Source of the DNA: Chloroflexota bacterium
Lineage (GTDB): Bacteria; Chloroflexota; Limnocylindria; Limnocylindrales; CSP1-4
Direction: 5' to 3'
NCBI GenBank assembly: GCA_003158675.1
Contig: PMKN01000075.1
Location: 36,673 to 70,935 of the forward strand
DNA length: 34,263 bases
Notes under the pieces: generated by a model
Told to the model about the DNA's origin: nothing
The model's input: only the letters and a program-made list of their open reading frames with translations
The model's database searches: none
Program-made: the position numbers and the translations under genes
Part shown: positions 1 to 34,263 of the stretch, piece by piece
Layout of the letters: each line of letters starts with the position of its first letter
Position numbering within the stretch: the stretch's first letter is position 1

Positions 1-387
1 CAGAAGCCCGAGCTGTACGACGTGCTGGTCCTGCCAAACCTTTACGGCGACATCGTGAGCGACCTCTGCGCCGGCCTCGTCGGCGGGCTTGGCGTGGCGC
101 CCGGCGCCAACATCGGCACTGAGGCGGCGGTCTTCGAGGCGGTCCATGGCTCCGCCCCAAAGTACGCCGGCCAGAACAAGGCCAATCCCACCGCCTTGAT
201 GCTCTCGGGCGTGCTGCTGCTCCGCCATATCGGCCGGCAGGCCGCGGCACAGCGGGTCGAGGACGCCATCCGGGCTGTCATCGCCGAAGGTCGCTCCGTC
301 ACATACGATCTCGGCGGCTCTGCCGGGACCAGCCAATTCGCCGACGCGATCGTCGCTCGTCTGGAGTCTGTCGCGACCACGGCCTGA
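1..387 (+). CDS. NAD-type isocitrate/isopropylmalate dehydrogenase, C-terminal part
   Basis: Only the last 128 codons are present; the reading frame is open from base 1. The family uses NAD(P) to oxidatively decarboxylate a beta-hydroxy acid (isocitrate or 3-isopropylmalate). Visible signatures are [18 protein letters not shown] (metal- and substrate-binding Asp region), GANIG, the NAD-binding turn [20 protein letters not shown], and the C-terminal DLGG[11 protein letters not shown]. The DLGG..GTS..F ending and the sdh genes directly downstream favour NAD-dependent isocitrate dehydrogenase over LeuB, but the substrate-specificity region lies outside the window, so both remain possible. It ends in TGA 53 bases before sdhC. 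Confidence 0.88.
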
Positions 388-440
388 TCGTCATATTTCG
401 GGATCGGTCGAGGCCGGTCGAGCAAGGTTCGGGAGGCGCA

Positions 441-806
441 ATGCTGCTGTTTCGCTATCGCGGCTCCGAAGGGATGCTGGCCTGGGCATTCCATCGCATC
501 TCAGGGATCGCAATCTGGGCTTTCGTGCTGCTCCACGTCCTGGACATCTACCTTGCCGGCGGCGACCCGAAGGTCTACGACGACCTGCTGACGTTCTATG
601 CGAGTCCTCTAGGCCGCATCCTCGAGGTCCTGCTCGGCGCGGCGCTCCTGTACCACGCCCTCAACGGCATCCGGATCCTGGCAATGGACTTCTGGCCGCG
701 CCTGACCGCCTACCACAAGCAGATCTGGTACGCCAACTGGGCCATCTTCATCGTGGCGGGGGTGCCGGCCGCGATCATCATTCTCAAGCCGATCTTCGGT
801 CTGTAG
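441..806 (+). CDS. sdhC: Succinate dehydrogenase cytochrome b556 subunit
   Basis: Membrane anchor of complex II, 121 residues, carrying electrons from the iron-sulfur subunit to quinone. Three hydrophobic segments lie at about residues 20-40, 57-81 and 97-117. HRISG (18-22) corresponds to the quinone-site H-R-x-S-G motif, and YHALNGIR (71-78) holds His72, the expected axial haem b ligand. ATG is preceded by GGGAGG at a good distance. It starts the sdhCDAB run and is followed 11 bases later by sdhD, so the genes are probably one operon. Length is normal for the family. Confidence 0.93.
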   Translation: MLLFRYRGSEGMLAWAFHRISGIAIWAFVLLHVLDIYLAGGDPKVYDDLLTFYASPLGRILEVLLGAALLYHALNGIRILAMDFWPRLTAYHKQIWYANWAIFIVAGVPAAIIILKPIFGL

Positions 807-817
807 GGGAGGCGGAG

Positions 818-1207
818 ATGTCGCTGTATTCGCGATCCGGCCGACCTCGCCCCCAGAGCGGCGGCTTCGAGCTCTTCGTCTGGTACTACATGCGGCTCTC
901 GGGAGTTGCACTCTTCGTGCTGGCGCTGATCCACTTCAGCGTCATGCATTTCGTCTTCGATCCGTCCCAGGAAAAGAGCGGCTGGATCTTCAGCGAGCGT
1001 TGGAACAACGTCCTGCTGCGGAGCTTCGATTGGTTGCTCCTGATGATGGTCGTGAGTCACGCATTCCTCGGCATCCGGACCGTGACGATGGACTACTTCC
1101 AGGGCGGCCGCCGGACCCTGGCCCTTACCGCCCTGTATCTGCTGGGGATCGTCGTCTTGGTCATGGGCACGACGGTCGTGCTGACCGTCAAGATCCCGGG
1201 AGCCTGA
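818..1207 (+). CDS. sdhD: Succinate dehydrogenase hydrophobic anchor subunit
   Basis: Second membrane anchor of complex II, 129 residues. After a polar N-terminus there are three hydrophobic stretches (about 27-47, 70-90, 100-122). YYMRLSGVALF (23-33) resembles the R-x-S-G quinone-site helix of SdhC/SdhD proteins, and VSHAFLGIR (79-87) contains His81 in the position of a haem ligand, mirroring the H-x3-G-I-R motif of SdhC. An ATG with GGCGGAG just upstream is used. Only three bases separate its stop from sdhA, which indicates translational coupling. Confidence 0.92.
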   Translation: MSLYSRSGRPRPQSGGFELFVWYYMRLSGVALFVLALIHFSVMHFVFDPSQEKSGWIFSERWNNVLLRSFDWLLLMMVVSHAFLGIRTVTMDYFQGGRRTLALTALYLLGIVVLVMGTTVVLTVKIPGA

Positions 1208-1210
1208 TCG

Positions 1211-2959
1211 ATGGACCACCCATTCGACGCGGTTGTCGTCGGCGCCGGCGGCGCTGGCCTCTGGGCGGCGCTGGAGCTGGCCCGCGAAGGCGTCAACACC
1301 GCCGTCCTGACCAAGCTCTACCCGACGCGCTCCCACACCGGCACCGCTCAGGGCGGCGTCTGCGCGGCACTCGGCAACCTCGAGGAGGACAAGCCAGAGT
1401 GGCACATGTTCGACACGGTCAAGGGCGGCGACTACCTCGTGGATCAGGACGCGGCCGAGGTGCTCGCGAACGAAGCCATCGAGACGGTCATCGAGCTCGA
1501 GCACATGGGCCTGCCGTTCAACCGCACCGCGGACGGCAAGATCGACCAGCGCCGCTTCGGCGGCCACACCCGCAACTTCGGCGAGGCGCCCGTCCGACGG
1601 GCGTGTTTCGCGGCCGACCGAACCGGCCACATGATCCTGCAGACCCTGTACCAGCAGTGCATCAAGCACGGAGTCAAGTTCTTCGACGAGTATCAGGTCT
1701 TGGACCTGCTCTTCGAGGGCGGCGAGCCCGCGAGCGGCGGACGAGCGGCCGGGGTGGTGGCGTACCGCGTCGCCGACGGGCAGCTCCACACCTTCCGAGG
1801 CAAGGCGGTGCTACTCGCGACCGGCGGCTTCGGGCGGATGTTCCGCATTACGTCCAACGCCCACAGCCTGACCGGCGATGGCGTTGCCCTGTGCTACCGC
1901 CACGGGATCCCTCTGCAGGATATGGAGTTCTTCCAGTTCCACCCAACCGGGATCGTGGGAATCGGCATCCTGCTGTCCGAGGCGGCGCGCGGTGAGGGCG
2001 GCACGCTCCTCAACGACAAGGGCGAACGTTTCATGGAGCGCTACGCGCCAAAGCTGATGGAGCTGGCTCCGCGGGACATGGTCAGCCGGGCGATGTACCA
2101 GGAGATCCGGGCCGGCCGAGGCATCGGCGGCAAGGATTACCTGTACCTAGATGTGCGCCATCTCGGCCGCAAGGTGATCGAGGAGAAGCTCCCGGACATC
2201 ACCGATTTCGCCCGCATCTACCAGGGCGTCGAGCCACTCAAGGAACCGGTGCCCGTCCAGCCCACGGCCCACTACGCCATGGGCGGGATTCCCACCAACG
2301 TGGAGTCCGAGGTGGTTTGGGACGAGAAGAAGACGGTCGTTCCGGGTCTGTTCGCGGCGGGCGAGTGCGCTTGCGTCAGCGTCCACGGGGCGAACCGGCT
2401 CGGGACCAACTCGCTCGTGGACCTGCTCGTCTTCGGGCGGCGAGCCGGGCGGCAGATGGCCCGCTATGCCGGCACGGTCGAGCGGCCGCGTCCGATGCCA
2501 GACGCCACGGAGCCGGTCCGCGCCAGACTGGCCCAGATCCGCTTGCGCGAGAGCAGTGGCGAATCGGTGGCCGCGATCCGCCACGAGTTGGCGGACGTGA
2601 TGATGGACAACGTGGGCGTATACCGCGACGCGAGGCTCCTGGCGGTGGCCAAAGCAAAGGTCGGCGAACTCAAGGACCGGTACGGCAGAATCTCGATCGC
2701 CGACTGCGGCGACGTCTTCAACACGGATCTGCTGGAGGCCAACGAGCTCGGCTACCTGCTCGATCTGGCCGAAGTGACCGCCGCCTCCGCTCTAGCACGC
2801 ACGGAGAGCCGCGGGGCGCATTCGCGAGAGGACTACCCAGAGCGCAACGACGCCAGGTGGCTCAAGCACACGCTCGCTTACAAAGGGCCGAAGGGGCCCA
2901 TCCTCAAATACAAGCCGGTCTCGATCACCCGCTTCGAGCCGAAGCCGCGGACGTACTGA
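1211..2959 (+). CDS. sdhA: Succinate dehydrogenase flavoprotein subunit
   Basis: Catalytic subunit of complex II, 582 residues; oxidises succinate to fumarate with covalent FAD. The N-terminal dinucleotide fold GAGGAG is at 11-16. SHTGTAQGG begins at Ser41, so His42 is the predicted covalent FAD attachment residue. Active-site motifs follow: FFQFHPTG, GEGG-TLLNDKGERFMERY with the catalytic Arg region, HYAMGG, and GECACVSVHGANRLGTNSL near the C-terminal FAD contacts. The last 100 residues form the helical fumarate-reductase C-terminal domain. Length and motif order are canonical. It lies between sdhD and sdhB in the same operon. Confidence 0.97.
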   Translation: MDHPFDAVVVGAGGAGLWAALELAREGVNTAVLTKLYPTRSHTGTAQGGVCAALGNLEEDKPEWHMFDTVKGGDYLVDQDAAEVLANEAIETVIELEHMGLPFNRTADGKIDQRRFGGHTRNFGEAPVRRACFAADRTGHMILQTLYQQCIKHGVKFFDEYQVLDLLFEGGEPASGGRAAGVVAYRVADGQLHTFRGKAVLLATGGFGRMFRITSNAHSLTGDGVALCYRHGIPLQDMEFFQFHPTGIVGIGILLSEAARGEGGTLLNDKGERFMERYAPKLMELAPRDMVSRAMYQEIRAGRGIGGKDYLYLDVRHLGRKVIEEKLPDITDFARIYQGVEPLKEPVPVQPTAHYAMGGIPTNVESEVVWDEKKTVVPGLFAAGECACVSVHGANRLGTNSLVDLLVFGRRAGRQMARYAGTVERPRPMPDATEPVRARLAQIRLRESSGESVAAIRHELADVMMDNVGVYRDARLLAVAKAKVGELKDRYGRISIADCGDVFNTDLLEANELGYLLDLAEVTAASALARTESRGAHSREDYPERNDARWLKHTLAYKGPKGPILKYKPVSITRFEPKPRTY

Positions 2960-2969
2960 GGCCGACCGA

Positions 2970-3755
2970 ATGAACGTCGATCTGCGCATCCTCCGCTACG
3001 ACCCTGAGTCACCCTCGCTGACTTCGGCGGCGAAGCCGGCTCCAGCAGCCGGCGAGCGTGCCGCTCGAGCGGCCGAATCAAGCGGCCGGCCATCTGCGCC
3101 TCCCAAACCCCACTGGGTGACGTACCAGGTCGAGGTCGATCCAATGGACCGCGTCCTCGATCTGCTCATCAAGGTCAAAGCCGAACAGGACGGCTCTCTC
3201 AGCTTCCGCCGTTCCTGCGGCCACGGCATCTGCGGCTCCGACGCGATGCTCATCAACAACCGCAACCGTTTGGCCTGCCGCATCCGGGTGGATCAGTTGG
3301 GCAAGAAGATCTCTGTCGCGCCGCTGCCCGGCCTGCCAGTGGTCAAGGATCTGGTCGTGGAGATGAGCGGCTTCTTCGGCAAGTACCGCTCGGTCAAGCC
3401 CTACCTGATCAACGATCAGCCCGAGCCGGAGCGCGAACGACTCCAGAGCGCCGGGGACCGGGCCCGCTACGACGACACCACCAAGTGCATCCTGTGCGCC
3501 GCCTGCACTACCGCCTGCCCGTCGTTCTGGGCCCGACCCGAATACGTGGGTCCCGCGGCGATCGTCCAGGCCCATCGCTTCATCTTCGATTCGCGAGACG
3601 AGGGTGCCGCCGAGCGGCTTGAGATCCTGGCCGACGAGAACGGCGTGTGGCGCTGCCGGACGATCTTCAACTGCGTGGACGCTTGCCCGCGCGGCATCAA
3701 CATCACCCGGGCGATCCTCGAGGTCTCCGGCGCGATCGTGGGGCGACGAGGCTGA
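2970..3755 (+). CDS. sdhB: Succinate dehydrogenase iron-sulfur subunit
   Basis: Electron-transfer subunit with three iron-sulfur clusters, 261 residues. The [2Fe-2S] ligands are Cys83, Cys88, Asp91 and Cys103 in SCGHGICGSDA...LAC, the Asp variant also known in E. coli. CILCAAC (173-179) with Cys239 should bind the [4Fe-4S] cluster, and Cys183, Cys229 and Cys235 the [3Fe-4S] cluster. Unusual: between the first strand (LRILRYDPE, 5-13) and the second (HWVTYQVEV, 48-56) there are about 33 Ala/Pro/Ser-rich residues where most relatives have only a few. It begins 10 bases after sdhA. Confidence 0.96.
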   Translation: MNVDLRILRYDPESPSLTSAAKPAPAAGERAARAAESSGRPSAPPKPHWVTYQVEVDPMDRVLDLLIKVKAEQDGSLSFRRSCGHGICGSDAMLINNRNRLACRIRVDQLGKKISVAPLPGLPVVKDLVVEMSGFFGKYRSVKPYLINDQPEPERERLQSAGDRARYDDTTKCILCAACTTACPSFWARPEYVGPAAIVQAHRFIFDSRDEGAAERLEILADENGVWRCRTIFNCVDACPRGINITRAILEVSGAIVGRRG

Positions 3756-3796
3756 GCCCGCCGAAGGATCCGGGGTGGGATTCGCTCTGGCAGTCA

Positions 3797-4339
3797 GTGG
3801 GTGCCGGGCCGGAGGCGCCTGCGGCCGGAGCTTCGGCGCTTGACGTGCCGGCCGCAACGGGCGCCGCCGGCTCTCAGCTGCGGCTGATCATCCGGACGGA
3901 CGGAGCCGCCCGAGGGAACCCCGGACCGGCTTCGTCGGGCGCGGTTCTCATCGACGCCGCCGCGCCGGGCGCCCGACGTCCGGACGCCGCGCCCATCGCC
4001 ACCATCTCGGAGTACCTCGGCGTCCAGACGAACAACGTGGCCGAGTACACGGCCGTCCTGAGGGCACTGACGCTGGCCCATGAACTCGGCGCGGGCGAGG
4101 TCGAGATGCTGCTCGACTCCAAACTGATAGTCGAGCAGGTCAACGGTCGCTGGCGCGTCAAGGACGCGAAGCTGATACCGATCCATGCTCAAGTGAAGGC
4201 GGCACTCGGGCGCTTCGCGCGCTGGAGCGCTACACACGTGCCGCGGGCTCAGAACACGCAGGCTGATGCGCTCTGCAACGAGGCCATCGACCGGGTCCAG
4301 GCCGGCGGGGCGCGCGTGGCGGTGGTTCGGGCGAAGTAG
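3797..4339 (+). CDS. RNase H-like ribonuclease
   Basis: RNase HI fold protein expected to cut the RNA strand of RNA:DNA hybrids with two metal ions. All four acidic catalytic positions are visible: Asp in RTDGAARGNPGPA, Glu in NNVAEYTAVL, Asp in LLDSKLIVEQV and Asp in NTQADALCNEA. The last fits the compact RnhA/Rv2228c-like branch rather than E. coli RnhA. The start is uncertain. A GTG at 3797 is used here; a GTG at 3845 would remove an Ala/Pro-rich lead of 16 residues. An earlier GTG at 3647 overlaps sdhB by 109 bases and is unlikely. It ends convergent to the PPK2 gene. Confidence 0.82.
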   Translation: MGAGPEAPAAGASALDVPAATGAAGSQLRLIIRTDGAARGNPGPASSGAVLIDAAAPGARRPDAAPIATISEYLGVQTNNVAEYTAVLRALTLAHELGAGEVEMLLDSKLIVEQVNGRWRVKDAKLIPIHAQVKAALGRFARWSATHVPRAQNTQADALCNEAIDRVQAGGARVAVVRAK

Positions 4340-4344
4340 GGGAG

Positions 4345-4389
4345 CGGATCGCCCGGGGCCGGATCGCCTGGGGCTGGTCGCCCGCGCCC
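4345..4389. repeat. 15-bp tandem repeat between convergent genes
   Basis: CGGATCGCCCGGGGC is followed directly by CGGATCGCCTGGGGC (one mismatch) and a third degenerate unit, TGGTCGCCCGCGCCC. The array begins just after the stop of the RNase H-like gene and lies in the 113-base gap before the 3' end of the minus-strand PPK2 gene. It is GC-rich and may fold, so it could help end transcription from either side, but there is no T-run. Confidence 0.5.
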
Positions 4390-4452
4390 CGGCACGGATT
4401 CGGCCGGTGCTATCGCAGTTCGGGTGCCGGCTGTTGCTGGGGGCGGCGGGCC

Positions 4453-5280
4453 CTAGACGACTTTGAAGCCCTCGATTCCAGTATCCGGCTCCGGGTACTG
4501 CGGGTTGAGTTCGTCGATGGCGTCGGCCACGATTTCGCTGACGGCCAGGTTGCGCACCCAGTTGTGGTTGGCGGGAATGAGCTGCCACGGGGCGTAGTCC
4601 GTGCTCGTCTCGGCCAGCATCTCGTTGAACGCGAGGGTGTAGGCGTCCCAGAACTTGCGCTCTACCTGGTCGGCCATCGAGAACTTCCAACGCTTGATTG
4701 GGTCGTCGACACGGTCCTGGAAGCGCTGGCGCTGAGTGTCCTTGTCGATTGCCAGGAAGAACTTGAGGATCGTCACGCCCTCCTGGGTGAGCATCAGCTC
4801 CCAATCGCGGATCTCGCCGTAGTGGCGCCGCCACTGCTCCTCTGGCTCCAGGTTGTGCACGCGAACGATCAGGACCTGCTCGTAGTGGCTCCGATTGAAG
4901 ATGCCGATTTGACCTTTGCCCGGCATCGCGGCATGGACCCGCCACAGGTAGTCGTGAGCCAGCTCGATTGGGGTGGGTTCTTTGAACGAGGTGACCGGCG
5001 TGCCCTGAGGGTTGAAAGCGCCGGCGATGACTTTGATCGTGCCGTCTTTGCCGGCCGCATCGATGCCCTGGAGAACGATCAGCACGGCATGCTTGGCTTC
5101 GGCGTAGATGCGGCACTGGAGGTCGGCCAAACGGGCCAGGTTGTCCGCCAGAACCTTCTCGGCGCCGTCCTTGTCGCGACCCAGGGGGTCACCGCAGTCG
5201 AACTTCGCGAGGTTCACCTTCTCGCCTGGCTTGACGCGCGTCAACTCGCGCAAGCTGCGTTCCGTCTCCTTCTTGGCCAC
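4453..5280 (-). CDS. ppk2: PPK2-family polyphosphate:nucleotide phosphotransferase
   Basis: Predicted to move phosphate between polyphosphate and nucleoside mono- or diphosphates, 275 residues. Walker A is GIDAAGKDGT (Lys at about residue 78), followed by FKEPTPIELAHDYLWR, the Walker B-like segment IGIFNRSHYEQVLIVRVH and the lid-side helices with RFQDRVDDPIKRWKFS. These are hallmarks of the TIGR03709-like PPK2 group of similar length. GTG at 5280 is chosen because AGGAGAG sits 7 bases upstream and the product then begins AKKETERSLREL; the frame stays open 74 codons further upstream, but that part is Arg/Pro-rich noise. Substrate class (AMP or ADP) cannot be decided by eye. Confidence 0.92.
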   Translation of the reverse strand: MAKKETERSLRELTRVKPGEKVNLAKFDCGDPLGRDKDGAEKVLADNLARLADLQCRIYAEAKHAVLIVLQGIDAAGKDGTIKVIAGAFNPQGTPVTSFKEPTPIELAHDYLWRVHAAMPGKGQIGIFNRSHYEQVLIVRVHNLEPEEQWRRHYGEIRDWELMLTQEGVTILKFFLAIDKDTQRQRFQDRVDDPIKRWKFSMADQVERKFWDAYTLAFNEMLAETSTDYAPWQLIPANHNWVRNLAVSEIVADAIDELNPQYPEPDTGIEGFKVV

Positions 5281-5360
5281 TTGCCGCTCTCCTGCCTTCG
5301 AGATCAAGGATTCGTCAGGCCATCGTAATCCCGTCCGGCGCCTCGAGGGGAATGGCCCGG

Positions 5361-5921
5361 TCAGTGCGTCTCGGTCTGGAGGCGGTACCTCACCTCTATC
5401 GCTGACATGCCTCCCATTTCCAGCGCCTGGCGGGCGCCGTCCGGCTGCCAGCCCAGAGCCTCGTAGAATGTCCTGGCGGCCTGGTTCGCCTCGAAGACCC
5501 ACAGCACCAGGGTCTCGGTTCCGTGGCCGCGCCAGTGCGCCACGGCGGCTTCCAGCAGCGCTCTTCCCAGCCCCTGACGCGACGCGTCCGGCAGGACATA
5601 GATGGCGTAGATCTCTGCGGCGGGGGGTAGCACGTCATCGTCCCGGGGCGGTCCACCTCCGACGAAGCCGACCACGCGTCCGTCGCGTTCGGCGACCCAG
5701 GCGGGTGTACCTCCTTCGGAATCCCGGGCGAGCACCTCTTGCCACGCCGCTGTGCGCGATTCCACCCGTAGCGAATCCAGGAAGTCGTCTGGGAGGATGC
5801 TGCGGTAAGCGGCCTGCCAGCCCGCGACGGCAACCTCAGCGATGGCGCGGGCGTCCGAGGGCGTGGCGCGGCGTATCGTGAGTTCGGTCGCTTTGGTCTC
5901 CTGACGATGTCCGGCGTCCAT
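5361..5921 (-). CDS. GNAT-family N-acetyltransferase
   Basis: Acetyl-CoA-dependent acyltransferase of unknown substrate, 186 residues, single GNAT domain. It opens with LTIRRATPSDARAIAEVAVAGW (N-terminal strand and helix). The acetyl-CoA pyrophosphate loop follows as VLPDASRQGLGRALLEAA, and the C-terminal N-x2-A-x2-FYEALGW motif closes the fold. The ATG at 5921 is favoured because GGGGAGG lies 5 bases upstream; an in-frame ATG at 5951 has no such site and falls in the rnpB promoter. It lies upstream of ppk2 on the same strand with an 80-base gap, so the two may be co-transcribed. Confidence 0.88.
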   Translation of the reverse strand: MDAGHRQETKATELTIRRATPSDARAIAEVAVAGWQAAYRSILPDDFLDSLRVESRTAAWQEVLARDSEGGTPAWVAERDGRVVGFVGGGPPRDDDVLPPAAEIYAIYVLPDASRQGLGRALLEAAVAHWRGHGTETLVLWVFEANQAARTFYEALGWQPDGARQALEMGGMSAIEVRYRLQTETH

Positions 5922-5951
5922 CGCGGCCTCCCCGTCGGTATCGAGACTCAT

Positions 5952-5980
5952 TTGGTTTGCGTCATCGGCTGGACTAGAAT
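5952..5980 (+). promoter_or_regulatory. Sigma-70-type promoter of rnpB
   Basis: TTGGTT (5952-5957), a 17-base spacer and TAGAAT (5975-5980) form a good housekeeping promoter. Predicted initiation near 5987-5990 coincides with the 5' strand of helix P1 of the RNase P RNA. Confidence 0.7.
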
Positions 5981-5989
5981 CTCCTCGGC

Positions 5990-6353
5990 GAGTCGGCCGG
6001 ACGATCGCGCGCTCTCGGTTTCGGCCGAGCCCGCGAGGAAAGTCCGAGCTCCTCAGCGCAGGGTAGCGGGTAACGCCCGTCCGCCGTGAGGCGAGGACCA
6101 GTGCCACAGAGACGTAGCCGGGCTCGGGGTGAACCCGGGCACGGTAGGTGAAACGCGGCAAACTCTGCTCGGAGCAAGGCCAAATAGGAGGACGCGGTTC
6201 GGGCGCCCGGGCAACCGGTCGTTTGGACGGAAGAGGTCGCGCTGCCCAGTCCTCGGGTCGGCCGCTTGAGCCGTCGGGTAACCGCCGGCCAGAGATGGAT
6301 GATCGTCGCCGCGACGCAAGTCGCGGCACAGAACTCGGCTTATAGGCCGGCTC
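5990..6353 (+). ncRNA. rnpB: RNase P RNA, bacterial class A
   Basis: Catalytic RNA of RNase P, which removes tRNA 5' leaders. Conserved blocks are in order: GAGGAAAGTCCG (6035-6046), the CACAGAGACG region near 6112, GGTGAAACGCGGCAAACTC, AAATAGGAGGACG, GGTAA of loop L15 (6277-6281) which pairs with the tRNA CCA end, AGAGATGGATGATCG, and ACAGAACTCGG...TATAGGCC (6328-6348). P1 is formed by GAGTCGGCC (5990-5998) and GGCCGGCTC (6345-6353) with one G-T pair, which sets both ends. Length of about 364 bases suits an A-type RNA. The presence of GGTAA agrees with the genomically encoded CCA of the tRNA-Val gene in this window. Confidence 0.95.
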
Positions 6354-6444
6354 GCCGCCTCTCCTTACGCCGACAGCCGCCCTCCTACGGAACGTCTCGA
6401 CACGCCAAAAACGGTTCTCGTGACTGACCGCGCTGCAGGCGATT

Positions 6445-6699
6445 TCAGTCCTCGTCGGGCCGGAAGACGTGGTCGGCGACGCAGCCTGTGCACACAGCCA
6501 CGCCCGTCTCGAGGTCCCCAAGGGGCAGTGGCAGGCGGCGGTCGGGATACATGCAGCTGACTTCGTATTCGGCGCCATCGGCGGTCCCGACGCGACTCAG
6601 GCGGCGGAAGGTACAGCGTCGAATCCATGGCGCCGACGGTGGGACTGCGACGGGGCGGGCGGTGGGCTCGGGCTGGGCGATGCGCTTGGGAAGGGCCAT
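6445..6699 (-). CDS. Small four-cysteine protein, function unknown
   Basis: An 84-residue product that I cannot name. After a Pro/Arg-rich start it has Cys29, then SCMYPDRRLPLPLGDLETG around Cys49 and CTGC (Cys70, Cys73) close to the acidic end FRPDED. Four cysteines with a C-x2-C pair suggest a small zinc-binding fold. The ordered DLETGVAVCTGCVADHVF segment looks like real protein rather than a shadow. ATG at 6699 is used; GGAGGT lies 14 bases upstream, rather far, so the start is uncertain. It is divergent from the LysM protein gene. The 91 bases between rnpB and its stop hold nothing I recognise. Confidence 0.55.
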   Translation of the reverse strand: MALPKRIAQPEPTARPVAVPPSAPWIRRCTFRRLSRVGTADGAEYEVSCMYPDRRLPLPLGDLETGVAVCTGCVADHVFRPDED

Positions 6700-6716
6700 C
6701 GTGTCGGCTTTCGACC

Positions 6717-6730
6717 TCCGAAGGTTCGGA
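6717..6730. promoter_or_regulatory. Perfect inverted repeat between divergent genes
   Basis: TCCGAA-GG-TTCGGA lies 18 bases before the minus-strand four-cysteine gene and overlaps the GGAGGT site on that strand. It could be an operator or an RNA hairpin masking the ribosome site. The rest of the 152-base gap up to the LysM gene shows no clear promoter. Confidence 0.3.
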
Positions 6731-6851
6731 AGCTACCATCGCCGGAGGCGTCACGGCAAGCTGCGAAAGGTACTAGACTGCCCGGCGGCGGCTGTCGAGC
6801 GAGTCGGCCGGGCCGCCCTCGGTTGCTCACCCTTGATGCTCAGGAGGTTGC

Positions 6852-7934
6852 GTGGACGCACGCGGCGACTCCAACGGAGATGGCACAGAAGATAGGATTC
6901 CGCCCGATCAAGAGGAGCCCAGACTTGGGCGTGGGCGGACCGGCGCGAGGTCGAGCCAGGGTGGCAGCGACCCGATGATGATGGCTACGCCCACGAGTGG
7001 CGAGCCGGCGATGATCGGGGCGGCCGCCGCGGCCACGGCAGACACCGACGCTGGCACGCAGGCTCGCAGCTGGTCCGAGCCTGCGCCCCTCGCCGATATT
7101 CCCGAGCGATGCAAGTTCTTACGGAGCATCGGCCCTGACGGGAAGCTATCCGATCCCCGTCAAGAGGCTGTACCAACTCATCGTTGCGCCGCTTTCGGCG
7201 ACCCGCTGCCGCTTTCTTTGCGCCAGCAGGAGTTGGTCTGCCTCCAGCGCGTCCACGTCAGTTGCCCTCGTTACATGCGTGGGACGCTTCTAGCCGAGGA
7301 GTCCGCAACGGCAGTCAAGGAGGCGGCGCCTTCGCAGGGTCTGCCATACCTGACGCTTGCCGGCCTGGCGCTCGTCGCGGTGGCCGGCGTGGCGGCTGTG
7401 CTGGCCATGATGGGGCTCCTTCCCGGAACCAAGCCGCCTGCAACCGTCGTTCAATCGCCGGCCGTGGCCGTGGGCACCGCTAGGCCGAGCGCTTCGGCGA
7501 CGCTTACGCTCGCGCCTTCGATCGGCCCGAGCGTTGCGCCGGTGGCTACCGCCGCGTCCTCGGCCTCGCCCGGGCCATCGCCGACTGCCGTGCCGACGCC
7601 CGCGACCACGCCAGCCCCCACGCGCACGCCCGCGACCACGCCAGCCCCTACGCGCACGCCCGCGACCACGCCGATCGCCAGCCCGTCATGGCCGCCCGGC
7701 GCTACCGCCTCCCGGATGAGTCTCGTGGTGCCCTGCCCCGGGCAAGCTGATTGCTACATCTACACGGTCAGGGGTCCGGGACCCGGCGGGAACGGATCGA
7801 AGGTCGCCGACACGCTCTCGGGCGTGGCACAGTTCTTCGGGGTCACAGTACAGAAGGTCATCGCCCTGACCCCGTCTGCGGCCTCGGGCATCCAGCCCGG
7901 CGACCAGCTCAAGATTCCGCCCCCAACTCGCTGA
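6852..7934 (+). CDS. Membrane-anchored LysM-domain protein with N-terminal Cys/His module
   Basis: A 360-residue protein in four parts. The N-terminus is low complexity. Residues 87-138 hold CKFLRSI, HRCAAFGDPLPLSLRQQ, VCLQ and SCPRY, giving Cys87, His111, Cys112, Cys130 and Cys138, a probable metal site of a type I remember from Chloroflexota LysM proteins but cannot name. One transmembrane helix is at about 165-188. It is followed by a Pro/Thr/Ala-rich linker of about 110 residues and a C-terminal LysM-like domain (about 300-358: DTLSGVAQFFGVTVQKVIAL...IQPGDQLKIPP) that should bind glycan outside the cell. So the Cys/His part is probably cytoplasmic. GTG start with AGGAGG 4 bases upstream. 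Confidence 0.85.
   Translation: MDARGDSNGDGTEDRIPPDQEEPRLGRGRTGARSSQGGSDPMMMATPTSGEPAMIGAAAAATADTDAGTQARSWSEPAPLADIPERCKFLRSIGPDGKLSDPRQEAVPTHRCAAFGDPLPLSLRQQELVCLQRVHVSCPRYMRGTLLAEESATAVKEAAPSQGLPYLTLAGLALVAVAGVAAVLAMMGLLPGTKPPATVVQSPAVAVGTARPSASATLTLAPSIGPSVAPVATAASSASPGPSPTAVPTPATTPAPTRTPATTPAPTRTPATTPIASPSWPPGATASRMSLVVPCPGQADCYIYTVRGPGPGGNGSKVADTLSGVAQFFGVTVQKVIALTPSAASGIQPGDQLKIPPPTR
7601..7672 (+). repeat. 30-bp tandem repeat coding for the LysM linker
   Basis: Two near-identical 30-base units (7601-7630 and 7631-7660, differing at one base) and a 12-base partial unit. They encode ATTPAPTRTP repeats in the extracellular linker of the LysM protein. Copy number may vary between strains by slippage. 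Confidence 0.85.
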
Positions 7935-8089
7935 TCCCGAGCGGCCCGGCGCGCCGTCCCGGGCGTGGCCGGATCGCCGGCTCAGATCCTGGCGAATCCG
8001 GCCGACTCCCAGAGTGGTACTAGTCCGGGGCGTCGGTCTGCGCCAACGCATCGCTCGACTGTCGCGGACGGTGCCGCCTTTGGCGAAGC

Positions 8090-8106
8090 GCCGCATAAGG
8101 TGCGGC
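8090..8106 (+). terminator. Hairpin GCCGCA-loop-TGCGGC upstream of the chemoreceptor gene
   Basis: A perfect 6-bp stem with a 5-base loop (TAAGG) in the 207-base gap between the LysM gene and the chemoreceptor start. There is no T-run, so it may be a weak terminator, a leader structure or chance. No promoter or riboswitch is recognisable in this gap. Confidence 0.25.
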
Positions 8107-8141
8107 ACGCGCCAGCAAGCGCCGCCAGCGGAAGGTGGAGC

Positions 8142-10172
8142 ATGGGTCTGTCGATCCGCGTCAAGCTCATCGCCGTCTTCGTGTTCGTATTCGGCGGCAT
8201 GGCCGTTGCGGCCGGGCTCGGCGTGGCCATCGTCTCTTCGGTCCAAGGCGACCTGAAGTCGCTTCAGACGACGACCCTTCCCGCGGTCCAGGCGGCGGGC
8301 CGGCTGCATCTCGCAGTCGCCGAATACCGAGACGATCAGCTGGCCTATCTCAACGCGTCTAACGCGGCAGCCTCCGAGGCCGCCGCGGCGGCCATGGCAC
8401 AGGCCGCGAACGAGGCGAAGGCCCGCTTCGACGAGCTTGCCACGCTCGGGCTGCCTGTCAAAGCGCATGTCGACCTCGAGTCCGCAAACGCGGCGTGGGC
8501 CGACTATCTGTCTCAGCCTGCAGCCTCCGTCCAGACCGCTTCGGTGGTCGCGACTTTCGACTCCCTGGCTGCCGCTCTGGACGACCTTCAGACGGAAACC
8601 GCGACATCCGCCACGGCGACCTCGGCCGGAGCCGGAACAGCTCTCGGGCAATTCCTTGTCGGGGATCTTGGCCTCGGCCTGGTTCTCGCGGCCATGGGGT
8701 GCCTCGCAGCGTTCCTCGTAACGCGCGGCCTCCTGCGGGGCGTGAGCGTCGTCAGCGCGACGCTCGAATCGCTGGCCGAGAAGTGCGTCGGCAGCCTGGA
8801 GGCCGGGCTTGCGGCTCTGGCCGCGAACGACCTGACCGTGGCGGCGCAAGCCGAAACGGAAGCGATCGGCGGATTCGGCGGCGACGAGATCGGCCGGATG
8901 GCGGCGGCGACGAACGCGGTGCTCGGGCGACTTCATTCGACCGTCGACAGCTACGAGCAAGCACGAATGAACATGGCGTCCGCGCTGGCCGAGGTCCATT
9001 CCGCGGCACAGTCGGTGGCGAGGACCGCTGCCGAGGTCAACGGCGCCGCGATTCAGTCCGGCCACGGCTCGCAGCAAATCGCCCAGACGATCAGCCAGGT
9101 TGCGGCCGGGGCGGCCGACCAGGCGAACGCTGCCACGGAGACCTCCGGGGCTGTGGCCGACCTGCGCAACGTCATCGAGCAAGTCCGCAGCGGGGCTTCC
9201 GAGACCGCCCGCAGCGTCGAGGCCCAGGCCGTGGCTGTCCACGAAATGACGCGCTCCATCCGGCTGGCATCGAGAGCGTCGTCGGACGTCCAGAGCCTGG
9301 GCGGAGCTGCCGGCGAGGCTGCCAGCAACGGCTCGAGCACCGTTCGCCAGACGGTCGATGGCATGGCCCGGATCGGGGCGGCGATGCGGGGCGCGGCCAC
9401 CAAGGTCACCGAGCTCGGCGCCAAATCCGACCAGATCGGGGCGATCGTCGAGACGATCGACGACATCGCCGAGCAGACAAACCTGCTGGCTCTCAACGCC
9501 GCCATCGAAGCCGCCCGAGCTGGCGAGCAGGGTAAGGGCTTCGCCGTTGTAGCCGACGAGGTGCGCAAGCTGGCCGAACGCTCGGGCCGCGCCACCAAGG
9601 AGATCGCCGCGCTCATCGCCCAGGTTCAAGCCGAGACCGAGGCCGCCGTCAAGGCCATGGCGGTCGGCGCCGCGGAAGTCGAGGCAGGAACCGAGCTGGC
9701 CGGACGGTCCGGAGCCGCCCTCGACGAGATCGCCTCGGCCGTGGAATCGTCTAACGCTGCCGTTGCCCGGATCGTCGAGGCCATGGGCTCCATGCAGAAC
9801 GCGAGCGCGGGGCTCGTCTCTGCTTCGGACGCGATTGCGTCCATCGCCGACGGGACTAACTCCGCCGCCGAGCTGATGTCCGGCAGCGCCGAGCAGGTGA
9901 CGAACGCCGTCGATTCGATCGCCGCAATCAGCGAGGAGAATTCGGCCTCCGCCGAGGAAGTCTCCGCCGCAACGGAGCAGATGTCGGCCCAGTCCGAGGA
10001 ACTCGTAGCTTCCGCCACGAGCCTGGCCGAGATGGCCTCCGCTCTCGAGACTCTCGCCGCGCGCTTCCGGTTGGGCCGCGGCAACGTCGTGGCTGCGCCG
10101 GCATCCTCCAAGCTGAGCGATGACGCCGACGCAGTCCCGGCTGGCGACAGGCGCGCTCGGCGCGCCGCCTGA
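8142..10172 (+). CDS. Methyl-accepting chemotaxis protein
   Basis: Transmembrane chemoreceptor, 676 residues. A first membrane helix (about 6-30) is followed by an extracytoplasmic helical sensor of about 140 residues resembling a four-helix-bundle ligand domain, and a second helix (about 171-193). A divergent HAMP-like region comes next, then the long coiled-coil signalling domain. The hairpin tip that binds CheA/CheW is almost perfect: [20 protein letters not shown]...[18 protein letters not shown] at about 438-482. The C-terminus is basic and lacks a CheR pentapeptide. ATG at 8142 with AAGGTGGAG just upstream is used; the frame is open upstream, but that part is not protein-like. No other chemotaxis or motility genes are in the window, so the pathway output is unknown. 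Confidence 0.95.
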
Positions 10173-10371
10173 GCGTCGCCCCGGAGAGCCCCGCCCGCCG
10201 GACCTACCCGGATGGCGACTTCCGGGACGACGTGACACCGTCACCGCGGGCCCTATGGCACTGGGCGGGAGTGGCCCCGGTGGCGCCTCATAGGTCTTGC
10301 ATCCCGTGGGTTCGGGTCGCGGCAACCAATACGGGCCGAGCCAGTTCGGCCGTGCAGACTGGAACGAGACG

Positions 10372-10776
10372 ATGGGAATTGCCTGGCAGGCTGACATGGA
10401 GACGGGCGCTCCGGTCCTGGACGCCCGGCATCGCTCGCTGGTGGAACGAGCGGCCGCCCTGGTAGAGGCCCTCGAAGCCCGCCGCGAACGGCCGGTCGTC
10501 GAGCGTGCCCTGCGCGAATTCGGCAACTACTCCGTTCGCCATTTCTCGATGGACGAGGACTGCTCGCTCCGTGGAAGCTGCCCGGCTCTGCAATGGAACG
10601 GCCTCGCTCGGGCGGAGCTGATCAAGATCATCGCCGACTTCCGGCAGGCTTACGAACGGGGCGGCGCCACGCCCGAAGTAGCGGATGGCCTCGCCTGCCA
10701 GCTCTCCGGTTGGGTTGCCCGTTACATCCCGGGGCCCGAGAGCATGGTCCGACCGTGCACCACGAACATCCTCTAG
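10372..10776 (+). CDS. Hemerythrin-like protein with degenerate metal site
   Basis: A 134-residue helical-bundle protein whose layout matches bacteriohemerythrin: W5-x-ADMETGAPVLDARH (His20), L47-REFGNYSVRHF (His57), and W114-VARYI near the end. Canonical hemerythrins bind a di-iron site with five His, one Glu and one Asp. Here only His20 and His57 are intact. The Glu four residues after His57 is Asp61, the H-x3-H pair in the third helix is absent (WNGLARAEL), and the C-terminal His is Tyr118 followed by Glu123 in place of Asp. O2 binding is therefore doubtful. It follows the chemoreceptor after a 199-base gap with no clear promoter. ATG with a weak ribosome site. Confidence 0.72.
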   Translation: MGIAWQADMETGAPVLDARHRSLVERAAALVEALEARRERPVVERALREFGNYSVRHFSMDEDCSLRGSCPALQWNGLARAELIKIIADFRQAYERGGATPEVADGLACQLSGWVARYIPGPESMVRPCTTNIL

Positions 10777-11063
10777 GAAAAGAGCCTGGCGAAGCCCGGA
10801 TATGCGCGTAGCGGGATCATCTCGAAGGCAATGAACCCGGCCGCGGCCAGCGGGAGAGTCGCCAGCAGCGCGCGAGCCGCCTCCACGTCGTCGCACTCGA
10901 GGATCAGGACCGCGGCCGGCTCGTCCGCTCGAAACGACACCTCGCGTATCGATCCGGCCTGATACAGCTCCCAGACCCGACGAGCCTCGGCGGCCGCCAG
11001 TCGGGGTGTGAACTGTTCGTCAGCGACGCCGGGGACCGCTCGCTCGACGGCCAGCACGCGCAT
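10773..11063 (-). CDS. Small YciI/muconolactone-isomerase-like protein
   Basis: A 96-residue protein resembling dimeric alpha/beta-barrel stress or isomerase-like proteins: an N-terminal strand MRVLAVER, helix EARRVWELYQAGSIRE, strand EVSFR...AVLILEC, helix DVEAARALLATLPL, strand GFIAFEMIPL and the ending YPGFARLF. Relatives are often annotated as superoxide dismutase or muconolactone isomerase without firm evidence, so no function is assigned. ATG is preceded by GGAGGTGAG. Its stop overlaps the stop of the hemerythrin-like gene on the other strand in a shared CTAG. A long imperfect hairpin lies in its leader. Confidence 0.72.
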   Translation of the reverse strand: MRVLAVERAVPGVADEQFTPRLAAAEARRVWELYQAGSIREVSFRADEPAAVLILECDDVEAARALLATLPLAAAGFIAFEMIPLRAYPGFARLFS

Positions 11064-11091
11064 CTCTCACCTCCGGTTATGTGACTGCGGC

Positions 11092-11134
11092 AGCGGCGAC
11101 AAGTGTGGCAATTTCCTCATTTGCTTGTGCCGCT
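11092..11134. other. Long imperfect hairpin in the divergent intergenic region
   Basis: AGCGGC (11092-11097), ACAA (11099-11102) and GCAA (11108-11111) pair with TTGC (11121-11124), TTGT (11125-11128) and GCCGCT (11129-11134): 14 base pairs with bulges only on one arm. It lies 29 bases upstream of the minus-strand small barrel gene and about 50 bases before the dcw promoter. It may be a leader structure of the minus gene or a boundary between the two units. Confidence 0.4.
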
Positions 11135-11184
11135 CCGGGGCCCTCGATCCCTCTCTGATGCCCCGTCAGGAACCCGAAACCACG

Positions 11185-11212
11185 TTGACGTGTGGCGAGG
11201 CGGGTGTATGAT
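11185..11212 (+). promoter_or_regulatory. Main promoter of the dcw cluster
   Basis: TTGACG (11185-11190), a 16-base spacer and TATGAT (11207-11212) preceded by TG are close to the sigma-70 consensus. Initiation is expected near 11219, immediately before the MraZ boxes, leaving a leader of about 150 bases before mraZ. Confidence 0.75.
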
Positions 11213-11220
11213 CCGCTCAG

Positions 11221-11254
11221 GTGGCGAATTGTGGCGAATGGTGGAGAATCGTGA
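11221..11254 (+). promoter_or_regulatory. MraZ-box operator, three 10-bp direct repeats
   Basis: GTGGCGAATT, GTGGCGAATG and GTGGAGAATC follow at an exact 10-base period (11221, 11231, 11241), with a partial fourth, GTGAAGG, at 11251. A further GTGGCGAGG sits at 11192 inside the promoter spacer. MraZ proteins bind tandem GTGG/TGGG-type repeats upstream of their own gene, so this is probably the site of autorepression of the dcw cluster. The rest of the 308-base gap before mraZ holds no gene. Confidence 0.8.
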
Positions 11255-11371
11255 AGGCAGCGCCCTACGAATCCGCCAGAAGGTGGGGATCGGAGCTCGA
11301 ACTCGCGGCCACAACTAGCGCCACTTGCGGATAGGCAGACGCACTGCCAGACGGAGACAGGCAGCGGATCG

Positions 11372-11800
11372 ATGTTCACCGGGGAATACAAGCATTCGGT
11401 GGACGCCAAGGGTCGGGTAGCCATACCGATCAAGTTTCGCGCGCCCCTGGGAGACGGCGCAATGCTCGCCCGCTGGGTCGACGGCTGCGCGGCCATCTTC
11501 CCCAGGCCGTCGTTCGAGGATCTCGCCGAGAAAGTATCGAAGTTGCCTATTTCCGATGAGCGTGCCAGAGCCTTCTCTCGCTTCCTCTTCTCGGGCTCAT
11601 TCGAGGTCGAGACGGACCAGCAAGGTCGAATCCTCCTGCCGGCCGCCATTCGAGATTGGTCGGGCCTCGGTAGCGAGGCGGTCGTGGTCGGGGCGCGTGA
11701 CCACGTCGAAATCTGGGAGCCGGGTCGGTGGGCGCAGTCGCAGCAGGCCGTCAATTCGGCCGATGCGCTCGCGTCGCATCTCACCGGGCTGGGCATCTAG
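11372..11800 (+). CDS. mraZ: Transcriptional regulator MraZ
   Basis: DNA-binding regulator of the division and cell-wall cluster, 142 residues. It has two SpoVT/AbrB-like half domains, each with the conserved basic turn: YKHSVDAKGRVAIPIKFR near the start and ETDQQGRILLPAAIRDW in the second half. The first residues MFTGEY are typical. It is the first gene after the MraZ boxes at 11221-11250 and lies 2 bases upstream of rsmH. The ribosome site is weak, so expression may be low or leader-controlled. Confidence 0.96.
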   Translation: MFTGEYKHSVDAKGRVAIPIKFRAPLGDGAMLARWVDGCAAIFPRPSFEDLAEKVSKLPISDERARAFSRFLFSGSFEVETDQQGRILLPAAIRDWSGLGSEAVVVGARDHVEIWEPGRWAQSQQAVNSADALASHLTGLGI

Positions 11801-11802
11801 TC

Positions 11803-12822
11803 ATGAACGATGAACTCCGGGATCCGCTCGGGCCGGCTTCCGACGGCGCGTCCGTCGACGGCTCTCCCGAGGGGGGCGCCGAGAAGGAGGAAGGGCACCT
11901 GCCGGTGATGGTGGACGAGGTACTTGAAACACTCGCCGCCGCCGCCGGCAGCCTCCAGATCGACGCCACCCTCGGTGGAGCAGGCCATTCTGAGCGGATT
12001 CTGCAGGCTAGCAGCCCTGATGGCCGCCTCCTCGGACTGGACGCCGACGCGGCGGCCATCGCCAGAGCGCAGCGCCGCCTGGCACGCTTCGGGACCCGGG
12101 CCGTGCTGCGCCAGGCCAACTTCCGCGAGCTGGCGCAGGTCGCGCCGGCGGCCGGATTCGGCGCGGTGGATGGGCTCTTCCTGGATCTCGGGTTGTCGAG
12201 CTACCAGCTTGGCGACGTGGAACGCGGCTTCGGCTTCCGCGCCGGCGGACGTCTCGACATGCGTTTTGACACGAGCCGGGGCCGCCCGGCGGCGGACCTG
12301 CTCGCGACCATGAACCAAGCCGAACTGACCGCCCTGTTCCACAAGTACGGCGAGGAGCCGTTCGCCGGGCGCATTTCGCGCGCGATCGTGGAGACCCGTG
12401 TGACGGCGCCGGTCGAGACGGCTCAGCAACTGGCAGCCTTGGTGGAGCGCGCCGTGCCCAAGAAGCCGGGCGGCCGCCGCATCCACCCCGCCACGCGCGT
12501 GTTTCAGGCGCTCCGTATCGCCGTCAACGACGAGCTCGGTGCGCTCGAGGCGGGTCTCGCGGCCTCCCTGGTGCTATTGCGGCCGGGCGGGCGCCTCGTC
12601 GTCCTGAGCTATCACTCCCTCGAGGATCGCATCGTCAAGCGCTTCATTGCGGCCGAGCAGCACGGTTGCGTCTGCCCGCCCGCAGTCCCGGTCTGTGTCT
12701 GCGGCAGGCAGCCACGTCTTCGATCGCTCGGCAAGTCGCGGACTCCGAGCACGGCAGAGGTTCAGGCCAATCCGCGTTCTCGGAGCGCGAGACTCCGCGG
12801 CGCGGAGCGAGTGGCCGCATGA
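11803..12822 (+). CDS. rsmH: 16S rRNA (cytosine-1402-N4)-methyltransferase
   Basis: SAM-dependent methylase acting on C1402 of 16S rRNA, 339 residues. HLPVMVDEVLETL opens the family core, DATLGGAGHS is the SAM-binding loop, DGLFLDLGLSSYQL contains the conserved DLG-S motif, RIHPATRVFQALRIAVNDEL the substrate region and VVLSYHSLEDRIVKRF the last motif. The first 30 residues are an acidic Gly/Ser-rich extension not seen in most relatives. ATG lies two bases after the mraZ stop; the frame is open upstream inside mraZ but that overlap is unlikely. Confidence 0.96.
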   Translation: MNDELRDPLGPASDGASVDGSPEGGAEKEEGHLPVMVDEVLETLAAAAGSLQIDATLGGAGHSERILQASSPDGRLLGLDADAAAIARAQRRLARFGTRAVLRQANFRELAQVAPAAGFGAVDGLFLDLGLSSYQLGDVERGFGFRAGGRLDMRFDTSRGRPAADLLATMNQAELTALFHKYGEEPFAGRISRAIVETRVTAPVETAQQLAALVERAVPKKPGGRRIHPATRVFQALRIAVNDELGALEAGLAASLVLLRPGGRLVVLSYHSLEDRIVKRFIAAEQHGCVCPPAVPVCVCGRQPRLRSLGKSRTPSTAEVQANPRSRSARLRGAERVAA

Positions 12823-12847
12823 GGGCCGGTAGAGAAGGTGGTAGCCG

Positions 12848-13045
12848 ATGAGCAAGCGTCACCAGGCCAGCCGTCGCCGCACCTACGGTCGTAGGCAGCA
12901 CCAGCTGCACGAACGAGTGGACGGGTATTTCGACGGCGTGGGTCAGCTCGAAGAACCTCTCGGCGCCGAGGTCCGTCGGAGCTGGAGCCCGAGTTCGCTC
13001 GCTCGCAGGGCGACCGATCCGCTGCCCCAGCTTCAGGGGGCCTGA
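12848..13045 (+). CDS. Small basic protein between rsmH and ftsL, unknown
   Basis: A 65-residue product that I do not recognise. The first 25 residues are strongly basic (SKRHQASRRRTYGRRQHQLH), the middle acidic (VDGYFDGVGQLEEPLGAE), and the end Ser/Arg/Pro-rich. No membrane segment or cysteine. ATG follows GAAGGTGG with about 6 bases between. It fits tightly between rsmH (25 bases before) and ftsL (3 bases after) on the same strand, which supports it being a gene. It could be a nucleic-acid-binding or division accessory peptide; that is speculation. Confidence 0.6.
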   Translation: MSKRHQASRRRTYGRRQHQLHERVDGYFDGVGQLEEPLGAEVRRSWSPSSLARRATDPLPQLQGA

Positions 13046-13048
13046 CCA

Positions 13049-13444
13049 GTGGCCGTCTATCAGGGCGCGCGGCCGCGCTCGACGTTCATCCCGCGTCGGC
13101 GCCTGGAGGAATCCCTCCTCCGCCCCCAGGCGCCGGCGCCGCCCCGACGCCGGCAGCGCGTCGCGATGCGCGCGAACCGCCGCCCCCGCGCCGTGGGGAT
13201 CGTCATCGGCGTGATCGTGGTCGCCTTTCTCCTCAGCTTCGTCTCGCTCGTCCAAACGGTCCGGATCTCGACAAGCGGCTATGACATGGCGGTGCTCAAC
13301 GACCAGTTCGTGCAGCTCCAGAGCCAGCGTCAGCGGATCCTGTCAGATATCGATCGCCTGGGCCGCCAATCGGCGATCACGAGGCAGGCCATCGCCGACG
13401 GCTTGACTCAGCTGCCCGCGCCCGTCGTGCTGCCGGCTCGGTAG
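13049..13444 (+). CDS. ftsL: FtsL/DivIC-like septum formation protein
   Basis: Bitopic division protein, 131 residues, expected to pair with another DivIC-like partner and FtsQ to activate FtsW-FtsI. A basic, Pro/Arg-rich cytoplasmic part (1-47) leads into one transmembrane helix (48-70, VGIVIGVIVVAFLLSFVSLV). A short coiled coil follows (about 78-113, LNDQFVQLQSQRQRILSDIDRL). Sequence conservation in FtsL is low; the call rests on this topology and on position directly before ftsI. GTG start, with GGGGG upstream inside the preceding small gene. Confidence 0.75.
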   Translation: MAVYQGARPRSTFIPRRRLEESLLRPQAPAPPRRRQRVAMRANRRPRAVGIVIGVIVVAFLLSFVSLVQTVRISTSGYDMAVLNDQFVQLQSQRQRILSDIDRLGRQSAITRQAIADGLTQLPAPVVLPAR

Positions 13445-13457
13445 GGAGGCCGAGGCA

Positions 13458-15296
13458 ATGCTCGGTCGCACCGATTCGCGGGTCCGCATCCTGCTCCTGC
13501 TGATGGCGGTCGTGGTCGCATCGGCGGGCATAGTGGCGCGTCTGGCGTACTGGCAGGTCGGCCAGCACTACTCCCTGTCGGCGGAAGCGGCCCAGACCGC
13601 GACCTACCGGCGCACGATCCCCGCGCTGCGTGGCACGATCTACGACCGGACGGGCACGATCGTGCTGGCCCAGACCATCACTCTCTACCGCGTCATCGGC
13701 GACCCGCACGATCTCGACTCCGAACAGCGGGACCTCACCGTCAACGCCCTCATCGACTATCTGTCGCTGAGCGACGAGGATGCGGCGAAGGTCCGAACCG
13801 CCATGGATTCAAGCGCGTACTACGTCGTGTTGGCAGTCGGCGTCGACTCCAATATCGTCCAGGACATGCTGACCCAACAAGCCGACGGTGGGCTGCAGGG
13901 GATCACCTTCGAAGAGCAGCCGGTCCGCGTGTATCCGCAGGCAGGTGGTGCGCCGAACACGTCGCTTGCATCACAGCTCCTCGGGTTCGTCAACGACGCG
14001 GGAGTCGGCCAGTACGGCATCGAGCGGCAGTACGACTCGATCCTCGCAGGTCGACCGGAGGTCGTCGAGATCGACCCGACCGTGCTCGGACCCGCAGGCA
14101 CTCGAATCATCGACAAAGGTGCGCCCGGGCAGGACGTTCGAACCACCATCGACGCCAGCCTGCAACTTCAGGTCGAGAAGGAGGTCTTCGCGGCCTGGGT
14201 GGCCGACAAGGCCAAGACCGTTTCCGCAATGGTCATGGATCCGAAGACCGGTCAGCTGCTGGCCGAAGCAAGCTACCCAGCCTACGACGCCAACGCCTTC
14301 CTCCAGACGGCCAATCAGGATCCCGACCTGTTCCAGGATCCCGTCATAACCAGACAGTACGAACCGGGTTCCGTCTTCAAGATGATCACCGCATCGGCGG
14401 CGCTGACGACGAAGACGACAGGTCTCACCACCATGATCAACGACTACGGCATCATGAAGCTGCCGGGCAACCAGGAGATCGCGGACGCCGACCGCAAGGC
14501 CAAGGGTTGGATGAGCTTTGCCGACATCGTCGCCTGGTCGCGCAACGTCGGCGCCTCCCAGGCCGCTTTCAGGCTGGGCAAGACCACGGCAGCCGCCTCG
14601 CAGGTGCTGTACCAGACCTGGCACGCATACGGCATCGGCCAGAAGACGGGCATCGATCTGCCGGGCGAAGCGGCAGGCATCGCACGCGATCCCTCCGAGA
14701 CCCCCTGGGCCAAGATCGACCTCGCCAACGGTTCGTTCGGGCAAGGCGTGGCGGCGACGCCGATCCAGGTCCTCCGCGCCTACGCGATCATGGCCAATGG
14801 TGGCACCGCGATCACGCCGCGTGTGACAATTCCGGACACGCAGGTCGGCCAGTCCGCAGGCGCGGCGCCGGAGGGAGTCCGCGTGATCAGCACGGGGGTT
14901 TCGACAAGTCTGACGGGGCTGATGGAGCATGTCGTCACGGCTGTCCAGTCGTACGCCGTGCGGACCTACATTCCCGGCTACTACGTGGGCGGCAAGACCG
15001 GCACCGCTCAGATATGGGACCCCACCATCGACGGTGGGAAGGGCGGCTGGAAGGTCAACGTCTACAACTACAGCTTCTACGGCTGGGTTGGACACAGCCA
15101 GCCGGATCTCGCCATCGGCGCCGTGATCTTCGAGGGCACGCCGACCCTCATCAAGCAGGGCGTGCTCGACATGCCCGTGCAGTCCTACGAGCTATTCCGG
15201 CGCATCGCGACCGATGCCGTCGCGACCGAGGGGATACCCCCCAATCCAAACGGCCCGCTGCCGCCGGGGTCCAAGAAATCGACGCCGGAGGGGTGA
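13458..15296 (+). CDS. ftsI: Septal peptidoglycan transpeptidase (class B penicillin-binding protein)
   Basis: Cross-links peptide stems at the division septum, 612 residues. One N-terminal membrane helix (about 10-28) is followed by the pedestal domain with RGTIYDRTG. The transpeptidase domain holds all three active-site motifs: Ser305-x-x-Lys308 in EPGSVFK, Ser361-Arg-Asn363, and Lys513-Thr-Gly-Thr in GGKTGTAQ. Length and order are normal. No PASTA domain is seen; the tail is a short Pro/Gly-rich stretch. ATG has GGGAGG about 8 bases upstream. The next gene is murF; murE, usually found here, is absent. Confidence 0.95.
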   Translation: MLGRTDSRVRILLLLMAVVVASAGIVARLAYWQVGQHYSLSAEAAQTATYRRTIPALRGTIYDRTGTIVLAQTITLYRVIGDPHDLDSEQRDLTVNALIDYLSLSDEDAAKVRTAMDSSAYYVVLAVGVDSNIVQDMLTQQADGGLQGITFEEQPVRVYPQAGGAPNTSLASQLLGFVNDAGVGQYGIERQYDSILAGRPEVVEIDPTVLGPAGTRIIDKGAPGQDVRTTIDASLQLQVEKEVFAAWVADKAKTVSAMVMDPKTGQLLAEASYPAYDANAFLQTANQDPDLFQDPVITRQYEPGSVFKMITASAALTTKTTGLTTMINDYGIMKLPGNQEIADADRKAKGWMSFADIVAWSRNVGASQAAFRLGKTTAAASQVLYQTWHAYGIGQKTGIDLPGEAAGIARDPSETPWAKIDLANGSFGQGVAATPIQVLRAYAIMANGGTAITPRVTIPDTQVGQSAGAAPEGVRVISTGVSTSLTGLMEHVVTAVQSYAVRTYIPGYYVGGKTGTAQIWDPTIDGGKGGWKVNVYNYSFYGWVGHSQPDLAIGAVIFEGTPTLIKQGVLDMPVQSYELFRRIATDAVATEGIPPNPNGPLPPGSKKSTPEG

Positions 15297-15301
15297 CGGC
15301 G

Positions 15302-16804
15302 GTGTCTCGCACCGGGCTCGACCGGCTGTGCGACACTGAGACGGTGACCGACGCCCGCCAATCGGAGCCTCGGCTCGGCGCGCGGCAGTTCGCCCTGACT
15401 GCGGCCGAGCTCGCCGCCGCCACTGGCGGCCGGATCTTGCATCTCTCCGGGCGACCGATCCGTGGCGGAGCGGTGGACTCGCGGCAAGTGGAGCCCGGCA
15501 ATCTCTTCGTGGCCCTGGCCGGCGAGCGCACCGACGGCCACCGCTTCCTTGCCGACGCCGTAGCTGCCGGTGCCGCGGCCCTGCTCGTGGCCGATTCTGC
15601 GGGAGCCGTCGGAGCCCGCGACGACGCCCTCGCTGCCGCCGTCGCGGCCGCGGCCGGCCGTGGCGGGGTTTCGGTGGTGGCCGTCCCGGACACGCTCCTC
15701 GGTCTCCACGCGGCCGCCACGGAGTGGCGGAGCCGCTTCTCACCGTTCGTGGTCGGCGTCACGGGGAGCATCGCCAAGACATCCACCAAGGAGGCCATCG
15801 CGGCCGTCCTCTCCGAGCGGTTCGTCACGCTCAAGAGCGAGGGCAACGCCAACAACGAGATCGGTCTGCCGCTGACGGTCCTGCGCCTTGCAACCGAGCA
15901 CGAGGCTGCGGTCCTGGAGATGGGGATGTACGTCGGTGGCGAAGTCGCCCAACTGGCGGCTATCGCGCGGCCGCGCGTTGGCGTAGTGACTTCCGTACGC
16001 GAGGTTCATCTCTCGCGCATCGGTTCGATCGAGGCGGTGGAACGGGCCAAGGGCGAGCTGGTGGAGGCGCTGCCGCCCGACGGCGTCGCGATCCTCAACG
16101 CCGACGACCCACGCGTCGTCCGGATGCGCGACCGAACCTCCGCCAGGACACTGACGTACGGCTTCGCGCCGGAGGCCGACGTTCGCGCCGAGGACGTAGT
16201 CGCGGCAGGGTTCGATGGCATGCGCTTTCGCCTGGTGGCACCGCAGGGTCGGGCGGTCGCATCCACGCCAGCGCTGGGCCGCCACGGGGTTCACAACGGC
16301 CTGGCGGCTGCGGCGGTGGGGTTGGCGGCCGGAATGGACCTGGACCTCGTCGTGGCGGGCCTCGGCCGCGGCTGGCGGGCGCCGCACCGCGACCAGATCG
16401 TGCGCGCGGGGGCGTACACGATCCTCGACGATTCATACAATGCCTCTCCGACGTCGATGATCGCGGCGCTCGAGTTGCTGGCGACTCTCCCAGGCCGCCA
16501 TGTTGCGGTTCTGGGCGAGATGCGAGAGCTCGGCGAGGCGCACGAACGCGGCCACCGCGAGGTGGGGGCGGCGGCCGCGAGTCTTGCGGATATGGTCGTT
16601 GTCGTGGGCGACGAGGCGATTGGCATCGCGGCGGGAGCCGCCTCGCTGGGCGAGGCGGTGGTGGCGGTGCAGGATAGGGATGCGGCCCTTTCCGCCCTGC
16701 GCGATAGGCTTCGGCCGGGCGATGCGGTCCTGGTCAAGGCGTCGCGCGGCGCGGAGTTGGAGTTGTTGGTCGAGTCGCTCGTCGGTGATCTCGGGGGCGG
16801 GTAG
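15302..16804 (+). CDS. murF: UDP-MurNAc-tripeptide--D-Ala-D-Ala ligase
   Basis: Adds D-Ala-D-Ala to UDP-MurNAc-tripeptide using ATP, 500 residues. It has the three Mur-ligase parts: N-terminal substrate domain (SRQVEPGNLFVALAGERTDGH), central ATPase (GVTGSIAKTSTKEAI; SEGNANNEIGLPLT; EMGMYVGGEV) and C-terminal domain (LDDSYNASPTSMIAAL; VLGEMRELGE). The phosphate-binding loop has Ala where most relatives have Gly before Lys. GTG at 15302 follows GGAGGGG by 7 bases; a GTG at 15293 overlapping the ftsI stop is the alternative. The NNEIG and EMG motifs separate it from MurE. Confidence 0.93.
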   Translation: MSRTGLDRLCDTETVTDARQSEPRLGARQFALTAAELAAATGGRILHLSGRPIRGGAVDSRQVEPGNLFVALAGERTDGHRFLADAVAAGAAALLVADSAGAVGARDDALAAAVAAAAGRGGVSVVAVPDTLLGLHAAATEWRSRFSPFVVGVTGSIAKTSTKEAIAAVLSERFVTLKSEGNANNEIGLPLTVLRLATEHEAAVLEMGMYVGGEVAQLAAIARPRVGVVTSVREVHLSRIGSIEAVERAKGELVEALPPDGVAILNADDPRVVRMRDRTSARTLTYGFAPEADVRAEDVVAAGFDGMRFRLVAPQGRAVASTPALGRHGVHNGLAAAAVGLAAGMDLDLVVAGLGRGWRAPHRDQIVRAGAYTILDDSYNASPTSMIAALELLATLPGRHVAVLGEMRELGEAHERGHREVGAAAASLADMVVVVGDEAIGIAAGAASLGEAVVAVQDRDAALSALRDRLRPGDAVLVKASRGAELELLVESLVGDLGGG

Positions 16805-16820
16805 CCGTGGAGGATGACCG

Positions 16821-17849
16821 TTGAACGAGCACGGGGTTGTGTTCATACAAGGCTTGCTGCTGGCGTTCGGCTGCGTCGTGATCCTGATGCCGCCCTACAT
16901 CCGGCTGCTGCACTGGCTCGGCATGGGCAAGAAGATCCGCGAGGAAGGACCGGACTCGCACCTTATCAAGCAGGGCACGCCCACGATGGGCGGGGTCCTG
17001 CTGGTGGCCGTGATTCTGGCGCTGGCCTACTTCCTCGATGCCATGGACGCTTCGACTTACTCGCCGCTCGTAGTCCTCGCCCTGGTCGGTGGACTTGGCG
17101 CCGTGGACGACTTCTTGAACGCCAGAACCGGCATCGGCATCCGAGGCCGTCAGAAGGTCGTGTGGCAGACGATCGTGGCAATCGGCGTGGCCATCTACAT
17201 CCAGAACCACTTCAGCTTCAACGGGTTCCGCGTCCCGTTCGTCGGCAACGTCGAGTTCGTCTCGGTCGTCCAGATCCCGTTCACTGACCGTGGATTTGAG
17301 GTTGGCGCATTCTTCTTCATCGTCGTGGCCGTCATTGCCATCGTCGGTGCCAGCAACGGCGTGAACCTGACCGACGGCCTCGATGGCCTGGCGGGCGGCA
17401 CGCTCGTCTTCGCTTTCATCAGCTATCTGATGATCGCGCTGCTCAACGATCCCGCCCAACCGAATCTGGCCCTCGTCTGCGCGATCGTGGTTGGCGCGAT
17501 ACTCGGCTTCCTGTGGTTCAACGTTCATCCGGCCCAGGTCTTCATGGGCGATTCCGGGGCCCTGTCGCTTGGCGGAATGCTAGCCGTCGTGGCCCTGATC
17601 ACTGGTCAGGTCATGATCCTGCCCTTCATCGGCCTGATCTTCGTGCTCGAAACAGCCTCGGACATCATCCAGGTCGCCAGCTTCAAGCTCCGTCGCAAGC
17701 GCGTCTTCCGCATGGCCCCGCTCCACCACCATTTCGAGCTCGGCGGTTGGAATGAAGAGAAGGTGACGATGCGTTTCTGGATCGTCGGCGCTCTGGCCGG
17801 TCTGCTAGGGGTGACGCTCTTCGTCACCTCGATCCCCAACCCGAAGTAG
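16821..17849 (+). CDS. mraY: Phospho-MurNAc-pentapeptide transferase
   Basis: Integral membrane enzyme making lipid I from UDP-MurNAc-pentapeptide and undecaprenyl phosphate, 342 residues, with about ten hydrophobic helices. Family motifs are present in order: KQGTPTMGG, the Asp pair in GAVDDFLNARTGIG, NGVNLTDGLDGLAGG, FMGDSGALSLGG and PLHHHFELGGW. TTG start at 16821 is supported by GGAGG 7 bases before it and by the hydrophobic N-terminus starting directly after. It lies 16 bases after murF and 7 before murD. Confidence 0.96.
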   Translation: MNEHGVVFIQGLLLAFGCVVILMPPYIRLLHWLGMGKKIREEGPDSHLIKQGTPTMGGVLLVAVILALAYFLDAMDASTYSPLVVLALVGGLGAVDDFLNARTGIGIRGRQKVVWQTIVAIGVAIYIQNHFSFNGFRVPFVGNVEFVSVVQIPFTDRGFEVGAFFFIVVAVIAIVGASNGVNLTDGLDGLAGGTLVFAFISYLMIALLNDPAQPNLALVCAIVVGAILGFLWFNVHPAQVFMGDSGALSLGGMLAVVALITGQVMILPFIGLIFVLETASDIIQVASFKLRRKRVFRMAPLHHHFELGGWNEEKVTMRFWIVGALAGLLGVTLFVTSIPNPK

Positions 17850-17856
17850 GCGAGCG

Positions 17857-19434
17857 ATGGTAGGACGGGTCGTCGACCTCGACGGGCTGACCGCAGACAG
17901 CGTGCGCGATGGCGGGTTCGAAGGGCGCTCGATCACGGTTCTGGGTCTGGCGCGCAGCGGCGTGGCAATGGCGCGTTTCTTCGCCGACCTCGGGGCGCAC
18001 GTGACCGTCTACGACGGCAGATCGGCGGCCGAATTGGAGGCGGCGATCGAATCGCTGGGCGACCGCAACATCGAGCTGGCGCTCGGGCCGCAGGTCGAGC
18101 CCGCCACTGCCTGGGCCGGCGCCGACCTGGTGGCGACATCTCCGAGCATCAACCCGGACTTCCCCACGACCGAACCGAAGCTGAGGGCGGCGCTGGCGGC
18201 GCTCGTCGAGGCTCACCGGAAGGATCCGTCTGAGGCGCCGGCGCTTGTCAGTGAGCCGGACCTGGTGCTGCGGATGTGCCCCTGCCCGACGATCGGGGTT
18301 ACGGGTACGAAAGGCAAGACGACGACCGCGTCTCTGGCGGCCGCGCTGCTGGCCACGGACTCGGAGCATCCGGCAATTCTGGGTGGGAACATCGGCATCC
18401 CGCTGATCGAGCGGCTGCTCGATCTCACGCCCCGGCACCGGGTCGTCATAGAACTCTCGGAGCTGCAGCTGCCGACGCTTTCTCGCGGGACGACCGTCGC
18501 GGTCTACACCAACGTCACCTCGGATCATCTCGATCGCCACGGATCGCTGGCGGCGTACCGGGCCGCAAAGCGGCGCCTCGCCGAGCTGGTGGACTCCAGG
18601 GGCCTAGTCGTGCTCAACGGTGACGATCCTGTGGTTGCCTCGTACGCCCATTGGGCGCCGGCAACCGTCGTCACGTACAGGCGCGCCGCGCCGGCAGAGG
18701 GCGAGGTGGGTCTCGATGATGGCTGGATCGTCGCCAGCTCACTGCTCGCGAGCGGGCACCCCGGCGTCCCCGACCTGGATTCGTTCGTCAGAATCATGCC
18801 CGTCTCCGAACTCTCTATCCCGGGCGCACACAACGTTTCCAATGCCCTCGCCGCTGTGGCGGTCGCGTTGCTCTTCGGCATCCCGGCCGCCTCGATCCGC
18901 AGCGCCGCCGCCGCTTTCGCCGGAGTGGAGAACCGTCTGGAACCCGTGGCGACGGTGGAGGGAGTGCGGTTCGTCAACGACTCGCAGGGGACACAGCCTG
19001 ACGCCGTGATCGCGGCTCTGCGGGCTTTTCCGCGGCCGCTCGTTCTGATCGCCGGCGGCCGCGACAAAGGCGTGGATCTCTCGGGTCTGGGCCCCGTGGC
19101 GGCGGAACGAGCTGACGCGGCGGTGCTCATCGGCGAGTCAGGACCGGCGCTCGCCGCCCTCTTTCGCGCTAGCGGAGTGGCCCGCGTGGAGCGGGCGACC
19201 ACGCTCGGGGAGGCCGTGGATCGGGCCGATTGGATCGCGCGCGAGGCTCTGGCGGCGATCAGCGCCGGCGGCGCTGGTGCCGCCGGCCAAGCCAGCGGCG
19301 GCCCGGCGACCGTCCTCCTCAGCCCGGCCGCTGCGAGCTTCGACATGTTCGCCGACTATGCCGCGCGCGGCGCCGCGTTCAGGGAGGCCGTGGCGGCACT
19401 GGCGAGTCGCCGCGCGCGCGAGACGGCGCGATGA
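17857..19434 (+). CDS. murD: UDP-MurNAc-L-Ala:D-Glu ligase
   Basis: ATP-dependent addition of D-Glu to UDP-MurNAc-L-Ala in the cytoplasm, 525 residues, somewhat longer than the usual 440-470. An N-terminal Rossmann-like UDP domain (VLGLARSGVAMARFF) precedes the ATPase motifs GVTGTKGKTTT, GGNIG, ELSELQL and NVTSDHLDRHG. The C-terminal domain has NDSQGTQPDA where E. coli-type MurD has NDSKATN, then AGGRDKG and LSPAAASFDMF. The extra length is mainly an Ala/Gly-rich stretch near the end and a Glu/Ala-rich stretch before the P-loop. Its stop overlaps ftsW in ATGA. Confidence 0.94.
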   Translation: MVGRVVDLDGLTADSVRDGGFEGRSITVLGLARSGVAMARFFADLGAHVTVYDGRSAAELEAAIESLGDRNIELALGPQVEPATAWAGADLVATSPSINPDFPTTEPKLRAALAALVEAHRKDPSEAPALVSEPDLVLRMCPCPTIGVTGTKGKTTTASLAAALLATDSEHPAILGGNIGIPLIERLLDLTPRHRVVIELSELQLPTLSRGTTVAVYTNVTSDHLDRHGSLAAYRAAKRRLAELVDSRGLVVLNGDDPVVASYAHWAPATVVTYRRAAPAEGEVGLDDGWIVASSLLASGHPGVPDLDSFVRIMPVSELSIPGAHNVSNALAAVAVALLFGIPAASIRSAAAAFAGVENRLEPVATVEGVRFVNDSQGTQPDAVIAALRAFPRPLVLIAGGRDKGVDLSGLGPVAAERADAAVLIGESGPALAALFRASGVARVERATTLGEAVDRADWIAREALAAISAGGAGAAGQASGGPATVLLSPAAASFDMFADYAARGAAFREAVAALASRRARETAR

Positions 19435-20783
19435 CCGAGCGGGCTCGCGGCGGACTCGACTATGCCGGCCGTTCGTATGCGCCCGTGGATCTAGAGCCCG
19501 TCAACCGCGCCAGCGTACGGAGATCCGAGCGAGCCGCCGCCAGACCGCTTCCCGTTCGCCCGCCCGGCATCGGGCCCAAAGGGGGGCCGAAGCGCGAGTT
19601 GCACGACCCCGACTGGGTCATCGTCGTGGCCGTGATCGCGCTGGCTGCAATCGGGATCCTGATGGTCTACTCGGCCTCGGCGATTCCCTCATATGCGCTC
19701 ACCCAGAACACCTTCCAGATGGTGGCGCCCCAGATCGCCGCGGGCCTGGCTGGCCTGACGGCAATGATCGTGCTGGCCAAGCTCGACTACCGCTACCTGC
19801 GCAAGCTCAGCATCGCACTTGCGATAATCGCCCTCGTTCTGCTGGTGATCGTCCTGACTCCCATCGGCGTTGCCTCCGGCGGATCCTCCAGGTGGATCAG
19901 GCTGGGGTCGTTCTTCGAGGTGCACCCCTCGGAGGTGGCCAAGCTCACGATGGTGATCTACCTGGCGCACTGGTTGGCGACCCGCGGAACGCAGATCAAG
20001 AGTTTCTTCCACGGCGCCGTCCCGTTCTGGATCATCGTCGCCCCGTTCGTCGTGCTGGTAGCGCGCGAGCCGGACATCGGGACCACCGCCGTCATCGCCG
20101 CCATAGCCTTGACCCTCTTCTTTGTAGCCGGGGCGAACATCTTCCATCTTGGGATGGCTCTCGCGGCCGCCGCTGCAGGGGGTGGCCTCCTCATTCTCGC
20201 GGTGGGCGACTACGCGCTGCGGCGGATCCAGGTCTTCCTCGATCCATGGTCGGATCCGGCTGCCGGGTACCACACCATCAAGGGTCTGGAAGCTCTGGCC
20301 GCGGGCGGGCTCTTTGGCACAGGCCTTGGCAACGACCGAGTGATCGTGCCCTACGCCTACAACGACTTCGTCTTCTCGGTGATCGCCCAGGAACTTGGAT
20401 TCGTAGGGGGACTTGTCGTCGTTGGCTTGTTCGTCGCTCTTGCCTGGGCCGGCATTCGGACCGCCCTTCGGGCGCCCGACACCTTCGGCGGGCTGCTGGC
20501 GGCCGGCGTGACGGCCTGGATCTCATTCCAGGCGATCATCCACATCTGCGTTGTCGTGGCGCTGGTGCCGGTCACCGGAATCACGCTGCCCTTCGTGTCG
20601 CAGGGCGGCTCGTCGCTGGTCGTGAGCTTTGCGGCCGCCGGCATTCTCTTGTCCGTGTCGCGGGAAACCGTCGAGCGAGGTTGGGTCAATGCGTCTGCTG
20701 ATAGCGGGCGGGGGTACGGGAGGACATATATTCCCGGCTCTCGCCGTAGCGCGATCGTTGCAGGCCCGCCCGGTCGCACCTGA
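19431..20783 (+). CDS. ftsW: Septal peptidoglycan polymerase FtsW (SEDS family)
   Basis: Lipid II glycosyltransferase working with FtsI, 450 residues, about ten membrane helices after a 60-residue basic cytoplasmic start. SEDS signatures include SSRWIRLGSFFEVHPSEVAK, AREPDIGTT with the conserved catalytic-site Asp, GLFGTGLGNDR, NDFVFSVIAQELGF, and VTGITLPFVSQGGSS. ATGA overlap with murD sets the start. The frame runs 95 bases past the murG start, giving a 30-residue Arg/Gly-rich tail in an alternative frame of murG; a genuine but unusually long overlap. Confidence 0.94.
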   Translation: MTERARGGLDYAGRSYAPVDLEPVNRASVRRSERAAARPLPVRPPGIGPKGGPKRELHDPDWVIVVAVIALAAIGILMVYSASAIPSYALTQNTFQMVAPQIAAGLAGLTAMIVLAKLDYRYLRKLSIALAIIALVLLVIVLTPIGVASGGSSRWIRLGSFFEVHPSEVAKLTMVIYLAHWLATRGTQIKSFFHGAVPFWIIVAPFVVLVAREPDIGTTAVIAAIALTLFFVAGANIFHLGMALAAAAAGGGLLILAVGDYALRRIQVFLDPWSDPAAGYHTIKGLEALAAGGLFGTGLGNDRVIVPYAYNDFVFSVIAQELGFVGGLVVVGLFVALAWAGIRTALRAPDTFGGLLAAGVTAWISFQAIIHICVVVALVPVTGITLPFVSQGGSSLVVSFAAAGILLSVSRETVERGWVNASADSGRGYGRTYIPGSRRSAIVAGPPGRT

Positions 20784-21840
20784 GCTGGCCTGGATCGGGG
20801 GCCACCGCGGCCTGGAATCGCAGGTCGTTCCCGAAACGGGGATTCCGTTCCGGCGTCTAGTCCTGCGCTCGTTGCGGACCGTGGGTCTGGACATCGATGC
20901 CGTTCTGGACCCGATCCGGCTGTGCCTCTCGGTCCCTCAGGCCTTCGCGATGCTGCTTGCGCGCCGGCCTGCGGCGATCTTCACGACGGGTGGCTACGTA
21001 ACTGTGCCGGTTCTGCTGAACGCCTGGCTGCTGCGCATTCCCGTGGTCATGTGGGACGGCAACTACGTGCCCGGTCGGAGCGTCCGCTGGACCGCCAGGT
21101 TGGCCCGGTGCCTCGCGGTCAGCTTCGAGGCGACGTGCCTGGCACTGGGCGGGCGGAGGCCGTGCTTCGTGACCGGGACGCCGATCCGAAACCCAGGCGC
21201 AATTGACCGGACGGCGGCACGCACCAGGCTGGGTGTGGCCTCGAATGAGCGGCTGTTGCTGATCTTCGGCGGGTCGCAAGCGGTGCGTCGCTTCAACCTC
21301 GCGGTGGCCGAGGCCCTGCCACGGTTGGTCGAGAAGACGGTGGTCCTGCACGTGACAGGCGCAGCCGGGTCTGACGCGGCGGCTGCCGGGCGGGATGCGC
21401 TGCCGGCTAACCTGCGCCAGCGCTACCGTCCGGTCAGATTCCTGGGCGACGAGATGGGCGCGGCCCTGGCGGCGGCCGACCTGGTGGTAGGCCGTGCCGG
21501 GTCGTCCACGCTGGCCGAGGTGGCGGCCTTCGGCTTGCCCATGGTCGTCGTCCCGTACCCCCACGCGGCCGGGCATCAGCGGCGCAACGCCGAGGAGATG
21601 GTTGCGGCGGGGGCTGCGCGCCTGGTCGAAGACGACGCCTTCGACGCCGACGCGCTGCTGGCTGCCGCCGCCATCCTCGACGATCCCGCGCAATGCGCCG
21701 CGATGGCGGCGGCCGCCGCCTCCCGGGCGCGACCCGGCGCCGCGGAGGCGGTGGCGGAGCTGCTGCTCGCAGCCGCGGAACGGCGACCGTTGCCGCCGGC
21801 GAAGGCGCTGGACGAGATATCCAGGGGAGTGGCTTCGTGA
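20689..21840 (+). CDS. murG: UDP-GlcNAc:lipid I N-acetylglucosaminyltransferase
   Basis: Peripheral membrane GT-B enzyme converting lipid I to lipid II, 383 residues. The N-terminal lipid I loop GGGTGGH is at residues 7-13. FTTGGYVTVPVLL is the second Gly-rich loop. The usual H-E-Q-N-x2-PG motif reads MWDGNYVPGRS. FGGSQAVRRFN and GRAGSSTLAEVAAFGLPMVV with PYPHAAGHQ form the UDP-GlcNAc site. ATG 20689 must be the start because the loop begins six residues later, so the overlap with ftsW is real. GCGAGG lies 8 bases upstream. The stop overlaps murB in GTGA. Confidence 0.94.
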   Translation: MRLLIAGGGTGGHIFPALAVARSLQARPVAPELAWIGGHRGLESQVVPETGIPFRRLVLRSLRTVGLDIDAVLDPIRLCLSVPQAFAMLLARRPAAIFTTGGYVTVPVLLNAWLLRIPVVMWDGNYVPGRSVRWTARLARCLAVSFEATCLALGGRRPCFVTGTPIRNPGAIDRTAARTRLGVASNERLLLIFGGSQAVRRFNLAVAEALPRLVEKTVVLHVTGAAGSDAAAAGRDALPANLRQRYRPVRFLGDEMGAALAAADLVVGRAGSSTLAEVAAFGLPMVVVPYPHAAGHQRRNAEEMVAAGAARLVEDDAFDADALLAAAAILDDPAQCAAMAAAAASRARPGAAEAVAELLLAAAERRPLPPAKALDEISRGVAS

Positions 21841-22889
21841 CGGGCGCTCGTGGCGAGCGCGCCGCCGCCGAACGCGCCGCCGCCGAACGCGCCGCCGAGG
21901 TCGGCTCGGCTGACCTGGCCGCCACGCTCGCGCGATCCGTCGGCGTGAGAGCCCGCCGCGACGTCCCGCTCGCGCGCTTCACGACGATGCGCGTCGGCGG
22001 TCCGGCCGACCTGCTTACCAGCGCCCATGATGCGAGCCAGCTCGCCGCTCTAGTCCGCTTTGCCCGTGCGGCGCGGGTTCCACGCCTCGTCATCGGCCGC
22101 GGCAGCAACCTCGTGGTCAGCGACGCCGGCTTCCGCGGTCTGGCCATCCTGTGCCGCGCCGAGGGCGGCCGGGTGGAGGGCAATCGTATGATCGTTGAGG
22201 CGGGCATGCCTCTGGCCCGCGCGGCCACGCTGGCCCAGAAGGCCGGCCTGACCGGCTTGGAGTTCGGGCTCGCCATCCCCGGCACGGTGGGCGGCGCGGT
22301 CTGGGCCAATGCAGGGGCGCACGGTTCGGACATCGCGGCCGTGCTTGAGTCGGCCCGCGTCCTGCGCGTCGACGACAGTGAGGCTGACGAGAGCGTCGAA
22401 ACCCTTGGCCTGGCGTACCGCGAGAGCCGGCTCAAGCATCCGAGCGCGCAGTGGAGCGCCGACGCGCTGGCCGCCCCGGAGCCTTCGGCCGGCGGGGGCT
22501 CGGTCGACATCGTCCTCGAGGCCACGTTCCACCTGACCCCGTCCGATCCCGCCGCCATCGAGGCGCGCCTGGACGAGATCCGACGATGGCGACAGCAGCA
22601 CCAGCCGCTGAACCGGCCGAGCGCAGGCAGCGTCTTCCGCAATCCGGCGGGGGACTCGGCCGGTCGCCTCATCGACGCCGCCGGGCTCAAGGGAGCGCGC
22701 GTCGGCGGCGCCATCATCAGCGAGAAGCACGCCAACTTCATCGTCAACGACGGGACCGCCTCGGCGGCCGATATCCGTCGCCTGGCCGATACGGTTCGGA
22801 CGCAAGTCGCGGGCAGGTTCGGCGTCGAGCTGGTATACGAGGTCCAGTTCGTCGGCGATTGGTCCAACTGGGGGCAGGAGGAGAGATGA
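21837..22889 (+). CDS. murB: UDP-N-acetylenolpyruvoylglucosamine reductase
   Basis: FAD- and NADPH-dependent reduction giving UDP-MurNAc, 350 residues. FAD-domain motifs are FTTMRVGGPAD, GRGSNLVVSDAGFRG and IPGTVGGAVWANAGAHG. The substrate domain has YRESRLKH, SAGSVFRNP with the catalytic Ser265, and IDAAGLKGARVGGAIISEKHANFIVN, typical of the shorter type II MurB. The start GTG overlaps the murG stop and follows GGGGAG. The first 20 residues are Ala/Glu/Arg repeats encoded by a 15-base tandem repeat and are probably a disordered lead. No murC lies before it. Confidence 0.94.
   Translation: MTGARGERAAAERAAAERAAEVGSADLAATLARSVGVRARRDVPLARFTTMRVGGPADLLTSAHDASQLAALVRFARAARVPRLVIGRGSNLVVSDAGFRGLAILCRAEGGRVEGNRMIVEAGMPLARAATLAQKAGLTGLEFGLAIPGTVGGAVWANAGAHGSDIAAVLESARVLRVDDSEADESVETLGLAYRESRLKHPSAQWSADALAAPEPSAGGGSVDIVLEATFHLTPSDPAAIEARLDEIRRWRQQHQPLNRPSAGSVFRNPAGDSAGRLIDAAGLKGARVGGAIISEKHANFIVNDGTASAADIRRLADTVRTQVAGRFGVELVYEVQFVGDWSNWGQEER
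21859..21899 (+). repeat. 15-bp tandem repeat at the start of murB
   Basis: GCGCCGCCGCCGAAC occurs twice in tandem (21859-21873, 21874-21888) with a partial third copy, encoding R-A-A-A-E units before the MurB fold. Slippage here would change only the N-terminal lead by multiples of five residues. Confidence 0.75.
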
Positions 22890-24049
22890 GAGGCGACCTG
22901 ACCGGCCCGAAGGTGCGCACGACCGAACGCCGCAAAGTCGGCAGAGCGGTCGCGGTTCTGTTCGGCGGCCCGTCGGCCGAGCACGACGTCTCGGTCGTCT
23001 CGGGATGGGCGATCGCCGACGCCCTGGCCGACTCCGGATTCGCCTTGGAGCGGTTACTCATCGACCTATCGGGCCGGTGGTGGCAGGTCCCGGCTACCGC
23101 GGCGTCGGGTCGGCCTCGGTCGGGCGCCTTCGACGACCCGGCGAACCTGGGCGCGGCGGGGCCATGGCGGCCCGGCGAGGCGCTAGAACGGATGGCATCT
23201 CGCCCCGTGGCTCCGATCGTCTTCCCGGCGCTGCACGGCCCATTCGGTGAGGACGGCACCGTCCAGGCGCTGCTCGAGGCTTACGAGCTGCCGTACGCAG
23301 GTGCCGGCGTAGCCGCGTCTGCGGTCGGGATGGACAAGGCTCTGTTCAAGCGCCTGGCCCGCGGCCTGACTATGCCCGTGGTGGATTGGCTGGAGGTGCC
23401 GGCTTCCCGCTGGGCGGGCGCCCGCCAGGCGGTGCTCGACGAGTTGGCGGCATTCTCGGACCGACACGATGAGTCGCAGCTGATAATCAAACCGGCTCGG
23501 CTTGGTTCATCGGTCGGGATCTCGATCGCCCATTCGCCGGCGGAGCGCGGGCAAGCCCTCGACGACGCCTTCCGCTTCGACAGCCTGGCGGTCGTTGAGC
23601 GCTATCTCGATCACCCGCGCGAGCTGGAGGTGGCGATCGTAGGGAACGCCCCGGACGCGCTCGAGGCCTTTGGCCCTGGCGAGGTCTTCCCGGGTCGCGA
23701 GTTCTACGACTATGTGGCCAAGTACAGCGATGGCGTCTCCGGGGTCACTCCGAAAGCGGACGTTCCGGAGGCCCTCGGCGAGCGAATCCGGGCCCTCGCT
23801 CTGGACGCCTATCGGGCCATCGGCTGTGAGGGCTTCGCCCGGGTCGACCTGATGCTCGCGGGCGACGAGCTCTACCTCAGCGAGATCAACACGATCCCGG
23901 GCTTCACCCCGATAAGTCTCTTCCCGCAGATGGCGGGCACGGGCCTGGGCAGTTTCGCAGCCGTCTGCCGCCGCATCGTCGAACTTGCCGAAGAACGTGC
24001 GGCCTCGCGCGTGCGGAGCCGTCTGACGCCCGCCGACCTGCCGCGTTGA
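22886..24049 (+). CDS. ddl: D-alanine--D-alanine ligase
   Basis: ATP-grasp enzyme joining two D-Ala for the MurF step, 387 residues. Motifs in order: AVLFGGPSAEHDVSVVSG, FPALHGPFGEDGTVQALLE, YAGAGVAASAVGMDK, IIKPARLGSSVGIS (ATP-grasp Lys and Gly loop), and YDYVAKYSDGVSG. The metal-binding end is EGFARVDLMLAGDELYLSEINTIPGFT with Asp, Glu and Asn ligands. Insertions around 60-85 make it slightly longer than the usual 310-370. ATGA overlap with murB and GGAGGAG just upstream fix the start. Confidence 0.95.
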   Translation: MRGDLTGPKVRTTERRKVGRAVAVLFGGPSAEHDVSVVSGWAIADALADSGFALERLLIDLSGRWWQVPATAASGRPRSGAFDDPANLGAAGPWRPGEALERMASRPVAPIVFPALHGPFGEDGTVQALLEAYELPYAGAGVAASAVGMDKALFKRLARGLTMPVVDWLEVPASRWAGARQAVLDELAAFSDRHDESQLIIKPARLGSSVGISIAHSPAERGQALDDAFRFDSLAVVERYLDHPRELEVAIVGNAPDALEAFGPGEVFPGREFYDYVAKYSDGVSGVTPKADVPEALGERIRALALDAYRAIGCEGFARVDLMLAGDELYLSEINTIPGFTPISLFPQMAGTGLGSFAAVCRRIVELAEERAASRVRSRLTPADLPR

Positions 24050-24061
24050 TCCCATGATTCG

Positions 24062-24110
24062 CCGATGAGTTGCCGATGAGTCGCCGAGGCCCGCAGCCAT
24101 GCCGATGAGA
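24062..24110 (+). repeat. GCCGATGAG 9-bp repeats before and over the ftsQ start
   Basis: Exact GCCGATGAG copies at 24062, 24073 and 24102, with a degenerate copy near 24084. The third lies inside the first codons of ftsQ. They create several ATG codons close to the start (24099 and 24105 are in frame), so the exact start of ftsQ is hard to fix. Confidence 0.5.
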
Positions 24111-25265
24111 CCGGATCTGCCGCTGCGCCGCTCCGGGATGCAGGTTCGCCGACCGCAGATCCGGCGTGCCTCGCCGCGGCTCGGCATGGCGCAGGTCATG
24201 AGCCTGGTGCTCATGTTCCTGTGCCTAGCCACTGCCATCGCCATCAGCGGCTCGCCCTCGTTCGCGGCCCGGCGACTCCAGATCAACGGCGGGCGCTTCA
24301 CGGGCGACGCCGTCGTTCGGGCGATCGTCGGCATGGACAATTCGCCCAACCTCTTCCGCCTGCGCACGGACCGAATCGCCGCAGCGATCGTGGAGCTGCC
24401 GGCCGTCGCATCGGTCAAGGTCGAGGTTCGACTGCCGGACACGGTCGTCGTGACCATCGTCGAGCGCCAGCCGAAGATGATCTGGACAATTGGCGCGAGG
24501 CGGTACGTGGTGGACGACACCGGGCTGATCTTCGGCGAAGTGGATGCCGTCGGAAACCCCGTCCCTCTGTCGGCCGGCTTCGACCCGGCCGCAACTCCTT
24601 CCGTCGGGCCGACGGCCTCGCCGCAGGAGACCCAAAGCGTGGTCCCGACCGAGGCTTCGGCGTCGGTCCGGCCTCAGGGTTCGGCGGCCCAATCCGCCAA
24701 AGCGGCGTCCAAATCCACACCCAAGGCTACGCCGGCCAAGGGTGCAAAGGCCACGCCGAAGGCCACCGCCACGCCGAAGGCCACTCCGACTCCTACGGCC
24801 ACGCCGCGGCCGAGCCCGACCGCCACGATTCCGCCGTCGCCCTCGCTGGTGCCCGTCCCGACGGCTGATCCGGGCACAACTCCCGGCCCGGACGTGCTGG
24901 GACTTCCGGTCGTGAACGACCGCCGGGCCGACGACTCCGCCCTGACGTTCGGCGACGTGATCGACCCGGTTGCGCTGGACGCCGGCTATCGCCTGGCGAG
25001 CCTGACCCCCGCCGAAGTCGGCAGCGCGGCGCCCAGCCTCGATGTCGTCGTCGACGACAGCTACGGCTTCACGCTCAGCTCCGGTCACAATGGTTGGGTC
25101 GCCGAGTTTGGCTTCTACACTGAGACCCTGCGCAAAGACAGTGTCATCCCGGTCCAGGTCCAGGCCCTGGCCTCACTTCTCAGCGACAGGGAGAGCCAGG
25201 TCGCCTGGGTCTGGTTAATGGCGGACGTGGCGGACAATCGCGTCAACACATACCTGGCAAAGTGA
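24099..25265 (+). CDS. ftsQ: FtsQ/DivIB-like division protein with low-complexity insert
   Basis: Bitopic scaffold of the FtsQ-FtsL-DivIC complex, 388 residues. A basic cytoplasmic start leads to one membrane helix (about 31-50). A POTRA domain follows (about 58-127: LQINGGRFTGDAVVRAIVG; VKVEVRLPDTVVVTIVERQPK), then the start of the beta domain (RRYVVDDTGLIFG). Residues about 158-265 are a Pro/Thr/Lys/Ala-rich stretch with repeated KATP units, after which the domain resumes (LGLPVVNDRR...). Typical FtsQ proteins are 230-290 residues; the difference is this insert. The start ATG is uncertain by two codons; GAGG is 10 bases upstream. Confidence 0.85.
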   Translation: MPMRPDLPLRRSGMQVRRPQIRRASPRLGMAQVMSLVLMFLCLATAIAISGSPSFAARRLQINGGRFTGDAVVRAIVGMDNSPNLFRLRTDRIAAAIVELPAVASVKVEVRLPDTVVVTIVERQPKMIWTIGARRYVVDDTGLIFGEVDAVGNPVPLSAGFDPAATPSVGPTASPQETQSVVPTEASASVRPQGSAAQSAKAASKSTPKATPAKGAKATPKATATPKATPTPTATPRPSPTATIPPSPSLVPVPTADPGTTPGPDVLGLPVVNDRRADDSALTFGDVIDPVALDAGYRLASLTPAEVGSAAPSLDVVVDDSYGFTLSSGHNGWVAEFGFYTETLRKDSVIPVQVQALASLLSDRESQVAWVWLMADVADNRVNTYLAK

Positions 25266-25359
25266 GCATAGAGGTGTGAGTGGGGCCTTCGAACTGCCCC
25301 GGTCAGCCGCCGCCAGATAAGTCAAACTTAGCGAGACAGAGCGAGACACAAGACCGAGG

Positions 25360-26601
25360 ATGGAGCGAGTGGAACGCGAAGCGGTACTGGTCGGAATCGA
25401 CGTCGGTACGAGCAAGGTCTGCGCGCTCATCGGTGAGGTGGGGCGCGACGGCGGCCTGACCATTGTTGGCAAGGGCGTCGTTCCTTCGGCCGGCCTCAAG
25501 AAGGCTGTCGTCGTCAACATCGAGCAGACGGTTCGGTCGATCACCGGCGCCGTCGAGCATTCGGAGCGATCCTCCGGCTATCAGATCGACCGCGCCTTCG
25601 TCGGCGTCGGTGGCAAGCACGTCGAGAGCCAGAACTCGCGCGGCGCCGTGGCTGTCAGCGGCCACCACCGAGAGGTCACGAGGGAGGACATCAACCGCGC
25701 CACGGAAGTCGCGCGTGCGGTGACGATCCCGTCCGACCGCGAGGTCCTCCACGTCCTGCCGCGCGGATTCATCGTCGACGGCCAGGAGGGCGTCAAAGAC
25801 CCGCTCGGGATGAGTGCCATTCGCCTGGAGATCGAGACCCATATCGTCACGGCTTCGGCGACAGCGGTCCGGAACCTGGCCAAGTGCGTGCAGTCCGCCA
25901 ACGTCCGCATCGACGAGTTGGTCGCCGCTTCGCTGGCATCGGCGGAGACGGTGCTCTCCGATACGGAGCGCGAGCTGGGCGTGGCCGTCGTCGACATCGG
26001 GGCCGGGACGATCGATCTGGCTCTCTTCCTCGACGGTCAGTCCTACAAGACGGCCGTCCTGCCCGTGGGTGGCAACAACGTCACCAACGACGTGGCAATT
26101 GGCCTCAAGACCAGCCTCCAGGTCGCCGAGGATCTCAAGATCCAGCACGGCAGCTGCGATCTCTCGACCATCGATCCGGAGGAGATGGTCAGTGTTGCGA
26201 TGCTAGGCGAACCGGGCGGCCGCTCGATCCATCGTCGGGAGATCTGCGAAATCATCGAGGCCAGGATGCGCGAGACCTTCGAGCTCCTGCGAGCCGAGAT
26301 CAGGATGGCCGGCGAGGGGATGCTCCCGGCGGGCGTGGTTCTGACCGGCGGCGCCGCCCAACTCGGCGGCATCGCGGCCATGGGCCGGGACATCCTCGAC
26401 ATGCCGGTGCGAGTTGCCGGACCGATGGAGATAGGCGGCCTGACGGACAACATCCTGAACCCGGCCTACAGCACCGCCATCGGCCTGCTCATGTGGGGCG
26501 CAAAGGGCCTCGGTGGAGCCGACGGCGCGCGCTTCGAATCGGTGCCGGCCGGCGGCGCGGTGGGCCGAGTGCGCGACGCCCTGCGCCATTTGTTCCCGTA
26601 G
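25360..26601 (+). CDS. ftsA: Cell division protein FtsA
   Basis: Actin-like membrane tether for FtsZ, 413 residues. The phosphate-1 loop LVGIDVGTSKVCALIGEVG is at the N-terminus, VVDIGAGTIDLALF is the phosphate-2 loop, and VVLTGGAAQLGGIAAMGRDIL the adenosine loop. The 1C subdomain lies between about residues 85 and 165. The C-terminus, GRVRDALRHLFP, is a short amphipathic helix suited to membrane binding. The ATG at 25360 touches a GAGG; GTG at 25369 with GAGG 9 bases upstream is an equally good start. The 94-base gap before it has no clear promoter, only a short GGGGC/GCCCC hairpin. Confidence 0.95.
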   Translation: MERVEREAVLVGIDVGTSKVCALIGEVGRDGGLTIVGKGVVPSAGLKKAVVVNIEQTVRSITGAVEHSERSSGYQIDRAFVGVGGKHVESQNSRGAVAVSGHHREVTREDINRATEVARAVTIPSDREVLHVLPRGFIVDGQEGVKDPLGMSAIRLEIETHIVTASATAVRNLAKCVQSANVRIDELVAASLASAETVLSDTERELGVAVVDIGAGTIDLALFLDGQSYKTAVLPVGGNNVTNDVAIGLKTSLQVAEDLKIQHGSCDLSTIDPEEMVSVAMLGEPGGRSIHRREICEIIEARMRETFELLRAEIRMAGEGMLPAGVVLTGGAAQLGGIAAMGRDILDMPVRVAGPMEIGGLTDNILNPAYSTAIGLLMWGAKGLGGADGARFESVPAGGAVGRVRDALRHLFP

Positions 26602-26618
26602 GTCGAAGGACCGGCTTC

Positions 26619-27023
26619 TTGAAGACCGCCGAGCTGACGGTCCAGACCGGGCGACACCGCGGGCTGCATGACCTGACCTCCGAATGCCAGCGGTTCGTGG
26701 CCGGCGAGGGCGACGGCCTGCTCGTGGTCTTCGTGCCGCATGCTACGGCAGGTCTGGTCGTCATCGAGCTCGGCGCCGGCTCCGACGCGGACCTGATGGC
26801 GGCTCTGGACCGGCTCTTGCCGCGCGGCGCCGCCTGGGTCCACCAGCACGGCGCGCCAGGCCACGGCGCCGATCACGTCCTGCCGCTCCTGGCCCCGCCG
26901 TCGCTCACAGTGCCCGTCGCCAGCGGCCGCTTGACGCTCGGGACGTGGCAGTCGATCGCCCTTCTGGATCCCAACTCGGACAATTCCGTGCGGACGATTC
27001 GGCTCACTTTCGTGCCCGCCTGA
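26619..27023 (+). CDS. YjbQ/UPF0047-family protein
   Basis: A 134-residue protein of the conserved YjbQ family; E. coli YjbQ has reported weak thiamin-phosphate synthase activity, but the true role is unclear. Signatures are [13 protein letters not shown] (usual HTSA), [19 protein letters not shown] with clustered His likely to bind metal, [23 protein letters not shown], and the closing RTIRLTF. TTG start at 26619 is favoured by AAGGA 9 bases upstream and by [11 protein letters not shown] as a natural beginning. It sits between ftsA (17 bases before) and ftsZ, an unusual place. Confidence 0.88.
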
Positions 27024-27164
27024 AACCCCTCGTTCGGGCTGCCGGCAGAGGCGAGCTAGTGCACAGCCGATCTTCCGGTGCATGTTCGCACACTTGTTCT
27101 CATGGCACGCTCAATTGTTACGTTTCATTGTGCGGTTGATAGGGCATGCAAGCCAGGTTCGGCG

Positions 27165-27170
27165 TATACT
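27165..27170 (+). promoter_or_regulatory. Candidate -10 box of an ftsZ promoter
   Basis: TATACT lies in the 250-base gap before ftsZ, in the most AT-rich patch of the dcw region. TTGATA at 27136 is 23 bases upstream, too far for a standard spacer, so the -35 element is unclear. Initiation near 27177 would give a leader of about 97 bases. No gene is seen in this gap. Confidence 0.4.
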
Positions 27171-27273
27171 CGCCACATCCGAGCCGGCCCAGCATCCGCT
27201 ACGCCTCTATCGATCTCGGGCGGCCGGACCGAACGACAAAAGCATCTGCCGGAGAGCCACCGGAGGATTAGAA

Positions 27274-28542
27274 ATGCCGCTACGGTCCGATTCCGAGAAC
27301 TGCGCATTGATCCGTGTCATCGGCGTCGGTGGCGGCGGGTCGAATGCCGTCAACCGAATGATTCGCGCCGAGATGATGGGGGTCGAGTTCATCGCCCTCA
27401 ACACGGATTCCCAGGCCCTCCTCCAGTCCGACGCGCCGCACAAGATTCGGATCGGCGACAAGATCACGCGGGGCCTTGGCGCGGGCGGCGATTCCTCGAT
27501 TGGCCAGAAGGCGGCAGAGGAAGACACCGAGAAGATCACCGAAGCGCTCCGCGACTCGGACCTGGTGTTCATCACGGCCGGACTGGGCGGCGGCACTGGC
27601 TCTGGCGCCGCTCCGATCGTGGCCGAGATCGCCAAGGACCTGGGCGCGCTCACCATCGGCGTCGTGACCAAGCCCTTCGCCTTCGAGGGTGTTCGCCGCA
27701 AGCTCGTGGCTGAACGCGCGGCCGAGGCTCTCAAGGCCAAGGTGGACACGCTCATCACCATCCCGAACGACCGCCTCCGCGACGTTGTTCAGAAGAACAC
27801 CTCGATGGTGGAGGCCTTCCGTTACGTTGACGACGTTCTACGCCAGGGCGTTCAGGGGATCAGCGACATCATCACCGTCCCGGGTCTCATCAACCTGGAC
27901 TTTGCCGACGTCCGGACGATCATGAAGGATGCCGGCTCCGCTCTGATGGGCATCGGGCGTGCCACAGGCGACAACCGAGCCCTGGACGCGACCAGGCAGG
28001 CAATCGCCAGCCCGTTGCTCGAGGTCAACATCAACGGCGCCCAGGGCATCCTGTTCAACGTGTCCGGCTCGTCGGGTCTGAGCCTCTTCGAAGTGACCGA
28101 GGCCGCCGAAGAGATCCGCTCAGTTGCGGATCCGGAGGCGAACATCATCTTCGGCACCAGCTTCGACGACCACCTCGGCGAAGAGATCGTCATCACCGTC
28201 ATCGCGACCGGGTTCGACTCCTCTCGCAAGCGCGACGTGGCCAGGCGCGAAGCCGCTGCGGCCACGCCGGGCGTCGGCCACTCGCAGCGTTTTGACTCGG
28301 CCGACTTCCTGGCGGAACTCGAGCGTCAGCGCCAGTACTCGGCGGAGCCGGTGTCCGTCCACTCGCGTGGTTCGGGCACTTACGGATCGAATGGCTCGCT
28401 CGACCGCATGCCTGTGCCGGTGCCGATTCAGACGACGTCAGTCCGGCGGCCGCAGATCGATCGACCGCGGCCAACGTACGACGACACGGATCTCGAGATC
28501 CCGAGCTTCCTGCGGCGTCCTCCGCAGGAGGAGCAGGGGTAA
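27274..28542 (+). CDS. ftsZ: Cell division protein FtsZ
   Basis: Tubulin-like GTPase forming the Z ring, 422 residues. [17 protein letters not shown] is the first GTP contact, [10 protein letters not shown] (about 106-115) the tubulin signature, and NDRLRDVV with [12 protein letters not shown] the T7-loop region that completes the neighbour's active site. A linker of about 60 residues leads to the C-terminal peptide [10 protein letters not shown] that binds FtsA and other partners. ATG at 27274 follows GGAGGA at the right distance; the frame is open 64 codons upstream, but that part is not conserved-looking. It probably has its own promoter. Confidence 0.97.
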
Positions 28543-28554
28543 CCCTTCGCTCCC

Positions 28555-29268
28555 TTGGCCGGTCCGGACTCGCAAGCCGTAGCTGAGTTCGCCGCCGCCC
28601 GGCGGCTCGTTCTTTCGACCGTGGCAGAGGCCTGCCGGCGCGTCGGCCGCGATCCTGCTGGGGTTCAGCTTGTCGCCGTCTCCAAGACCGTGCCAGTGGC
28701 GCGGCTCGAAGCCGCAATCGCAGCCGGGTTGACGACACTCGGCGAGAACCGCGTCCAGGAGGCCGACTCCAAGTCTGCGCTATTGACGGGCGCGAGCTGG
28801 CACCTCGTCGGGCCGCTGCAGTCGAACAAGGCGCGCCGCGCGGTCGAGCTGTTCGACGTGATCGAGTCGGTCGACTCAGTCGAGCTGGCGCATCGACTCG
28901 ATCGGTTGGCCGGTGAGCTCGGGCGGGCGCCACTTGGCGCTTACCTGCAGGTCAACGTGGACCGCGACGATGCCAAGGCCGGGTTCGAGCCCGAAACGCT
29001 GGCGGCGAAGGCGGGCGAACTGGCGGTTCTGTCGAATTTGAGACTGCTGGGCTTGATGACCGTGGGGCGGCTGGTCTTCTCGGCCGAGGAAGCGAGGCCA
29101 ACCTTCGAGCGGCTGCGCGCTTTATCCGGACGGTTGCGCGCGGCGGTTCCGGGGCTCGGCGCCGGGCTCTCGATGGGCATGACGGACGACTATGCTGTGG
29201 CAGTCGAGGAGGGCGCGACCGTGATCCGGGTCGGCCGGGCGCTGTTCGGAACTCGGCAGGTCGGATAG
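28555..29268 (+). CDS. yggS: PLP-binding protein YggS/YlmE (alanine racemase N-terminal fold)
   Basis: Pyridoxal-phosphate homeostasis protein, 237 residues. LVAVSKTVP holds Lys44, the expected PLP Schiff-base residue. GENRVQEADSK, WHLVGPLQSNKAR, IESVDSVELA, LGLMTVG and SMGMTDDYAVAVEEGATVIRVGRALFG follow as in the family. TTG at 28555 is the apparent start, 12 bases after ftsZ; the GGAGGAG at the end of ftsZ is too distant to be ideal. yggS next to ftsZ is common in Gram-positive-like dcw clusters, where sepF usually follows; sepF is not present here. Confidence 0.92.
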   Translation: MAGPDSQAVAEFAAARRLVLSTVAEACRRVGRDPAGVQLVAVSKTVPVARLEAAIAAGLTTLGENRVQEADSKSALLTGASWHLVGPLQSNKARRAVELFDVIESVDSVELAHRLDRLAGELGRAPLGAYLQVNVDRDDAKAGFEPETLAAKAGELAVLSNLRLLGLMTVGRLVFSAEEARPTFERLRALSGRLRAAVPGLGAGLSMGMTDDYAVAVEEGATVIRVGRALFGTRQVG

Positions 29269-29342
29269 GGCGCCACGCCCGGTAGGCGGGATTCGAAGTC
29301 CGCGGCGTGGCAGCTTTCGTCCGTGTGACGATAATCGAGCTA

Positions 29343-29660
29343 ATGATGGAATCAAGCTACCGCTTCGGCGACCGCGCCCGCCCCTCGGAGGTTCGGTTCG
29401 CCGTGCGCCTCACACCCCGTGGCGGCGACGATCGAGTGGACGGGGTCAGCTCAGAGGGCATGCTGCAGGCAAGAGTCGCTGCGCCGCCCGTCGGCGGGGC
29501 GGCCAATACGTCGCTGATACGGCTCCTGGCCGACGAGCTGGACGTTTCGCGCAGCGCAGTCCGCCTGGTGGCAGGCGCTTCGGGGCGCCACAAACTGGTA
29601 GTCGTCGAAGGGGTTTCGCCGGAGGAGATCGTCACTCGCTGGCCGGGGCTCAAGCTTTAG
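29343..29660 (+). CDS. DUF167/YggU-family protein
   Basis: About 105 residues of the YggU fold, function unknown. The core VRFAVRLTPRGGDDRVDGV, ARVAAPPVGGAANTSLIRLLADEL and VRLVAGASGRHKLVVVEG matches the family throughout. The start is uncertain: ATG at 29343 (or 29346) gives normal length; GTG at 29307 would add 12 residues. No strong ribosome site precedes any of them. It follows yggS by about 75 bases, as in many bacteria. Confidence 0.85.
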   Translation: MMESSYRFGDRARPSEVRFAVRLTPRGGDDRVDGVSSEGMLQARVAAPPVGGAANTSLIRLLADELDVSRSAVRLVAGASGRHKLVVVEGVSPEEIVTRWPGLKL

Positions 29661-29710
29661 GAGGGAGTCCTCTGCGGCCCGAAGCGGCACGAACGCAGCC
29701 GCACGACCGC

Positions 29711-29716
29711 TATAAT
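29711..29716 (+). promoter_or_regulatory. TATAAT box of the tRNA-Val gene
   Basis: A perfect TATAAT starts 33 bases before the tRNA. The sequence 17 bases upstream (CACGAA) is a poor -35. Initiation near 29723 would leave a 20-base leader for RNase P to remove. Confidence 0.55.
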
Positions 29717-29743
29717 CGGCCTCCGTCGGCGGCCCCACTCCGT

Positions 29744-29820
29744 GGGCGATTAGCTCAGCTGGTTAGAGCGCGCGGTTCACATCCGCGAGGTCACTGGTTC
29801 GAGTCCAGTATCGCCCACCA
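29744..29820 (+). tRNA. tRNA-Val, anticodon CAC
   Basis: A complete cloverleaf of 77 bases including encoded CCA. Acceptor GGGCGAT pairs with ATCGCCC; D arm GCTC/GAGC; anticodon stem CGCGG/CCGCG with loop TTCACAT, anticodon CAC reading GUG valine codons; five-base variable loop AGGTC; T arm ACTGG/CCAGT with loop TTCGAGT. Confidence 0.96.
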
Positions 29821-29825
29821 CCCAC

Positions 29826-29853
29826 CTGCGTCGGACTTGCGTCCGTGGCGCAG
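29826..29853 (+). terminator. Hairpin downstream of tRNA-Val
   Basis: CTGCG (29826-29830) and CGGAC (29832-29836) pair with GTCCG (29841-29845) and CGCAG (29849-29853) around a TTGC loop. There is no T-run, but a two-part stem right after the tRNA is a plausible processing or termination structure in a GC-rich genome. Confidence 0.4.
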
Positions 29854-29880
29854 GCCGCTCGACCTCCCAGCTGTCCAGTG

Positions 29881-29897
29881 CCGGCCCCTGCGGCCGG
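29881..29897. terminator. GC hairpin at the 3' end of the MFS gene
   Basis: CCGGCC, loop CCTGC, GGCCGG: a perfect 6-bp stem touching the stop of the minus-strand MFS gene. It could serve both convergent units. No T-run. Confidence 0.35.
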
Positions 29898-31193
29898 TCA
29901 CAGTAACGGGGCGCCTCCGACTATGACCTCATCGATCACAGGAGGCTGCGGCAGTCGCGTTACGTTCCTCGGCAGGACGAGCCAGCCTACTGCGGCGCCG
30001 GCGACGAGGACGGCCGCGCACACGAGAAACAGGACGGGGAAGCCCGCCGACCCGGCGATCAAGCCGCCAATCGAGTTACCTGCCACGGAGGCCACGCCGC
30101 CGGCCGTTCCTTGAAAGAGAGTCTGGCCGGTCGTCTGCAGGTTAGCGGGCAGGATCTCGCCGATGGTCAGAACCATCGCCACTGTGAGGCCCGCGAAACA
30201 GGGCCCGGTGACAAGCCGCGTCGCGACGATGGCGCCGGGGTTGTCCAGCACCGTCCATGACAAGAAGGCGGCGGCGAACCCGATGGCGCTCACGCTGAAG
30301 AGTCCACGAAGCCCCAGGCGCGACGCCAACCGCGCGGCGACGAGCAGGGTCGGGATCTCCGCGAAGGCGGAAATCCCGAAGTAGAGCGCCACGTCAGACG
30401 CCTGGCCTCCAAGGGAAACGATACGCAGGCTCACGAAGGTGGAACTCACGACCACGGCGAAGTACACGAGAAAGACAGCGGCAAGTACTCCCAGGAGTCG
30501 GGGTTGGACAGCGAAGGCAAGTCCCGTCGAGCCGAAGCGCGATGCCGTCCTCGGCTCGGATGAGCCGGCGCCTGCATGTGGCTGCACGCCGGCGCCGACC
30601 GGATCGTGGATCTGTTCGTGACCCATCGCGGCCGGCCCGACGCCGTGAGCAAGTGCCCGGTTGGGACTGCTCCCGCGCGTTCGGACCAGGGCGCCGAACA
30701 TCGCCAGCGCTCCGCAAACGTAGAGGAGACTCGCGGCGGGAAAGCCGGTGCGGTCGTAGAGCACGCCAACCGAGATCGAAGTCACCGCGAAAGACAGGCT
30801 GGCCATCATGCGGACGCGGCCATACTGGCGGTGCGGGTCGGTCAGCACGCCGACCGCAAGCGCATCAGTCAGCCCCAGGGACGCTCCTTGCGAGAAGCTG
30901 AATGCGACCACCAGCGCCGCAAGCGCCAAACCTGTTACGGGCGATCCGATCCCGAGCGCCACCGCGGCGGCAATCGCCACGCACAGCCCGAGGGTGCGAC
31001 GGCGACCGAGGATTGCGTCGCCGACGTGGCCCCAGATCGGGACGGAGACGACGAGCCCAATCGCGGCAATCGCCATGATCGCGCCGATCGTGGCCGCGTC
31101 CAGGCCACGTTCTCGCAGGATCACGGCGATGAAGGGGCTGAGGAAGGCCGTGGTCGCTCCTTGAGCAAGGTAGAGCAACCGCAGGCCTGTCAC
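29898..31193 (-). CDS. Major facilitator superfamily transporter
   Basis: A 431-residue membrane protein with about 12 hydrophobic helices split by a long central loop rich in Gly, His and Ala (about residues 172-222). The first half has the MFS motif A region GHVGDAILGRRRTLG between helices 2 and 3, and a related turn, ARLASRLGLRG, lies in the second half. The start YLAQGATTAFLSPFIAVIL resembles sugar- or nucleoside-type and drug-exporter MFS proteins; the substrate cannot be named. GTG at 31193 with TAGGA about 8 bases before. It is divergent from iorA, with 157 bases between them that show no firm promoter. Confidence 0.88.
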   Translation of the reverse strand: MTGLRLLYLAQGATTAFLSPFIAVILRERGLDAATIGAIMAIAAIGLVVSVPIWGHVGDAILGRRRTLGLCVAIAAAVALGIGSPVTGLALAALVVAFSFSQGASLGLTDALAVGVLTDPHRQYGRVRMMASLSFAVTSISVGVLYDRTGFPAASLLYVCGALAMFGALVRTRGSSPNRALAHGVGPAAMGHEQIHDPVGAGVQPHAGAGSSEPRTASRFGSTGLAFAVQPRLLGVLAAVFLVYFAVVVSSTFVSLRIVSLGGQASDVALYFGISAFAEIPTLLVAARLASRLGLRGLFSVSAIGFAAAFLSWTVLDNPGAIVATRLVTGPCFAGLTVAMVLTIGEILPANLQTTGQTLFQGTAGGVASVAGNSIGGLIAGSAGFPVLFLVCAAVLVAGAAVGWLVLPRNVTRLPQPPVIDEVIVGGAPLL

Positions 31194-31350
31194 CCCGTGA
31201 TCCTACCGCCCGTTGGCTCAAGCGGCTCTCGCGCCCATCGGACAGGGGCGACGAGCGGTTCTGGGGGCGAGTGTGTCGGTAGCGGTGCCACCATGTCGTG
31301 CCCCCGGAAGGTAGCGTGCGCCCCTCCGGTTCAGCGGCGAGAATAGGCCG

Positions 31351-32994
31351 ATGGAACGACGACTCCTTTCGGGCGACGAGGCGGTCGCGCTGGCTGCGCT
31401 CCACGCCGGCGTGGCTCTGGGCACGGGCTATCCCGGCACGCCCTCCACTGAAATCCTCGAGACGTTCTCGGAGCTGGGCGGGCGCGCCCAGTGGGCGCCC
31501 AACGAGAAAGTGGCGCTGGAGGTTGGGCTCGGCGCCGCGTTCGCCAGCGCGCGGACGCTGATCACGATGAAGCACGTTGGGCTCAACGTGGCGGCGGATC
31601 CGCTCTTCACCGCCGCGTATACGGGCGTCAGCGGCGCGCTGATCGTCGTCAGTGCCGACGACCCGGGCATGTCCAGCTCCCAGAACGAGCAGGACAACCG
31701 CCGCTACGCGATTGCCGCGGGGCTGCCCGCGATCGAACCGGCGGACTCGCAGGAGGCCTACGACTTCTTCTTCGCCGCGGTCGAGATTTCGGAACGCTGG
31801 CGCATTCCGGTGCTCTACCGCATGACGACTCGAGTCTGCCATTCGAAGTCGATCGTCGTGGCGCGCGACGCCGCCGACCGGCTGGCGGCCCCGACGCCTC
31901 ATTTCGAGCACGACATCTCGGGCCGGGTCATGATCCCGGCAAACGCTCGTCCTGCGCACCGGCGGCTGCGGGCCAAGCTCGCAGAGATCGCCGCCTGGGG
32001 CGAGGAGTGCTCGCTCAACCATGTGGATCCGGGGACTGGCCGGCTCGGCATCATCACGGCCGGCGTCGCCTACCTCCATGTCGCCGAAGCCGCACCCGGC
32101 GCCAGCATCCTCAAGATCGGCCTCGTCAACCCGCTGCCCATCGACCGGGCTCGCGCCTTCGCCGCCTCGGTGGACCGTGTCGTCGTCGTGGAGGAAGGCG
32201 ATCCCGTCATCGCCGACGCGCTCCGCGCCGCCGGAATAGTGGTGGAGTCGAAAGCGGAGATGTACCGCTTCGGCGAGCTGGATGTACCTCGGGTTCGGCG
32301 CATTCTGGCGGGCGACATCACCCCGGAACTCGCTCCGGCTACGGGCAGGACGCCCGAACTCTGCCCGGCCTGCCCGTACCACACCGTCTACGGCACACTC
32401 AAGAAGCACGACTGCATCGTCGCCGGCGACATCGGCTGCTACAGCCTGGGCGTTCTGCCGCCGTATCAGGCGATGGACACGTGCGTGGCGATGGGCGCCT
32501 CGATCGGCGTCGGCCTGGGACTGCGCCACGTCCTGCCCGAAGCCGAGGCGCGGCGCGTGGTCTCGGTCATCGGCGACTCCACGTTCGTCCACTCCGGCAT
32601 CAGCGGCCTGGTGGAGATGGCCTACAATCCGCCGCCCACCGGCCACGTGGTCCTGATCCTCGACAACGGCACGACCGCGATGACCGGCCAGCAGGAGCAT
32701 CCCGGCACCGGCCGGACGCTCGAGCATGGCCCCACCAACAAGCTTTCGATCGAAGGCGTGGCCTCGGCCATCGGCATCGGCAGCGTGACCGTGATCGACC
32801 CGTACGCCGACCCGGAAGGCTTCGAGCGCCTGCTGCTCGAACGCCTGGCCGCGACCGAGCTTTCGGTCATCGTTGCTCGCCGGCCCTGCGTCCTGGCGGC
32901 AGCCGACATCCGCAAGTGGGAGCAGCAGGCCGCGGAGTTTCGGGCCAAGGCTCCGGCCCAGGCCGCGTTCGACCTTCCGGTAGGGGAGCGATGA
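31351..32994 (+). CDS. iorA: Indolepyruvate oxidoreductase alpha subunit, without ferredoxin domain
   Basis: TPP enzyme that oxidatively decarboxylates aryl-pyruvates to aryl-acetyl-CoA with IorB, 547 residues. The N-terminal pyrimidine-binding part has GTGYPGTPSTEI, NEKVALEVGLGAAFA, KHVGLNVAADPLF and SSQNEQDNR. The C-terminal TPP part has CPACPYHTVY, GDIGCYSLGVLPPY, IGDSTFVHSGISGL and DNGTTAMTGQQEHPGTG. Most IorA proteins are about 600 residues or more and end in a two-[4Fe-4S] ferredoxin domain. Here only about 34 residues without cysteine follow RRPCVL. The stop overlaps iorB in ATGA. Ribosome site weak (AGG). Confidence 0.93.
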   Translation: MERRLLSGDEAVALAALHAGVALGTGYPGTPSTEILETFSELGGRAQWAPNEKVALEVGLGAAFASARTLITMKHVGLNVAADPLFTAAYTGVSGALIVVSADDPGMSSSQNEQDNRRYAIAAGLPAIEPADSQEAYDFFFAAVEISERWRIPVLYRMTTRVCHSKSIVVARDAADRLAAPTPHFEHDISGRVMIPANARPAHRRLRAKLAEIAAWGEECSLNHVDPGTGRLGIITAGVAYLHVAEAAPGASILKIGLVNPLPIDRARAFAASVDRVVVVEEGDPVIADALRAAGIVVESKAEMYRFGELDVPRVRRILAGDITPELAPATGRTPELCPACPYHTVYGTLKKHDCIVAGDIGCYSLGVLPPYQAMDTCVAMGASIGVGLGLRHVLPEAEARRVVSVIGDSTFVHSGISGLVEMAYNPPPTGHVVLILDNGTTAMTGQQEHPGTGRTLEHGPTNKLSIEGVASAIGIGSVTVIDPYADPEGFERLLLERLAATELSVIVARRPCVLAAADIRKWEQQAAEFRAKAPAQAAFDLPVGER

Positions 32995-33527
32995 ACCCGC
33001 TACCCGCGACCCGCGTCACCAACGTCGTCCTCGCCGGCCTCGGCGGCCAGGGCGTCATAAAGGCCTCGGACATCCTCGCCGACGCAGCACTACGAGCCGG
33101 CCTGGACGTCAAGAAGGCCGAACTCCACGGCATGAGCCAGCGCGGCGGCTCGGTCACCTCCGATATCCGTTTCGGGCCCAGGGTCCTCTCGCCGATGGTT
33201 TCCGCCGGCGAAGCCGACTTCCTGGTCGTCCTTGCGCCGTCCGAAGTCGAGGTCACGCGACCGCTTCTCCGCCCCGGCGGCGTGCTTCTCGCCCCGGACC
33301 TGATCCCGGATGCGGACCTGCCCAACAAGCGCAGCCTGAACGTGGCCCTGCTCGGCGCCCTGAGCTGGTATCTCGACATTCCGGCCGACACTCTCCTCGA
33401 GGCCGTACGTGCCGCTCTGCCGGAGCGGCTGCACCGCGTCAACGAGCAGGCCTTCGAACTCGGCCGATCGGTGGTTGCAAGGGAGGATGGCGGGGCTGCC
33501 GCACCGGAAGGGCAGCCTCGCCCCTGA
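32991..33527 (+). CDS. iorB: Indolepyruvate oxidoreductase beta subunit
   Basis: Small gamma-type subunit of the 2-oxoacid oxidoreductase family, 178 residues. VVLAGLGGQGVIKASDILADAA is the signature start, HGMSQRGGSVTSDIRFG the second conserved block, and LVVLAPSEVEVTRPLLRPGG the third. It has no iron-sulfur motif, as expected. GGGGAG lies 4 bases before the ATG. With iorA it should form the active alpha-beta enzyme. Confidence 0.94.
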   Translation: MNPLPATRVTNVVLAGLGGQGVIKASDILADAALRAGLDVKKAELHGMSQRGGSVTSDIRFGPRVLSPMVSAGEADFLVVLAPSEVEVTRPLLRPGGVLLAPDLIPDADLPNKRSLNVALLGALSWYLDIPADTLLEAVRAALPERLHRVNEQAFELGRSVVAREDGGAAAPEGQPRP

Positions 33528-33547
33528 CATGCCTCGCGCGGCGGGCG

Positions 33548-33934
33548 TCAGGCAGTGGCCCGTCCGCGCCCCGGGTCGGCCCATCGCAGGGCCAGGACCG
33601 CGATGCGCGCGAGGGTACCGACTTCGATCACGCTGAAGAACAGGTAGTAGGACGTCGGTGTCCCGACGGCCAGCGAGCCGATCTGAACCGTCGCCATAAA
33701 TCCGGCGGCCACGACGTTGGCCCAGCGGCCGGCTCGGTGCCCCAGCATCCGGGATAGAAGGATCATCGCCATCTGGATGGATCCGCCGGCCGCGTGCGCC
33801 GCCGCCACGTCCCTGGCGGTGGCCGGGTCGAAGAGCGAAAGCCCGACGGGACTGCCATTCGAATCGGCCCGAAAACCCGCTGCCGTCCAGGGCACAATCT
33901 GCCTGTCGGAGGAGAAGCCGGAGTTCACCGCCAC
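33548..33934 (-). CDS. DUF6326-like membrane protein, apparently truncated (possible pseudogene)
   Basis: The last 80 residues look like the end of a small four-helix membrane family I associate with DUF6326: IQMAMILLSRMLGHRAGRWAN, VVAAGFMATVQIGSLAVGTP, TSYYLFFSVIEVGTLARI. Relatives begin with a membrane helix before the LFDP motif and have another between LFDP and AMILLSR. Here the first is replaced by unrelated polar residues and the second is missing (LFDPATARDVAAAHAAGGSIQ). So it may be a decayed gene or a shortened form. The start GTG at 33934 has no good ribosome site. It lies between iorB and the paaK-like gene on the opposite strand. Confidence 0.5.
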   Translation of the reverse strand: MAVNSGFSSDRQIVPWTAAGFRADSNGSPVGLSLFDPATARDVAAAHAAGGSIQMAMILLSRMLGHRAGRWANVVAAGFMATVQIGSLAVGTPTSYYLFFSVIEVGTLARIAVLALRWADPGRGRATA

Positions 33935-33969
33935 TGGCCGCCGACCTAGCCCGGCTAGAGGAGGTCTCG

Positions 33970-34263
33970 GTGAGCGTTTGGAACGATCCGCCGGGTGGAT
34001 TCCACCCGGTCAGCATGCCGGACTACTTGCCGCGCAGGCAGCTGGAAGCGATCCAGCTGCAACGGCTCCAGTCGGTCGTAGCCCGAGTGTACGAGCGCGT
34101 CCCGCTTCTCCGATCGCGCCTCGACGATCGTCAGCTGACGCCCGCCTCGATCGCTTCGCTGGCCGACATTTCGAAGCTGCCGTTCACCATCAAGGCGGAC
34201 CTGCGCGACACGTATCCGTTCGGGCTGTTCGCCAGCCCCATGGAGGAGATCGTCCGCCTCCAC
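33970..34263 (+). CDS. paaK: Phenylacetate-CoA ligase family protein, N-terminal part
   Basis: The first 98 codons of a gene running off the window. It reads WNDPPGGFHPVSMPDYLPRR, QLEAIQLQRLQSVVARVYERVP and SLADISKLPFTIKADLRDTYPFGLFASP, which is the N-terminal signature of PaaK-type adenylate-forming ligases that activate phenylacetate or other aryl acids with ATP and CoA. GTG start with GAGGAGGT 5 bases upstream. Position after iorAB fits a pathway through aryl-acetyl-CoA: IorAB makes it from the keto acid, and a PaaK enzyme interconverts the free acid and the thioester. ATP-binding motifs lie outside the window. Confidence 0.88.
   Translation, partial: MSVWNDPPGGFHPVSMPDYLPRRQLEAIQLQRLQSVVARVYERVPLLRSRLDDRQLTPASIASLADISKLPFTIKADLRDTYPFGLFASPMEEIVRLH

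Follow-up and report, generated by a model that had tools for sequence, protein, structure and literature searches.

Short indolepyruvate oxidoreductase alpha subunits without a C-terminal ferredoxin domain in a Chloroflexota genome and its bacterial relatives

The 2-oxoacid:ferredoxin oxidoreductases (OFORs) of Sulfolobus tokodaii, StOFOR1 and StOFOR2, have been described as carrying a sole [4Fe-4S] cluster, without an intramolecular ferredoxin domain (PMC5020499). According to the same report, the missing domain leaves a pocket that fits an external ferredoxin (14 Å between clusters in the docking model), StOFOR1 uses this ferredoxin efficiently as its acceptor, and the cluster is required for CoA-dependent oxidation and dispensable for non-oxidative decarboxylation (PMC5020499). 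Halobacterium, Aeropyrum and Hydrogenobacter KorAB are also named there as single-cluster OFORs, a design that by this 2016 account had been observed solely in aerobes from extreme habitats (PMC5020499). The KorAB of Mycobacterium tuberculosis (Rv2455c/Rv2454c) resembles the enzyme studied here in being an OFOR of two subunits whose beta subunit holds the TPP/cluster motif, and its physiological acceptor was not identified in its authors' account (PMC2773412). It is unlike our enzyme in being air-stable and acting on 2-oxoglutarate. We take it to be without a ferredoxin subunit.

The canonical indolepyruvate oxidoreductase (IOR), IorAB (TIGR03336/TIGR03334), shares with the locus analysed here the domain order of IorA through the TPP domain, the four cluster cysteines and the iorB partner. 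Our IorA differs from it in having no C-terminal eight-cysteine domain and in scoring under the curated cut-off; most of the long IorAs in the phylum are 44-50% identical to it.

Domain architecture and proximal cluster motif

The window, by which we mean the whole stretch of 34,263 nucleotides that was analysed, lies in contig C13 of a soil-type Chloroflexota draft genome (2.78 Mb, 82% completeness) and carries the following features towards its end.

31351..32994, plus strand: iorA, short form, 547 aa; POR_N part (domain I/II-like) and TPP/cluster domain, without ferredoxin domain
31393..31869, plus strand: POR_N domain of IorA, residues 15-173 (Pfam)
32362..32364, plus strand: codon of C338, probable proximal-cluster ligand, first Cys of CxxC; aligns with residue 12 of 5b48_B (Sulfolobus OFOR beta)
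32371..32373, plus strand: codon of C341, probable proximal-cluster ligand, second Cys of CxxC
32428..32871, plus strand: TPP_enzyme_C domain of IorA, residues 360-507 (Pfam)
32437..32439, plus strand: codon of C363, probable proximal-cluster ligand (GDIGC)
32887..32889, plus strand: codon of C513, probable fourth ligand (RRPC), final Cys of IorA
32890..32991, plus strand: Cys-free IorA tail, 34 residues; site where long IorAs hold the eight-Cys ferredoxin domain
32991..33527, plus strand: iorB, 178 aa, POR domain; overlaps the iorA stop (ATGA)
33548..33934, minus strand: DUF6326 gene, antisense between iorB and paaK
33970..34263, plus strand: 5' part of paaK, phenylacetate-CoA ligase-like; reaches the window end

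The iorA frame has no internal stops, and Pfam found only two domains in its product, POR_N (PF01855, 44.2 bits against the 27 needed) and the TPP-binding domain (PF02775, 61.3 against 21.9), both expected of the OFOR superfamily, with the partner's POR gamma domain (PF01558) in iorB at 109 bits against 27.4. The TIGR03336 (IOR_alpha) model aligned over positions 2-540 of 595, leaving the last ~55 positions unmatched, and the score of 506.6 bits falls below the curated cut-off of 650.9. No cysteine follows C513 in the 34 residues to the end, where a canonical IOR alpha would have eight. The earlier note was thus right that the C-terminal ferredoxin domain is absent and that iorB is coupled by ATGA, the iorB ATG (32991) overlapping the iorA TGA.

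The fold of the part that is kept was examined with an AlphaFold2 model (pLDDT 84.2). In a structure search the top match was Magnetococcus OGOR (6n2n_A, Z 33.7, rmsd 3.0 Å, 313 aligned), with Sulfolobus OFOR2 (5b46_A) at Z 32.3, 3.2 Å and 318 aligned, both spanning only the N-terminal ~325 residues of IorA; the cluster domain is covered by PFOR matches only, such as 1b0p_A (Z 30.2, 4.8 Å, 510 aligned, residues 1-534). No match is to an OFOR beta chain by itself, which does not count against the fold, and the model as predicted has the OFOR core.

To compare relatives, we scanned contigs and confirmed 339, of which the best 80 loci were kept; removal of identical copies left 115 IorA ORFs, and 86 short and 25 long sequences were compared after four with scores outside both ranges were dropped. 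A wider set of 205 distinct IorA ORFs gave 197 past a coverage filter that dropped eight. These comprise 91 short forms, 89 long forms (at least seven Cys within the 110 residues after the C513 column), 16 GltD-like fusions identified by motif and one fusion to IorB, class sizes that are no frequencies since the loci are the best-scoring ones.

The columns of C338, C341 and C363 hold cysteine in 86/86 short and 25/25 long IorAs, and that of C513 in all 25 long and in 84 of the 85 short sequences with a letter there (L050 being the exception). In the wider set all four are cysteine in every short (91/91), long (89/89) and GltD-fused (16/16) sequence. In profile alignments of the C-terminal domain, residue 12 of 5b48_B pairs with C338 (E 0.006 and 5.8e-6), and CWGC, IGC and NC of H. 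pylori OorB (8ys5_C, E 8.7e-7) pair with the CxxC, GC and PC motifs. The same profiles also match many cluster-free TPP enzymes, some better than OFOR beta chains, as expected because the TPP fold is shared. In the Sulfolobus beta chain the Cys12-Cys15 loop has been described as a CXGC motif whose cysteines bind the proximal cluster (PMC5020499). By conservation and by alignment with OFOR beta chains, the four proximal-cluster cysteines of the superfamily are present, and C338, C341, C363 and C513 probably bind one proximal [4Fe-4S] cluster. That this motif is intact, with C513 itself a probable ligand, is a point absent from the earlier note. Two further cysteines are typical of the short clade: C163 (31837-31839), found in 86/86 short and 13/25 long IorAs, and C355 (32413-32415), eight residues before C363, found in 82/86 short IorAs as against 0/25 long ones.

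In having one proximal motif and no intramolecular ferredoxin domain, the window IorA has the architecture of a single-cluster OFOR, the cluster number being predicted, and thereby resembles StOFOR1/2, for which external ferredoxin has been reported as acceptor. The subunits are divided differently: StOFOR has gamma and alpha in one chain and beta in the other, whereas here alpha and beta form IorA and gamma is IorB. This assignment partly follows OFOR nomenclature. Identity to the window IorA is 15-19% over the aligned N-terminal part, and the substrates differ. By score and by its missing ferredoxin domain the enzyme lies outside the canonical TIGR03336 IOR; its design is that of a single-cluster OFOR, and among the subfamilies IOR is the nearest to it.

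Gene context and probable substrates

Among loci with enough downstream sequence, as counted from match positions, the short iorA is followed by an iorB-like coding sequence in 76/76 (700 nt or more), by paaK in 60/68 (2200 nt or more) and by an ACT gene in 54/66 (3000 nt or more). The window genome has a gene on the reverse strand between iorB and paaK, and two N directly past the window end interrupt paaK; the ligase and then an ACT_8 gene go on beyond. At least in locus L063, the distance from iorA to the start of paaK is about 550 nt, leaving no space for the DUF6326 gene. Elsewhere in the window, at 11728-28542, we saw by eye a series of rsmH-like to ftsZ-like genes that is presumably a dcw (division and cell wall) cluster, which places iorAB in its vicinity.

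With the PaaK-type AMP-forming ligase and the ACT gene, the short IorAB would interconvert arylpyruvates and arylacetyl-CoAs, which this context suggests are probably its substrates, although these neighbours are compatible with aromatic substrates without proving them. The IOR genes of Bacteroides likewise lie beside a PaaK-type, AMP-forming arylacetate-CoA ligase, and a biosynthetic role has been proposed there (PMC13285125). For an ADP-forming acyl-CoA synthetase there was no match above cut-off in the host genome (best 73.9 against 567.15 bits), a weak absence at 82% completeness. The host has a prephenate dehydratase and so also holds part of the standard phenylalanine route. On balance we lean slightly towards a role that is reductive, in arylacetate assimilation, or reversible.

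Electron route and its alternatives

We consider it likely that the window enzyme is a single-cluster 2-oxoacid:ferredoxin oxidoreductase of the IOR branch that uses a separate ferredoxin. Electrons from the TPP-bound intermediate of IorA would pass to the proximal [4Fe-4S] cluster (C338, C341, C363, C513), with IorB providing the gamma domain, and from this cluster directly to a separate ferredoxin, which would dock at the place of the built-in domain as modelled for the Sulfolobus OFOR. Pieced together from its parts, the path from TPP through the proximal cluster to an external ferredoxin would be the simplest one, and we infer cluster binding, ferredoxin as acceptor, substrate and direction alike. 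The full conservation of the ligands, together with the role of the StOFOR cluster, speaks for oxidation-reduction in the short IorA. Of the exits proposed in the earlier note, a separate ferredoxin is the likeliest given the small ferredoxins of the host; an altered cofactor path or a non-oxidative role is not needed, since the proximal motif is fully kept and one-cluster OFORs are known.

A search of the genome for a free ferredoxin, as that note had proposed, found small ferredoxin-like ORFs on contigs C52 and C75, outside the iorAB locus. Each has one classical CxxCxxCxxxC motif by motif scan and a second, N-terminal C-x7-C-x3-C-x3-C group by eye, of the kind found in FdxA-type dicluster ferredoxins; on the strength of this second group they are candidate dicluster proteins. 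The host also encodes a two-motif ferredoxin-like ORF on C80, cut by the contig end, a small two-motif ORF on C62 beside an OFOR alpha gene other than iorA, and larger ferredoxin-domain proteins. Tblastn with a host ferredoxin and the ferredoxin tail of a long IorA (E up to 1e-3) found no ferredoxin gene in the 80 loci (868,017 bases), and a separate ferredoxin gene in the iorAB operon was therefore rejected. The ORFs with two C..C..C...C motifs in these loci are three large ones (L078, 1202 aa; L082, 1395 aa; L134, 247 aa), with no small ferredoxin among them. In L078 and L082 the ORF, measured stop to stop, lies just upstream of iorA, and that of L078 is PFOR-like by eye.

Other IorAs leave their core by a different module. 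The 16 GltD-like fusions (L265-L268 and L272-L283, for example L272 on the minus strand) come mainly from Myxococcota and Planctomycetota-side samples and fall mostly into one well-supported group of the IorA tree described below, with a second group of three. Pfam confirmed Fer4_20 and Pyr_redox_2 in L272, the one fusion checked. With such an NAD(P)/FAD module they are possibly NAD(P)-linked IORs, of which we found no description in the open-licence PMC literature, and they may be more novel than the short IorA. A single Pirellulales ORF (L123:910-3372, plus strand) joins IorA and IorB through a linker with an MshEN domain (PF05157, 3.7e-21), a domain usually known from type II secretion ATPases. 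In a broader and, taken as a whole, rather unlikely reading, the exit module of IorA would be exchangeable (a 2[4Fe-4S] domain, a GltD-like NAD(P)/FAD module or nothing) and the one catalytic core re-wired to ferredoxin or NAD(P) by gain, swap or loss of a single domain; the short form would be mainly reductive, carboxylating arylacetyl-CoA, perhaps more oxygen-tolerant, and supplied with electrons by different carriers in each host.

The same fusions (16/197) suggest that IorA can be wired to NAD(P), and the short genes have no linked ferredoxin gene in the 80 loci. The proximal cluster might accordingly feed a flavoprotein encoded elsewhere, such as a GltD/NfnB-type NAD(P)H oxidoreductase, to give an NAD(P)-linked arylpyruvate dehydrogenase. 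We regard this as quite improbable, as no flavoprotein gene is a common neighbour in these loci, the tree does not place the GltD fusions next to the short clade, and single-cluster OFORs of known biochemistry have been described as using ferredoxin (PMC5020499).

A split system, in which the ferredoxin domain is now a separate dedicated subunit gene, has a model in four-subunit OFORs with a separate eight-Cys subunit, such as HpdDEFG as described (PMC13285125). The small two-motif ORF on C62 would suit it, as would a 120-aa ORF in another genome of the genus (G305), which lies on another contig and matches TIGR03336 positions 542-595. The two-query tblastn search found no such gene in the 868,017 bases of the 80 loci, however, and the C62 ORF adjoins a different OFOR gene; this explanation is very improbable, if conceivable for a dedicated gene at a distant site. 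About as improbable is that the enzyme has given up electron transfer and acts as a non-oxidative arylpyruvate decarboxylase. This would account for the missing domain, and StOFOR1 has been reported to carry out non-oxidative decarboxylation of pyruvate with neither cluster nor CoA (PMC5020499), but all four cluster ligands are fully conserved in the short clade, and iorB (76/76 loci) and the CoA ligase (60/68) are kept. We thus retain the external ferredoxin as the favoured acceptor. IorAs of this length, whose activity with ferredoxin the earlier note would have counted against its case, exist in large number, and our search of the open-licence PMC literature found no assay of any member of the short clade.

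Distribution and origin of the short form

The tail after C513 is 13-49 residues long (median 28) with at most two Cys in 83 of the 86 distinct short IorAs, the window's included; the three exceptions are a contig-end truncation (L049), an apparent frame change near the end (L050) and the L123 fusion. By comparison, all 25 long IorAs have eight Cys downstream of the C513 column, as had been claimed for canonical IorAs. That a frameshift or misassembly conceals the domain is a negligible possibility: the window genome is an 82%-complete draft with a 2-N gap just beyond the window end, but the short tail is shared by those 83 sequences from many assemblies, including the complete chromosome of Anaeromyxobacter oryzae (L092), and iorB begins immediately after iorA, so that a sequencing error is ruled out, as the earlier note had expected. 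The short IorA is a natural form and no local artefact. A CxxC is present in 13 of the 83 short tails, mostly of Anaeromyxobacter-like loci (for example L079, L083, L086, L092, L093, L097 and L099), at a variable position and not in the window tail; it could be a metal site or a remnant.

IorA was matched in each of the 21 genomes of the window's genus that were searched, with best E values no higher than 4.8e-55 and several of the matches partial; among the matches listed, none extends past model position 553 of 595. In 16 genomes from other genera of the family the same search gave nothing stronger than 2.0e-27, and in some no match at all. Across 301 sampled genomes of the phylum, the window IorA has matches at 1e-20 in 50; close matches are four of the genus and only one other (G232, 65% identity), the other full-length ones being 38-50% identical. 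The closest relatives are, by their records, Chloroflexi MAGs, many from fens. The best 80 of the 339 relatives span about ten bacterial phyla by their records: Chloroflexi, Anaeromyxobacter and other Myxococcales, Planctomycetes, Verrucomicrobia, Acidobacteria, Armatimonadetes, Hydrogenedentota, Sumerlaeota, Lentisphaerae, Proteobacteria (Ectothiorhodospira, Uliginosibacterium) and one Micromonosporaceae MAG. Individual taxon assignments may reflect binning errors, since the majority are MAGs; many are recorded from soil or sediment.

In genome samples taken around four of these hosts, IOR_alpha matched at 1e-60 in 33 of 398 genomes (around L129, Ectothiorhodospira), 99 of 247 (L100, an Acidobacteriota MAG), 55 of 246 (L108, a Sedimentisphaerales MAG) and 52 of 195 (L092, Anaeromyxobacter oryzae), and many matches around L100 and L092 stop near model position 540. 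The possibility that the short gene is an extra paralog was rejected, as it is the sole IOR_alpha match at 1e-50 in 19 of 20 host genomes chosen from the 80 loci; the exception (G361) has a second match, in a 1211-aa frame.

An IorA tree was built from 126 sequences thinned from the 197 (<78% identity, at least 430 letters) by a quick IQ-TREE search with SH-aLRT support only and midpoint rooting. The main short clade (41 short sequences and L123, 42 in all; support 100) lies inside the long-type IorAs, with the long form L246 adjoining it (97). Since the short form is thus mainly one clade nested among long IorAs, the built-in ferredoxin domain was probably lost in the ancestor of this widespread bacterial clade. 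The label 'short' changes five times on the tree, at least three of them forced by well-supported branches, and the short IorAs outside the main clade (L260/L262, L263, L294/L295), each followed by IorB-like sequence, suggest further losses. A distant IorA-like group (L187-L208; 711-759 aa open frames, 268-295 bits to TIGR03336) is represented by three sequences on a very long branch. The window IorA groups with Chloroflexi L075 (97) within an eight-member group (99) that includes Anaeromyxobacter among others, and this placement, with the patchy distribution in the family, suggests horizontal acquisition.

Our search of the open-licence PMC literature found no description of an IOR without the ferredoxin domain, which is weak evidence of absence. 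The ferredoxin-less IOR is apparently undescribed, yet the single-cluster architecture is already known, and the novelty is modest. The short IorA extends the single-cluster OFOR design to the IOR branch and to bacteria of about ten phyla. The curated TIGR03336 cut-off, exceeded in none of the 20 chosen host genomes, passes over these proteins, and a built-in ferredoxin of IOR should not be assumed in the energetics of aromatic amino-acid metabolism.
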